From contig CP120722.1 in assembly GCA_029719485.1 (NCBI GenBank), positions 372,001 to 436,000 on the forward strand: a stretch of DNA of 64,000 nucleotides. Reading direction: 5' to 3'. Under the pieces are notes generated by a model. That model worked only from the letters and a program-made list of their open reading frames with translations, was not told the DNA's origin and ran no database searches. Made by a program: the position numbers and the translations under genes. The DNA comes from Kiritimatiellota bacterium B12222 (GTDB taxonomy: Bacteria > Verrucomicrobiota > Kiritimatiellia > SS1-B-03-39 > UBA6053). Below are positions 1-64,000 of this stretch, piece by piece; position 1 is the first letter of the stretch; the number at the start of each line of letters is the position of its first letter.

Positions 1-12
1 TAGATCGATGCC

Positions 13-1716
13 ATGAAAAAATCTGAACTTCAACAGGGCCCCGAATACGCACTCTCTATCGAAGCAGGTGAAGGACGACATGCCAAAGACTTCGACTGGA
101 TGTCTATCAATGTCCCCTGTCGAAGCGCCTGCCCTGCCGGCACCGATATTCCCGGATACCTCGAAGCCATTTATCAAGGTCAACCGGAAACGGCCTACCG
201 CATCAATCTACGCGATAATATTTTTCCCGCCGTACTAGGCCGCACCTGTACCCGCCCCTGCGAACCAGCCTGCCGGCACGGTCGTGAAGGCCTTGGTGAT
301 CCTGTAGCCATTTGTTTTGCGAAACGATCTTCCGACGATTTCCGCGAACGCAAAGAACCCGTTCTGCTTGAAAAAATCTTTCCTCCTTCAGGTAAAAAAG
401 TCGCCATCATTGGTGGAGGAGCCTCTGGTCTGTCTCTCGCTCGCGAATGTTGTCTATGGGGACATGACGTCACCATCTACGAAAAACACAGCGAAGCGGG
501 TGGCCTCATGATTCAAGGCATTCCTGAATTTCGTTTGCCCCGGGATATGGTTCGCAGAGAAGTAAAACAGGTCCTCGCCCTCGGAGTCACTCTCCACTGC
601 AACCATGAAATGAATGCAGAAAAAATTACAGCATTACAATCTGACTTTGATGCGGTTGTACTCGCAGCCGGCACCCATGAACCCCAGTGGCCCAACTGTC
701 CCGGCACGGACTTGGCCGAGGTGCACCACGGACTCGAATTCTTAAAAGCCATCAATGCCGGTGAACGGCCTGAGCTGGGAAATAAAGTGGTGGTCATCGG
801 CGGTGGATTTACCGCTGTGGATTGCGCACGCATGGCCCGTCGCCTCGGTGCAGAAGATGTTTGCATGGCCTACCGTCGTTCCCAAAATGAAATGTATATT
901 GGCCATCATGAATTTCATCAATTTGCCACCGAAGGGGTTCGCAGCGAATTTCTGATCGCTCCCCAAGCATTCCTCGCGAATGAACAGGGTAAATTACGGG
1001 CCGTAAAATTTATCAAAACCGAACTCAAACCTGCGGAAAACGGTCGCAAAATTCCCGTTGAAATTCCAGGCAGCGCATTTGAAGTAGAGGCCGATACCGT
1101 CTTGCTGGGCACCGGACAAAAAACAGCCAATTGGTGGCAGGATATCGACGGATTATTTGTCGCCGGCGATGCACAAAATGGTCCAGGCTCTCTCATTGAC
1201 GCCATTGGACACGGAAAAGAAATTGCCCGCCAAGTAGACCTAGCCCTCATGGGTAAAAATCGCTTTGAAGAAGTGGTTGTGGTTGAAAATGCCCTCAGCA
1301 CCGGTCGCAGCACGGACATGGACAAATTGCCCCGCTTGGAAATGCCCGAGATCTCCGCCTCTGCCCGCGGGGTTACCGACGAAGTCGAAAGCGGCCTCTC
1401 TCCCGAAGATGCCAAAACCGAAGCCTCTCGCTGCTACCTCTGCCATTACAAATTTGAAATCGATAATGAACTCTGCATTTACTGCGATCGTTGTCTTCAG
1501 GTTACCCCCGTCGATGGTTGCATCGTTAAAGTCAGTGATTTGATTTACGACGATGCCGATCGCATTAATGGATATATCGCCAGTACAAGTACCAAAAACT
1601 ACAACCGACTTCACCTCGACCAAAATGCCTGCATCCGCTGTGGGGCTTGCGTAGAAGTCTGCCCCGTTGAATGCATCAGCCTACAAAAAGTCACCCAAGA
1701 AACCCGGCCCCTGTAA
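13..1716 (+). CDS. GltD-like FAD/NAD(P) oxidoreductase with C-terminal ferredoxin clusters
   Basis: The 567-residue protein resembles the small (beta) subunit of NADPH glutamate synthase. Its N-terminus has the cysteine set C36/C40 and C79/C83/C87 that binds a 4Fe-4S cluster in that family. Two Rossmann dinucleotide sites follow: IIGGGASGL near residue 131 for FAD, and VIGGGFTAVDCA further on for NAD(P)H. Beyond the usual GltD length there is a C-terminal extension with a cysteine group near residues 474-495 and a typical ferredoxin motif, CIRCGACVEVCPVEC, near 540-554. Family members of this architecture pass electrons between NAD(P)H and ferredoxin-linked enzymes such as 2-oxoacid oxidoreductases; the partner here is not visible. 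No glutamate synthase large subunit is in the window, so a role in glutamate synthesis is unproven. A possible upstream operon partner would lie outside the left edge. Confidence 0.85.
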   Translation: MKKSELQQGPEYALSIEAGEGRHAKDFDWMSINVPCRSACPAGTDIPGYLEAIYQGQPETAYRINLRDNIFPAVLGRTCTRPCEPACRHGREGLGDPVAICFAKRSSDDFRERKEPVLLEKIFPPSGKKVAIIGGGASGLSLARECCLWGHDVTIYEKHSEAGGLMIQGIPEFRLPRDMVRREVKQVLALGVTLHCNHEMNAEKITALQSDFDAVVLAAGTHEPQWPNCPGTDLAEVHHGLEFLKAINAGERPELGNKVVVIGGGFTAVDCARMARRLGAEDVCMAYRRSQNEMYIGHHEFHQFATEGVRSEFLIAPQAFLANEQGKLRAVKFIKTELKPAENGRKIPVEIPGSAFEVEADTVLLGTGQKTANWWQDIDGLFVAGDAQNGPGSLIDAIGHGKEIARQVDLALMGKNRFEEVVVVENALSTGRSTDMDKLPRLEMPEISASARGVTDEVESGLSPEDAKTEASRCYLCHYKFEIDNELCIYCDRCLQVTPVDGCIVKVSDLIYDDADRINGYIASTSTKNYNRLHLDQNACIRCGACVEVCPVECISLQKVTQETRPL

Positions 1717-1754
1717 CACAGGCCTTCCTGCCTGTGTTCGCCCTGTTTTAGGGC
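1715..1754. terminator. Tandem hairpins after the GltD-like gene
   Basis: Two consecutive inverted repeats start at the stop codon. The first has the 9-bp arm AACACAGGC (1715-1723) pairing with 1730-1738. The second has the 5-bp arm GCCCT (1740-1744) pairing with 1750-1754. No strong T-run follows, so they may act as a bidirectional terminator between the convergent genes or as an mRNA 3' stabiliser. A similar tandem pair sits at 5881-5920. Confidence 0.5.
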
Positions 1755-1872
1755 CCTGAACCTGCCAAAAGGCAGCTCAGCAAAGGGGGCACCACCACAA
1801 CCAAACACGCAACCAAGCGCAGATCACATCCCCGCGCACCAAGCCCTGCTCTGGCAACTCTCTTCTCTGCCC

Positions 1873-3465
1873 TTACAGCACCGAGAAATCGGCAAACACG
1901 GCGTAGATCAACACCACAGCCAAGACCAAAATCCCTCCTACCAGCGGCGCATGTTTCCAAGGGGTAAGATTCACGGCACCGGCATCTTGATGTACCCAGG
2001 GGGCAGGTAAGGGTTTGAGCTTCGCCATCACCAACAAAAAGACGACCAATATCCAAAAGACCATGGCAATGAAGTGATATTCGTTGATCTTGCCCGCCCA
2101 ACCTCGAAAAGGAGGTACAAAATATCCCAAAGCAATGGCGACAATCCCCCCCACCAACGCGATATTAGCAGCGGTCTTCTCCACATTCTTATTCAGCAGC
2201 CCCATCAGCACTACGGCAAAAATGGGAATGAAATAGATCCCATTCATTTTTTGCAAATAGCCAAAAATACTTTCGAAATTTGCTAACAATGGGGCCACAC
2301 ACATTGCGGTCACCGCCATAAACCACCCAAACCACTTCCCAGACCTCACCACTTCTTTGTCCGTCGCCTCAGGGTTAAACATGCTCTTATACACCCCCAA
2401 AGAAAACAGCGTGCAGGTACTATTCAACGCCGAATTAAAACTCGAGAGAATCGCCCCCATCATCACCGCGGCAAAAAACCCAGCCAACGACGTCGGCAAA
2501 ACATGATTCACCAATTTACCATAGGCCTCTACGGGTCGAATGCCATCATCAATAAACAATGCAAACGCGATCATGCCCGGCAAAACCAAATAGATCGGCC
2601 CCAACAGCTTTAAGGCGCCGGTCAACAACACCCCTTTTTGCCCTTCAGCCAATGAACTGGCACCAAAGGTTCGCTGAATGATTTGTTGATTGGTGGTCCA
2701 ATAAAAGAAATTCAACAGCATCACCCCTGTAAATAAGGTGAAAAAGGGTACCGACGACTCAGGACCCCCGATTGAATTCATCCGGCTCGCATGCTCGGTG
2801 GTTAAAATTTCCCAACCTTCCAAGGGGCTTCCGCCCAAGGCTTTTAAGCCAAACACCGTGATCATGAATCCCCCCACCAACAGCCCTGCACCATTAATCG
2901 TGTCCGACACCGCCACCGATCGAAGCCCCCCAAAAAGCGCGTAAATAGAGCCGATCAACCCCACACTCCACACAATCAAAATCAGGGTCAATCTCGCTGA
3001 TTCCAAACCCAGTAATTCTTGCACATTTAAAATCCCGATCATTCCGGTCGCGCCCGTGTACAAAATAATCGGCAACAAAATGAGAGCATAAGCGGAAAGA
3101 AAAACCAGGTTACAAATGTTATGCGTACTTTGCCCAAATCGTTGATACAAAAATTGAGGAACCGTCGTAATGCCACTCCGCAAAAAGCGCGGAAGGAAAA
3201 ACAAGGCCATGGCCACCAGCGCGATCACCGCCCCCACTTCCCACACCATCACACTCAAGCCATCACGAAAGGCATCCCCATTTAATCCGACCATTTGCTC
3301 CGTCGATAAGTTGGTCAACAACAGCGAACCCGCAATCAATGGAAAGGTGAGACTCCTGCCCCCTAAAAAATATCCATCACTACTTGCTCGTTCATCTTTA
3401 CGGGTAATGAAAAAAGTAAGCAGGGCAACCAATGCCGTAAAAAAGACAAACGAAAATAGAATCAT
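1873..3465 (-). CDS. Sodium:solute symporter (SSS family, YidK-like)
   Basis: This is an integral membrane carrier of about 530 residues with roughly 13 hydrophobic segments. The N-terminal part contains GYFLGGRSL and NLSTEQMVGLNG, close to the YidK/SGLT branch of the solute:sodium symporters, which take up sugars or other small organics with Na+. I place the start at 3465 because GGAG lies eight bases before that ATG and the first membrane helix begins at once. The reading frame stays open upstream to 3594, but that extension is polar, crosses the likely promoter and is not expected in the family. It is divergent from the phosphomannomutase gene and convergent with the flavoprotein gene. The substrate cannot be told from sequence. 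Confidence 0.85.
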   Translation of the reverse strand: MILFSFVFFTALVALLTFFITRKDERASSDGYFLGGRSLTFPLIAGSLLLTNLSTEQMVGLNGDAFRDGLSVMVWEVGAVIALVAMALFFLPRFLRSGITTVPQFLYQRFGQSTHNICNLVFLSAYALILLPIILYTGATGMIGILNVQELLGLESARLTLILIVWSVGLIGSIYALFGGLRSVAVSDTINGAGLLVGGFMITVFGLKALGGSPLEGWEILTTEHASRMNSIGGPESSVPFFTLFTGVMLLNFFYWTTNQQIIQRTFGASSLAEGQKGVLLTGALKLLGPIYLVLPGMIAFALFIDDGIRPVEAYGKLVNHVLPTSLAGFFAAVMMGAILSSFNSALNSTCTLFSLGVYKSMFNPEATDKEVVRSGKWFGWFMAVTAMCVAPLLANFESIFGYLQKMNGIYFIPIFAVVLMGLLNKNVEKTAANIALVGGIVAIALGYFVPPFRGWAGKINEYHFIAMVFWILVVFLLVMAKLKPLPAPWVHQDAGAVNLTPWKHAPLVGGILVLAVVLIYAVFADFSVL

Positions 3466-3730
3466 ATGTGTTACTCCGAAAGGGTTAACGTAGTGTCCCC
3501 TGAGTGAAGGATAAAGAAAAGAGTAAAATGAGTGAAATGATAGTAAATACGATAATCGACCGTAGAAAAAGCTCTGTTCGGAGGTAGTAAACAACAGGAA
3601 CTCATGGTCTTTTAGAAAAGTGTCCCCTGCCCACTCAAGCCCTCTGCCCAGCCGTAATTACCCTTGATTCCTGTTTCCGCGGCGCTAAAACCCTTCATAG
3701 ACTTTTTACTTCTACTAAAGGATTGAGACC

Positions 3731-5050
3731 ATGAGTATTTTTAAAGCGTATGACATTCGCGGTATTGTAGGTACCGAGCTCACCGAAGATCTTGCATTCA
3801 ACATTGGACGCGGATTTGCCACCCTGTTAAAACCTGAAACCGTCGTGGTCGCCCGCGATATGCGCCCCCACTCTCCAGGCATGTCCGCAGCCTTGGTACG
3901 GGGTCTCACCGCCCTAGGCGTAAACGTCATCGATATTGGATTGGCCAGCACGCCCATGTGTTACTTTGCCAATGGTAGCCTGGAAGCCGACGCCTCCATT
4001 ATGATCACCGCCAGCCATAACCCCGGCGAGTACAATGGTTTCAAACTCTGCCGCGCAAATGCCGTTCCCATCAGTGGTCAAACCGGTATTAAAGAACTAG
4101 AAAATATTATTCTCTCAGCATCATACGATCCTGAGGCGGCAACCCCCGGAACCGTCACCGAAAAAGACATCGTGTCTGAATATGTCGCCCACATTCGTCA
4201 ATTTGCCCACATCACCAAACCTCTTCACTTGTGTATCGATTATGCAAATGCCATGGGCATCGCCGAAGCCGCCATTTTTAAAGATCTATTCACCTACGAT
4301 GAAATGTTTGCGGACTACGATGGCAGCTTCCCCAATCACGAAGCCAACCCCCTCGATGAAGAAACCTTTGAAGCCTTGCAGACCAAAGTACGCGCAGGAA
4401 GCTACGACTTTGGCATCGCGTTCGATGGCGATGCTGACCGCGTAGGCTTTGTCGATGAAAACGGAGACATCGTCTCGATGGATATGATCACCGCCCTCAT
4501 TGCGGAATCATTGCTCCAAAAAGAAAAAGGTATCGTGTTCTATGATTTGCGTTCCAGCAAAGCAGTCAAAGAACTGATCGAAGACAATGGCGGCGAAGCA
4601 CGCATGTGCCGCGTCGGCCACGCGTTCATCAAAGCCCAAATGCGGGAAGCCAATGCCATTTTCGCCGGCGAATTGTCCGGCCACTATTACTTCCGCGAAA
4701 ACTATTTCACCGAAAGCTCCGGACTCGCCGTCATCTATATCGCCAACTTGGTCAGCCAAAGTGGCAAAAAACTGAGCGAACTCGTTGCCCCCATTCGCAA
4801 ATATTTTGCCAGTGGCGAAATCAATTCACGCGTAAAAGATCCCCAAGCCGTGTTCAGCAAGGTTCGCGAAACCTTTCCCGATGCACACAGCTTCGAATTG
4901 GATGGACTCAGCGTGGAGGTCGATGATTGGTGGTTCAATGTCCGTATGTCCAACACCGAACCATTGTGTCGACTCAACCTCGAAGCACCCACGGCAGAAA
5001 AAATGGCCGAAAAACGGGATCAACTTCTGGAACTGATCCGCAGTTGTTAA
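3731..5050 (+). CDS. Phosphomannomutase/phosphoglucomutase
   Basis: This alpha-D-phosphohexomutase of 439 residues interconverts hexose 1- and 6-phosphates, feeding GDP-mannose or glucose-1-phosphate into cell-surface glycans. All four active-site segments are present: the phosphoserine loop TASHNP at residues 93-98, the metal loop FDGDADR near 231-237, the sugar-binding loop GELSGHYYF near 312, and the phosphate-binding loop RMSNTEP near 404. Length and motif spacing match the ManB/AlgC type rather than GlmM, whose sugar loop differs. The start follows a purine-rich AAAGGATTGAG. It leads a run of plus-strand genes to 5880. Confidence 0.92.
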   Translation: MSIFKAYDIRGIVGTELTEDLAFNIGRGFATLLKPETVVVARDMRPHSPGMSAALVRGLTALGVNVIDIGLASTPMCYFANGSLEADASIMITASHNPGEYNGFKLCRANAVPISGQTGIKELENIILSASYDPEAATPGTVTEKDIVSEYVAHIRQFAHITKPLHLCIDYANAMGIAEAAIFKDLFTYDEMFADYDGSFPNHEANPLDEETFEALQTKVRAGSYDFGIAFDGDADRVGFVDENGDIVSMDMITALIAESLLQKEKGIVFYDLRSSKAVKELIEDNGGEARMCRVGHAFIKAQMREANAIFAGELSGHYYFRENYFTESSGLAVIYIANLVSQSGKKLSELVAPIRKYFASGEINSRVKDPQAVFSKVRETFPDAHSFELDGLSVEVDDWWFNVRMSNTEPLCRLNLEAPTAEKMAEKRDQLLELIRSC

Positions 5051-5118
5051 CTTCAGACTTGATTCAACATCGAATCAGGTTTTTAATGGGGGCTCTGAAT
5101 AGTCATCCCCCACCCCAT

Positions 5119-5595
5119 ATGAAATCCCTTTGCATCCTTCTCTTTTTGGCACTCGCGTCCCCGCTGTGGTCGCAAGAGCCCTTACAACCCACCGATGACC
5201 CTCAAACCTTACATCAGGTGGCCATGGAGAACCTGCAACTCCAAGCCGATCAATGGACCGCGATTGCAGTGGCCACCCGCAAACCTAAAGACAGAGAACT
5301 CTATCAGGAAGTGGCACAAAACTATGTGACCCTGATCGAAATCAGAGAGACGCAGTTTTTGGCAGATCAAAAAGGGGAAGCCTTTCATTACGAAACCTTG
5401 TATCAACATTCCCATCGGCATCGTGTCAAACTCGCGCAAGCAGAGGCCAGATACGCCCCAAAAGAGCCTCCCCAACTGCCTCCCGAAGTTACACCCCCTG
5501 CCAAGGCCGAAGCCGTTGCTGAACCGCCCCCTCCTCCTCAAAAAAGCTACCGGACCGCTTCCGGTTTTGAAGTAAAATTTATATTGGAAAAATAA
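5119..5595 (+). CDS. Small secreted proline-rich protein of unknown function
   Basis: The 158-residue protein begins with a clear signal peptide (KSLCILLFLALASPLWSQ, cleavage expected around residue 18-20). A mostly helical charged region follows, then a proline-rich stretch near residues 112-137, and it ends in a short conserved-looking tail. I chose the start at 5119 because it begins directly at the signal peptide; an in-frame ATG at 5086 would add eleven residues before it. Neither start has a good ribosome site. The stop codon abuts the start of the next gene, so the two are probably co-translated. I do not recognise a family. Confidence 0.7.
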   Translation: MKSLCILLFLALASPLWSQEPLQPTDDPQTLHQVAMENLQLQADQWTAIAVATRKPKDRELYQEVAQNYVTLIEIRETQFLADQKGEAFHYETLYQHSHRHRVKLAQAEARYAPKEPPQLPPEVTPPAKAEAVAEPPPPPQKSYRTASGFEVKFILEK

Positions 5596-5880
5596 ATGCC
5601 TGTTTACGTTTACGAACTCCTCGATACCGGTGATCAATTTGAGATTGTACAATCCATGAAAGATCCCGCCTTGACCAAACATCCTGAAACCGGAGACCCC
5701 ATTCGACGGGTAATCCTCTCCCCAAACTTGGGCACTAAACATACTTCCGGTCAGGAAAAGAAACGTCTTTCAAATGACCATGTCGCCAAAGCGGGCTTCA
5801 CCAAGTACGAGAAAGACAAGCTCACCGGTAAATACAATCGGGTCGCGGGCAATAAAGGTCCCGAACAACTAACTCCGTAA
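5596..5880 (+). CDS. FmdB-like small protein lacking the zinc-ribbon cysteines
   Basis: This 94-residue protein follows the FmdB/CxxC_CxxC_SSSS pattern: it opens MPVYVYEL, then QFEIVQSMKDPALTKHPETG and the conserved PIRRVI. Ordinary members have CxxCG near residue 8 and CPxCG near residue 32, which form a zinc ribbon. Here these positions read LLDTG and HPETG, so no cysteine is left and zinc cannot bind in the usual way. The C-terminus is lysine-rich and polar. It starts immediately after the stop codon of the upstream secreted-protein gene. FmdB was named as a regulator of formamidase genes, but most members have no tested function. Confidence 0.75.
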   Translation: MPVYVYELLDTGDQFEIVQSMKDPALTKHPETGDPIRRVILSPNLGTKHTSGQEKKRLSNDHVAKAGFTKYEKDKLTGKYNRVAGNKGPEQLTP

Positions 5881-5920
5881 TGCAGGCTTTTAGCCTGCAG
5901 GACCCGAGGCTTTTAGCCTC
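5881..5920. terminator. Tandem perfect hairpins between convergent genes
   Basis: Two perfect short inverted repeats lie side by side: TGCAGGCT (5881-5888) pairs with 5892-5899, and GAGGCT (5906-5911) pairs with 5915-5920, each with a TTT loop. The shared core GGCTTTTAGCC makes them look like copies of one small palindromic element. They sit between the FmdB-like gene and the end of the oppositely oriented DUF2723 gene, the right place for a bidirectional terminator. Confidence 0.55.
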
Positions 5921-5933
5921 ATCCCCTACAACA

Positions 5934-7349
5934 TCACCTCATCCAAACGGCACCTTGCCTTTGCCACCCCTCCGGCGGATCCTGATCATCACGGGCGGGC
6001 ACCCACACCATGCCGGGTGTCAACGCATCCTTCCCGAGCGCACCAGGCCTGAGAATCACTAACTCCTCTTCCAGTCCTAAATGTAGGCGCATCCATCCCG
6101 CGCTATACACAGCCATACTGTCCTCAATCACTACCCCTCCCGAACTCCCCACCGCAGAAAAGGCATCCTGCATCAGACGTTCCGCAGAATCCTCCTGCAC
6201 TTGCCAAGGGTAAAACAGATAGGCATAATCATCCCGATAAGGTTTATGTCGTTCAAACGAAACCAAAACCCCGCTCTTCCTAGCGAGTGAAGGCGTAACC
6301 GCATATATCATCGGTTGCAGTAGTAAAAAAAGCGTGGCAACTTTGCGCCAGTATCCTTTTTCTAAAGATGCAAACCCCAATCCGGCCATCAAAGCAATCA
6401 ACGCATAGACTGGAATCAGAAAGGTATACTGATCAATCACATTATAGCGCAAGAAAAAGCACAAGTGGAGCGCACAAATACACAGCAGTGGCATCGGAAC
6501 CTTCGGGCTTTTTCTCACAGAACGCAAAGCCAGCGGCACTGCAAGAGAGGGAAAACTTAACAACATAAACCCCAGTGAAATGAGTAAAAAGTTGGGACGA
6601 GGAAACAAGCCCGTCACTTGATCTTTGAACTGTTCACCAAACAATGCAGAATGCAATACCTCGCCAACCCCTCGTTGCTTTAATTCCAATCCAATAATTA
6701 AAAGATAAGGCAAAGTGCCGAGCAACCAAAAAAAGCCAATCAGAGGAAGGTGTATCCATCTCTTCGCGTCTTTTGCGCACCAGTGCAAAAAGCAAATCCC
6801 CCACACCGCCGTCGAAAGCAACGCCAAATTGTGATTCGACAACGCCACTCCGTTCACAAAAAAGAGCAACCACCAAGCGCCAACCCTATCCTGCTGACGA
6901 AGACGCAAATAACACCAGACCTCCATCAACAACAACGCGGCCGACCACGTATACACTTCGGGCAAACCCGCAAAACGCCAAAAACTATGGGCCAACATTA
7001 AACTGACCGCCCCGAATGCGGCCGCCGATTTCTGATGCGTCATTTCTTTGACGCATCCAAACAACAGCCCCACCGCCACCGCGGCCCCCAGGGCACTGGT
7101 CAACGAAACAGCCCAAGGATCAGGTCCCGGAAATAACCGCAACATCAATCGCCCCATCCAAAAATGAAAAGGATGCACCATCGCCAATCCATATTCATTC
7201 CACAACGTCCCCGAACAAATGCGATAGGTAAATTGTGCGGAATCCTGCCATTGAATCGTTCGAGCACCTGTCAGCGCATACAGAACAAAAGCCACCCCCC
7301 CGAGGCTATAGCCGGAGAGAAGGGACTGAAATTTCAAACGAATCTGCAT
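5934..7349 (-). CDS. DUF2723-family polytopic membrane protein
   Basis: This 471-residue protein has about ten membrane helices and resembles the DUF2723/protein O-mannosyltransferase-like family, common in PVC and Bacteroidetes bacteria. The N-terminal part carries the expected acidic loop after the first helix (TIQWQDSAQFTYRI) and the AMVHPFHFWMGRL segment typical of GT-C fold enzymes, in which a lipid-linked sugar is transferred outside the membrane. The last 90 residues form a soluble domain. By family it is a probable glycosyltransferase of the cell envelope, but neither donor nor acceptor is known. It is a single-gene unit between the hairpins at 5881 and the MFS gene. Confidence 0.75.
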   Translation of the reverse strand: MQIRLKFQSLLSGYSLGGVAFVLYALTGARTIQWQDSAQFTYRICSGTLWNEYGLAMVHPFHFWMGRLMLRLFPGPDPWAVSLTSALGAAVAVGLLFGCVKEMTHQKSAAAFGAVSLMLAHSFWRFAGLPEVYTWSAALLLMEVWCYLRLRQQDRVGAWWLLFFVNGVALSNHNLALLSTAVWGICFLHWCAKDAKRWIHLPLIGFFWLLGTLPYLLIIGLELKQRGVGEVLHSALFGEQFKDQVTGLFPRPNFLLISLGFMLLSFPSLAVPLALRSVRKSPKVPMPLLCICALHLCFFLRYNVIDQYTFLIPVYALIALMAGLGFASLEKGYWRKVATLFLLLQPMIYAVTPSLARKSGVLVSFERHKPYRDDYAYLFYPWQVQEDSAERLMQDAFSAVGSSGGVVIEDSMAVYSAGWMRLHLGLEEELVILRPGALGKDALTPGMVWVPARDDQDPPEGWQRQGAVWMR

Positions 7350-7427
7350 AAACCAGTGCTACCTCGAATCCTATCTGAAGAAACGCTTATTCTCTCTGAA
7401 ATCCGACGATTAAAACCTCATCCGCCC

Positions 7428-11030
<3,603 letters not shown>

Positions 11031-11071
11031 ATGCTTATAGGAAACCCCCTTTATTTAAAACCGAGACCGAA

Positions 11072-12133
11072 ATGAATAAAATTTCCAGACAAGTTTCCGA
11101 CCTTAATGTAGTTCGCACCGAACCATTGCTCTCCCCTGCCGAGCTTTGTAATGATGTCCCACGTACAGATGCACAGGTCGACTTCGTCGGCAGCAGCCGC
11201 GATGAAATCAACAACATCATCTTCGGCGAAGACAACCGTTTTCTCTTAATTATCGGCCCCTGCTCCATTCACGATCGTGAAGCCTGCATGGAATATGCCC
11301 GTAAACTCAAAACTCTTTCCGATGAAGTGAAAGATCGTATTTTGATCGTGATGCGTGTTTATTTCGAGAAGCCCCGCACAAGCTTGGGCTGGAAAGGACT
11401 GATCATGGATCCTCACCTCGATGGTACCAACGATATTCCTACCGGCCTCCATATGGCACGTGGCATTTTACGTGAAATTCTGGATATTGGCCTTCCCACC
11501 GCCACAGAATTTCTCGATCCGATTACTCCGCAATACATTGCGGATCTGGTTAGCTGGTCTGCCATTGGTGCCCGCACATCAGAATCACAGACTCATCGCC
11601 AAATGGCCTCCGGTCTTTCCATGCCTCTGGGATTCAAAAATGACACCCATGGCGACCTTACCCCCGCCATCAACGCCATTAAAGCTGCCAACGGCAAACA
11701 AACTTTTCTGGGCGTCGATCAAGCAGGTCGCGCCTCCGCCGTCACCACCAAAGGCAACCCCTCCTGCCATTTGATCTTACGTGGCGGGAATACCGGACCT
11801 AATTTCTCCGCAGAAGATGTGACCAAAGCCGTTACTCTCTTGGAAAAAAATAACCTCACTCCCAGCGTGATGATTGATGCCTCCCACGCCAACTGTGGTA
11901 AAAAGCAGGAAAAAATGCCGGAAGTCTTCATGGAAATTGTACGTCAACGCGCCGAAGGCAACTTGAAAGTCATCGGTGCGATGGTCGAAAGTAATTTGGT
12001 CGCCGGCGCACAAAGTTTCCCGCGTCCTTTGGATGAATTGACCTATGGTCAATCCATCACCGATCAATGCATCGATTGGGACACCACGGTTGAAACCGTT
12101 CGCGAAGCCTATCGTCAGATCGGCGACGTGTAA
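11072..12133 (+). CDS. 3-deoxy-7-phosphoheptulonate synthase (type I DAHP synthase)
   Basis: This 353-residue enzyme joins phosphoenolpyruvate and erythrose-4-phosphate, the first step of the shikimate pathway to aromatic amino acids. Family motifs are clear: IIGPCSIHD near the N-terminus, VYFEKPRTSLGWKG (PEP and metal binding), GARTSESQTHR, GFKNDTHGD, and MIDASHANCGKK with the metal-binding histidine. Length and N-terminal extension match the feedback-regulated AroF/AroG/AroH class; which amino acid inhibits it cannot be read with confidence. The start at 11072 gives the usual family length; an upstream in-frame ATG at 10931 would add 47 atypical residues. The GNAT gene follows after 11 bases. 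Confidence 0.93.
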   Translation: MNKISRQVSDLNVVRTEPLLSPAELCNDVPRTDAQVDFVGSSRDEINNIIFGEDNRFLLIIGPCSIHDREACMEYARKLKTLSDEVKDRILIVMRVYFEKPRTSLGWKGLIMDPHLDGTNDIPTGLHMARGILREILDIGLPTATEFLDPITPQYIADLVSWSAIGARTSESQTHRQMASGLSMPLGFKNDTHGDLTPAINAIKAANGKQTFLGVDQAGRASAVTTKGNPSCHLILRGGNTGPNFSAEDVTKAVTLLEKNNLTPSVMIDASHANCGKKQEKMPEVFMEIVRQRAEGNLKVIGAMVESNLVAGAQSFPRPLDELTYGQSITDQCIDWDTTVETVREAYRQIGDV

Positions 12134-12144
12134 GAGAAGCGCTC

Positions 12145-12609
12145 ATGCTCACCCGCGTCAGTCAACCAGCGGAAATTGAAACCATCGCTCGACTCGCGCG
12201 GGAGATTTGGACGAGCCATTACACCCCCATCATTGGTGCTGAACAAGTTGACTACATGCTGGAACGCTTTCAAAGTGTGCCCGCCATTCAACAACAACTC
12301 GCCCAGGGCATGATTTACGGATTAATGTCCTCCGATGCAGGCTATGTAGGCTACGAACCCAAAGCCGATCATGTCTTTCTGTCCAAAATTTACGTTCACC
12401 CCGATCATCGTAAACAAGGCTGGGCCCGCAAAGCCCTCGACTGGATCTGCCAAAACGAAAACCCGGAACGCATCCGCCTCACCGTCAACCGACACAACAC
12501 AGCATCCATCTCCGCCTACAAGAAATTAGGTTTCCGCAAAACCGGAACCCTCGTCAGCGACATTGGCAACGGATACGTCATGGATGACTTCGTGATGGAA
12601 TGGCCCTGA
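12145..12609 (+). CDS. GNAT-family N-acetyltransferase
   Basis: A 154-residue GCN5-related acetyltransferase. The acetyl-CoA binding motif is present as IYVHPDHRKQGWARKAL (Q/RxxGxxxxA pattern), followed by RLTVNRHNTASISAYKKLGF, a typical motif B/C region. Such enzymes acetylate an amine on a small molecule or a protein N-terminus; the acceptor is not identifiable. It lies 11 bases after the DAHP synthase gene and is probably co-transcribed with it. Confidence 0.85.
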   Translation: MLTRVSQPAEIETIARLAREIWTSHYTPIIGAEQVDYMLERFQSVPAIQQQLAQGMIYGLMSSDAGYVGYEPKADHVFLSKIYVHPDHRKQGWARKALDWICQNENPERIRLTVNRHNTASISAYKKLGFRKTGTLVSDIGNGYVMDDFVMEWP

Positions 12610-12683
12610 TGGATCACAACACAAAAAGCCAAAGGCGCGCAAAGATCCCAGCATCGTCCTCGGAGCAAATCGACCCACTATTC

Positions 12684-12915
12684 GGGCCGAAGGTCCGCGA
12701 AGATACCAGCCCAGTGCGCAGCGCTGGGTATAGCAGAACACCAAATAGCCATAGGGCCAAAGGTCCGCGAAGATACCAGCCCAGTGCGCAGCGCTGGGTA
12801 TAGCAGAACACCAAATAGCCATAGGGCCAAAGGTCCGCGAAGATACCAGCCCAGTGCGCAGCGCTGGGTATAGCAGAACACCAAATAGATATCGGGCCGA
12901 AGGTCCGCGAAGATC
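12684..12915. repeat. 70-bp direct tandem repeat, three copies plus a partial copy
   Basis: Units begin at 12684, 12754 and 12824 with GGGCC(G/A)AAGGTCCGCGAAGA, and a fourth, partial unit starts at 12894 and diverges after about 22 bases. The units are nearly identical; differences are mainly one base near the start of the unit and two or three just before the next. Each contains an imperfect palindrome bounded by ATACC and GGTAT with CCCAG and CTGGG inside, able to form a hairpin. Apparent ORFs of 66-107 codons across the array on both strands are products of the repeat rather than genes. The surrounding 12610-13146 holds no other gene. Confidence 0.9.
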
Positions 12916-13146
12916 ACCCGCAAGGTCGGCGAAAGGATGATCAATATTTCCTGTTCAAACCTCAACATACCCTCGACCACCCGTTGCCAATGGGCAGGCA
13001 TTTACATCGCATCTCCTGCTTTCACCGAACCTACGTATTGAATGAATTATCATTTTAATTTGGCAGTGCTCATATATTTCAAATCGAAATCATGGTCATA
13101 AACGGGTCACCATTCAATTTTTGTCCGACTGCGCAACTGTACAAAA

Positions 13147-13797
13147 TTACAACAAAACATTTTCCGGATTTGCGGCAATCTCACGATTCTTTTTTCTTTT
13201 CTTGAGCGTGATACAACGAACGATCACCAAAAGAATCACTGCCAACCCCAAAGCCACCATTCCTATCAAGGTACTGATCACAATCACTAACCCTTCTAAC
13301 GGACAACTTTCATAAACCCAAACTAAGCGTTGAGGCTCACCAAAAAGAGAAGCAACACCTCTGTGAACCTCACAATGAAACGTATAGTCACCGAAATTAA
13401 AGCTCCCTGCTTCACCCAACAAATATTCTCCATTCTCTAACTTCTGAAAATCAGAAGACGAGTCATCTTCAAAAGAAACACTTTCAGCCACAACCTTCCC
13501 TTCCGCATCATAAATGCTCCATTGAAACTCCAATGTATCAAGGGAATTATCTGACCATGAATGGATCTGAAGCTTTAAATTTTGTCCATGTGCAGCATAC
13601 ACTCTTTGCTGATATGGAAACGTATACTCTCCAGGACGGGAAAAATCCACGGTTTGATCCATGGGAATTGTATTTTGTTTTTTGAATATCTCCCGTCGTT
13701 CATTTTGAGAAAGCCAAAAACAAAAGAGGCTTAATCCTAACAAACCTAAGGCGATCATACTCAAGACCATTCTACCGATACAGGTTCTAACGTTCAT
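13147..13797 (-). CDS. Hypothetical two-helix membrane protein
   Basis: A 216-residue protein with one hydrophobic helix at residues 10-30, a mostly beta-like extracytoplasmic domain of about 130 residues, and a second helix near 165-192 followed by a lysine/arginine-rich tail (LKKRKKNREI) that should stay in the cytoplasm. The domain contains two cysteines near its end that might pair. I do not recognise a family. It lies 69 bases downstream of the lolD-like gene on the same strand and may be read from that operon, or be independent. Confidence 0.6.
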   Translation of the reverse strand: MNVRTCIGRMVLSMIALGLLGLSLFCFWLSQNERREIFKKQNTIPMDQTVDFSRPGEYTFPYQQRVYAAHGQNLKLQIHSWSDNSLDTLEFQWSIYDAEGKVVAESVSFEDDSSSDFQKLENGEYLLGEAGSFNFGDYTFHCEVHRGVASLFGEPQRLVWVYESCPLEGLVIVISTLIGMVALGLAVILLVIVRCITLKKRKKNREIAANPENVLL

Positions 13798-13866
13798 TTT
13801 CAGATATATCTTTATCGGGAGTTAAGCAGGGCCTTTCTTGATCTGTCTCTATATTTTACCCAACGC

Positions 13867-14535
13867 TTACAAATGAATGGTACGATGACAACGTTCCGCC
13901 AAACACGGATCATGCGTTACAATAACCAAAGTCCGGTTTTGCTCCTCACTTAATCGAAAAAGATCGTCCAGCAACAATCCACCCGTGTTCGCATCAAGAT
14001 TTCCTGTGGGCTCATCAGCCATGAGTATTTTAGGCTCATTGATCAGTGCCCTGGCTACTGCCAATCGTTGTTGCTCCCCACCACTCAACTCCACCGGACG
14101 GTGATCCAGACGATGCAACAGCCCCACAGAATCCAAAAGCGTTTTGGCTTTATCCACAACCTTGCCCCCCGGCTCAGACCACGACTTGAGGGCCCGCGTA
14201 GGCATCAGCACATTTTCCAACACATTAAGATCAGGTAACAAATGGTAATTCTGAAAAACCACCCCAATATGTTGCGCCCGAAAATTGGCCCGCCGGGATT
14301 CTTTCCAACGGTGAATGGCCTCTCCTTCGATAAGCACATCTCCAGCATCGGGCGTATCCAGTCCTGCCAACAAATGCATCAAAGTGCTCTTTCCGCTCCC
14401 ACTCGCCCCCATAATACACACATGCTCACCGGCTTGAATCTGCAAGGACATCCCCGTCAGCACGTCTACCACCCCATGCGGCATGGCATATGACTTCTGT
14501 AAATTTACCGCTTCTATAAATGTAGGCTCAGTCAT
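13867..14535 (-). CDS. lolD: ABC transporter ATP-binding protein (LolD/MacB type)
   Basis: The 222-residue ATPase has Walker A GASGSGKST, the Q-loop VVFQNYHLLPDL, signature LSGGEQQRLAVARAL, Walker B ILMADEPTGNLD and switch histidine in VIVTHD. The sequence LLPDLNVLENV and the DEPTGNLD form are characteristic of the LolD/MacB/FtsE group. I start it at 14535, which overlaps the end of the FtsX-type permease gene by eight bases; the frame extends further upstream but inside the permease gene. With that permease it should form a lipoprotein-releasing transporter that moves lipoproteins from the inner membrane towards the outer membrane. Confidence 0.88.
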   Translation of the reverse strand: MTEPTFIEAVNLQKSYAMPHGVVDVLTGMSLQIQAGEHVCIMGASGSGKSTLMHLLAGLDTPDAGDVLIEGEAIHRWKESRRANFRAQHIGVVFQNYHLLPDLNVLENVLMPTRALKSWSEPGGKVVDKAKTLLDSVGLLHRLDHRPVELSGGEQQRLAVARALINEPKILMADEPTGNLDANTGGLLLDDLFRLSEEQNRTLVIVTHDPCLAERCHRTIHL

Positions 14536-15763
14536 GACGTAGCGCCTCCACTGGATTTTTGCGCGCCGTGAACCAAGCGGGAATCGCGCCCCCCACAATG
14601 CATAACAACAACACCAACCCAATAATCAACACCACATCCTGCACGACCACCCGTGAAGGCAAACCATCCAAATAATATAACTCTTTAGGCAATACATCAA
14701 AGCCCAGCCGTTTAGACAAGCCTTCCAAAATATTTTGACGGAAGTGCAAAATCAACAATCCCGTAGAGGTACCCAAACCAATGCCCGCAAGTCCCTGAAT
14801 TAAACCGTACCACATAAAAACGCCCATCACAGTGCCGTTCCGAAATCCCATCGACTTCAATAACCCTACTTCCCGCGTTTTTTGCACACTCACCATCACC
14901 AAGGTGCAACACACCACAAAACTAGCCACAATCGAAATAATCGCCAACAGAAAAAACATCATGCTTTTTTCCATGGTTAATGCATCAAACAAGGACTGAT
15001 TCAATTGCATCCAACTACGCGCCATAAACCTGGAGCCCGACATATCTGTAATCGTTTGGGCCAAATCATTGGCCTTAAATAAATCTTCCCCTTGAATCTG
15101 CATGCCATGCACCCCACTGTCCATGCCCAACACATCCCGCGCCGTCCATAAGTCGGTTAAAATAAATCCAAAATCAATCTGATACATCCCTACCGAAAAA
15201 ATACCCGCCACCCGCAACTCTTCTGGCAACAACACCTCATCATCCGTGGGAATATTGGCCGGAGAAAACACCGTAATCCGATCTCCCACCATCACCCCAA
15301 GCGCATTGGCGAGATCAATACCTATCAGACACTCCGTCTCTTCAAACGCCAAACTTCCATAACGCAAGGTGTTTTCCTGATCTGCAACCAACTTTTGATA
15401 CAAAAAATCGGCCTCGGGATCGATACCACGCAACATCGGTTGCTGCACCCCATCTCTAAACTGAGCCATCACGATCGATTGCAAAAAGGGAGCCACCGAA
15501 ATCACCTCTGGCAACTCAGCCACCGCTTCAAAAAGCGGATCCTCTTCATCCATGCCGTAGGGATACGCAAACACCGAAACATGCGGCTGAAAAGTCAGGA
15601 TCTTTTCCCGCCACATGTCATCAAATCCATTCATCACCGACATCACCACAATCAGCGTCGACACCCCAAGGGTAATCCCCACCACGGCAATACTATTGAT
15701 GACCGACAGCGCGTGCTTTTTCGGCTTCAAGTAGGCCAAAGCTAAATATAGAGAGACCTGCAT
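14528..15763 (-). CDS. lolC: LolC/LolE-type lipoprotein-releasing ABC permease
   Basis: The 411-residue protein has the topology of the LolC/E-FtsX family: one N-terminal helix near residues 20-45, a large periplasmic domain of about 220 residues, then three C-terminal helices. The N-terminus SLYLALAYLKPKKHALSVIN and the KTREVGLLKSMGF coupling segment that contacts the ATPase are typical. A single permease gene next to one ATPase gene suggests a homodimeric LolCD-like system rather than the LolCDE heterodimer of gamma-proteobacteria. It starts ten bases after the lysS stop and overlaps the ATPase gene. Confidence 0.88.
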   Translation of the reverse strand: MQVSLYLALAYLKPKKHALSVINSIAVVGITLGVSTLIVVMSVMNGFDDMWREKILTFQPHVSVFAYPYGMDEEDPLFEAVAELPEVISVAPFLQSIVMAQFRDGVQQPMLRGIDPEADFLYQKLVADQENTLRYGSLAFEETECLIGIDLANALGVMVGDRITVFSPANIPTDDEVLLPEELRVAGIFSVGMYQIDFGFILTDLWTARDVLGMDSGVHGMQIQGEDLFKANDLAQTITDMSGSRFMARSWMQLNQSLFDALTMEKSMMFFLLAIISIVASFVVCCTLVMVSVQKTREVGLLKSMGFRNGTVMGVFMWYGLIQGLAGIGLGTSTGLLILHFRQNILEGLSKRLGFDVLPKELYYLDGLPSRVVVQDVVLIIGLVLLLCIVGGAIPAWFTARKNPVEALRHD

Positions 15764-15773
15764 AAAATCAGGG

Positions 15774-17219
15774 TCAGTGAGCGCGTTTTTTCATTTGCGG
15801 AAATAAAATCACATCGCGAATGGCTTCGCTTCCCGTCAACATCATCACCAAACGATCGATGCCCACGCCCATCCCCCCCGCAGGAGGCATGCCGTGTTCG
15901 AGGGCGATCAAGAAGTCATTATCCATCTTCATGGCATCTTCTCCTGCTTGATCTTCCAGACGCTGACGTTGCAACAGCGGATCATTGAGTTCGTTGTATC
16001 CCGGCGCAATTTCTTTACCACCAATGATCAACTCAAACACATCCACCTTGCTGGCATCATCCGCACAGGGTTTTGCCAATGGCACTAATTCTGCAGGTAA
16101 ACGCATCACAAAAGTCGGATCAATCAGCGTTTTCTCAATGCACTTCTCGAAAATTTCCTGCGTGACCTCCCCTTCAGCCCAACCTGAATCCACTTTGCAC
16201 CCCAAGGAAATCGCCCGTTCCAGTTTTCCGGCTGTATCCAATTCAAAATAGTCATCCCCTGCACGCTCTTTGATCAAATCATCATAATCCACTGCACGCC
16301 AATTGTCTAAATTCACCGGCTCGGATTCCGTGCCCACCTGACGCGAACCAATCACCGTATCCGCCAAGTGCACAATCATATCGTGGATCAACGTCTGCAT
16401 GCTCTCCCGATTGCCGTAGGCCTCATAAATTTCCAACATGGTAAATTCAGGATTATGATTCCGACTCAATCCTTCATTACGGAAATTGCGGTTCAACTCG
16501 TAGACCCGATCAAATCCACCTACCAACAAACGTTTCAAATAAAGTTCTGGCGCAATCCGCAGAAACATATCCATGCTCAAGGCATTGTAACGCGTTTGGA
16601 AAGGAGTGGCCGCAGCCCCGCCCGGAATCGATTGCATCATCGGCGTTTCAACTTCATCAAATTTTTGCGCACCCAAGAAACTACGAATTTCACGCAAAAT
16701 GGCAATTCGAGCATCAAACACTTTGCGAACTTCAGGATTAGAAATCAAATCTAAGTAGCGTTGACGATACCGGGTTTCCACATCCTGAAGGCCATCCCAT
16801 TTATCAGGCAGGGGCAACAACGACTTGGATAACAAGGTCCACTCTTCTACTTTAACCGTTTTTTCACCCGTCCGCGTGGTAAACCACGTACCGGTAATCC
16901 CAATATGATCACCCAGATCCGTGTATTTAAAAGCGTTAAACGCATCTTCACCAATATCGTTTTTCTTCAAATACACCTGCAAACGACCCGTGCTGTCCTG
17001 CAAATGCGCAAATACAGATTTACCCATTTCGCGACAGGTCATCATCCGACCCGCCAAACTCACTTTTTTGCCATCTTCAAAGGCCTCGGTCAGTTCAGAA
17101 AAACGACCATCACGCTCAAAGGCCCGACCAAAAGCTGCATAACCCGCTTCTTCCAGCTTATGCATGTTTTCAATGCGTTGTTGACGTAAATCGTTGGGGG
17201 ATAAGTTTTCAGTGTCCAT
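15774..17219 (-). CDS. lysS: Lysyl-tRNA synthetase, class II
   Basis: The 481-residue enzyme charges tRNA-Lys. An N-terminal OB-fold anticodon-binding domain (about residues 50-145) precedes the class II catalytic core with motif 1 near IREIRSFLGAQKFDEVETP, motif 2 in FRNEGLSRNHNPEFTMLE, and motif 3 in GMGVGIDRLVMMLTG near the C-terminus. Length is normal for bacterial LysRS. The gene is followed directly by lolC and lolD, so tRNA charging and lipoprotein sorting are probably transcribed together. A terminator separates it from the upstream HU gene. Confidence 0.95.
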   Translation of the reverse strand: MDTENLSPNDLRQQRIENMHKLEEAGYAAFGRAFERDGRFSELTEAFEDGKKVSLAGRMMTCREMGKSVFAHLQDSTGRLQVYLKKNDIGEDAFNAFKYTDLGDHIGITGTWFTTRTGEKTVKVEEWTLLSKSLLPLPDKWDGLQDVETRYRQRYLDLISNPEVRKVFDARIAILREIRSFLGAQKFDEVETPMMQSIPGGAAATPFQTRYNALSMDMFLRIAPELYLKRLLVGGFDRVYELNRNFRNEGLSRNHNPEFTMLEIYEAYGNRESMQTLIHDMIVHLADTVIGSRQVGTESEPVNLDNWRAVDYDDLIKERAGDDYFELDTAGKLERAISLGCKVDSGWAEGEVTQEIFEKCIEKTLIDPTFVMRLPAELVPLAKPCADDASKVDVFELIIGGKEIAPGYNELNDPLLQRQRLEDQAGEDAMKMDNDFLIALEHGMPPAGGMGVGIDRLVMMLTGSEAIRDVILFPQMKKRAH

Positions 17220-17236
17220 AAAATTTAAAAGGAAAA

Positions 17237-17275
17237 AGGGTTAAAAAAAACTCCGGACCCAAGTGGACCGGAGAT
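17237..17275 (-). terminator. Rho-independent terminator after the HU-family gene
   Basis: On the minus strand, CTCCGG pairs with CCGGAG across one A-A mismatch and two further G-C pairs, and is followed by a run of eight T (17243-17250 on the plus strand as A). It sits in the 80-base gap between the HU-like gene and lysS. Confidence 0.8.
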
Positions 17276-17299
17276 AAAAAGAGGAGCTCCGGTAATCGA

Positions 17300-17665
17300 T
17301 TATTTCTTTACCGGCAGGGAAACGACATCGCCGGTGACTTGATGTTTCATCACTTTACCTGGCTTAAATTTTACCACTTTGCGGGTGGGAATGGTCACCA
17401 CTTGATCCGGCTTGTTGGGATTGCGACCAATACGCGACTTGCGTTCCGTCACTTCAAACACACCAAAGTTGCGAAATTCAACATCCTCACCCCGTGCAAG
17501 ACTTTCCGTAATATAATCGAGGGTTTTCTGAATGACTTCGTGCACATCCTGTTGGATGAGCCCGGTTTCGTCGGCAATGCGCATGACCAAATCACGTTTG
17601 GTTGTGCGTTTCAGAGATGGAGAGGAGTCATCGGTTTGCATGGAAAGGACCTGTTCGTTGTTCAA
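17300..17665 (-). CDS. HU/IHF-family DNA-binding protein
   Basis: A 121-residue nucleoid protein of the HU/IHF fold. After a 19-residue polar N-terminal extension it shows TKRDLVMRIADETGL, the dimerisation helices, FRNFGVFEV, the DNA-intercalating arm with GRNPNKPDQVVTIP, and ending KFKPGKVMK. The GRNP arm with the proline is the part that bends DNA. Which of HU or IHF it acts as is not decidable without a second subunit; no partner gene is in the window. Start alternatives exist: the second methionine eight residues in is also plausible. Confidence 0.9.
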   Translation of the reverse strand: MNNEQVLSMQTDDSSPSLKRTTKRDLVMRIADETGLIQQDVHEVIQKTLDYITESLARGEDVEFRNFGVFEVTERKSRIGRNPNKPDQVVTIPTRKVVKFKPGKVMKHQVTGDVVSLPVKK

Positions 17666-17788
17666 CTTGATTTAACTTAACGTTTTACGCCGAAATCCCC
17701 TTGCGGTCAAGTGGGATTAGGGATTCTTACGTTTTCTCATCACCGCCACTAAAGCTTAAATGCGCCAATGTCCATCGTGCATCACGAT

Positions 17789-18457
17789 TTATTCAAAATT
17801 CGAACGGAAATCGGTGAATTCTTGCCTTAAAATCGCCACCGTGTTCTCAAGTTCTTGAACCCGTTGACTGAGCGTTTCAATTTGTTTGGCCTCTTCCGAA
17901 GGCGGTAATTCTATCACTTGTGGCGCCGGAGCGTCACATTCTGTCAATTGCTCACCACAAAATTGATGCGCATACCGGGATTCACGACGACCGGGAGCCC
18001 GAGGCAATTTCACCACCATGGGAATGCCCGCCACCACATCCAATCCTTCCAGCGCTTCCGCCACTTGCGTATCCGTTGCCTGTACCGCCATGCGGGGCGT
18101 ACGAGTCCTCAATTCGGCCAAGGTTTGAGGCCCCCGTAAAAATAACTCCGCCAAAATCGCCTGCTCCACTTCATTAAAGCCATATTTATCCCGCATCCCA
18201 TGCTGATATTTCGGCACCCGCGCACCGGCCTCATGCACCAGGGTCACCAGTTTCTTTTCAAGACGCAGTCCCAACAATACCCGCTCGACCACCTTCGTAT
18301 CCAACTCCATTACCGGATCCCGATTGGATTTTTGATTACAAGCCGACACCAATCCCGATAAGGTCATGGGATAATAATCAGGCGTGGCCAGCTCTTTTTC
18401 CATAAGCGCTCCCACCACCCGGGCTTCAACTGCAGACAAGATCGGTTCGTTTTCCAT
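17789..18457 (-). CDS. YceH family protein (DUF480)
   Basis: The 222-residue protein matches the YceH/UPF0502 (DUF480) family, a tandem winged-helix fold of unknown function. It has the characteristic start LSAVEARVVGALMEKELATPDYYP... pattern, the NQKSNRDPVMEL segment and the RGPQTLAELRTR turn. The C-terminal 40 residues look like a short coiled coil (heptads from KQIETLSQRVQELENTV). I start it at 18457, where family members begin; a methionine five codons earlier is possible. It is divergent from the RND exporter gene. Confidence 0.85.
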   Translation of the reverse strand: MENEPILSAVEARVVGALMEKELATPDYYPMTLSGLVSACNQKSNRDPVMELDTKVVERVLLGLRLEKKLVTLVHEAGARVPKYQHGMRDKYGFNEVEQAILAELFLRGPQTLAELRTRTPRMAVQATDTQVAEALEGLDVVAGIPMVVKLPRAPGRRESRYAHQFCGEQLTECDAPAPQVIELPPSEEAKQIETLSQRVQELENTVAILRQEFTDFRSNFE

Positions 18458-18597
18458 AAGTCTGCACAACATGCCTCTGTTCCCCCCCTTTTGTCAACGG
18501 CAACATATCGGGAATAAAATGCTTTCAGCAGACAACGAGTCCTTCTGACCACACCCTTAAGCTTGCCAAGGGCCTACATGGTTGATTATCTTTAGGT

Positions 18598-20871
18598 ATG
18601 CGCCTCAACACTTACCTCTTTTGCTTCCTTCTCTTACCTCTACTGCTGTTGCTGGGAGCTGGTGGATTCTGGATGTATAGCCAAAGGGACCTTATCCAAG
18701 TGGATAGCTCTGCCCACCGTTTGCTGGCCTCCGATCCCCGCAACTTGGAAACCTTTGAAAAAATCAATGAACTGATTCCCGAAACGGAAATGGTCATGGT
18801 CGCCCTCAAAATCGAAAATCTGTTCAGTAATCAAGGATCCAAAACCGTGGCCATGGCCTCCAACCTCATCTCTCAAGTTGAGGGCTGCATCGAAGTCAAA
18901 AGTTTGACCCACAGCGGACGTCCTGTCCGGCAAGGATTTGCCCTCAACATCGAACCCTTCATTCCCGAATGGGCCTCCCCTCAAGAGTGGGACAGCATCA
19001 AAGACTTCACCACCCGCTTTCCCTTGTCACGCAATGTCATGGTCTCTGCAGATGGACGCTACGCCATTTTGCTCGGTGTGTTTGAACGCCCACTGCCCGA
19101 TCACCAAGCCCGCGATACCTTTCGCCAGGAGTTTATGGACGCCCTGCTTCCCTTGGAATCCGAAACCGAGGCCATCCATGTGCTTTCTTTTCCCTTTATC
19201 GAAGCCGAAGGCGTCAATGCTCTCAAAGCCGACCTCCAACACTATCTCATCATTGCCAGCGTCTTAATTTTCCTGGTTCTGTTCATTACCTTTCGATCTT
19301 GGATCGCGGTTTGTTCGGTTCTGCTCTTAGAAGGAACCGGGGTGTTACTGCTTTTAGGCGTCTTTCAATTCTTGGGCAAACCCATCGATATCTATTCCGG
19401 TATTCTTTTCCCTCTCATCGGCGGACTGCAACTCACCTTCGTCATTCACTACCTCTCCGCCCTACAATCAGCAGCCAGACGTTCCCCCCCAGCCGAAGCC
19501 GCCCGCATCGCCTTCAGAGAAGTCTTCCCCCCCAGCTGCATCGCGGCCCTCACCACCATCACAGGACTGCTCACCTTGGCTTTTGCGGACCTCCCCACCC
19601 TCACCGATTTTGGACGCATTGGCGCCATTGCCGTTGTGGTCGTGTTCCTGTTTACCTTTCTCCTCCCCGCCCTCTGCGCCATCGGACCCAAACCCATCCC
19701 ACAAAAAACCAAACGCCCCCGCTCTAAAAAATGGGTATTGCCCGTTCGCGCTCCTTTGGGATTCTTCCTCTTCACCCTCTCCTACGCCCTGGTGATGATC
19801 TTTGGAATTTTCCTCATCCGCACCGATATCCGTGCCGTCGAATTTATTGAACCCGGCCACCCGGTTCGCGAATCCATGGAACTGCTCAATCAAGATCTGG
19901 GAGGCACCAATATATTTCAAGTCCGGGTCGACAGTGGCAAACCCGGCGGACTCCAAACCAAACCTGTACTTCAATATCTCGAAGACCTTCGAGCCTATGC
20001 CTACACCCTCGAGGGCGTCACCGATGCCTACGCCTACTCCCAATTGTACTTAGCCCTTAATCAAATCTGGGATGGAGATCCCAACCCCAACGGCTCCCTC
20101 CCCCAAACCTCGGCCAAACTCGCCTTGTTTAGTCAACTCATCAACGCCAGCCCCCTGATGTTCAAAGACTCCTTTGTCGACAGCCAAAACCGCTCCGCCA
20201 TCATGATTTTGCGCTCACGGGATATGCCCGGAAAAGACTACCTCGCCCTCCTCGAAACCTTTATGGACTATGCCGAGCAACAGCGCCCAGAAGGCCTCAG
20301 TCTCGATCCTGTCAATGGACTGCATACCATCCTCGAAAACGACCAGCAAATCGTCGGCAACCAACTCAAAACCTTAGGCATCACCGTACTCCTGATTGCG
20401 GCAACTCTAAGCCTCTTGTGGCTCTCGCCACGAAACGCCGGCCAGGTCTTATTGTCCAACGTCCCTGCCTTACTCACCATCTTCGGCATTATGGGACTCA
20501 CCGGATTCCCCTTGAATTCCATCACCATCATGGTCGCCGCCGTCATCTTGGGCATCGCCGTCGATGACGGTATTCATCTGGTCAGCGCTTACCGAAAAGC
20601 CTGCAAACAAGGAAAATCTCCTCAAGATGCCGCCAGCGAAGCCCTGCGTTCGAAACTCAAACCCATGGCCTGCACCTCCTCCATCCTCATCGTTTTCCTG
20701 GGCTTGCTCTTACTGACCTCCTTCCCCCCCGTGGCCCATTTCGGCATCCTCTCTGCCCTTGGAATCCTCTCCGCATTTCTCGGTGCTACCCTCCTCCTCC
20801 CCGCACTGCTAGGCGCCTCCAAAAACCCAAAGAAAAAAGAGACGCTGGACCAAGACACCGTGAGTTCTTGA
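18598..20871 (+). CDS. RND-superfamily (MMPL-type) exporter
   Basis: The 757-residue protein has the duplicated RND plan: helix 1 at residues 5-26, an extracytoplasmic loop of about 190 residues, helices 2-6 (about 215-360), a second set beginning near 385, a second loop of about 190 residues, and helices 8-12 near the C-terminus. IAVDDGIHLVSAYRKA in the second half is the conserved region carrying the proton-relay aspartates of this family. It is shorter than AcrB-type drug pumps and lacks a periplasmic adaptor gene, so it fits MMPL/HpnN-like exporters that move lipids or hydrophobic molecules. The cargo is unknown. Confidence 0.82.
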   Translation: MRLNTYLFCFLLLPLLLLLGAGGFWMYSQRDLIQVDSSAHRLLASDPRNLETFEKINELIPETEMVMVALKIENLFSNQGSKTVAMASNLISQVEGCIEVKSLTHSGRPVRQGFALNIEPFIPEWASPQEWDSIKDFTTRFPLSRNVMVSADGRYAILLGVFERPLPDHQARDTFRQEFMDALLPLESETEAIHVLSFPFIEAEGVNALKADLQHYLIIASVLIFLVLFITFRSWIAVCSVLLLEGTGVLLLLGVFQFLGKPIDIYSGILFPLIGGLQLTFVIHYLSALQSAARRSPPAEAARIAFREVFPPSCIAALTTITGLLTLAFADLPTLTDFGRIGAIAVVVVFLFTFLLPALCAIGPKPIPQKTKRPRSKKWVLPVRAPLGFFLFTLSYALVMIFGIFLIRTDIRAVEFIEPGHPVRESMELLNQDLGGTNIFQVRVDSGKPGGLQTKPVLQYLEDLRAYAYTLEGVTDAYAYSQLYLALNQIWDGDPNPNGSLPQTSAKLALFSQLINASPLMFKDSFVDSQNRSAIMILRSRDMPGKDYLALLETFMDYAEQQRPEGLSLDPVNGLHTILENDQQIVGNQLKTLGITVLLIAATLSLLWLSPRNAGQVLLSNVPALLTIFGIMGLTGFPLNSITIMVAAVILGIAVDDGIHLVSAYRKACKQGKSPQDAASEALRSKLKPMACTSSILIVFLGLLLLTSFPPVAHFGILSALGILSAFLGATLLLPALLGASKNPKKKETLDQDTVSS

Positions 20872-20990
20872 TAAAAGATACAGCCCAACAACCCGGGCGG
20901 ATAGAGGATTCATGACATCGTTTTCTCCTCCAAACTTAAATCTAATGCTTTGTAATTTGTGTTTATAAAATGAGTGAATAGACTGACACC

Positions 20991-22286
20991 ATGTCTTCGT
21001 CTGCTTCCACTTTAAAACGTACACTTGCTTTGCCTGGCGCCGTCTTTATGGGCTTAGGCTCCATGGTCGGAACAGGCGTATTCATCAGCATTGGTTTGGC
21101 CGCTGGCGTGGCAGGTACCGCCGTACTCCCCGCCATTGCCCTCGCCGCGTTTGTCGCGATTTGCAATGGACTCTCCAGCGCCCAACTCGCAGCCGCCCAT
21201 CCCGTGAGCGGGGGTACCTACGAGTATGGATACACCTACTTGAAACCCTGTTTGGGATTTTCGGCAGGCTGGATGTTTCTGTTGGCAAAATCTGCCTCCG
21301 CCGCCACCGCCGCCCTCGGCTTTAGCGGCTATCTCTTGCAACAATGCCATCTACAAGATCGCATTCCGCTCATCCTCCCCGCCCTGGGCATCATTCTCGT
21401 CATCACCCTGTTGGTAAAAAGTGGCCTGCAACGAAGTAACTGGATCAATACCGTAGTGGTGCTGATGACCCTGTTCGCCCTCCTCCTCTTTGTCGTCACC
21501 CTGATTCCAACCGCCATCCATGCGGAAAATTTTCACTTCTCTTCTTCAACCTGGACAACCCAGGGATTCCTTAAAGCCTGCGCACTGATGTTTGTGGCCT
21601 ACACGGGTTATGGACGCATTGCCACCATGGGGGAGGAAATCCAAAATCCCCGTCGAAATATTCCTCGCGCCATCTTCGCCGTCATGGCCGTGACCTCCCT
21701 CCTCTATCTCGCCGTCGCTTTCGCCGCCGTAGGAACTGTGGGTGCAGAGAGCTTGGGAGAAATGACCCGATCCGGTGCCGCCCCCTTGGAAAGCATCCTC
21801 CAGCACCTCAACAAACCCAAAACGGCATTTATCATTACTCTGGGCGCGTTAACCGCCATGCTGGGGGTATTGCTGAATCTGATTCTCGGACTTTCCCGCA
21901 TCCTTTTGGCCATGGGACGTCGCGGCGACATGCCCGCTCTCTTCGCCAAACTCCACAACCAAAATCCAACCGCAGCAGTACTGGGTGTAGGATTCCTGAT
22001 CGCCCTCATCGCCCTCAGCGGTCAAGTGCAACTTTCCTGGTCTTTCAGTGCATTCACCGTGCTACTCTATTACGCCATCACCAACCTCGCAGCCCTGCGT
22101 CTCCCTCCCGCTGACCGACGTTTTCCACGTTTTTTTTCTGTTGTGGGCCTCGCCGCTTGCCTCTTTCTCGCTTTTCAAGTGGATCCCAAAATCTGGATCA
22201 GCGGACTCGGACTTTTAGCCATAGGACTCCTCGGGCACTTCGTGCAGAGAAAACGAAACTCCCTTACACTTCCGTCGCAAAACTAA
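20991..22286 (+). CDS. APC-family amino acid permease
   Basis: A 431-residue membrane protein of about twelve helices. The first helix region, FMGLGSMVGTGVFISIGLAAG, has the glycine-rich broken-helix motif (GSMVGTGVF) that binds the substrate amino group in APC superfamily carriers. AYTGYGRIATMGEEIQNPRRNIPRAI is the other highly conserved family segment. It probably takes up amino acids or related compounds by proton exchange. Its last 23 bases overlap the end of the convergent SecA-like gene. Confidence 0.85.
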   Translation: MSSSASTLKRTLALPGAVFMGLGSMVGTGVFISIGLAAGVAGTAVLPAIALAAFVAICNGLSSAQLAAAHPVSGGTYEYGYTYLKPCLGFSAGWMFLLAKSASAATAALGFSGYLLQQCHLQDRIPLILPALGIILVITLLVKSGLQRSNWINTVVVLMTLFALLLFVVTLIPTAIHAENFHFSSSTWTTQGFLKACALMFVAYTGYGRIATMGEEIQNPRRNIPRAIFAVMAVTSLLYLAVAFAAVGTVGAESLGEMTRSGAAPLESILQHLNKPKTAFIITLGALTAMLGVLLNLILGLSRILLAMGRRGDMPALFAKLHNQNPTAAVLGVGFLIALIALSGQVQLSWSFSAFTVLLYYAITNLAALRLPPADRRFPRFFSVVGLAACLFLAFQVDPKIWISGLGLLAIGLLGHFVQRKRNSLTLPSQN

Positions 22287-24228
22287 GCGACTCATCCAAC
22301 CAGTTGTCCGTGGACAATACAGAACCCAGTCGACGGAAAGCCTGACGCTCCGCAGATTTCTGCGCAGCATTCAACGCCGACAATACCGCCGGACGATTGG
22401 GATTTCTAGCCAAGCCTTTGCGTAGCGTCTCTGGCAAGAAACGGCGAAAAAGCTCATCTTCTAAACTTACAAAAAATTGAGCCGACCCCGGATCGCCCTG
22501 TCGGGCGGCCCGACCAATTAGCTGACGGTCAATACGCCCCGACTCATGGCGTTCAGTTGCAATCACATGCAATCCACCCGCATCCGCCACACCGTGACCT
22601 AATTTAATATCCGTCCCCCTACCCGCCATATTGGTCGCAATCGTGATTTTACCCGGCAAGCCTGCCTCGGCCACGATTCGCGCTTCTTCCTCATGACGTA
22701 CCGCATTCAACAAGTTATATTGCAACCCACGCAAGGCGAGTTCGGCCGCCAATTCTTCAGAAAACTTCACCGACCGCGTACCAATCAAAACCGGACGACC
22801 CGCTTCATGCATGGTCTTCACTTCATCCGCAACCGCCTCCCACTTCTGTAAGCGTTCAGGAAAAATACGTTCTGGCAAAACTGTTCGATTTACCGGACGA
22901 TGGGTAGGAATGCGAATAATCGGCAACCCATAAATATGCCACAAGGGTTTGCGCGCCTCTGCCGCGGTACCGGTCATCCCGGACAGACGCGGAAACAGTC
23001 GGAAGAATCGTTGAAAACTCATCCGCGCCACCGTCTCATTCGGTTCCGAAATCTCTAAATCTTCTTTCGCTTCTACCGCCTGATGCAAGCCTTCACTCCA
23101 ACTGCGGTTCGCCATGATTCGACCCGTGAATTCATCGACAATTTGCACCTTGTCATCTCGAATCACGTAATGCGTATCCTTCAAAAATAAGTCGCGGGCG
23201 GTCAGGGCCTGCTCCACCAATTCCCGACTACGAATCGCTCCCCGCCACACCGGAGGCAGTTCCTGAATCCGCGATTCCACCACCTCATCCCCTTCATCCG
23301 TAAGCTTCAGCTCACGATACCGCATTTCAATGCTGTAGTGCGTGCCCTCTTTTAAGTCATAAATCAAATCATGTGCCGCCAATACCGCTTTCTTCAGCAG
23401 TGGATTTTCACGAGGCTGCGCAATAATCAATGGCGTCACCGCCTCGTCGATCAACAAACTATCCGCCTCATCCACAATCGCCGTATGAATGCCCCGCAAC
23501 ACCAAGCCTTCCCGAGAAGAGGCTGCTGGTTTCAACAAATGGCGAATCAAGCGACGCTGAGGATCCGCCACCCGTTGCAAACGCAAACGATCCCGCAAAA
23601 AATCCGCCAGCAATTCTTTACTCGTGGTATAAGTAATCGGCTGTTCGTACTGAAGTTTACGCATCTCCGGATCCATGTCTTCAGTCACACAACCCGAATG
23701 TAGACCACAAAATTGATACAGCGGTTTAAACCAATTCGCATCACGATGAGCCAAATAATCATTCACCGTCAACACATGGCAAGGCAATCCTGTCCACCCC
23801 GCCATCACCGCTGCCAATGCCGCCGTTAAGGTTTTCCCTTCCCCCGTGGCCATCTCCGCCAAGCAATTATTTTCCATGGCCAAGGCACCCAAAATCTGAA
23901 CGGGATACGGACGCAAGCCAATGCTCCGAAACGCAGCCTCACAAACCGTGGCCAACGCACGATCTGTTCGATGGTCAGGATCTCCCCGACCTCGCAAAAA
24001 GGCCGTGCGATGCTCTTCAATTTCATCGCGCAAATGTCGGTCAGATACATGTTCCAATGAAGCCTCGTGACTCTGAACCTTTTCAACAAGCTCTTCCAGA
24101 CGTTTCCGACGACCGCCCACCCGTTTCGCAAAGCCAACGCCTTGATGCGCCAACGCATCCAAGCCCCGCGGAGGGGGGGGGGGAGTTCGCACTGTGAGGC
24201 GATGATAATCTTCGGAAGGTACCTTCAT
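22264..24228 (-). CDS. Truncated SecA-like translocation ATPase
   Basis: The 654-residue protein has the complete SecA motor but not the complete SecA body. Visible are Walker A EMATGEGKT (125-133), TVNDYLAHRDA (154-164), Walker B IVDEADSLLIDEA (251-263), a preprotein cross-linking domain with VQIVDEFTGRIM (361-372), LSGMTGTA (415-422), TNMAGRGTDIKLG (532-544) and QLIGRAARQGDPGS (569-582). After that only about 65 residues remain, ending soon after the start of the long scaffold helix. Housekeeping SecA continues for 250-300 residues with the rest of the scaffold, the wing domain and often a zinc-binding tail. It is the last gene of the TolC-HlyD-M50 operon, five bases after the M50 gene, which argues for a dedicated role in that system. 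Codons 16-19 lie in a C11 tract. Confidence 0.9.
   Translation of the reverse strand: MKVPSEDYHRLTVRTPPPPPRGLDALAHQGVGFAKRVGGRRKRLEELVEKVQSHEASLEHVSDRHLRDEIEEHRTAFLRGRGDPDHRTDRALATVCEAAFRSIGLRPYPVQILGALAMENNCLAEMATGEGKTLTAALAAVMAGWTGLPCHVLTVNDYLAHRDANWFKPLYQFCGLHSGCVTEDMDPEMRKLQYEQPITYTTSKELLADFLRDRLRLQRVADPQRRLIRHLLKPAASSREGLVLRGIHTAIVDEADSLLIDEAVTPLIIAQPRENPLLKKAVLAAHDLIYDLKEGTHYSIEMRYRELKLTDEGDEVVESRIQELPPVWRGAIRSRELVEQALTARDLFLKDTHYVIRDDKVQIVDEFTGRIMANRSWSEGLHQAVEAKEDLEISEPNETVARMSFQRFFRLFPRLSGMTGTAAEARKPLWHIYGLPIIRIPTHRPVNRTVLPERIFPERLQKWEAVADEVKTMHEAGRPVLIGTRSVKFSEELAAELALRGLQYNLLNAVRHEEEARIVAEAGLPGKITIATNMAGRGTDIKLGHGVADAGGLHVIATERHESGRIDRQLIGRAARQGDPGSAQFFVSLEDELFRRFLPETLRKGLARNPNRPAVLSALNAAQKSAERQAFRRLGSVLSTDNWLDESLSFATEV
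24173..24183 (-). repeat. C11 homopolymer inside the SecA-like reading frame
   Basis: Eleven consecutive G on the plus strand (C on the coding strand) fall in codons for the proline run at residues 16-19 of the SecA-like protein. The reading frame is open through it as given. Change of one base would stop production of everything downstream of the first 20 residues. Confidence 0.9.
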
Positions 24229-24233
24229 ATTAC

Positions 24234-26387
24234 TTAGTCATCTGATAAGATCTGACGGACACGGCGATACACTTGACGCCACAACGGTTCAGGCGCAATG
24301 CGAAAACGAATCCGTCCGGTACGTCCATGCAACATCGCCACATCTTTCCCGGTCGTTTCCACCTTTGCCCGCACCTCAAAGAAACTGCGCAATGCGGTCA
24401 CACCATTCCCTTCGCCTGCAGACACCGCCACTTCACCGCCCCCTTGCCAACCCAATGCCGGACTCGGCAAATGACGCTGCTCAGCGGGAATCATAGTCCA
24501 ATCTCCCAATTCAAGCGGCTCGCCCGCAGAACCATACAAACGTAAACGCCCACGACGAATACCGGATTCATCAAATAACCACCGCGCTTCATCTTGGGCA
24601 ATAACCGCCACCGCAATGAATTCATCTGGATTGATCACATAGCCCAACACCGCTCCACGTTGCGCATACATCCCTTTTAAATCATCCAAGGCACCCGCGA
24701 CCCACACCCCTTCATCCGGAGCGCGTACATCCAGTTGATCATACTCATCCTGCAAGCGGGCCAAGCGACGATCCATTAACAGCAAATGTTCATCAATCAC
24801 ACTCACATCCGTTCCGCCTTCGTTCAAGGCCCGACGACGCAAGGCCTGGGTATGCCGCAGTAACGCGACTTCATCCTGCCAACGATATTTCCATTCAGGA
24901 TCATCGAGCCTCACCAAAGAATCCCCCGGAAGCACCGGCGTACCCGATGCCACTTTCAATTCTTCAATCAAACCAGTTGTACGCGCAGGTACTTCGGTTT
25001 GACGTGCGGAGAGCAGTACTGCGGGAGAAACAAAGGAGGAGGGAAAAGGCACCACGCCCACCAAAAGTCCAAACGAAATGGCCAAAACCGCACTCACCGC
25101 AATCGCCCGGAAACGATTTCGTTCCAATGAAGAATCGGTTAACAGATAATGAATATACTTCATGATCGGAACCAACACCCACGAAATCACACAAATCGCA
25201 GCCATCACTATTCCAGCCAACAAGAAGCGTTTACTGACAAACAAAATAATACCGCTGAAAACCACCAAACGATACAAGCCACTCAATATACCGTAGATGC
25301 CCAAGGTGGCCGCTTCGCCTCTGGTTTGCGCAGGTGAAGTAGAGCTTCGACGACCTAAAATATGGCGCTGCGCCCAATGTCGTAACTGCTGTTGCGAGCG
25401 TTGACTCAAGTTGGGAATATCCAACATGTCCGACAGAATATAATATCCGTCATATCGTAACAAAGGGTTGGCGTTAAACAACAATGTGGAAACTGATGCA
25501 ATAAACATCAGGTTGTAACACAAGGCATTTAAATTTCCTTCACCCGTATTCGCCCAGATAAAGGTCGCAATCGCAGCCACAAATAATTCAACAATCATCC
25601 CCGAACAGGCCACCAAAATTCGGCGGCGCCGTTGACGAAAGGCCCAACTGGCCGTGGCATCCACATACGGAATCGGGGTGAAAATCATCAACATGATCCC
25701 CATCACATGCACTTCCCCTCCGTAACGCTTACACGCAAAGGCATGACCAAATTCATGCAAGGCCTTAATAAAGACCAAGGAAATATACAGCATGAACAGA
25801 TTGCCGGGAGCCAACACCCCTTGACTCTGATCCGCCAAAGTTCCTGCATGGTCAATCGCCACCTTGATGGCACCCAACACCAAGCCCAACCAAAGGATAA
25901 ACCCGGGCAAACTGAAAATTTTGCGAATATACGGCGATACCCGATTCAACAGATCATCAGGATCAAACAACGGAAAACGCGCAAACATAATGTAAGACAG
26001 GTACGAAGCCTTTTCTTTTTGCTTCCGCTTGCGATAGCGTTCAAAAAATTGACGCGCATCCGGAGGTAAATCCAACTGCAACAAATTGGACAAATACAAC
26101 TGCGCCAACAACTGAATGACTTCACCCTGTCCCGGCGCTTCACCAGGAAATTCTTTCAGACACTCATCCCAAACTTCTTCAACTGTCCGCTCCGGAGTCA
26201 GCCGCGCAATAAAAGCATAGGCCGCGGGACGTACACGATAAAAGTTGTGGGCAAAGGGATCATAGAGCACTCGCCAAGTTTCCCCACGAAAACGTTGACG
26301 ACGCGTGCGCACACCCGGCCGCAATGCCACACGTTGGTTGGCAACTCGATACCAGTGTTCACTGAACATACGGGCGGAACCTGCCAT
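24234..26387 (-). CDS. PqqD-like/M50 metalloprotease-like/HlyD fusion membrane protein
   Basis: The 717-residue protein joins three parts. Residues about 30-107 resemble a PqqD-type winged helix, a fold that escorts peptides. Residues about 155-450 are a polytopic membrane region with the M50 (site-2 protease) zinc motif HEFGH at 211-215 and the third-ligand motif NPLLRYDGYY at 307-316, so the metal site looks intact. The remainder, after about residue 455, resembles a HlyD/biotinyl-lipoyl adaptor with a coiled-coil hairpin. Such M50-HlyD fusions occur in peptide or protein export clusters beside HlyD and TolC genes; whether they cut cargo is not established. It begins one base after the GAF-HlyD stop and ends five bases before the SecA-like start. 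Confidence 0.85.
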   Translation of the reverse strand: MAGSARMFSEHWYRVANQRVALRPGVRTRRQRFRGETWRVLYDPFAHNFYRVRPAAYAFIARLTPERTVEEVWDECLKEFPGEAPGQGEVIQLLAQLYLSNLLQLDLPPDARQFFERYRKRKQKEKASYLSYIMFARFPLFDPDDLLNRVSPYIRKIFSLPGFILWLGLVLGAIKVAIDHAGTLADQSQGVLAPGNLFMLYISLVFIKALHEFGHAFACKRYGGEVHVMGIMLMIFTPIPYVDATASWAFRQRRRRILVACSGMIVELFVAAIATFIWANTGEGNLNALCYNLMFIASVSTLLFNANPLLRYDGYYILSDMLDIPNLSQRSQQQLRHWAQRHILGRRSSTSPAQTRGEAATLGIYGILSGLYRLVVFSGIILFVSKRFLLAGIVMAAICVISWVLVPIMKYIHYLLTDSSLERNRFRAIAVSAVLAISFGLLVGVVPFPSSFVSPAVLLSARQTEVPARTTGLIEELKVASGTPVLPGDSLVRLDDPEWKYRWQDEVALLRHTQALRRRALNEGGTDVSVIDEHLLLMDRRLARLQDEYDQLDVRAPDEGVWVAGALDDLKGMYAQRGAVLGYVINPDEFIAVAVIAQDEARWLFDESGIRRGRLRLYGSAGEPLELGDWTMIPAEQRHLPSPALGWQGGGEVAVSAGEGNGVTALRSFFEVRAKVETTGKDVAMLHGRTGRIRFRIAPEPLWRQVYRRVRQILSDD

Positions 26388-26388
26388 C

Positions 26389-28239
26389 TTACCACCCCCA
26401 ACGCAGACGGAAGTAATCGAGCGTACGACGGGTCAATATCCAGTAGGGAGGCTTTTTGCCTGCATCCACCCGAACATTCCCACTCATCCCGGGACGCCAC
26501 CACGGCTCCTCTTCTGCTTCAATCTCCAGATGCGCCACAAACACATTTTTACTTTCGCGGGTTTGTGCCATCGGTTCGATACTGATCACCCGCGCTTTCA
26601 CAGGTGCTTCTGGACGACTGGCAAAAATCAGACGCGCTTCTGCACCGACCTTCAAGAAATCGATATCGCTTTCATCCACATCCGCACTCACCCGCATCGC
26701 ATCCCATTGGGCTACCCGAAACAGCACATCACCTTGACGCACGGGCGCACCCGAACGATCACGCAAATCACCATCGACCACCGCACCGGAAAAGGGCGCC
26801 ACCAGAGAGGCACGACTCAAGCGATCATTAACCAACTCTAAACGGGCCACCGCTTGTTCCGCCATCGCACCCGCCATTTGCATGTCTGCCAGCTCACGGG
26901 TTGCACGCGCTTTTTCCATTTCCCGTGTATAGCGCGATACGTCTGCAATCGCAGAGGCTTTTTCAATCAACAACTCACGAATATCCATCTGCAGGAGCAA
27001 TTCCCCTTCGACCACCAGCTGACCTTTGTTGACCACCGCTTCATCGATAAATCCATTAAACGGCGCCGGCAAAACCCTGACCATTTCACTGCGCAATTCG
27101 AAATCACCACGCAAACGGTAAGGCCAACGGCCAAAAAACAGAAATCCGACCAATAACACGCCCAGAATACCTAAAATTTTCCAGCCTGTATGCTCAACGC
27201 CCACCAGCGAACTCGCCGTTTTCAAACTCTTACGAGCCAAACGCTTTCCCCACCACACATCTGAGGCTTCCAACTGAATCAACCGCGGTCCCACTTGATC
27301 CGCACATAAACGCAACCACCTCAATTCCTGTTCGGTATAGGGTTCAGATTTACGTTCCAAAGTAAACACAGCGATGGGTTTATCTCCATCGCGAATAGGG
27401 ACAGACACCACATGTCCTGCCGTTTGACTTTCCGAAAACTTTTGATGATCACGACTAATCAACGGGGCATCGGGCTCATCCTGAGCCACCGGCCACATCA
27501 CTTCGGCATCTTGTTCAAAAGACTCTTCCATGGCCGCTTCCAATTCCTGAACGCCCTCCATGTGTTTGGAAAAGTTCTCCATGTGGCTAACCACTTTGAC
27601 ACGAATATATTCCTTTTCCAACCAGCCTAAACTCACCCGATCCGAACGCACGCGGGAAGACAATTCATTTACCAACAACATGCTGGCCCCAATAAATTTG
27701 TCCTGCCCATTCAGCATCGTCATTAAATCAAGCACATTTGAAAAATGTCCAACGTCACTCCGCGCCCGTTGCAAGGCATGTTGCACCTGATACGCAGGCG
27801 CCGCGGCCACCACCGCACGCAGACGATCCTGAATTTTTGCTTTTTCAGCATCCGAACCCGGAGGCGGTACCACTACCCCTAACACAATTCGTGCATGCCC
27901 CCCCGGCAAGGGCAACGAAACCGCAATCACACAACGTTCAGGATCTCCAGATAAGGGACGAAACAAACATCCATCCACTTCATGTGAACAATCTTTTGCA
28001 ATCGCAGGCGCACAATCGTGAAGCGCAGCCTGACGTGCAGTTGCCGGCTCAAGCGGCCACACTCCTACACATTGCCAAGCCCCTTTTCCTTGTGCATCCA
28101 CATAAGCCGTCGAAGAAAGTCCCCCCGCAACCTCCATGGAGGTCTCACAGAGTTTCTCCCAAAACCGTGCAGGTTTCCCCGTATAATCGATCAGGCCGGA
28201 AACCTTTTCCAGCCACAGCGCTTGATCAGAATCACTCAT
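26389..28239 (-). CDS. GAF-domain and HlyD adaptor fusion protein
   Basis: The 616-residue protein has a long cytoplasmic N-terminal half, with a GAF-like domain at about residues 165-325 (ending FTLERKSEPYTEQELRWL) and a less clear, possibly related domain before it. One membrane helix lies at about 353-370, followed by a periplasmic HlyD/AcrA-type adaptor: lipoyl half-motifs around VLPAPFNGFIDEAVV and SLVAPFSGAVVDGD, and a coiled-coil hairpin between them. A GAF domain on a membrane fusion protein suggests that export is gated by a cytoplasmic small ligand or partner. It overlaps the upstream adaptor gene by eight bases and is separated from the M50 gene by one base. Confidence 0.85.
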   Translation of the reverse strand: MSDSDQALWLEKVSGLIDYTGKPARFWEKLCETSMEVAGGLSSTAYVDAQGKGAWQCVGVWPLEPATARQAALHDCAPAIAKDCSHEVDGCLFRPLSGDPERCVIAVSLPLPGGHARIVLGVVVPPPGSDAEKAKIQDRLRAVVAAAPAYQVQHALQRARSDVGHFSNVLDLMTMLNGQDKFIGASMLLVNELSSRVRSDRVSLGWLEKEYIRVKVVSHMENFSKHMEGVQELEAAMEESFEQDAEVMWPVAQDEPDAPLISRDHQKFSESQTAGHVVSVPIRDGDKPIAVFTLERKSEPYTEQELRWLRLCADQVGPRLIQLEASDVWWGKRLARKSLKTASSLVGVEHTGWKILGILGVLLVGFLFFGRWPYRLRGDFELRSEMVRVLPAPFNGFIDEAVVNKGQLVVEGELLLQMDIRELLIEKASAIADVSRYTREMEKARATRELADMQMAGAMAEQAVARLELVNDRLSRASLVAPFSGAVVDGDLRDRSGAPVRQGDVLFRVAQWDAMRVSADVDESDIDFLKVGAEARLIFASRPEAPVKARVISIEPMAQTRESKNVFVAHLEIEAEEEPWWRPGMSGNVRVDAGKKPPYWILTRRTLDYFRLRWGW

Positions 28240-29053
28240 GAGCTGCGCCCTCTCTCACCCACAAACCTATGCGACCCGGCTCTACCTTTGGAGCATCATT
28301 TTTAAAGAACATTTTCACTTTCCGCAACCCACTGGCCGGATCAATCACCGGAGAAATAAAGGCTACTTTGCCTTTTTTCACCACTTCATCATCTAATTGA
28401 AAAACCAGCACAACCTCTTCATCCATTTTCAAACCTGCCGCTAAATCAGCCGGTAAATTCAACAGCAGAAAAGCACTCGAGAGGTCCACCATTCGCAAGA
28501 CGGGTTGACCCGCCTGAATACTTTCGCCTTCATCCACACTCAATTCGGCCATCACCCCGTCAAAAGGCGCGATCAACACATATTGTTGTAAGCGCGCCTT
28601 CGCAATATCCAACTCCGCTTGCTCGCGGCGTTCCATTTGCTCCATGCGATTGTATTCCACTTCCGCCAGCAAGGCTTCTACTTCTTTTCGAGCCAACTCA
28701 TCCCGACTCACTGAAGCCGTGCTTTCAAATAATTTCCGGGTGGATTCTAAATCCTCTTTCAACAAATCTTTGCGATACTTCGCAGCCAAAAGGTCGGATT
28801 GATCTTCAAGCACCATTTTACGACGCTGTACTTCCAACGCTTCGATGCTGTCGTCCATCACCAACAACTTCTCCCCCTTTTTTACGACAGCCCCCTCTCC
28901 TGCATATAAGGTGGCGACCCGTCCAGCTACTGGAGGTCCCATCAATACGTCACGTACCGGTTCCACCAAACCCTCAAATTCGGATTGCGCCAGCAACACC
29001 GTTGCCCATGACAGCACTCCCATCACCATACTTGCAGAAGATGTACGCATCAC
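28232..29053 (-). CDS. Periplasmic adaptor (membrane fusion protein, HlyD/AcrA type)
   Basis: A 273-residue adaptor with a hydrophobic N-terminal segment ending VLLAQS (signal peptide or anchor). The lipoyl halves are PPVAGRVATLYAGEGAVVKKGEKLL and VLIAPFDGVMAELSVDEGESI (quoted in part), separated by a coiled-coil hairpin of about 95 residues; a beta-barrel region follows. These proteins bridge an inner-membrane exporter to TolC. Its start overlaps the TolC stop by four bases (ATGA) and its end overlaps the GAF-HlyD start, so the order TolC-adaptor-GAF-HlyD is translationally coupled. It is the second of three adaptor-like proteins in the same operon. Confidence 0.88.
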   Translation of the reverse strand: MMRTSSASMVMGVLSWATVLLAQSEFEGLVEPVRDVLMGPPVAGRVATLYAGEGAVVKKGEKLLVMDDSIEALEVQRRKMVLEDQSDLLAAKYRKDLLKEDLESTRKLFESTASVSRDELARKEVEALLAEVEYNRMEQMERREQAELDIAKARLQQYVLIAPFDGVMAELSVDEGESIQAGQPVLRMVDLSSAFLLLNLPADLAAGLKMDEEVVLVFQLDDEVVKKGKVAFISPVIDPASGLRKVKMFFKNDAPKVEPGRIGLWVREGAAHE

Positions 29054-30867
29054 TCAGCTCCTTCGTCTTCAATAGTTACAGATTCAATCGGCTCAACCAG
29101 ATTTAACTGATCTAATAAAGATTCTACCTGATCGACGGTCACCGCCTCATCCTCTGAAGGAACCACTTCCTCAACAACCACCTCTGCTTCAACTTGATCG
29201 TTCACCTCTACTTCGGGAATGGGATTCGATTGCTGAGACTCAAATTGCAAATCATCCAACAACGATTCTACCCGATCCTCCGTTAAGTTCTCATTCGCTT
29301 TCACTTTAGGAGCAGGATCTTCGACTACATCTTCCACCAATGTTTGAATCGTTTGATTTTCTAACATCGGATCCACATTCATGTTCATAAGTAAGGTGCC
29401 CGAAGACAGATCCATTTCAATTTTGGCCACCGCCAATCGAGTCAAACTTGCCGCCTGCGCTTCACGTGCCTGCGTAACTTTTTCTTCCGCATCCAACACT
29501 TTCCGACTGTCACTACGCCCCGCTTCCAAACGCGCCAATTCAGATTCCAAAATCGCTTCATTCATTTCAGAAACTTGTTGGAAGTTTTTGGCCTGCCAAA
29601 AATAATTTTTCACCCGTGAAACACTGGTGTTTAATCCCTGAAGGATTTGCTGGCGAACCGCTTCCTCTCCTAAATGGCCTTGCGCCAAACGATTCATGGC
29701 CGCATCACGTTCTGCACGTTGCCGTTGACCGCCTCCCAAAGGCACCCGAACTTCCAACCCAACCGTCCATGAAGGGAAATCACCTGCGTCAATCGAACTA
29801 AAGGCATCAGAAGGAGAATCTCCCAATCCATTATATCCATAAGATGCACGCAAATCCAACTGAGGTAACACTTGGTTCTTCGCATACACCACCCGCAATT
29901 CATCCTGGTTGATGCGATGCTCGCGAATCAACACATCCGGATGATACATCAGGGTTTGTTCACTGAGTTTTTTGATGTCGATCTCAGGTAATTCCAATAA
30001 TTTGGGACTATCCACAGCCCGTAGAGGCGTCATGGGATCAATGTCAGGCATGCCAAACATCCCCAACAAACGTGATGAAGTTTCCTGCAAGTTTTGACGG
30101 GCTTCCAATAACAAACTTTCGCGGGAAGCCACTCCGGCTGCCGCTTCCTGTACTTCCAGTTCAGACATCTTTCCATTTTCAACCCGCGCCCGGTTGTCAG
30201 CCAAAATACTTTCGGCAACTTCTACCGATTTCTCGCGTAACAGCACCCGCTCCTGCGCAATGCGTAACTCCCAATAAGCGGCCTCGGCTTGACCCAAGGA
30301 CTGCATTAACTGACGGCGATATTCCTGAAAAGCGATTTCAGACTCTTCCCGCGCCATCCGCATTAAGGAATACCCCATGTTCAATCCACCGTTTTTCAAT
30401 AAGGGCTGGAGAAAGGTAATTCCCGCAAAACTCTCATACTCTTTATCCACGAAATCAACATCCCGGGTTTCCTGAAGATTGTTATCCAACTTATCCAAAG
30501 TGTAGGTCAACTGAATCGCACCACCTGTCGGCAAGGGCTGTTCAATACTTGCACGGGATAAGGTGTTTTCTTCTGAAAAATCATCCACACCCTGAGCAAT
30601 GTATTCTTCCGTGTTGTTTTCACGATCATTACTCACCCGGTCAATGCCTCCCACAAAAGACGGTTCCCAAATCGCCCCTTTCTCACCTTCAAACAAACGT
30701 AAGGCGCTTTCCATCCCCAATCTGCGTGAGGCAATTTCAAAATTATTTAACAACACAATTTGTTGGGCTTCTTGCAGCGTCAGTTCTCGAACAGGTAATT
30801 CTTCCTGCGCCGAGAGGAACGACAAAGTGAAACAGCTTAGAAAACACGGAAATAACAATAACTTCAT
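29050..30867 (-). CDS. TolC-family outer-membrane channel with acidic C-terminal tail
   Basis: This protein of about 605 residues opens with a signal peptide (KLLLFPCFLSCFTLSFLSAQ). The body is a TolC/OEP duplicated coiled-coil channel: LTLQEAQQIVLLNNFEI at the start, repeated helical hairpins, and beta segments such as FAGITFLQPLLKNG. I start it at 30867 because GGAG lies eight bases upstream of that ATG and the signal peptide begins there. Beyond the TolC core the last 85 or so residues are strongly acidic and carry the phrase VESLLD twice, about 50 residues apart. The tail is unlike ordinary TolC and may dock a partner. It is the first gene of the export operon. Confidence 0.9.
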   Translation of the reverse strand: MKLLLFPCFLSCFTLSFLSAQEELPVRELTLQEAQQIVLLNNFEIASRRLGMESALRLFEGEKGAIWEPSFVGGIDRVSNDRENNTEEYIAQGVDDFSEENTLSRASIEQPLPTGGAIQLTYTLDKLDNNLQETRDVDFVDKEYESFAGITFLQPLLKNGGLNMGYSLMRMAREESEIAFQEYRRQLMQSLGQAEAAYWELRIAQERVLLREKSVEVAESILADNRARVENGKMSELEVQEAAAGVASRESLLLEARQNLQETSSRLLGMFGMPDIDPMTPLRAVDSPKLLELPEIDIKKLSEQTLMYHPDVLIREHRINQDELRVVYAKNQVLPQLDLRASYGYNGLGDSPSDAFSSIDAGDFPSWTVGLEVRVPLGGGQRQRAERDAAMNRLAQGHLGEEAVRQQILQGLNTSVSRVKNYFWQAKNFQQVSEMNEAILESELARLEAGRSDSRKVLDAEEKVTQAREAQAASLTRLAVAKIEMDLSSGTLLMNMNVDPMLENQTIQTLVEDVVEDPAPKVKANENLTEDRVESLLDDLQFESQQSNPIPEVEVNDQVEAEVVVEEVVPSEDEAVTVDQVESLLDQLNLVEPIESVTIEDEGAE

Positions 30868-30892
30868 AAAAACAGCTCCAAAATTTCTAAAG

Positions 30893-30921
30893 AATACAAT
30901 AAATAAGGTATATTCGTTCAA
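30893..30921 (-). promoter_or_regulatory. Candidate promoter of the TolC-HlyD-M50-SecA operon
   Basis: On the minus strand a TTGAAC box (30916-30921) and TGTATT (30893-30898) are spaced by 17 bases, followed by an AT-rich leader and the GGAG ribosome site. It is a plausible vegetative promoter by consensus only. Confidence 0.45.
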
Positions 30922-31169
30922 ACAAGACATACAGGACCTTTAGTCATAGGCAAAACATTTCTTATATGGATAAACCTACAAGATGTACTTATGGGATAAA
31001 GTGTATTTTATGAAAAAACCATAAACACAACATCAACTCCACCATAATTGTGGACTTACGGAACTCCCCTTAAAATTCAATAGAATACTAAAACGATCGG
31101 GATTACGTAAATAAAAAATACCAACGTGACAAATATTACATTATACGTGGCAAAATTTGATAGATGAAA

Positions 31170-31410
31170 GCCCCTCTGCCCCGAATGGCACGAACTTAAG
31201 CCTTATTTGGTATCAAAATGATGATAAACATGCCCCCGGATGGTGGGCAACGCAGTAAGCCCGGGGTAAAGGAGGAACGACTGCAGCCCCGGATACAGGG
31301 GAGAGGGTTTGGGGCGCCCCGGAAGGGTGCGGGCGACCATTTGCTAAGGGTTCTTGCCTGAGTCCCCGTTAAACCCGGACCCCTCCGGGACGCGTATGTA
31401 TTTATCTATT
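31170..31410. other. GC-rich structured intergenic element of unknown nature
   Basis: Between two AT-rich flanks in the gene-free stretch 30868-31463 lies a block with clearly higher GC. It contains several inverted repeats: CCCCGG near 31232 with CCGGGG near 31259, the palindrome GGGGCGCCCC near 31312, and CCCGGA/TCCGGG near 31375-31390 with a 4-base loop. No convincing ORF is present on either strand. The composition and dense palindromes suggest a dispersed intergenic repeat or a structured RNA; nothing in the sequence settles the strand. Confidence 0.5.
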
Positions 31411-31463
31411 TTCCCAGAGCTGCACTCCTTCGTCGCTTGCCCAAGGCTAAACGCGTTAGCTCC

Positions 31464-32174
31464 TCAGTCCTGATCACTCAACGGACAATATCGGTAGCCC
31501 ACCCCATGAACCGTTTGTATAAAGGTCGGTACTTTTCGGTTTGGCTCAATTTTCTTTCGCAACTGGGCAATATGCTGATCCAACGTACGAGTCGTTCCAT
31601 AGTAAGCCACCCCCCAGGCATGATTTAAAAGTTCATCCCGGGTGAGAACTTCACGGGGCCTCGCTGCAAATACCGCCAACAATTCGACTTCGCGCACACT
31701 TAAATCAATCTCTTGCTTTCCATCACGTCCCTTTTGCTGTTTAGCCAAAATTCGAAAGGGCCCGATGGTGAAATCATGGCGACAACTTTCTCCACGCGAA
31801 TCCCCGCTCCGCCTCAACAACGCATGCACCCTCGCCAAAAGTTCCCGAACCCCAAAAGGCTTGGTCATATAATCATCAGCCCCCAACTCTAATCCCAACA
31901 CCTTATCAATTTCTTCGCTCTTCGCCGTGAGCATCAATACAGGAATTCTCTGATTATGACGGCGAATCTCACGACAGACATCATAACCACTTCGCCCTGG
32001 CATCATCACATCCAAAATCACCAAGTCAGGGGTCACTTCTTGATACTTCTCTAATCCCTTCTCACCATCGGACGCTTGAGACACCCGATAGTTTTCGCTT
32101 TCCAAGGTGTCGACCAATCCCTGCCGAATCGCGGGATCATCCTCCACCAATAAAATATGAATAGCTGATGTCAT
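31464..32174 (-). CDS. OmpR/PhoB-family response regulator
   Basis: A 236-residue two-domain regulator. The receiver domain has the acidic pocket VEDD, the phospho-acceptor in DLVILDVMMPG, and the TAKSEEIDKVLGLELGADDYMTKPF region with the conserved lysine. The C-terminal winged helix (after about residue 135) ends in the typical GVGYRY. I start it at 32174, where the ATG overlaps the kinase stop by four bases; the frame continues upstream inside the kinase gene. It is cognate to the adjacent kinase and probably controls genes of the envelope; target genes are unknown. Confidence 0.92.
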   Translation of the reverse strand: MTSAIHILLVEDDPAIRQGLVDTLESENYRVSQASDGEKGLEKYQEVTPDLVILDVMMPGRSGYDVCREIRRHNQRIPVLMLTAKSEEIDKVLGLELGADDYMTKPFGVRELLARVHALLRRSGDSRGESCRHDFTIGPFRILAKQQKGRDGKQEIDLSVREVELLAVFAARPREVLTRDELLNHAWGVAYYGTTRTLDQHIAQLRKKIEPNRKVPTFIQTVHGVGYRYCPLSDQD

Positions 32175-33754
32175 GATTTTTCCTCCGGAGGCACAGGAAT
32201 CCTCCAAACAAAGATACAACCTGTTTTATCTGAATGACAGGACAAGTCTCCATTCATCTCCCGCGCCAATCGACGCGAAATATGCAATCCTAATCCCGTG
32301 CCTCCACTCTCACGCGTAATACTCATATCCACCTGATGAAAGGCATTAAAAATTTTAGTTTGTTCAGACGGAGGAATCCCCGGCCCCTCATCCTCAAAAC
32401 TCACAGCAAGATGATCACCACTCTTTTGAATTTTAATACGCAACACCCCTCCCTCTGACGCATACTTCATCGCATTATCAAATAAATTAAGCATCACCTG
32501 CTCCACCGCATCTGGATCCGCAAACCCCCATCCCTGCTCTTCGGGTAAACATACGCACATCCCCAATTCGGTAAACCTTTCCTGCACCCGCTCCACCACG
32601 GCGAGCAAATGATCATTCACGCAAAGCGGAACGGCTTGTAGACGACTACGCCCCATTTCAAGCCGACTAAAATCCAACACATTATGCACCAAGCGGGCCA
32701 GGCGTTCACTTTCATTGCGCATCGTTTGCAAATAGTGTTTTTGTTTTTCGGGATCTTTCACCCGCCCTTCCAACAACAATTCACTATACAAACGCAAGGT
32801 GGTTAAGGGCGTTTTAAATTCGTGACTCACATTCGAAACAAAGCTGGTCTTTTGCAACGCCTCTTTCCGACTCCGATTCACCCAGGCCGTTAACCCAAAC
32901 GTTCCACCTAAAATGCACAGAATCAACATCAGCCCCAAACTCCCCGCCACATACAAGAACGCATCTGACAATCCTTCTTCCAGTGGAGCTTGCGGATACA
33001 TCGCCAAACGCGCATACGGCAACAAGGCACCCATCTCCGTACTCAGTTCCCCGCTGCGATTTTCTGTTTCACCCGTGGCTACCAAAACCCGGTCCCGTCG
33101 ATCTAACAGCGCCAAATCAACACCCCCCGCCGAAATAGACAAAGAACGTAACCACACATCAATGCGCGCATACAAAGCCGACATCTCGATCTCAACCCCC
33201 ACCACTTCAGCCTGACCGCCCACAGACACATACAACAATAAACTATCCCGATCCGCCCATTGCCACGGCCGCCATTCCGAAAGCAACTCAGGAGGCGCCC
33301 TTTTATATCTGGAAAAACTTTTGGTTTCAGCCTGTGGAGGAAACCACTCCACCCGGTCTGCAAACAACGCCTCATATCGACTCAAAAACTGTTCCGTTTC
33401 AGGGTCCAAATAAATTCCGAGCTTCGGAAGTAACACCTTTCCATCTTCCGACACTCGGAACACATTCCGAACCAAAGGATGACTACGCTGCAACTCCATC
33501 AACGCCTCGTCTTTTGCAGACGCCGGCAAGGACTGCAGCTGAAAAATCAATTCATCCCTCAACCTCTCCATCCGTTCCCGCAGCCGCTCAGCACTTTGCT
33601 CCAAACTCCGCTCATGAACACTCAAGGTCTGCTCTTGCAAACGTTGCTGTTCCAGAAACAACATTTTCATCCCCACACCCGCCAGCACCAACACAGGAAG
33701 AATCACCAAAATTGTGAAAAACCAAACGGGAAACCTACGGGGGTGGGATCTCAT
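32171..33754 (-). CDS. Membrane sensor histidine kinase
   Basis: A 527-residue kinase with a helix at residues 10-31, an extracytoplasmic sensor region of about 230 residues, a second helix near 265-290, a short linker, the HisKA segment FVSNVSHEFKTPLTTLRLYSE with the phospho-accepting histidine, and a HATPase domain with N-box LFDNAMKYA, G1 box DEGPGI and G2 box GGTGLGLHI. It starts after AGGA five bases upstream, seven bases from the end of the VWA gene, and its stop overlaps the response regulator start. The sensor region has no family I recognise. Confidence 0.92.
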   Translation of the reverse strand: MRSHPRRFPVWFFTILVILPVLVLAGVGMKMLFLEQQRLQEQTLSVHERSLEQSAERLRERMERLRDELIFQLQSLPASAKDEALMELQRSHPLVRNVFRVSEDGKVLLPKLGIYLDPETEQFLSRYEALFADRVEWFPPQAETKSFSRYKRAPPELLSEWRPWQWADRDSLLLYVSVGGQAEVVGVEIEMSALYARIDVWLRSLSISAGGVDLALLDRRDRVLVATGETENRSGELSTEMGALLPYARLAMYPQAPLEEGLSDAFLYVAGSLGLMLILCILGGTFGLTAWVNRSRKEALQKTSFVSNVSHEFKTPLTTLRLYSELLLEGRVKDPEKQKHYLQTMRNESERLARLVHNVLDFSRLEMGRSRLQAVPLCVNDHLLAVVERVQERFTELGMCVCLPEEQGWGFADPDAVEQVMLNLFDNAMKYASEGGVLRIKIQKSGDHLAVSFEDEGPGIPPSEQTKIFNAFHQVDMSITRESGGTGLGLHISRRLAREMNGDLSCHSDKTGCIFVWRIPVPPEEKS

Positions 33755-33761
33755 AAATGTC

Positions 33762-35135
33762 CTATTTGAACCAGCTGGATTTTGTGCGCTGCTGACTTTT
33801 GGTTTGCTCCGCTTCTGTCCGCAGCAATTTCCGGTTTTTTGTATTCAAGCCTTCTTCTTCCAACTGCGTACTTCTCAATTCAAGATTATTCACTTCAGCA
33901 GTAATCTCCTCTTGAGGAACTGAAAAGTATTCATTGCCCTGAATTAAGAGTTGTTGATTACGACGAAGCAACTCCACCGCCGCTTTTTGATCGCCCTGCT
34001 CGTAGAGGGTAATGGCTTCTTCTTTTGCCAGCGCATTATTGGTCAACAACAAATCTTTGCCTACCGCTTCATTGTAACTCGCCTGCACCACATCAGCCCG
34101 TTTACTAAACTGAGCATTCAGGGCCAAGCTTTGGGTTTCATCCTGTTCGCTAAACAAATTGCGATACTGAATGGCGGCCGAAAGCAGGGGCAACTCTATG
34201 TCCGCGGCCGTTGCGGGCACTTCGACTTCCAACAACAAAAAGCGTTCCTGACTGCCATACAATTGATTGAAATCCACCTCTACGGACTGACCACGAATCG
34301 TGGCATCGCGTCCAATCGAACGAATGGGTTTCACATTTTCAGGGCAATTAATTTTAATGCGCACATTCCGGGCCACCACACTCAAGACATCACCCAGTTC
34401 TTCGTTAAAGATACGGGCCAAGTCATTTTCATTCTCCACAAAGTAGGTATTGCCATCGCTGCGTTGAGACAGACTGGTCATTACATCTTCATTGTAATCA
34501 ATCCCCACACCTATGGTCGTCACCGAGATCCCTTCCTTTTGTAAACTGGTTCCCAGCCGCCCCAACTCTCCGGGAGAAGAGGGTCCCACATTCGCCAACC
34601 CATCCGACAGCAAAATCATCCGGTGCACCATCCCTTCCGCATGATCGCCCACCGCTTTGCGAAGTTCGGAAGCCCCCTGACTCACCCCGCCAAACAAATT
34701 GGTATTTCCCGAAGGCCGTATGGACTGAATCAATTCCCGCGCCCGCCGTTGATCTTTTAAAGCGCCCGCCGGAATCAACGTTTCCACATGCGTATCATAA
34801 ATCACCAACGAGAAAATATCCTGAGCTCCCAGGCGCGACAACGCCTCCAAGGCCGCCTGACGCGCCTGCTCCATTTTATTGCCCTGCATCGACCCTGAAT
34901 AATCCATCACAATACAAAGATTGACCGGAGGACGTTCCGCATCTTGTGGGGGGGCATCGGCAAGCAGGCTCACTTTCACTACAGCCGTTTGCTGTTGATC
35001 CGCCTCCAGAACCCCACGTTCCAATTCCACTTTGCATTCAATTAAATGTTCAGTCGTGGCCGCCCACACATTTCCCAGCAGGAGACTCAGTCCCACACTC
35101 ATCCACCCATAAAATTTTAGCATATTCACATTCAT
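33762..35135 (-). CDS. Secreted von Willebrand factor A domain protein
   Basis: The 457-residue protein has a signal peptide ending GNVWA and a VWA domain with an intact metal-ion-dependent adhesion site, DYSGSM in the first loop and the later threonine and aspartate loops (NTNLFGG, LLSDGLAN). The C-terminal half has a beta-rich region and then a helical, glutamate-rich tail. Proteins with this layout (signal, VWA, beta sandwich) are frequent in PVC and other bacteria, with envelope-stress or adhesion roles suggested but rarely tested. Because it precedes the kinase in the same operon, it may report an extracytoplasmic state to it. GGAG lies six bases before the start. Confidence 0.88.
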   Translation of the reverse strand: MNVNMLKFYGWMSVGLSLLLGNVWAATTEHLIECKVELERGVLEADQQQTAVVKVSLLADAPPQDAERPPVNLCIVMDYSGSMQGNKMEQARQAALEALSRLGAQDIFSLVIYDTHVETLIPAGALKDQRRARELIQSIRPSGNTNLFGGVSQGASELRKAVGDHAEGMVHRMILLSDGLANVGPSSPGELGRLGTSLQKEGISVTTIGVGIDYNEDVMTSLSQRSDGNTYFVENENDLARIFNEELGDVLSVVARNVRIKINCPENVKPIRSIGRDATIRGQSVEVDFNQLYGSQERFLLLEVEVPATAADIELPLLSAAIQYRNLFSEQDETQSLALNAQFSKRADVVQASYNEAVGKDLLLTNNALAKEEAITLYEQGDQKAAVELLRRNQQLLIQGNEYFSVPQEEITAEVNNLELRSTQLEEEGLNTKNRKLLRTEAEQTKSQQRTKSSWFK

Positions 35136-35341
35136 TTTCTACTCCATCATTGCAGGTTATGATGAATTCAACCAGAACTCATTTACAGGTACATCTTCTC
35201 AGAACCCGCCCCTCCAGATGTCATGAACTTACACAATGTTTGTAAAAGAATTGTAAATAGAAAGCAGAACCCACATCTTTTTCAAAACGCGAAGCCTGAA
35301 TTCCCTCTGGACATGGCCCCACGAAAAGCCCAGGAAACCCT

Positions 35342-38300
35342 ATGAGCCACCCCCTTTATTTCCCACGATATATTTTGAAACTCTGCTTGTGGATCGGTCT
35401 CGCGTTTTCCGCTTTTGCACCAGCAGCAGAACCCCGGGATCTGGATCTGGCGATCGACCAACTTCTCGCTGGCGATACCCAAGTCATCCCCGATTTAGTG
35501 AAAGTCCAAGACCAAGCGTTACCACGGCTCATCTCCAAACGTTTTCCAGAACCCATCAACCTACAGCCACTGTTGGAGCAATTGGGAGCTGACTTTTATG
35601 AGGACCGCATCGCTGCCGTTCAAAGTTTAAGCAAAATGGGCCTGAAGATTGGCCCGGAAGTCACCGCCTTTCAGCAACAACACCTGGATGACCCCGAAAT
35701 CCTAAAGCGCACGCAACAAGTACTAGACCATCTCGAAGATCTCGAACAACAAGTCGATCATCTCGCCGTGGTCACTTTCCTCCTCACTTGCCAGGAGCTG
35801 CAACCCGAAGTGTTCCTCCCGCTACAGGAGAGTTATCAAAAAGTCTTTGCAGAAAAACCCAAAGAACTTTTTGCAGCATGGAAACAGCCTGAACCCCCGG
35901 AACTTTTCCTCGATTTCGCCACTCAGGTCATGCAAATCCCCGATCTGCAACCCTCCTTTGTACTGTGGTTACTCAGAAAAGGAGACAAGCAAAGTATCCA
36001 AGCCATCCTGCGCCATTTACTCAAATTAGACTTTGAAACCACCTTCCTCGCCTTCAATGTTGAGAGCAATCACTCCCATGAAGTCGACAATCTGATTTTA
36101 AATGAATTTGCAGACCAACTCACCATGCAACGGATCCACCTACGCATCAAACGAATCTACAATCGCCAACGGGAGGCCCCCTCATTTACCTTTGATCCGA
36201 CTCAACCTCTCAGCCCCGAATTGGCATTTCAGCTATTCAACCTCACGCAGCGCTCCACCTTGGCAAGCTACTACAGCACCTATCTACTTGAAAAGATGGC
36301 CCCCTTATCTGTGGAAGCCGTCAGAACTCTCATTTTAACCACCCCTTTGGAAAATGATTTCATCCCCATTCTGGTGGAAAAATGGCCTGAGCTACAACCC
36401 GAATTACAAGAAATCGTCCTTCAGAAATTGACGGACGCCGATCAATATGGGCTGTGGTTAAGCGCCTATAGTATTGCAACCCGTGAACTGGACATGAGCT
36501 TCGAAATCGGAGAGCTGGATTCCCAGTGGATCCAGCTCTATGAAAAAGAAGGGAAACATAACCAAGAACACATGCTCAGAAATGGAGCGCACTTCAAAAT
36601 CACTCCTCACCTGCTCATCTCTCACTTGCAACAACAGGGCCCCTTTACCGGAGGGTTAGGCATGGGGAATGACACTTTTGCCTACCTACTAGAAGTCGAT
36701 GACCCGGAGATTCAACGGGAAGCACTCAGGTGCATGAGCCAACTCAACGGGAAGACCACAGTCCGCTCCAACGATGTTGCAGAAATTTGGAGTATAGTGC
36801 TCAAAAATCCTAATGGGGCCTCAGAAAAAATAGATTTTCTCGGTCGCATTCAGCATAAGAACTTTCGTCCTTTTCTTAGGCAACAAATGACGAGGAAGCT
36901 ATCGCCTGAACTCAGCCCCCGACTCAAAAATTTTTATGAGCAAAATCGCGAACTGATTCTACCGCTGTTGCAGACTGAGCTCCTCTCTCCCACAGGATTC
37001 ACATTGATGTGCCTGCTTTCCGAGATCCCTGAACTCCCCGAAGCTGATCGAGAAATACTGGAAGCCGCCCTCATCAATGTTCTGCGTCAAAATGTCCTCC
37101 CTCCAGATAACATGTTCTGTGCACTCCTCACGGGACTCAACCTGAAAACCACCGATCCCCTGTGGTTTCATGCACTCCTGAATCAAATCGAAAACCCTCG
37201 CTTTAGATTCAGCTCTTTTCCCATTTGGCAATTAGAGTACAGCCTGTCTCCATTTCTTCCTGACCTACAAACCAAACTAACACCCACCACAGAACATACC
37301 ACGAAACTGCTCTGTACCGGTCTCATGATTGACCCGGAGCTCCCGGAATGGTCAGCGCATGTGCAAACGGTCCTACAGCAGAACGACGACCCCAAAACCG
37401 TCGCCATGCTCATCTCAACCCTCAGCACCCTCAATCAGGAGCCCGATTTATCTCAACTCAGTCAGGAGCGGCAGGCCTTTCTCTTTGATGCCTCCACCCT
37501 CAATAAAGATAGGGCTGTTAAGACCTTACTCAAAACCTTAAAACGTCCGGAAAACAAACAAACCGCCCTCAAAAATCTTCAACCTCAACTCAATGTCATC
37601 CTCAATTACAACCGCACGCATACGGATATAGGAACTCTATTTATTGAGGAGCCCGACAGTTGGGATCTTGTGGGCGAAACCTGTCTTTCGCTGGTGGAAA
37701 CAGGAAACCTGGAACAGGCCCAAAATGCCGCCTCCCAACTCACCTTTTTTGATGCGGTACCGATGACCGTATTTCCACGGATTTTGCAGGTCTTAGAAAA
37801 TCCTGACAGCGATTTACGCACCCGCAATTCTTTACTCTGGGTTGTGGCAGGCATGGGACAACAGGCATCTGAATATGCTGAAAGGATTCGTAATCTCACT
37901 ATCTCAGACAAAGAAGGTCTAGAACGATACGCCTTTGCCCTCGCGACCATCAGTCCTAAGCTGGAAGAACGAAAAGAGAACTTGGATAAACTGATAGAGA
38001 GCACCCTAGCAGATCCTTCTACCCTGCGCATGCGCATGATCAGAAGAGTGGAAGGCTTCGAACTTGAGAAGTTGGCCTTTTTTAATCAAGTACTCGCACA
38101 GGCCTATGTCCAAGAGATGAACCCACGACAAGTCTACCCCCTCAAAGAAATCATCTACGCTGCCACCTCATTTCAACATCAAGAAACCGCATGGCCCTTG
38201 TATCAGGATCTGCTCATCCACTTGGCCGACCCGGAACTCGAAAATTTATCCCTGCAACTCCTCGCCGATACGGTGATGGAAACCCTGATCAGTGAATACC

Positions 38301-38410
38301 CCAATCAAATCCCCAACTTTATCCCTTTGGTCGACGACCTCCCTCCGACCACCAAACAAACCAAAACCTACCGGGCATTTATAGAAAAAGCTAAAATCAC
38401 TGATCACTAA
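35342..38410 (+). CDS. Large secreted helical-repeat protein of unknown function
   Basis: This 1,022-residue protein starts with a signal peptide (ILKLCLWIGLAFSAFAPAAE) and is otherwise an almost continuous series of amphipathic helices with leucine-rich pairs, reminiscent of HEAT-like or armadillo repeats but without a repeat regular enough to assign by eye. No catalytic motif or membrane segment after the signal is visible. AGGA precedes the start by six bases. It is divergent from the VWA-kinase operon across about 200 bases and is followed 23 bases later by the end of the convergent M42 gene. I do not recognise a family; a periplasmic or surface scaffold is a guess. Confidence 0.75.
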   Translation: MSHPLYFPRYILKLCLWIGLAFSAFAPAAEPRDLDLAIDQLLAGDTQVIPDLVKVQDQALPRLISKRFPEPINLQPLLEQLGADFYEDRIAAVQSLSKMGLKIGPEVTAFQQQHLDDPEILKRTQQVLDHLEDLEQQVDHLAVVTFLLTCQELQPEVFLPLQESYQKVFAEKPKELFAAWKQPEPPELFLDFATQVMQIPDLQPSFVLWLLRKGDKQSIQAILRHLLKLDFETTFLAFNVESNHSHEVDNLILNEFADQLTMQRIHLRIKRIYNRQREAPSFTFDPTQPLSPELAFQLFNLTQRSTLASYYSTYLLEKMAPLSVEAVRTLILTTPLENDFIPILVEKWPELQPELQEIVLQKLTDADQYGLWLSAYSIATRELDMSFEIGELDSQWIQLYEKEGKHNQEHMLRNGAHFKITPHLLISHLQQQGPFTGGLGMGNDTFAYLLEVDDPEIQREALRCMSQLNGKTTVRSNDVAEIWSIVLKNPNGASEKIDFLGRIQHKNFRPFLRQQMTRKLSPELSPRLKNFYEQNRELILPLLQTELLSPTGFTLMCLLSEIPELPEADREILEAALINVLRQNVLPPDNMFCALLTGLNLKTTDPLWFHALLNQIENPRFRFSSFPIWQLEYSLSPFLPDLQTKLTPTTEHTTKLLCTGLMIDPELPEWSAHVQTVLQQNDDPKTVAMLISTLSTLNQEPDLSQLSQERQAFLFDASTLNKDRAVKTLLKTLKRPENKQTALKNLQPQLNVILNYNRTHTDIGTLFIEEPDSWDLVGETCLSLVETGNLEQAQNAASQLTFFDAVPMTVFPRILQVLENPDSDLRTRNSLLWVVAGMGQQASEYAERIRNLTISDKEGLERYAFALATISPKLEERKENLDKLIESTLADPSTLRMRMIRRVEGFELEKLAFFNQVLAQAYVQEMNPRQVYPLKEIIYAATSFQHQETAWPLYQDLLIHLADPELENLSLQLLADTVMETLISEYPNQIPNFIPLVDDLPPTTKQTKTYRAFIEKAKITDH

Positions 38411-38433
38411 AAAAGGGATTCATTTTTTCTTTA

Positions 38434-39498
38434 TCAATCGTCCAAGGAAAACTCAGCCGCTTCAATTTGTCCCACCACCGCTTCGTTGAGATAGGTCGCG
38501 AGGAGATCGATGGCCGCTTGCACGTCATTCGCATACACCAACTCATTCACGGTATGAATGTAACGGGTTGGAATACTCAAGGTGATTCCGGCACAGCCTG
38601 CACCGGAACGTTGCAAGGCTCCCCCATCCGTTCCCCCGCGCGGCAATACTTCCAATTGATGGGAAATTTCATGCTGCTCTGCAATGCTCCGCATTTTTTT
38701 CACCAAACGCGGATGGCTGATCAAGGATCCATCCATGATTTTGATCCCCACACCCCCACCGAGTTGGGTGACTTGCCCCTCCGGGCTCCCCCCGGGATAA
38801 TCCGCAGCAATGGTCGTATCCAAAGCAATCCCCACTTCCGGCTGCACTTGGAAGGCAGCCGTGGTCGCCCCACGCAATCCAATTTCTTCCTGTGTGGTGG
38901 CCACTGCAACCACGGTAAACTGACATTTGGTCATCTTTTTGAGCGCTTCGATCATCACAAACACGCCCACCCGGTTGTCCAAACTTTTGGCAGCAAAGCC
39001 CTGACCACATTCGGAGAATCCTCGATCCAAGGTAACCATACCCCCAATTTCAAACTTGTCTTTCACCTCATCTACCGGCATGCCGGTGTCCACAAAAAAT
39101 AAATCCAATTGCGGACCATCACTATCCGGTTTGGTCATCAAATGCGTAGGTTTGGTAGCATAACACAACACCCCGGATACCACCGTGCCATCCTTTTGAT
39201 TGACCAAAACGCGTTGAGCAAATAACTGACGCGGATCAAAACCACCCAGTGGCTGTAAACGCAAAAATCCTTTGTCATCGATGTACTTGATGATAAATCC
39301 GATCTCATCCATATGGGCCGCGATCATAATCTTGGCATCACTTCCCCCTGGAAAAGTTGCATATAAATTGCCCATAGGATCCATGCGCATTTCATCGGTA
39401 AGATGATTTAATTCGCGACGGACAATACGACGAACATTTTCTTCCTGACCCGGAACCCCACGGGCTTCGCACAGTTCTTTTAATAACGCAGTATTCAT
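38434..39498 (-). CDS. M42-family metallo-aminopeptidase
   Basis: The 354-residue protein belongs to the M42 family of cobalt/zinc aminopeptidases (FrvX/glutamyl aminopeptidase/TET). The metal and catalytic residues are visible: first histidine and aspartate in AAHMDEIGF, the bridging aspartate in SLDNRVG, the catalytic pair in TTQEEIGLRG, the following ALDTT, and the last histidine in YIHTVNE. Family members form dodecameric shells that trim peptides to amino acids. It follows hisH by three bases, so it may be carried in the his operon without a pathway link. Confidence 0.92.
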   Translation of the reverse strand: MNTALLKELCEARGVPGQEENVRRIVRRELNHLTDEMRMDPMGNLYATFPGGSDAKIMIAAHMDEIGFIIKYIDDKGFLRLQPLGGFDPRQLFAQRVLVNQKDGTVVSGVLCYATKPTHLMTKPDSDGPQLDLFFVDTGMPVDEVKDKFEIGGMVTLDRGFSECGQGFAAKSLDNRVGVFVMIEALKKMTKCQFTVVAVATTQEEIGLRGATTAAFQVQPEVGIALDTTIAADYPGGSPEGQVTQLGGGVGIKIMDGSLISHPRLVKKMRSIAEQHEISHQLEVLPRGGTDGGALQRSGAGCAGITLSIPTRYIHTVNELVYANDVQAAIDLLATYLNEAVVGQIEAAEFSLDD

Positions 39499-39501
39499 GA
39501 T

Positions 39502-40119
39502 TTATCCTTGTTTCACAGATGCAGCAAAATGACCTAACAGTTTGAGACCGTCCGCCTGACTTTTTTCAGGATGAAATTGAACGGCATGACAATTGCCCAT
39601 GGAGATCGCACTCACATATTCAAATCCATAAGTCGAAGTGCCCGCAACCCATTGCTCATCCACCAAGGGCACATAATAACTGTGGACAAAATAAAAGTGA
39701 CGCTCAGTCAACTCGGAAGGGAAATACCTCTGTTCCTTGGTCCACGCACAACGGTTCCATCCCATTTGGGGAACTTTTAATTCTTCAGATCCCGGAAATT
39801 TTTTGACCCGGCCCGGCAGTACCCCCAAGCCTTCACTGCCTGGACTTTCTTCACTACTTTCAAACAACACCTGTAATCCCATGCAAATGCCAAAAAAGGG
39901 TTTATCGGCTTTGATCCATTCACGTAGCGGTTCAACCCACCCCTGATCTTGCAAGTGATTCATGCAATCACGAAAAGCTCCCTGACCCGGCATCAACACC
40001 CCGGAGACCTCTTCCATTTCGGAAGGTGCATTCAGCATGCGCGCAGAAAATCCTAAAGCAGCACAGGCATTCTGCACACTGCCCAGGTTTCCCATACCGT
40101 AATCAAGAATACCAATCAT
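39502..40119 (-). CDS. hisH: Imidazole glycerol phosphate synthase, glutaminase subunit
   Basis: The 205-residue class I glutamine amidotransferase supplies ammonia to HisF in histidine synthesis. The N-terminus MIGILDYGMGNLGSV, the oxyanion strand LMPGQGAF, the nucleophile cysteine in FFGICMGLQVLFE, and the catalytic His/Glu in VQFHPEKSQ are typical of HisH. Its start overlaps the hisB stop by four bases (ATGA). No hisF is in the window. Confidence 0.95.
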   Translation of the reverse strand: MIGILDYGMGNLGSVQNACAALGFSARMLNAPSEMEEVSGVLMPGQGAFRDCMNHLQDQGWVEPLREWIKADKPFFGICMGLQVLFESSEESPGSEGLGVLPGRVKKFPGSEELKVPQMGWNRCAWTKEQRYFPSELTERHFYFVHSYYVPLVDEQWVAGTSTYGFEYVSAISMGNCHAVQFHPEKSQADGLKLLGHFAASVKQG

Positions 40120-40709
40120 ATCAGGTCTTTACTAGAAGGAAGAATTCCCTCAATGCGGGGATCCAATTGTTTGGCCATATCTAAAGAGCGCGCGACCCCT
40201 TTGAAAACCGCTTCTTGTGCATGATGCACATCGCGTCCATAAAGTTGGGCAATGTGAAGGTTCATTTTCGCCATCGTAGAAAAGGCCCGCCAAAATTCTT
40301 CCATATTTTGCAAATCAAAATCTTTGATGTGAGTACCGGGATGCGCAATATCATACACCAAATAAGGACGTCCACCCATATCCAGCGCCACCCGGGCCAT
40401 GGCTTCATCCATGGGTAACAAAAAGAAACCATAGCGCTTGATGCCGCGACGATCACCCAAAGCTTCATTTAAGGCTTCACCTAAAACAATGCCCACATCT
40501 TCAACCGTGTGATGATCATCCACCTGCAAGTCACCAACTGCTTCAATTGATAAATCAATTAGGGCATGTTTGGTCAGCAATTCTAACATGTGGTCAAAAA
40601 AACCTACCCCGGTGGAAATGTCGGCTACACCGGTTCCATCCAGATTTAGGGTGAGTTTAATTTGGGTTTCGCGGGTATTCCGCTCTCGGGTAACAATTCG
40701 TGGATTCAT
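40116..40709 (-). CDS. hisB: Imidazoleglycerol-phosphate dehydratase
   Basis: The 197-residue enzyme dehydrates imidazole glycerol phosphate in histidine synthesis. It carries the duplicated metal-binding motifs: FFDHMLELLTKH with DDHHTVEDVGI, and later the second set ending DVHHAQEAVFKG. It is the monofunctional form, lacking a histidinol phosphatase domain. I start it at 40709, preceded by AAGGGGAGGC; an in-frame TTG six codons upstream is less likely. hisB and hisH are translationally coupled. Confidence 0.95.
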   Translation of the reverse strand: MNPRIVTRERNTRETQIKLTLNLDGTGVADISTGVGFFDHMLELLTKHALIDLSIEAVGDLQVDDHHTVEDVGIVLGEALNEALGDRRGIKRYGFFLLPMDEAMARVALDMGGRPYLVYDIAHPGTHIKDFDLQNMEEFWRAFSTMAKMNLHIAQLYGRDVHHAQEAVFKGVARSLDMAKQLDPRIEGILPSSKDLI

Positions 40710-40754
40710 GCCTCCCCTTATGTCCAAGCAAAGGCTCTACTCCAAGTAAAAAGT

Positions 40755-40772
40755 GAAAACGTTGAAAACGTT
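40755..40772. repeat. Direct repeat in the hisB upstream region
   Basis: Two adjacent copies of GAAAACGTT, each ending in the palindrome AACGTT, lie in the 140-base region between hisB and the divergent acyltransferase gene. They could be a regulator site for either gene. The evidence is the repeat alone. Confidence 0.3.
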
Positions 40773-40849
40773 ATTATCGATTTTTGCCCTTTATCCAATT
40801 CCCCAAACCCAAACTCGACATGCTTCTTCCCGAGGCGTAAACTCGAGAA

Positions 40850-41380
40850 ATGATTCACCCCACTGCTACCCTTTATGACCAAGCCCGCATCGTCGGTAAC
40901 CGCGAACAACTTTTTGTAGGTGCCCACAGCCAAATCGATGATTTTGTGTTTTGTTACATTGGGGCCCATTGTGACATTGGACGCAATGTACATATCTCCA
41001 GTTTTTGTAGCATTATTGGTGGAGGTGAATTGATCATGGAAGATTTTTCAGGGCTCAGTGCCGGGTGCCGATTGATTACTGGCAGTGATGATTTCACAGG
41101 ACCTTGGTTAACCAATCCTACCGTACCCGCAGAATTCACCAACGTGATCCGCGGCAAAATTCACATTTGCCGGCATGCGGTCCTCGGCACCAATGCGGTG
41201 GTATATCCCGGAGTGACCATCGGCGAAGGGGCCGCCGTCGGTGCAGGATGTTTGGTGCGCAAAGATCTGGAACCTTGGACCATTTACGCCGGTACCAATC
41301 CTAAACCCGTAGGCAAACGCGACGCTGAAGCGATTTTGGCCAAAGAAAAAGCCTACTTGGAGTCAGAACGTGCAGACTAA
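40850..41380 (+). CDS. Left-handed beta-helix acyltransferase
   Basis: A 176-residue hexapeptide-repeat transferase. Imperfect [LIV]GxxxxI repeats run from about residue 14 to 140 (for example VGAHSQIDD, IGAHCDIGR, LGTNAVVYPGVTIGEGAAVGAG), the left-handed beta helix of the xenobiotic/maltose/galactoside acetyltransferases. Such enzymes O- or N-acetylate sugars. It lacks the N-terminal Rossmann-like domain of PglD. It overlaps the sugar transferase gene by 11 bases and shares a cluster with a DegT aminotransferase, so a nucleotide-sugar or lipid-linked sugar is the likely acceptor. Confidence 0.85.
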   Translation: MIHPTATLYDQARIVGNREQLFVGAHSQIDDFVFCYIGAHCDIGRNVHISSFCSIIGGGELIMEDFSGLSAGCRLITGSDDFTGPWLTNPTVPAEFTNVIRGKIHICRHAVLGTNAVVYPGVTIGEGAAVGAGCLVRKDLEPWTIYAGTNPKPVGKRDAEAILAKEKAYLESERAD

Positions 41381-41993
41381 TGCCCCTTGGCCTCAGTCAC
41401 AGGGAAAACGCCTCCTTGATTTTTTTGCAGCCATGCTTCTCCTTTTAATCCTGTGGCCTGTAATGATCCTCATCGCCATCGTCCTTTATTTTCAAGATGG
41501 ATTCCCCATCCTATTTCAACAAATTCGACCCGGACGGCGGGAAGAGTTATTCACCCTCATCAAGTTTCGGACCTTAGCGGATACCCCATCCGAAACCGAA
41601 ACACCTGCAGGCAAAATTCCTCCCACCCCATTTTGCAAATTTCTTCGGGCTTCCGGATTAGATGAACTCCCTGAATTATGGAATATCCTTAAAGGAGACA
41701 TGAGTTTTGTGGGGCCCCGTCCATTATTGGTACGGTATCTTCCACGTTATTCTCTTCATCAACAACGCCGACATCATGTCCGTCCCGGTCTCACTGGACT
41801 CGCTCAAGTCAACGGGCGTAATGCCATCGATTGGCCACAACGACTCGACCTTGATGTCGAGTACGTCGAAACAGCCACCCTAGGTACCGACCTTCACATT
41901 TTATGGAACACCATCCTTCTCATTGGACGCGGAGAAGGAACCGCCGAACCTGGTGAATTTATGGGAAATCCACTGGAAGACCGTCAAAAATAG
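41370..41993 (+). CDS. PglC-like initiating sugar transferase
   Basis: The 207-residue protein is a bacterial sugar transferase (monotopic phosphoglycosyl transferase) that moves a sugar phosphate from UDP-sugar to undecaprenyl phosphate, the first membrane step of many surface glycans. It has the reentrant membrane helix near residues 15-36, the LIKFRTL segment, the catalytic Asp-Glu pair in SGLDELPELWN, the MSFVGPRPLL signature, and RHHVRPGLTGLAQVNGR. The short, single-domain form matches PglC rather than the large WbaP form. Confidence 0.9.
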   Translation: MQTNAPWPQSQGKRLLDFFAAMLLLLILWPVMILIAIVLYFQDGFPILFQQIRPGRREELFTLIKFRTLADTPSETETPAGKIPPTPFCKFLRASGLDELPELWNILKGDMSFVGPRPLLVRYLPRYSLHQQRRHHVRPGLTGLAQVNGRNAIDWPQRLDLDVEYVETATLGTDLHILWNTILLIGRGEGTAEPGEFMGNPLEDRQK

Positions 41994-42050
41994 ATCCTCC
42001 CATTTTTCACAAACCCCACGCCAACAAAACATTTAATCCTCCCATTCCTT

Positions 42051-43178
42051 ATGTCCCGTATCTTTTTATCCCCTCCTCATCAAACGGGCCAAGAGCTCTC
42101 CCTCATCCAGGAAGTACTCGAGAGTAATTATCTTGCACCCGTCGGTCCAATGTTAGATCGATTGGAAAATAAAATGGCGGAGATTACAAAATGTCCCCAC
42201 TGCTTGGCAGTGAATACAGGAACCGCAGCCCTCCATTTGGCTTTGCGACATTTGATTGATCTCCAGCGGCAACAGGATTCTCGTCCACCCTTGGTCATCG
42301 CATCTTCACTTTCCTTTATTGCGTCCATTGGCCCCGCACTTCAATTGGGATGCGACGTTTGGTTATGTGATGCAGAAGAAGATAGCTGGACCCTTGATCC
42401 TATTCAACTTTCTCATGCCATCACCCAAGCCCATGCGGAAAACCGAAATATTCTCTGTGTCCTGCCGACCGATCTTTATGGACAGGCCTGCGATTTGACC
42501 GCCATCAAAGGACTTTGCGATCCTTTTGGAATTCCAGTACTTTGTGATAGCGCCGAAGCCTTAGGAGTCATCCGGGAAGGACCTGCTCCTTTTGCTCAGG
42601 TGTTTTCCTTTAATGGCAATAAAATCATCACCAGTTCCGGCGGAGGAATATTAGCCTCACAGGATGCAGACCTGATTGCCCATGCACGAAAACTCTCCAT
42701 GCAAGCCCGCGAAAATGTGGTGCATTACGAACACAAAGAACTGGGCTATAATTATCGCATGAGCAATCTGCTTGCAGCGGTCGCGGTAGCACAACTCGAT
42801 TGTTTACCCGAACGGGTACAAGCGCGGAGAAATATCTTCGCAGGATATCAAGAACGGTTAAAAGATGTGAATGGTATCACTTTTATGCCCGAAGCCACCT
42901 GGAATACCGCTACCCGCTGGTTAAGTGTCATTCGCATCAATCCCCACCATTTTGGATGTGATCGCGAACAAATTCGATCTGCTTTAGAAAAAGAAGACAT
43001 TGAAAGTCGCCCCGTGTGGAAGCCTCTTCATCAACAACCTGTGTTAAAACATCTCCGTATGTTCGGTGGACAAATTTCAGATCAGCTCTTCAGCGAAGGA
43101 CTCTGCCTTCCCTCAGGATCTGCTCTCAATCCTGACGACCTGGATCGCATCTGCGAAATCATAAAAACCACAGTCTAG
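42051..43178 (+). CDS. DegT/DnrJ/EryC1-type sugar aminotransferase
   Basis: A 375-residue PLP enzyme of the sugar aminotransferase family. Seen are SNYLAPVGP near the N-terminus, VNTGTAALHLAL (cofactor phosphate region), VLCDSAEALGV, and SFNGNKIITSSGGG with the PLP-binding lysine. The YNYRMSNLLAAVAVAQLD segment is also standard. In the PglE group it makes a 4-amino sugar such as the bacillosamine precursor. With the acyltransferase and PglC-like genes just upstream it forms a plausible amino-sugar glycan set; the 4,6-dehydratase is not in the window. Confidence 0.9.
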   Translation: MSRIFLSPPHQTGQELSLIQEVLESNYLAPVGPMLDRLENKMAEITKCPHCLAVNTGTAALHLALRHLIDLQRQQDSRPPLVIASSLSFIASIGPALQLGCDVWLCDAEEDSWTLDPIQLSHAITQAHAENRNILCVLPTDLYGQACDLTAIKGLCDPFGIPVLCDSAEALGVIREGPAPFAQVFSFNGNKIITSSGGGILASQDADLIAHARKLSMQARENVVHYEHKELGYNYRMSNLLAAVAVAQLDCLPERVQARRNIFAGYQERLKDVNGITFMPEATWNTATRWLSVIRINPHHFGCDREQIRSALEKEDIESRPVWKPLHQQPVLKHLRMFGGQISDQLFSEGLCLPSGSALNPDDLDRICEIIKTTV

Positions 43179-43319
43179 GGTCAAAAAAAGAGCCCCCCCC
43201 CCAAAAAAAAACATCCATTTCCAGAACGGGGCTTTAGGGGTCGCCAATTTTCGCGGCCTTTTCCGGCAAAACAGCGGAGGCTTCACTGACCTGGGAGGCC
43301 AGATCCCAAAAGTTGGGCA

Positions 43320-43357
43320 AAAAGAAACCCCCGAATTACTTACGTAAAACGGGGGTT
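43320..43357 (-). terminator. Terminator of the rRNA operon
   Basis: On the minus strand AACCCCCG (43350-43357) pairs with CGGGGGTT (43326-43333), followed by TTTCTTTTT. It lies just after the 5S gene. Confidence 0.85.
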
Positions 43358-43368
43358 ATTAAAAAAGT

Positions 43369-43483
43369 TCCGGCAGCGTGCTACTCTTCCACAACATTAT
43401 GTTGCAGTACCATCGCCGCTGAGAGACTTAACTACCGTGTTCGAGATGGGAACGGGTGGGTCACTCTCGCCATAGCCACCGGA
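43369..43483 (-). rRNA. rrf: 5S ribosomal RNA
   Basis: On the minus strand the sequence opens TCCGGTGGC and closes GCTGCCGGA, nine pairs (two of them G-U) that form the terminal helix of 5S. The conserved middle CCCGTTCCCATCTCGAAC is present. The length of 115 bases is normal. Confidence 0.95.
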
Positions 43484-43567
43484 AAGGGGGCTCTCTCGAG
43501 AAGAGAGAAAAAATTGAAATTGCATAGAACGGGTATACCAATCGACAGATATTCGGAAATAAAAATA

Positions 43568-46502
<2,935 letters not shown>

Positions 46503-46560
46503 ATAATTGTTTATATCCCGATATTCTATCGGTTGTAATTTGTATACCCTATCTATGCAA

Positions 46561-46572
46561 TTTTCAAAGAAC
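46561..46572 (-). promoter_or_regulatory. boxA-like antitermination site before 23S
   Basis: The minus strand reads GTTCTTTGAAAA in the tRNA-23S spacer, close to the boxA consensus TGCTCTTTAAA. A second similar site precedes 16S. Confidence 0.5.
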
Positions 46573-46683
46573 TGTGGTACAGGGTTCCCGCGTTGGGATC
46601 CAAGACCGAAAGCTTTTTTAACAAGTAAATTTGTAAATATCTGATGATTGATTTATCCGTCATCACCTATCCGCCATTTATAA

Positions 46684-46760
46684 TGGTGGGCGCACCAGGA
46701 CTCGAACCTGGGACCTCGTCCTTATCAGGGACGCGCTCTAACCAACTGAGCTATGCGCCC
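46684..46760 (-). tRNA. tRNA-Ile (GAT anticodon)
   Basis: The minus strand gives a full cloverleaf: acceptor GGGCGCA pairing with TGCGCCC, D arm AGCTCAGTTGGTTAGAGC, anticodon loop CTGATAA and T arm GGTTCGAGTCC. The 3' CCA is encoded. Confidence 0.95.
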
Positions 46761-46775
46761 GGCTGAATCAAAAAC

Positions 46776-46851
46776 TGGTGGAGCCAGACGGGATCGAACC
46801 GACGACCTCCTGAATGCAAATCAGGCGCTCTCCCAGCTGAGCTATGGCCCC
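46776..46851 (-). tRNA. tRNA-Ala (TGC anticodon)
   Basis: The minus strand forms a cloverleaf with acceptor GGGGCCA, D arm AGCTCAGCTGGGAGAGC, anticodon loop TTTGCAT, and T arm GGTTCGATCCC, ending with an encoded CCA. In the transcript it precedes tRNA-Ile. Confidence 0.95.
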
Positions 46852-47066
46852 AAAATCTGTTTGAGAGACCGGGATATCACTTTCGTGATCGTTGCCGTTT
46901 AATTATTTCGCTCTAGAAATGATATGATTTATGAAACCGTACAAACCCTGTAAGTTGTCGTTGTAATACGTTACCGTATTACGCAACCAGAAATGAATCT
47001 GGTGTTTAACCTATCTGCAGAAAAGCAGCAATAATTTGGGAAATCCAAATTAAGTCCTTTCGCAGA

Positions 47067-48643
<1,577 letters not shown>

Positions 48644-48775
48644 AAATCTTTTTACAAAGAATTTATCCGCTCCATTTATTTGTATTTGTTGGAGCCTCAA
48701 ATTTCTTGTCGGGTTCGCACAAGTTTCACAAATCACATCATTTCTAAATCGAAATAATTTTTTTATTTACTTGCT

Positions 48776-48790
48776 AAATTTTTAAAGAAC
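48776..48790 (-). promoter_or_regulatory. boxA-like antitermination site before 16S
   Basis: The minus strand reads GTTCTTTAAAAATTT between the candidate promoter and the 16S gene, close to the boxA consensus. Confidence 0.55.
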
Positions 48791-48839
48791 TATGGACTGT
48801 GTGACTTGCGTCTCACACTCCGTAAATCGGGTCCGCTCT

Positions 48840-48867
48840 TTTACAGTATCTTCGAGCATCTTGTCAA
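48840..48867 (-). promoter_or_regulatory. Candidate rRNA operon promoter
   Basis: A perfect TTGACA (48862-48867, minus strand) is followed after 16 bases by TGTAAA (48840-48845). An A-rich tract just upstream may serve as an UP element. It lies about 200 bases before the 16S gene, upstream of the boxA-like site. Confidence 0.6.
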
Positions 48868-49558
48868 CAGGTTTTTTAAAGTTTCTTTTACTTTATTTCC
48901 AAGCCGTTTGTTTGGCTTGCACTGTCGGAAGAACGAAGTCGCTGTAAGCGAAGGGAGCGGGGTTTTACACGTCAGGCAGCTTACTGTCAACCGTGTATTT
49001 TACTTTTTATTTAAGTCTTTTTGACGGACTTAAAAACATGGCAACGTGATGTTTTTCTCGTTGCGGGAGTCGCGGAACATAGACAGTTTTTGCCATTCGT
49101 CAACCCTTGTTTCGTTTTATTATCACCTTTCCTTGGTTTTCTTTCCACACATACCAAGTTTCCTATGGGCAGTTCTTTTGCATTATCCCTATTTTATAAG
49201 GGCTTTTTCAACTATATCCCCCATTTATGGCTTATTTATTTTGGTTTCGGGTTCATGACTTTATTCCTCTGGCTTGTGCGATGTCTGGCCTTTTCTCTGC
49301 TACTTCGTCTCTGTTTATACCTAAATTGAAGCCTAAATCTCTGCCGTTTCTTTGTTTTTTACCTGTAGAAAACATTCCCAGCGAACTTTTACGGTCATCA
49401 TCCTCCCGCCCCAATATCTCCCTTTCCAAGCTTTCGATCCATCCTTTGCACTCTTCTGTACGGTTTCCAGCACTTTTAGTAGCAGCTTTTCCCTTGGCAC
49501 ATTCTAAATGTGATCAGCAAATTCATGCTCAATTTACATCAAAACATCTTGTTTCTAC
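48868..49558. other. Gene-free, strand-skewed intergenic region
   Basis: About 690 bases between the rRNA promoter and the end of the GH5 gene hold no supported gene. The plus strand is strongly pyrimidine-rich, which creates several overlapping hydrophobic ORFs (up to 112 codons) without ribosome sites or recognisable sequence. One inverted repeat, GCAACG with CGTTGC at about 49041-49064, is the only clear structure. Confidence 0.5.
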
Positions 49559-50713
49559 TTATTGAACGACAGCTATTTCACCTGCCATTACGCCTTCCGC
49601 TATCCCTAACATCGCGCTACTTGGACTTCCATCAGACGCTCGAATGGCAAATCCCCCTTGATAATCCCAAGCCGCCCAACCAAAGTTATGTCGTTCAGCA
49701 GCAGTGACCACTGCGCGATAATAGTTGAAAATCGAGTCAGGAGTCGCGGTTTGAAAAACTCCAAACTCCCCAATATGTATTTCTACCCTTGGTATGTTTT
49801 CAGCGGCCCACTCCGCTAAACGTTTGAAATCTGGGTCAACCGATCGCTCAGCATCAATGGCTTGATTTGAAAGCGCCAGTCGGGAATGCCCGGGAGGCAA
49901 CAAGCTGGAAAGATCCGGAATCACCCCTGGGAAATCAACTTGTGGCATGGAGGGTTTATATTCCGTCCAATCAGTGCGCTGATGTGTGAATGGCAGTGGA
50001 TCATAAAAATGTAAAGTTAAAGCCACATAGGGGTCATCTGGTAAGATCACATCTTCAATGGTCCTGAATTTACTCCATTGATTGCTGGTTACATATACAA
50101 TTCGGGTCGGGTTGCTTTCGCGAATAGCTTTCAACAATCGATCCTGTACCGGATTCAATTGTGCATTTTTTTCTGCCACGGGCTCATTAAGTAACTCAAA
50201 ACGTAACCAAGAACCTGCTTCCGCATAATAGGTTGCGACCTCTCCCCAAAAGGTTGCCACCTCCGCCAACAAAAGCTCATCTGTAAACAATGAACTGTCT
50301 CTCGCTTTACTTGAAAAATTTGCGCCGGGAACTGTATGCATATCAAGTATAACCCCCAAGCCACTTGCCTGCGCCCAAGTACACGCTCGATTAAAGGGTT
50401 CAAGTGCAGACAACTCTAAGTGTCCATCTTCATTCATCCAGCGTTTTGCATCTACAGGTATTCGTATATGATCAAATCCTTGGGCCGCAATCCAACTGAC
50501 ATCTTCATCGGTAAACCAATCAGCACCGTAGGGACGGTCTTCTCTATTTTGCGCAAGCCAATGGCTTATGTTTACACCCCGTTTAAATTTAGGAGCTTCA
50601 CGCTCTAGCACAGGTTCCCGGCTCTCCCTCTCCAGAACGACACCTTTATTCCTGCTACAGGATGTCAATAGTGTGAGACCAGTAAGTAAAATGACAAAAT
50701 GACGGGCGTACAT
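49559..50713 (-). CDS. GH5-family glycoside hydrolase, lipoprotein
   Basis: A 384-residue secreted enzyme with a lipoprotein signal (LTLLTSC, acylated cysteine at residue 19). The (beta/alpha)8 catalytic domain has the early GVNISHWLAQ, the acid/base glutamate in FELLNEPV and the nucleophile glutamate in HIGEFGVF, the pair expected in family 5 cellulases, mannanases and related beta-glycanases. The exact polysaccharide is not predictable. It is the last gene of a three-gene minus-strand unit with a secreted protein and a pseudopilin. Confidence 0.88.
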   Translation of the reverse strand: MYARHFVILLTGLTLLTSCSRNKGVVLERESREPVLEREAPKFKRGVNISHWLAQNREDRPYGADWFTDEDVSWIAAQGFDHIRIPVDAKRWMNEDGHLELSALEPFNRACTWAQASGLGVILDMHTVPGANFSSKARDSSLFTDELLLAEVATFWGEVATYYAEAGSWLRFELLNEPVAEKNAQLNPVQDRLLKAIRESNPTRIVYVTSNQWSKFRTIEDVILPDDPYVALTLHFYDPLPFTHQRTDWTEYKPSMPQVDFPGVIPDLSSLLPPGHSRLALSNQAIDAERSVDPDFKRLAEWAAENIPRVEIHIGEFGVFQTATPDSIFNYYRAVVTAAERHNFGWAAWDYQGGFAIRASDGSPSSAMLGIAEGVMAGEIAVVQ

Positions 50714-50758
50714 TGTAAGGATACCTGATAAGATGTGAAAAAAACGTAATATAAAATC

Positions 50759-51301
50759 CTAAGGGATTGATGGAGCTGGCACGGCTTCCAGACGGATCAA
50801 CTCTACCGCCAGGGGTGCCGCATCTTGATAGTTCCCTTGGATTTGAAATTTTGTAATCGCTGACAAATTCACATAACCTTCAGGTGCATCCGCCGGCCGA
50901 AAGAAAGGTTTATTCAACGCAACGATCATGGTGGTGGCATTAGTCGGCCCATTTTTAAGCGAAAAACTATAGCCTGAGGCATGTCCCTCTTCACTATAGA
51001 GAATCACATTTATACCACTCGCCTTGTTTTCAGGCAATATCCGGAAACATAAAGCCAGACCATGAACATCAGAAAGATCTAGAGACACCGAATCTCCGCC
51101 GCCTCCTTTGGCTGTCGCTGCCCCATGTATAAGAATGCCATTATCCGATGAGCTCATCTGACCTTTCCAACTTCCATAGAGGAATTCGAGAGGCTTTTCA
51201 TCAAAACGGACCAGAGTTATTTTTTCAGTATCCGCCTCTGCGGACACCAAGTTCAGACTGAAAACACAGAGGAGGGATAACACAAAAGAAGAAAGATTCA
51301 T
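50759..51301 (-). CDS. Secreted beta-rich protein of unknown function
   Basis: The 180-residue protein has a signal peptide (FVLSLLCVFSLNLVSAEA) and an all-beta-looking body with alternating hydrophobic residues, ending in a strand AVELIRLEAV. The pattern resembles a jelly-roll carbohydrate-binding module, but I cannot assign a family. It lies 45 bases upstream of the GH5 gene and probably acts with it on the same glycan. Confidence 0.7.
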   Translation of the reverse strand: MNLSSFVLSLLCVFSLNLVSAEADTEKITLVRFDEKPLEFLYGSWKGQMSSSDNGILIHGAATAKGGGGDSVSLDLSDVHGLALCFRILPENKASGINVILYSEEGHASGYSFSLKNGPTNATTMIVALNKPFFRPADAPEGYVNLSAITKFQIQGNYQDAAPLAVELIRLEAVPAPSIP

Positions 51302-51362
51302 AAGCAGAGTTCTTTGGGGGTTAATTTTGAAAGGGATGAACAGGTTATCTACGAAAGAGCGT

Positions 51363-52127
51363 CTAGATATCTATTTGGAGATTTCTTTGCAAAAGCTCAC
51401 CCTCCATTTTGATCCCAACATGACCATCAGCAAAAAGACATTTGATTCCCTTGCCATTGGCCGCCCGCCAACGAAGTTGCCCCCTGGCGGCAGCAGTATC
51501 GTCTTCATCCGGTCCCCGACTGACAGGCATATCGCTGTCCCCGTGCGGATAGCGCTTCCATACCCCACTGGCGGCATAAAAAGTCGCCATGCTGTCGCCA
51601 TTTAGTACTTGTGCCCCATCAGCCATTAACACTTGTTCACTGGCACGGGTCGCGAGATCCCGCCAAATCAGACGTGCAGTATCAGAAGGCTGGGGGTCAG
51701 TACTATCCCATTGTTGAATATCAGGCATAAACGCAGGATTACAGGAGAAGTGATAATTCCCCTTTTGGGAAGAGGCCGCAGGATCTTTAAACACCTGCGA
51801 CGCTTCCCCGCCATCCTGATACGTCGATCCCTCTCCGCCCAAGTAGGGAGAGAGAATAACTGCATAATTTGTAGTTTTAGAAACAGAGGGAGGAAAACGA
51901 CCCTCAAAGTCCATAGAAAACAACTGCACCGCAATTCCGACCTGCCGCAAGTTGGAAAGTCCCTTCACTTGCTTCGCACCCATCAATGCGCGATTTACAG
52001 CAGGAACAAGCAGAGAAGATAACAAGGCGATGATCGCAATCACCACCAACATTTCTATTAAAGTAAATGCCGCCATGGATGAGGCACGCATTTTGCGGCC
52101 TTTGAAAGTGAGACTTTTGTTGTGCAT
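51363..52127 (-). CDS. Type II pseudopilin-like protein (H-X9-DG type)
   Basis: The 254-residue protein has a short positively charged leader, the prepilin peptidase site [20 protein letters not shown], and ends with the FADGHV motif seen in the large family of pseudopilin-like proteins abundant in Verrucomicrobiota, Lentisphaerota and Planctomycetota. These are thought to be exported and processed like GspG, but do not need to sit beside a type II secretion operon. A downstream methionine at 52091 would give a more usual short leader. It is the first gene of the operon with the secreted protein and GH5 enzyme. Confidence 0.88.
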
Positions 52128-52165
52128 ATTTTAAAAATACCCGAGTTCCAGCTCAAGTCCACCAC

Positions 52166-52187
52166 AAAATGTAATTATTTACATTTT
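52166..52187. promoter_or_regulatory. Palindromic operator in the pseudopilin/GH5 promoter
   Basis: A perfect inverted repeat with 9-base arms AAAATGTAA and TTACATTTT separated by TTAT lies 38 bases before the pseudopilin gene. Its core ATGTAA-N4-TTACAT is identical to the core of the palindrome in front of the PEP-CTERM gene. It is most likely bound by the adjacent LacI-family regulator. Confidence 0.75.
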
Positions 52188-52203
52188 AAGGTGTGGCTTA
52201 CAA
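52174..52203 (-). promoter_or_regulatory. Candidate promoter of the pseudopilin-GH5 operon
   Basis: On the minus strand TTGTAA (52198-52203) and AATAAT (52174-52179) are 18 bases apart, and the palindrome overlaps the -10 box. The match to consensus is moderate. Confidence 0.45.
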
Positions 52204-52217
52204 CCTCGTTACTTTTA

Positions 52218-53276
52218 TTATCCCCTAGGCGCAGCCGTGGTTTCTCTAACAATGAGTTCAGGCGTAAAAAGATTCAGCTCCCTACTGTTCTTTTTCATCC
52301 CATCTTTTAAATGAAGCTCATGAATCATGCGTACAGATGCATCGGCCATCTTTAGCCACGGTTGCCGAATCGTTGTCAATGCGGGCGAATGACGCGAAGC
52401 CCATAACGCATCATCAAAGCCCGTAACCGAGACCCGCTCCGGACACGACACCCCTTTAGTCGCAAGACCACGAATCAACCCTAATGCCTGCTCGTCGTTT
52501 CCACAAACCACTGCGGTCACTTTTTCGAGTAAGGGGAAAATATAATCCGCCGCCGCTACCCCACTCTCAAAGGTAAACTCCTCATTAAAACACCAATCAG
52601 AACGAACCACCCGTTGATGATCCGCCATCGCCGCTTCAAAACCTTCACGCCTGTCCCTGACATCACGCCGATTGGCCGGCCCATTCAAATGTGCGATATG
52701 CTGATGCCCTAACTCAATGAGATGCTCTGTGACCATATATCCCCCGGTTTTTTCCTCCGTACCAAACACAGGAACCGTCAAATCACTGGGATCTACTCCC
52801 ATGGGAAGACAGCTTGAAATGGTAACAAAGGGTTGGTGCAACCGCTCCAGACCGATTAACATGCGGGCCGTCAGAGTATCGGAAAGATAAATTATTCCTC
52901 CACAACCTACAGTAGCCGCAGTCAATTGCTCATTGAAGTCTTCCTCATAGTCCGGCTGAAAGGCAATGGCATGCACCACCTGCTTTCTCTCTGCAGCCGC
53001 ATGCATCATGCCCGACATCAACCGCGCATAGTATTCACTCAAAAAAATCTTATCCTTGTTCCTCAATAGAATGGCGATGGGCGCCATACTGGTGCCACGA
53101 AGGATACGCGCCCCTGGATGCGGTGTAAAATGGAGTTGCGCCGCTAAATCTTGAATCCTCCGACGCGTTTCAGGCTTCACAATGTGAGCTGTTTTGGGGT
53201 TGAGTGCCCGGGACACGGTTGCCACAGAAACCCCTGCTTTTTCGGAAAATGTAACTATATTCAATCTTTTTTTCAT
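52218..53276 (-). CDS. LacI-family transcriptional regulator
   Basis: A 352-residue repressor-type protein. The N-terminal helix-turn-helix is NIVTFSEKAGVSVATVSRALN, followed by a hinge and a periplasmic-binding-protein-like effector domain with GGIIYLSDT, GHQHIAHLNGP, VVCGNDEQALGLIRGL and VSVTGFDDA. I start it at 53276, where family members begin; the frame extends 34 codons upstream into the divergent promoter region. Its neighbours suggest it responds to a sugar from glycan breakdown and controls the GH5 operon and the PEP-CTERM gene. Confidence 0.92.
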   Translation of the reverse strand: MKKRLNIVTFSEKAGVSVATVSRALNPKTAHIVKPETRRRIQDLAAQLHFTPHPGARILRGTSMAPIAILLRNKDKIFLSEYYARLMSGMMHAAAERKQVVHAIAFQPDYEEDFNEQLTAATVGCGGIIYLSDTLTARMLIGLERLHQPFVTISSCLPMGVDPSDLTVPVFGTEEKTGGYMVTEHLIELGHQHIAHLNGPANRRDVRDRREGFEAAMADHQRVVRSDWCFNEEFTFESGVAAADYIFPLLEKVTAVVCGNDEQALGLIRGLATKGVSCPERVSVTGFDDALWASRHSPALTTIRQPWLKMADASVRMIHELHLKDGMKKNSRELNLFTPELIVRETTAAPRG

Positions 53277-53423
53277 AACTGCAACATGATGTAGAACGGG
53301 TACTAGAGGAGTTTCATCAGGAAAAACACCATTTTCTTTAGTTAAAAATACACATACTTCACAGCTTCCTCTGTTCATTACTCGGGAACCTTAAAATAAA
53401 TTATAAATTATTCATACAAAACA

Positions 53424-53451
53424 TTGACATGAATGTAAATATTTACATAAT
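53424..53451 (+). promoter_or_regulatory. Promoter of the PEP-CTERM gene
   Basis: A perfect TTGACA (53424-53429) and CATAAT (53446-53451) are 16 bases apart, close to vegetative consensus, 27 bases before the start codon. The operator palindrome fills most of the spacer and overlaps the -10 box. Confidence 0.7.
53433..53448. promoter_or_regulatory. Palindromic operator in the PEP-CTERM promoter
   Basis: A perfect 16-base palindrome with half-site ATGTAAAT lies between the -35 and -10 boxes. Its core ATGTAA-N4-TTACAT matches the one at 52166-52187. The placement is ideal for repression by steric exclusion of polymerase. Confidence 0.8.
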
Positions 53452-53478
53452 TATAAAAACCTCATCAAAGGATACCCT

Positions 53479-54243
53479 ATGACTTATGAAAAAATGACTT
53501 CGGGACTTGCGAATACACATTCTCGTTTAAAACTCCCTATCCTCGCACTGGCATTCATCTGTGCATCATCTCTTCAGGCCACAATTTTGGTTCAGTATGA
53601 TATGGAAAATGCCAGCAACAGAGACGCGACATCAACCGAAGTGTCCGGACTCTCTGCATCAGATCTCACACTGAACAATTTAAATGCCAGTGGAATCACC
53701 ACCCCTTCAGGCTCATCAGACGTTTTTAGAACCATTATTTCTGCATATGCAGGGGGAACGACTGCAGGAGAGGCTTTAACCGAAGGTGCAGGTGCTACGG
53801 GAACCTATTTTTATCTCACCATTACCCCTGATGCCTTAAAATCTATTTCACTTACCAGTATTTCTTTTGATACCTTTGCCGCTACGGGTGGTCCAAGTAC
53901 ACGTCAGGTTTATCTGTTCTCCGATAAAACAGGCATCACCGATGGAGATGAACTTATATCTGCCAGTACCGTAAGCGGATCTCCCTTAATCCCCTACAAT
54001 AGTACGGCAACCGGACAAAACTTTTCCCTCGATCTATCTGGAATCAGTGCGTTCCAAAATATTTCTGATTCCGTGAACTTCCGGTTCTATACCCAAACCC
54101 CCACGGCAAGTCAGGGAATCGCCTTTGACGATATCACCATAGAAGGATCTGTAAATACTATCCCTGAACCCAGTAGCTATGCGCTCTTCTGTCTTACAGG
54201 CATGGCCTTCCTCCTGTTTAGAAGTCGCCGACAGATCAAATAA
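53479..54243 (+). CDS. PEP-CTERM sorting domain protein
   Basis: The 254-residue exported protein has a signal peptide ending CASSLQA, a beta-rich, serine/threonine-rich body and a classical PEP-CTERM tail: IPEPSSYALFCLTGMAFLLF followed by arginines. PEP-CTERM proteins are processed by an exosortase and usually end up at the cell surface or in exopolysaccharide. It is preceded by AAAGG and driven by a strong-looking promoter containing the putative LacI operator. No exosortase gene is in the window. Confidence 0.9.
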   Translation: MTYEKMTSGLANTHSRLKLPILALAFICASSLQATILVQYDMENASNRDATSTEVSGLSASDLTLNNLNASGITTPSGSSDVFRTIISAYAGGTTAGEALTEGAGATGTYFYLTITPDALKSISLTSISFDTFAATGGPSTRQVYLFSDKTGITDGDELISASTVSGSPLIPYNSTATGQNFSLDLSGISAFQNISDSVNFRFYTQTPTASQGIAFDDITIEGSVNTIPEPSSYALFCLTGMAFLLFRSRRQIK

Positions 54244-54266
54244 GCAGCCCTCCCTTCTTTCAATCG

Positions 54267-54303
54267 AAAAACCCGGATCTTGATTTCCAAGATCCGGGTT
54301 TTT
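54267..54303. terminator. Strong bidirectional terminator after the PEP-CTERM gene
   Basis: A perfect 16-base stem, AAAAACCCGGATCTTG at 54267-54282 with its complement at 54288-54303, has a 5-base loop and ends in TTTTT on both strands. Confidence 0.9.
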
Positions 54304-54370
54304 CATATTTACCCTTCGAACCCAATGACAGTTCAAATACCCACCCAAAAAAGGGAGGGGGAATTCAAAT

Positions 54371-54391
54371 CGACTTCATGCGATGAAGTCG
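54371..54391. repeat. Perfect 9-bp hairpin
   Basis: CGACTTCAT pairs with ATGAAGTCG across a GCG loop, within the gene-free stretch 54304-54684. Its role is unknown. Confidence 0.7.
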
Positions 54392-54449
54392 TGCTGAGTA
54401 AAGAGCAGAGATCAATCGAATCTGTTTACATCTTTTTCGTGCCTTTCTT

Positions 54450-54489
54450 GATTTTTCCATCCGTGGGCCTGCCCACGAATGGAAAAATC
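54450..54489. repeat. Long two-part hairpin
   Basis: An outer 11-base arm GATTTTTCCAT pairs with its complement. A single mismatch follows, then a 7-bp inner stem CGTGGGC/GCCCACG and a 2-base loop. It covers 40 bases in the gap before the end of the propeller-protein gene and may terminate it or be a small palindromic repeat. Confidence 0.7.
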
Positions 54490-54684
54490 ATAAACCCACA
54501 TTCAACTTTTGAGGCCTCTCAAGCAGGCTGTGCTACTCGGGCAGGACTGGACATCTATTCGTCTGTGTGAATGCATCATCCATCAACGAAAGAGCCGTGG
54601 AAGAGACTTCAAAGACTACCTTTCAACCTAGCTATATATCCTGATCAGGAGTTTACGCCCTCATAGGGACATAAAAAAGAGATC

Positions 54685-56064
54685 TTAAGGAATAGCTTGC
54701 GTAATCTCCACCTGCCAAAAGAGAGGACTACTGGGATTCACGATACTCCAATCAAGTGGATTTCCAGTACCGGATTTGGCCGCGCCCGCATTTACCCATC
54801 CACCCTCATTCATCAAATTGTCATTCGAAATCAATTGATAGCTATAGCCCAGAACTGAGGTATCTAAATGAAGATCAATATCTACACCATCGGGGGTAAT
54901 GCTCAGGGTATGAAGCGTAATGGTAAAGTCTTCGGAAACCACTGCACTATAAACGCCGTCTAATTGAGAAACCGCTTTTACTGTCAGGGTTGCACTCACA
55001 TCAAAGGGTGATGCATATTCCATATCCCCATCATCCGGTTCACTGCCATCCGTGGTATAAAAAGTGTACTCACTACCCGCACCAGGCACCACCGTGACTT
55101 CAATGGGAGTAAAGGACGTGGTTTCTGTGGATTGAATCTGGGGAGCCAGCACCTCAGCAGCGCCGGCAATAATGACGCTATCTCCCACCAGCGCAATATC
55201 ATTGCCTTGATCTTCGGCAACCACCGCTCCGGCTTCATTTAAAATCGTGACACTACTGTCCGTAGAACTATCGACGGATAACAGCACCCGTTGGGTTCCA
55301 CCGATCAACCATTCATTATCTGCCGTAGCGACCACGCCATTCAAATCTTGCGTTACCGTTGCAGATAAAGCCGAAAAGCTTTGGCCTTGATCTGTAGAGA
55401 GTAAAACCGTTCCTGCTTCACCCACAGCCAATATATTACCCGCAGCATCTACAGCTACCCCATTTAATACTGGGGTAAACGGAGGCAACGTGGAAGCCAC
55501 CCAATTGGCGCCGCCATCGCTTGAGTAGAAAGCTTGCCCATCAAATAGATCTCCTCCTACCGCAACCCAATTGCTGCCAGTTCCTGTAAACACAATATCG
55601 TTCATACTTTCCATGCCCACGGGACTGACATCTTCCCAAGTCACCCCATTATCAGTGGATCGAAAAATAGCGTCTCCTACCGCATGCCAAACCGAGGCCC
55701 CATTACTCGAGACCGCTCGAAGGTCGCCAATAATTGCAGGAGTACTCTTTTCATCCCACACTAAAGGATCGATCGAAAAATCAGACACAAAAATAACTCC
55801 GTCAGTCCCTACCGCAATCACCGTTTGACCACTCACTCCTAAGCCAAACAAAGACTCATCATGATCAAACAATTCACTGTAGGAATTTCCTGCATCAATG
55901 GACTGCATGACTTCCCCTTCATCGGTCAGGGTCAGTGCCCCGGATCCATAAGCAATGATATCCGTAAAGCTCTGGTCAGACCCTTGTGGACGTTGCGCGA
56001 ACAACCGCATTCCCCCAGTGGAGAACATCAAGCCGAGTAGAATAGTAGTAAAGAATCTCATCAT
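54685..56064 (-). CDS. Secreted beta-propeller (YCF48/BNR-like) protein with chitobiase-type C-terminal domain
   Basis: The 459-residue protein has a signal peptide ending GGMRLFAQ, then several blade-like repeats with the Asp-box-like phrases IFRSTDNGVTWEDV, AFYSSDGGANWVAS and VLLSTDQGQSFSAL, as in YCF48/BNR sialidase-like propellers. Near residues 310-375 there is FYTTDGSEPDDG, the hallmark of the chitobiase/beta-hexosaminidase C-terminal (CHB_HEX_C_1) domain. Its ATG overlaps the stop codon of the giant repeat protein by four bases (ATGA), so the two are co-translated. It may bind the giant protein or a surface glycan. Confidence 0.82.
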   Translation of the reverse strand: MMRFFTTILLGLMFSTGGMRLFAQRPQGSDQSFTDIIAYGSGALTLTDEGEVMQSIDAGNSYSELFDHDESLFGLGVSGQTVIAVGTDGVIFVSDFSIDPLVWDEKSTPAIIGDLRAVSSNGASVWHAVGDAIFRSTDNGVTWEDVSPVGMESMNDIVFTGTGSNWVAVGGDLFDGQAFYSSDGGANWVASTLPPFTPVLNGVAVDAAGNILAVGEAGTVLLSTDQGQSFSALSATVTQDLNGVVATADNEWLIGGTQRVLLSVDSSTDSSVTILNEAGAVVAEDQGNDIALVGDSVIIAGAAEVLAPQIQSTETTSFTPIEVTVVPGAGSEYTFYTTDGSEPDDGDMEYASPFDVSATLTVKAVSQLDGVYSAVVSEDFTITLHTLSITPDGVDIDLHLDTSVLGYSYQLISNDNLMNEGGWVNAGAAKSGTGNPLDWSIVNPSSPLFWQVEITQAIP

Positions 56065-59000
56065 GGTGCGGTGTAGTTAATGGGGGTTCCACCAGCATAA
56101 CTGGTGAGGAAGGCGCTGGTATCCACATCGTAGATATTCAATGTGTTGTTCAAGAGGAGGTTGGCAATCGTGGTATTGATATATGCCACAACTGCATGAT
56201 CCGAGGTGATATTGGTTCCGGAATATCCGGGTTTCACTTTAATCCCCAGCAAGGTAGCGCGCAGGATGGTGGAGCTTCCCGTACTAATAATACGGGCTAA
56301 TTCCAATTCTTGAGCTTTCAAGGTCAACACCCCATTGGTCGAACGGATCAACGAATTAGAGGCTTCCATGGAAATATAACTTCCCGCTTGCATACTCAGG
56401 TTACCTGAAGCGTAGTTTTCAACCAAACCAAAGACCACCAACGCATGAGGTGAAGTAATATTGATACTGCCCGTCCCTTCTGAAATTCGGAAGTTATCGA
56501 GGAAGCTTTGTACATTATTGGGAGCGCGTAATTCGAGGGTGAGATTCCCTGTACGGGTAATGGCTGAGAATCGTGCGCCCTGCAGAACGAGACGACTCAC
56601 TCCGGATAAGGAAATCCCTGTATCTAAGAGGAGTCCAATACTGCCTCCACTCTGCATCAGCGGAACGTTTCCTAAGCCTGCACCTTGTACATTCAATAAT
56701 CCATCAGAGACCTGAACATCAATCATGCCCGTACCGGAATGAACCAATCGACCGGTCTGGATTAAATTACCATTATCTACGATCAACTGAATTTTTCCTG
56801 AGCCCGACGTGGTGGTAATCCCATCCACGGTGACGTCACCTTCCACTTGATAGGCCTGTGAACCCGTTGTGGACGATGCGGTAAATTCATCTGCGGCGAT
56901 GGTGATCGGATTTGTATTCACAGTTCCGGCACCACTTTCAACCTCAATGCTCACCTCACCATTCTCAGCATTCACATACGGATCGGTAATCGACCCCGAC
57001 TGCTGAAGGCTATCAACTTCAATCCGGATACTTCCGTTATCCGTCACCAAGCGGGTCCCTAAGGTTACCGCCGCATCAGAGATCCAGACGAAAGTACCGA
57101 CACCAGGCACTACGGCCACCCCATTGTAAGAGGTCAATTCAGCTTCATTCATCTTCAGGGTCAAGGTATCGCCTGTAGATTCATTGATCAGACGTAATCC
57201 GTAACGGCCGACCACCAAATCATCGAGTTCGTAAATTTCAGTCACAGCACCTGCATCGACATCTAAGCGATCGGCGTCAGTGAGCACAGGCAAAATCGCG
57301 CCATCGGCACTCAAACGTACGGCTGCACCTTTGATTTCATGCGTCGCCCGACTGGTCGAGACCGCATCAATATTTCCGCCGGCCTGTAAATCCACGCCTA
57401 CCGCGCCATGAAGAAGACCGACGGTCATATCTGTTCCACTCTGAAGCTGAACTCTTCCCGTCGTGGCTTCAATCACACTTGCTTCGCCCATCACCAAGGT
57501 GGTCAAGGTGCGAACCTGAACATTTCCGGTTGCGGAAGTTACGACAACTGCATCCGACATAAGCATGCTCGCGGTAGTGATCCGTAAATCACGTCCAACG
57601 GAGATATCGGCCTGCAGATCGGTGATGCCCGCAATCGTGAGGTAGGCCCCACTGCTGGCCGTCAAACTAATCGGAGCTGTGAGAGTAACATCACCCAACG
57701 CATTGAGATAAAGATATCCATGTCCGCTGAGAGTAAGCCCACTGAGAGTGGTGGCGGATTGTAGATTCACAAATACGTTTCCGTCTCCTTGGCTATCCAC
57801 AGTTAACTCAGCGGCATCCACTTCAATGCCACCTGAACCGGTGCTACCCAATCCGGTAAGTGTCGTCACGGTGGCAACGGCAGCGGTACGAATATCAGCT
57901 TCCGCATCTCCTCCATCCAAGAAGCGACCTGCAAGTGACATCAGGGTTACACCCAATGGTGAAGCTACACCATGTTGTGACGCATCGGTCACACCACCGG
58001 CCGTAACCGCAATGGATCCAAGGGCTGCATCATCGGCTTCACGAACAAACACCGTTCCAGTCTCACTGACTACACTCAAAGCATCGACTTGCGACGCTAA
58101 AGGACTACCCAAGGTGCCAATGTCACCCTCAGCATTCACCCGTAAGTTAGTGGCGGTGATCAATCCCGACGTCTGCGTAATCGTGCTGGTCGTTAATAAA
58201 GAAACATCTGTCGCGGTGATGGTACCGAGATCGAGTACTCCTTCCGCAGAAAGACGTACATTGCCTACTACAGAGATGGGTTCATCCACCGTAAGGAAAT
58301 CATCAGACAGGATCACCACATCTCCACTGACCAGCGTTTGAATTCCGGTCAACACATCGCCAGTGGCCATACCTGTTACCGTAACACTACCAATTTCAAG
58401 GCCTTCATTATCTGAGAGAAGGATATCTCCGTTCGTACTCACTGCAGCCAAGGTATCGACCCGTGTAATCAAATAATGACCTATTTCGCCGACACCGTTG
58501 GTGGCTTCAATCCGAAGAGCACTCGCATCAACATTCAAGGTCGATCCAACGGTCTTCAACACTTGATTTCCAGCAAGTAAAGCCACCGTACCACTGGTAA
58601 TCCGTCCTAAGGTAAGATTACCTTGCGCACCCATCAAAACGGTATTGGCAGTATCCGTCACAATATCCGATTGTTGATCAGCCGCATTTCCAGGCGTAGC
58701 GAGGTTATCCACCGCACCCACTTCAACATCTCCGGTATCCGCAATGAAGATATCACCGGATGTACTATGAGCGCTGAGCAGCTCAACATCTGTAACCAAC
58801 GGAACCAACACCGTACCGATATCCCCCGTAGCATTCAACAGCAGAGCCGTCGCTTCCACATTGGGGGTAGAAACCGTATTATTTAAAATATCCGTCGCAG
58901 AGAAAAGATTTACAATATCTCCCGCGATCGTGCCTAAGGTAAGCGTATCTCCTGTGGTCAATACCACGTCTCCACCGGCAGTAGCCCGTAGATCAGAAAG

Positions 59001-62000
59001 AGCCGCATCTGTTAGCACGGTCGTTCCAGCATTCGCGGTGAATTCTGTCACCGAAACTTCCACTTCGCCAATGGTCAAGGCATCCAGTTCGGTGATAAAG
59101 ATTCCCCCGGCCCCGGCAGAGCCACTCAAAGTAGAAACGGCAGTGGTCAATCGACGTGCCGCCGTGCCCAGTCCATTTGCCGCCACGATGCGTAATTCCG
59201 TTGCCGTGACATTGCGGATGGTCCCGGTGGCATTGAATACAGATCCAGAAGTGGAAAGAATCGAAACTTCAGCAGCCGTCAAGGTACCTAGAGTCACATC
59301 ACCATCTCCAGAAATGCGCAAACTGGAATCCATCGCTTGAACTTGGGTCAACCCGGTCATGCTCACGGCACCGCCGGCTCGTAAAGAAATAGTTCCTGCA
59401 GTGGCCGTACTGATGGTTACAACCCCTACTCCCGCAGCGATATTGTCACCCGCCACCACAGTGATGTGACCTGTTCCTGAAGAGATGCCACTGTTGACCG
59501 CCACATTTACAGGCGCTTCCAAACGTATACTTCCGGTTCCGTTAGCTTCCACCGCAAGGAAGTCCTCGTCGCCCCCATCATTCAAGGTGATGGATCCTGC
59601 CAAGGTCACCAAAACGATGTCGCCATTGAGTCCGGTCGTCAAATCAGGTTGCGACGCATCGATCACAGACGTCGTGGCCGCGGTGCTTCCTACTTGAGAA
59701 GTCGTGACCGTCACACCGGTAACTGTCACATTATCGCTTTCCGTTAAAAAGATATCGCCGGTAGCAGAGGAGGCGCTGAGGGTAGCGGCAGCAATACGTA
59801 GATGGGAAGCCGCAGATCCAATACTTTGGGCGGCAGAGATGCGCAATCCACTGGTGCTTACATTTACGCCCGTACCCGCAACTTTGCTAATCTCTCCACT
59901 GGTACTGATCAAAGAGCTGTTGGTCGCGGTTAACGTCGCCACCTGAATATTGCCATCAGCCAACAAACGTAACGATGCACCTGGAGCGGAAATCGTGGCC
60001 GTCTGGTTCATGGAAATTGAACCACTACCCGCGTCTACAAATACAGAACCACTGCCCGTCGTCGTCACATCCACATTCGCCGTTAGGTCCACCCCATTGC
60101 CAGCGATGAGACTGATATGACCTGTTCCAGAACTTACATCCTGAGAAATCGTTACTTGAGTATCCCCATCCAGCAGAATATTGCCGCTGCCATGTGCCGA
60201 TACCACATCAGAAATCGTTACAGATCCTGCGAGCGATACCAATACAATCGGACCGTTACTGCCCAAAGTCTTGATGCCACTTAAGCTCGCTGCCGTTACT
60301 GAGGAAGTGGTCGCATCATTCTGAACTTCCTGCACCACAACCGCATTACTGCTCACGCCAATATCGCCCGTCGCCTGCAAATAAATGCCTCCGGAGCTGC
60401 TCACCGCAGACACAAAACTCGCGGTAACCGTTAACGGATTGATACCCGTTCCGATATTCGACTGAGATTGCAGACGAAGGAAAGTGCCCTCAAAATTCAA
60501 TGTAGAACCCGCTGCATTGATCACCTGTCCATTTGTGGAAGTAACCGCTGCAGATGTACCCACTAAATTCCCCAGCGTCACATCTCCAGAACCCTGTAAG
60601 AACAGACTGGAGTTTTCAGCGCTGACCGTCGCAGTACCCAACATGGTCAATGCGGCACTCTCTGCCCGCAAATAAACGGTGCCTGTGGAAGCTGTCGTAA
60701 TGTCAGCATTCACATTCAATGCCCCGAAAGCACGCAAGGTCACATGACCGCTTGCCGACTCAACATCCGCATTTGCGGTAATATCTTGCGCCGCATAAAC
60801 CCGAACGTTTCCACTTCCGTCTGCAGATACCGCGATCCCATCGCTGTCAGCACCATCGGCAAGTACCACAGAACCACTACTGGCTCGTAAAACAATGGAT
60901 CCATTGCTGTTGGTGCTGAGATCACTAAGGGTTTCATTGGGCATGGCCTGTAAACTACCATCTGTGATCACCCGCTGAATGGTAATATCAACAACATCAA
61001 CTGTCAGCCCAATTTCATTCACCACGTTCATGCCACCCGCACCAGCTTCACCCGCAATGCGACCAACCCGTGTACGGAATGCTGAAATAGGAGAAACAGG
61101 GGTTAAGGTTCCGACACCACCATTTAAAGCAGACAACAATAACTGAGAGCCGATCACTTCCTGATCAAAGGTTGTGGAACCCGCACCTAAAATATATCCA
61201 ACCAATGTTCCTATGGCTACTTTTCCTGAAGTGGTGATCCCCCCTAATTTAATCCCAGAGGCCGCCGCGATGGCCACATTACCCGTACCCGCGATAAAAC
61301 GAGATTCAGCTTCGGCCATCACCGTTGATGTACTGAACACATGCAGTTGACCTGCACCACCTGTGCGCACTTCAATTTCAGTCGCCAATTCAAAACTACC
61401 AACACTTTGCAACGTAATACTTCCAGAGCCACTGGAGATATCCGCGTCCACATCTAACACATCTGCGGAGTTAATTAAAATATTCCCTGCCTGACTCGCA
61501 CTAATCTCATGTCCGGCAAGCACATTGATTTCGCCCGTTACATTTTCGACCACAATGGTTCCAACAGATCCACCCGACTTGAGACCACTTTGCGCAGTTA
61601 CGGGTGTCGCCACCACAGAGCCATCCATTTGAACCACTTGCGTAGACGCTTGGGTGCTGCCGATGTCCAAGGCTGTGGATTCAGTCACATACATTGCGCC
61701 ATTGGTCGTGGCGGCTGAGAGCGTACTCACATCAATTTCAAGATGATTGTTGCCCGTAGCGATGTTTGTTCCCGCTTTTAACCGTAGGCTGGTAGCAGAG
61801 ATATTGAGGTCCCCAGCATTGTTATCCAAAATGGCCGCCGTATCCGAAGTCACAGATACCTGGAGGTTCGTGGTGATCTGCGCGAGAGAAATGGTGTTTT
61901 TCGCTTTGAGGACAATATCACCGTTTTCAGCAATTAACTCACTTCCCGCAGCTTGGGTAATGCCGCCATTTGAAGAGAAGAGAGACAAGCTGCCCACACC

Positions 62001-64000
62001 AGAGCTTTCAACGAAAACATCCGTTGCCAACACCATCCCCCCATTTCCGCGTAAGGTAAGATGACCACTTCCCGCCATGATCGAATCATTTAAAGTAAGC
62101 ACGGCATTGGTAGCTGAACTTTGTAAGAAAAGATTTCCACTACCGGTCAGATACACACCGTATTCCGCATCAAGGGGATCTCCCCCAGTCAATACGGTCA
62201 GATTGCCGGCAGAGGTCATGGACACCGATCCGCCTCCCAAGGACTGCAAACCGTAAACCGGATTCACAACCGTGGACGTTTCAACGCCAGCAATATCCAA
62301 GAGCGCAACCGCGCCCGAAACTTCACCGATCTCCACAGCAGATAATTCGTTTAGCACCATGCTGCCCGTGGTCACCTGCACCGCCAATAGATTTACATCA
62401 ATATCGATAGCGTTGTAGGGACTCAAAATTCCAATACCCGTACCGGAGAGGATCTGCAATTCATCTGCGATCACATCCGTGTCGGTATCGCCATTATCCA
62501 ATAGTTTTTCACCCACATCCAGGGCAACCAATCCGTTAACCGCTTGTACAGAAGCTATGACAAAGTCGTTGGTTGTTTCCACCCGGATATCGCCATTGTC
62601 GGTTTTAAATTGGGTTTGATCATCCATGGTCAGGGCTGCACCCACCACCACTTGCAGATCACCATTGCTACTCAAGACTTTCGCAGCAATGCCATCGCCG
62701 GCACTTGGCGCAGATTCGGGTGTAGTGATCCAATTCGCCGCCGCAGCGATAATCAAACTGATCGCGCCATCTTCAGAACTCACATCCGCATACGCATTTA
62801 AACTATTCGCTGAGATAAAGATTTTCCCCGCACCTTGCGTGCTCACCACAGAGCCATCCGCATCGCCATCGTTAAGATCTAAGGCACCGCTCACCGACAT
62901 CAAAATATTGCCTGCTGTCGTAGAAACGATATCCGCCTGATCTGCTTTCACAAAGGCAGGGTCTGTGGTGACACCTAAAATGTTCACCGTATCAACCGTC
63001 ACGCCCACAGCAGTCACATCCACATCACCCGTGACATCCAACTGAATATCATTTACGGCCAAGGCAGAAAGCGTGTCCGCAGTCAACGCAATGGGATGCG
63101 CAACCGACCCAATGGCCCCACCGGAGTGCAAACGTAAACCGGAAGAAGTCAATTGCAGTGCAGGCGCAGCCGCATCCACCAAAAGATCGCCATCCGTCAT
63201 CAATGATAAATCACCCGTGCCTGTATCTACGCGACTTAAGGTCATGGCACCTACAGCATTCAACGCCGCATGATCATCTGATACTGTAATCACCGAGGCC
63301 GGATCTTGAGTGAACACTCCTCCGGATTGCATCAAAAGCGTACCACCAGAAACATCCAAGTTTCCAATCAACAACGTGTCCAAGGTGGACGTAATTTGTG
63401 CCGATCCATTGGTGATTTCACTATCACCATTCAAGGTCAACGTTCCACCCGTGCTCAAATGGAAGTTACCATTCACTGCAATGGTGGGATCCGTGACGGA
63501 GAGCTCTACCGTTAAGGCATCGCCTACTTGAAGTACGGTATTGCCATCCCCATTGGTTAATTGGCTTTCATTCCATGTACCCGAAACCGTAGATTTATCC
63601 ACCTGAGCAAATTTCACGCTCACACTGGAATTTCCAATAATGAGAGCATCTAGCTCATTCACGGCCAAATCGCCCACCCCAGCACTGGCATTTAATCGGG
63701 CAACATCCGTGATGAATGCTTCGTTGGCCGCAGTTAACGATCCTACAGATAGGGCCGCATCCACTTGCAAGGTTCCCGTCGTAACCGAAGTGCTCCCATC
63801 ATTGGCAGCGCGGAGTACCGAACCTGAAGTCGATTCAATACGCACATCCGCATCAGGCGATAGGACATGTGAAATCAATACATTGCCCATGGCCTGTAAA
63901 AGCACATTGCCTCCATCCGCATCCAAGGTCATGGCCGCATTCATGGAAAGAGATCCACTCGCCGCCACCCCTACATCGCCACCCTGGGTATTGATATCCA
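56061..64000 (-). CDS. Giant extracellular repeat protein (3' part, runs off the right edge)
   Basis: At least 2,640 residues of one open frame are visible, and the frame continues past position 64000, so the true start lies outside. The sequence is low in charged residues and rich in Gly, Ser, Thr, Val, Ala and Leu, with short strand phrases such as GDVTLGTL, GNILLDGD and SGSITLND, typical of beta-helical filamentous-hemagglutinin-like surface proteins. Larger repeats of about 211-218 residues recur several times in the middle; each starts near a TLSAxxxxGxIFxxE-like phrase. The C-terminal end (GGTPINYTAP) has no beta-barrel, no PEP-CTERM tail and no LPXTG motif, so how it is exported and held is not evident. 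PVC genomes often carry such giants. Confidence 0.85.
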   Translation of the reverse strand, partial: DINTQGGDVGVAASGSLSMNAAMTLDADGGNVLLQAMGNVLISHVLSPDADVRIESTSGSVLRAANDGSTSVTTGTLQVDAALSVGSLTAANEAFITDVARLNASAGVGDLAVNELDALIIGNSSVSVKFAQVDKSTVSGTWNESQLTNGDGNTVLQVGDALTVELSVTDPTIAVNGNFHLSTGGTLTLNGDSEITNGSAQITSTLDTLLIGNLDVSGGTLLMQSGGVFTQDPASVITVSDDHAALNAVGAMTLSRVDTGTGDLSLMTDGDLLVDAAAPALQLTSSGLRLHSGGAIGSVAHPIALTADTLSALAVNDIQLDVTGDVDVTAVGVTVDTVNILGVTTDPAFVKADQADIVSTTAGNILMSVSGALDLNDGDADGSVVSTQGAGKIFISANSLNAYADVSSEDGAISLIIAAAANWITTPESAPSAGDGIAAKVLSSNGDLQVVVGAALTMDDQTQFKTDNGDIRVETTNDFVIASVQAVNGLVALDVGEKLLDNGDTDTDVIADELQILSGTGIGILSPYNAIDIDVNLLAVQVTTGSMVLNELSAVEIGEVSGAVALLDIAGVETSTVVNPVYGLQSLGGGSVSMTSAGNLTVLTGGDPLDAEYGVYLTGSGNLFLQSSATNAVLTLNDSIMAGSGHLTLRGNGGMVLATDVFVESSGVGSLSLFSSNGGITQAAGSELIAENGDIVLKAKNTISLAQITTNLQVSVTSDTAAILDNNAGDLNISATSLRLKAGTNIATGNNHLEIDVSTLSAATTNGAMYVTESTALDIGSTQASTQVVQMDGSVVATPVTAQSGLKSGGSVGTIVVENVTGEINVLAGHEISASQAGNILINSADVLDVDADISSGSGSITLQSVGSFELATEIEVRTGGAGQLHVFSTSTVMAEAESRFIAGTGNVAIAAASGIKLGGITTSGKVAIGTLVGYILGAGSTTFDQEVIGSQLLLSALNGGVGTLTPVSPISAFRTRVGRIAGEAGAGGMNVVNEIGLTVDVVDITIQRVITDGSLQAMPNETLSDLSTNSNGSIVLRASSGSVVLADGADSDGIAVSADGSGNVRVYAAQDITANADVESASGHVTLRAFGALNVNADITTASTGTVYLRAESAALTMLGTATVSAENSSLFLQGSGDVTLGNLVGTSAAVTSTNGQVINAAGSTLNFEGTFLRLQSQSNIGTGINPLTVTASFVSAVSSSGGIYLQATGDIGVSSNAVVVQEVQNDATTSSVTAASLSGIKTLGSNGPIVLVSLAGSVTISDVVSAHGSGNILLDGDTQVTISQDVSSGTGHISLIAGNGVDLTANVDVTTTGSGSVFVDAGSGSISMNQTATISAPGASLRLLADGNIQVATLTATNSSLISTSGEISKVAGTGVNVSTSGLRISAAQSIGSAASHLRIAAATLSASSATGDIFLTESDNVTVTGVTVTTSQVGSTAATTSVIDASQPDLTTGLNGDIVLVTLAGSITLNDGGDEDFLAVEANGTGSIRLEAPVNVAVNSGISSGTGHITVVAGDNIAAGVGVVTISTATAGTISLRAGGAVSMTGLTQVQAMDSSLRISGDGDVTLGTLTAAEVSILSTSGSVFNATGTIRNVTATELRIVAANGLGTAARRLTTAVSTLSGSAGAGGIFITELDALTIGEVEVSVTEFTANAGTTVLTDAALSDLRATAGGDVVLTTGDTLTLGTIAGDIVNLFSATDILNNTVSTPNVEATALLLNATGDIGTVLVPLVTDVELLSAHSTSGDIFIADTGDVEVGAVDNLATPGNAADQQSDIVTDTANTVLMGAQGNLTLGRITSGTVALLAGNQVLKTVGSTLNVDASALRIEATNGVGEIGHYLITRVDTLAAVSTNGDILLSDNEGLEIGSVTVTGMATGDVLTGIQTLVSGDVVILSDDFLTVDEPISVVGNVRLSAEGVLDLGTITATDVSLLTTSTITQTSGLITATNLRVNAEGDIGTLGSPLASQVDALSVVSETGTVFVREADDAALGSIAVTAGGVTDASQHGVASPLGVTLMSLAGRFLDGGDAEADIRTAAVATVTTLTGLGSTGSGGIEVDAAELTVDSQGDGNVFVNLQSATTLSGLTLSGHGYLYLNALGDVTLTAPISLTASSGAYLTIAGITDLQADISVGRDLRITTASMLMSDAVVVTSATGNVQVRTLTTLVMGEASVIEATTGRVQLQSGTDMTVGLLHGAVGVDLQAGGNIDAVSTSRATHEIKGAAVRLSADGAILPVLTDADRLDVDAGAVTEIYELDDLVVGRYGLRLINESTGDTLTLKMNEAELTSYNGVAVVPGVGTFVWISDAAVTLGTRLVTDNGSIRIEVDSLQQSGSITDPYVNAENGEVSIEVESGAGTVNTNPITIAADEFTASSTTGSQAYQVEGDVTVDGITTTSGSGKIQLIVDNGNLIQTGRLVHSGTGMIDVQVSDGLLNVQGAGLGNVPLMQSGGSIGLLLDTGISLSGVSRLVLQGARFSAITRTGNLTLELRAPNNVQSFLDNFRISEGTGSINITSPHALVVFGLVENYASGNLSMQAGSYISMEASNSLIRSTNGVLTLKAQELELARIISTGSSTILRATLLGIKVKPGYSGTNITSDHAVVAYINTTIANLLLNNTLNIYDVDTSAFLTSYAGGTPINYTAP

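Follow-up and report, generated by a model that had tools for sequence, protein, structure and literature searches.

Giant proteins have been widely reported from PVC and other bacteria, but there is no agreed account of their export. A possible clue lies in a secondary SecA_DEAD/type I-related module described by Kamneva, Poudel and Ward in 2015, for which no substrate was named and whose role was termed ‘completely unknown’ (PMC4452313). These authors suggested that SecA_DEAD is the ATPase supplier and that the M50 protein is the membrane part; the words giant, LEPR, leader and PqqD are absent from their paper (PMC4452313). The LEPR-XLL domain has a separate literature, and in the papers found (PMC10868602, PMC9611531; bioRxiv preprints lay outside the scope) it is tied neither to an export system nor to the SecA_DEAD module.

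The window, i.e. the whole 64,000-nucleotide stretch of DNA that was analysed, is C1:372001-436000 of the single-contig 4.43-Mb genome of Kiritimatiellota bacterium B12222 (CP120722.1), and its relevant features are collected in Table 1. A first-pass annotation of the window had described a giant open reading frame between 56061 and the end of the window. This frame indeed continues past that point, being stop-free from 72794 to 56061 (window-extended coordinates; genome position 444,794) with 5,577 codons from stop to stop. Read from a GTG at extended position 72782, 8.8 kb outside the window, the protein, here termed giant 2, has 5,573 aa, a calculated mass of 560 kDa, a pI of 4.05 and no cysteine. 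A LEPR-XLL domain, MKKPTPHSLFDLEALEPRILLSA, forms the N-terminus, and the N-terminal reading MKKPTPHSLFDLEALEPRILLSADA matches NF012209 (LEPR-XLL) at 23.2 bits, with a cut-off of 17; what had been a guess at the unseen N-terminus was confirmed when the missing 5' part was obtained. No hydrophobic signal peptide is found in the first 60 residues (19-residue hydropathy maximum 1.21), and no membrane-like segment in the last 100; the protein has no anchor, and its C-terminus no barrel or sorting signal. The visible part of giant 2 has zero family matches in Pfam and NCBIfam, which, together with the hydropathy of the last 100 residues, bears out the earlier statement that the C-terminus lacks a barrel or sorting signal. 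RTX nonapeptides number zero in giant 2, and the C-terminal RTX signal expected of a substrate of ABC-type type I secretion is absent.

Table 1. Features of the giant-protein locus and of the candidate exporter (window positions; extended positions continue the numbering past the window)
Feature	Position	Strand	Remarks
Giant 1, LEPR-XLL ORF	72854-124165 (extended)	-	17,103 codons; 17,102 aa from TTG
Giant 2, 3' part (residues 2929-5573 of 5,573 aa)	56061..64000	-	gene runs on past window to extended position 72782 (GTG start; genome C1:444782)
Giant 2 repeat unit, residues 3296-3513	62244..62897	-	HMM i-E 6e-46
Giant 2 repeat unit, residues 3523-3735	61578..62216	-	HMM i-E 7e-57
Giant 2 repeat unit, residues 3747-3956	60915..61544	-	HMM i-E 3e-47
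Giant 2 repeat unit, residues 3968-4171	60270..60881	-	HMM i-E 4e-58
Giant 2 repeat unit, residues 4184-4382	59637..60233	-	HMM i-E 2e-56
Giant 2 repeat unit, residues 4393-4599	58986..59606	-	HMM i-E 4e-60
Modelled two-unit stretch, residues 4177-4603 (427 aa)	58974..60254	-	AlphaFold2 prediction, all-beta, solenoid-like
BNR/sialidase-type repeat protein, 459 aa	54685..56064	-	start overlaps giant 2 stop (ATGA)
Histidine kinase	32171..33754	-	adjoins exporter operon
Response regulator, OmpR type	31464..32219	-	possible control; adjoins exporter operon
TolC-family outer membrane protein, OEP, 626 aa	29050..30930	-	PF02321 E 6e-35
HlyD-type periplasmic adaptor, 273 aa	28232..29053	-	candidate exporter
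GAF-HlyD fusion, 616 aa	26389..28239	-	candidate exporter
PqqD-like domain, M50 intramembrane metalloprotease and HlyD fusion (M50-HlyD), 717 aa	24234..26387	-	candidate exporter
SecA-like ATPase, 654 aa, NBD1, preprotein cross-linking domain and NBD2	22264..24228	-	candidate exporter

The period of about 215 residues proposed in the first-pass annotation is real. Repeats are masked by the self-match when the whole protein is searched against itself by BLAST, so fragments of giant 2 were searched instead; these gave 258 off-diagonal matches (best E 2e-34), while shuffled and locally shuffled controls gave none. The main offsets are 210-218 (residues 3930-4610), with offsets of 222-230 farther upstream and a weaker half-period of about 110 residues; ungapped autocorrelation and a Fourier scan show weak periodicity. 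An iterated HMM resolves 24 full or partial, diverged units of a repeat of about 206 columns between residues 381 and 5528, spaced about 210-227 aa apart, and finds no unit in reversed sequences. The giant-2 relative in genome G006 has 23 units and that in G008 has 18, the latter gene being cut by a contig end.

The suggestion that the repeat unit forms a beta helix agrees with the confident all-beta model predicted for two units with 22 aligned stretches as input (mean pLDDT 96, pTM 0.92); in its regular part the short strands are spaced by about 22 residues and grouped in threes. Foldseek with this model returned no significant match (best E 0.015, TM about 0.24), the top ranks being held by autotransporter passengers, with EtpA, and other beta-helix proteins, none of them significant. 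VgrG and T4-type spikes were considered and rejected, the PDB profile matches being weak and fitting no more than a beta-structured rod. The repeat body is predicted to be a beta-solenoid, not assigned to a known passenger family, and giant 2 is probably a beta-solenoid fibre at the cell surface.

Giant 1 ends 60 bases upstream of the giant 2 frame on the same strand, and its N-terminus matches NF012209 at 33.3 bits (cut-off 17). Both giants thus show an N-terminal motif over the cut-off on a very long repetitive protein, as in NF012209 (5,573 and 17,102 aa, with 24 units in giant 2). In LEPR-XLL starts, the start codon lies mostly about 12 residues ahead of the first E of the leader, whose core F-x-L-E-x-L-E-P-R-I-L/M-L-S is fixed. 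Giant 1 contains about 48 RTX-like nonapeptides, with some 40 RTX matches in the domain search, together with FG-GAP repeats, LamG and a proprotein-convertase P-domain. The pair of giants recurs in two related genomes, G006 (20,466 then 5,448 codons) and G008 (18,189 then 4,871 codons, the latter cut by a contig end). Across 11,866 aligned columns, giant 1 and its relative in G006 are 49% identical, which indicates conservation of these long frames and speaks against an accident of assembly. Giants 1 and 2 are probably cotranscribed or at least co-maintained, and their make-up of RTX, LamG, P-domain and solenoid makes it likely that they lie outside the cell as a calcium-stabilised surface fibre or adhesin.

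Homologues of the BNR protein that overlaps the end of giant 2 adjoin giant-2 relatives in G006 and G009. Downstream of the giants, positions 49559-54243 encode a GH5-type glycosidase, a type II pseudopilin-like protein, a LacI-type regulator and a PEP-CTERM protein, a setting of polysaccharide use. The genes at 5934-10960, suspected from their size to be a type I operon, encode an O-mannosyltransferase-like protein, an MFS protein and isocitrate dehydrogenase.

The first-pass annotation had left the export route open. Its remark on the missing barrel and sorting signal stood, but it did not connect the giant with a strong candidate exporter in the same window, viz. five minus-strand genes at 22264-30930 in the transcription order TolC/OEP, HlyD, GAF-HlyD, M50-HlyD and SecA-like. 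The SecA-like protein aligns to SecA from the first NBD through the second and has intact ATPase motifs. The alignment ends near residue 562 of a B. subtilis-type SecA, and therefore the helical wing/scaffold part of SecA is missing.

In the M50-HlyD protein several stretches within residues 156-460 are hydrophobic, and the protease motifs HExxH and NPxxxxDG are intact, H-E-x-x-H and N-P-L...D-G being kept in 40 diverse relatives; the protein matches the daptide protease model NF041824 at E 2e-50. Its C-terminal half is predicted to adopt a MexA/MacA-like adaptor fold. Of 22 relatives, 16 match PqqD (PF05402) within the first 100 residues, with a best E of 5e-9, while the window copy reaches 18.1 bits, under the Pfam cut-off of 23.4. 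A PDB profile search with this N-terminal domain matched no PqqD structure; the model places strands followed by helices at this region, and the domain is PqqD-like by prediction only. In peptide biosynthesis, leader peptides are bound by domains of the PqqD type.

The window module lies about 30 kb from giant 2 and outside its operon. We assign it to giant 2 because it shares 66% identity with the copy in G008, after which comes a LEPR giant, and because leader and module co-occur genome-wide (see below). The two-component genes beside the exporter operon differ in type, OmpR-like here and LytTR-like in G008 (L049:12212-15116).

The same genome holds a third giant of 8,021 codons at C1:2579430-2603495 (L034, L035), with DUF4347, many DUF11 and SdrD_B domains and a variant leader, LQIETLEDRVLYNA, that matches NF012209 weakly. 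It is followed by divergent GAF-HlyD, M50-HlyD, SecA-like and HlyD genes of its own. The genome thus has two module copies with 31% identity, the second adjoining a giant with the variant leader LEDRVLYNA.

The leader and the module co-occur and adjoin across phyla. Among 289 Verrucomicrobiota genomes, clear LEPR giants are present in 18, all 18 of which have an M50-HlyD protein scoring at least 370 bits, a level reached by 20 genomes in total and set, like the one used below for Gammaproteobacteria, once the score lists had been seen. None of the remaining 269 genomes has a clear LEPR giant, and among them there are just five weak matches, in short frames (Fisher p about 1e-26, a guide only, as such tests disregard relatedness). 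One of the two exceptions, G005, has a second-type module with a long ORF cut by a contig end. A similar pattern is seen in 230 Gammaproteobacteria, where LEPR is found in 14/14 module genomes (M50-HlyD at least 420 bits) and in 6/216 others, one of the six looking spurious; leaving out the genome used as centre, the figure is 13/13. When 50 genomes were selected solely by M50-HlyD, from Verrucomicrobiota, Planctomycetota, Desulfobacterota, Nitrospirota, Chlorobi, Fibrobacter, Elusimicrobia, Omnitrophota, Gammaproteobacteria and others, 39 had LEPR.

Adjacency provides evidence independent of this genome-wide co-occurrence. Where a module copy shares a contig with a giant, 21 of 23 copies lie within 15 kb of it, upstream or downstream, in two phyla. 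Full clusters are found in G286, G116, G074, G161, G092, G147 and G008:C88, and at the third giant described above. Across 80 module loci, 11 ORF N-termini carry a strict version of the leader motif; the remaining 439,820 residues contain it a single time, and shuffled N-termini do not contain it at all. A SecA-like gene is present in 66 of the 80 loci, most of the others ending too soon or being incomplete; in the gammaproteobacteria G427, G533 and G547 (L155, L160, L161), M50-HlyD/GAF-HlyD genes lie beside LEPR giants and the stretch read has no SecA-like gene.

Weak LEPR matches in G025, G056, G141, G204, G280, G463 and G577 fall in short frames and were set aside. A further match, in a 7,373-codon frame of G554:C57 (L149, L150), overlaps long opposite-strand ORFs and is probably spurious; long antisense frames can mimic giant LEPR proteins. 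An uncultured planctomycete, G348 (L140), has 22 LEPR-XLL matches and a single retrieved module locus, so that one exporter may possibly serve many substrates.

Taken together, we consider it quite probable that the giants are extracellular and that the LEPR-XLL leader directs both to a dedicated exporter composed of the SecA-like, PqqD-like-M50-HlyD, GAF-HlyD, HlyD and TolC proteins. Physical export of the giants by this strong candidate is our inference, and so are the binding of the leader to the PqqD-like domain, the removal of the leader by M50 and the role of the giants as surface adhesins or fibres. In such a process the PqqD-like domain of M50-HlyD would capture the leader at the extreme N-terminus, and the SecA-like ATPase would act as the motor that drives the polypeptide through the inner membrane. 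M50-HlyD would serve in the inner membrane as leader receptor, as membrane passage or leader peptidase, and as adaptor; M50 may clip the leader, and the M50-HlyD, GAF-HlyD and HlyD adaptors would bridge to the TolC-type channel. We lean slightly towards regarding this as a separate kind of secretion, specialised for giants in many phyla, in which a LEPR-XLL leader is read by a PqqD-like receptor, the motor is SecA-like but lacks the Sec contact domains usually present, the protease-adaptor is an intramembrane M50 protein and TolC forms the conduit.

The RTX-like nonapeptides of giant 1 raise the question of whether the giants leave by ordinary ABC-driven type I secretion, with the SecA-like module serving something else. 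A Vibrio LEPR-XLL giant with C-terminal RTX has been presented as an adhesin or cytotoxin-like protein that is secreted (PMC10868602), and ABC exporters are present in the genome. However, giant 2 is without RTX repeats, and in the genome the best matches to the two type I models searched stay below the cut-off, with 50 versus 208.65 bits for TIGR01843 (HlyD) and 315 versus 693 for TIGR03375 (LssB-type). Type I export would also leave the tight association and adjacency of LEPR and module unexplained, and we regard it as unlikely.

An association of this kind might instead arise from the shared lineage and habitat of large-genome bacteria, with the module handling small leader-bearing peptides. 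PqqD and M50 domains are indeed typical of peptide maturation, as the match to the daptide protease model illustrates, and 42 of the 289 Verrucomicrobiota genomes have M50-HlyD relatives of lower score (75-350 bits) without a clear LEPR giant. Common descent would nevertheless hardly be expected to place module and giant side by side in 21 of 23 cases in two phyla, to retain two such divergent copies in one genome, the second again beside a giant with a variant leader, or to give the same association in unrelated phyla, and this explanation seems improbable to us. Least probable of all, and by our judgement very much so, is export by the general Sec route and an outer-membrane beta-barrel of the two-partner or autotransporter type, as for filamentous haemagglutinin. 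The beta-solenoid prediction and the non-significant Foldseek ranking would suit it, whereas giant 2 has neither a hydrophobic signal peptide nor a C-terminal barrel and no ShlB/TpsB protein was found in the genome.

Since its description in 2015 the SecA_DEAD/HlyD/M50 module had stayed an orphan; pairing it with the LEPR giants gives each a partner and indicates a way in which bacteria may export the largest of their proteins. Translation of the giants would, by simple arithmetic, take about 14-19 minutes at 15-20 aa/s. The signal for type I secretion is C-terminal; a leader at the N-terminus would make sense because export could, unlike with a C-terminal signal, begin before synthesis ends.

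Compared with known systems, the beta-helix proteins of two-partner and autotransporter secretion (FHA, EtpA, EspP) share with giant 2 a long, predicted beta-solenoid body, while giant 2 is without their signal peptide, barrel or TpsB partner. The giant adhesins of ABC-driven type I secretion, such as SiiE, share the tripartite adaptor and TolC-like conduit, and substrates that are large, repetitive and Cys-free; here, in contrast, the signal is N-terminal, a SecA-like ATPase takes the place of the ABC transporter and an M50 protease is fused to the adaptor. The M50 maturation proteases of daptides and epipeptides have in common with the window protein an HExxH M50 protease related to NF041824 and, by prediction, a PqqD-like leader-binding domain, whereas here M50 and an HlyD adaptor make up a single protein, which is paired with a SecA-like ATPase, and the partners are giants and not short peptides. 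Among LEPR-XLL proteins (NF012209, LEPR-8K), both giants of the locus match at the N-terminus and the third giant weakly. The genes at 22264-30930 are the set of Kamneva et al., viz. SecA_DEAD, M50/HlyD, HlyD and GAF-HlyD, with the OEP of some loci there also present here. The module (2015) and LEPR-XLL as a named NCBIfam domain were thus already known; added here to the description of the module are the PqqD-like domain and the link to the LEPR-XLL giants, and it is the linking of leader to module that appears to be new.
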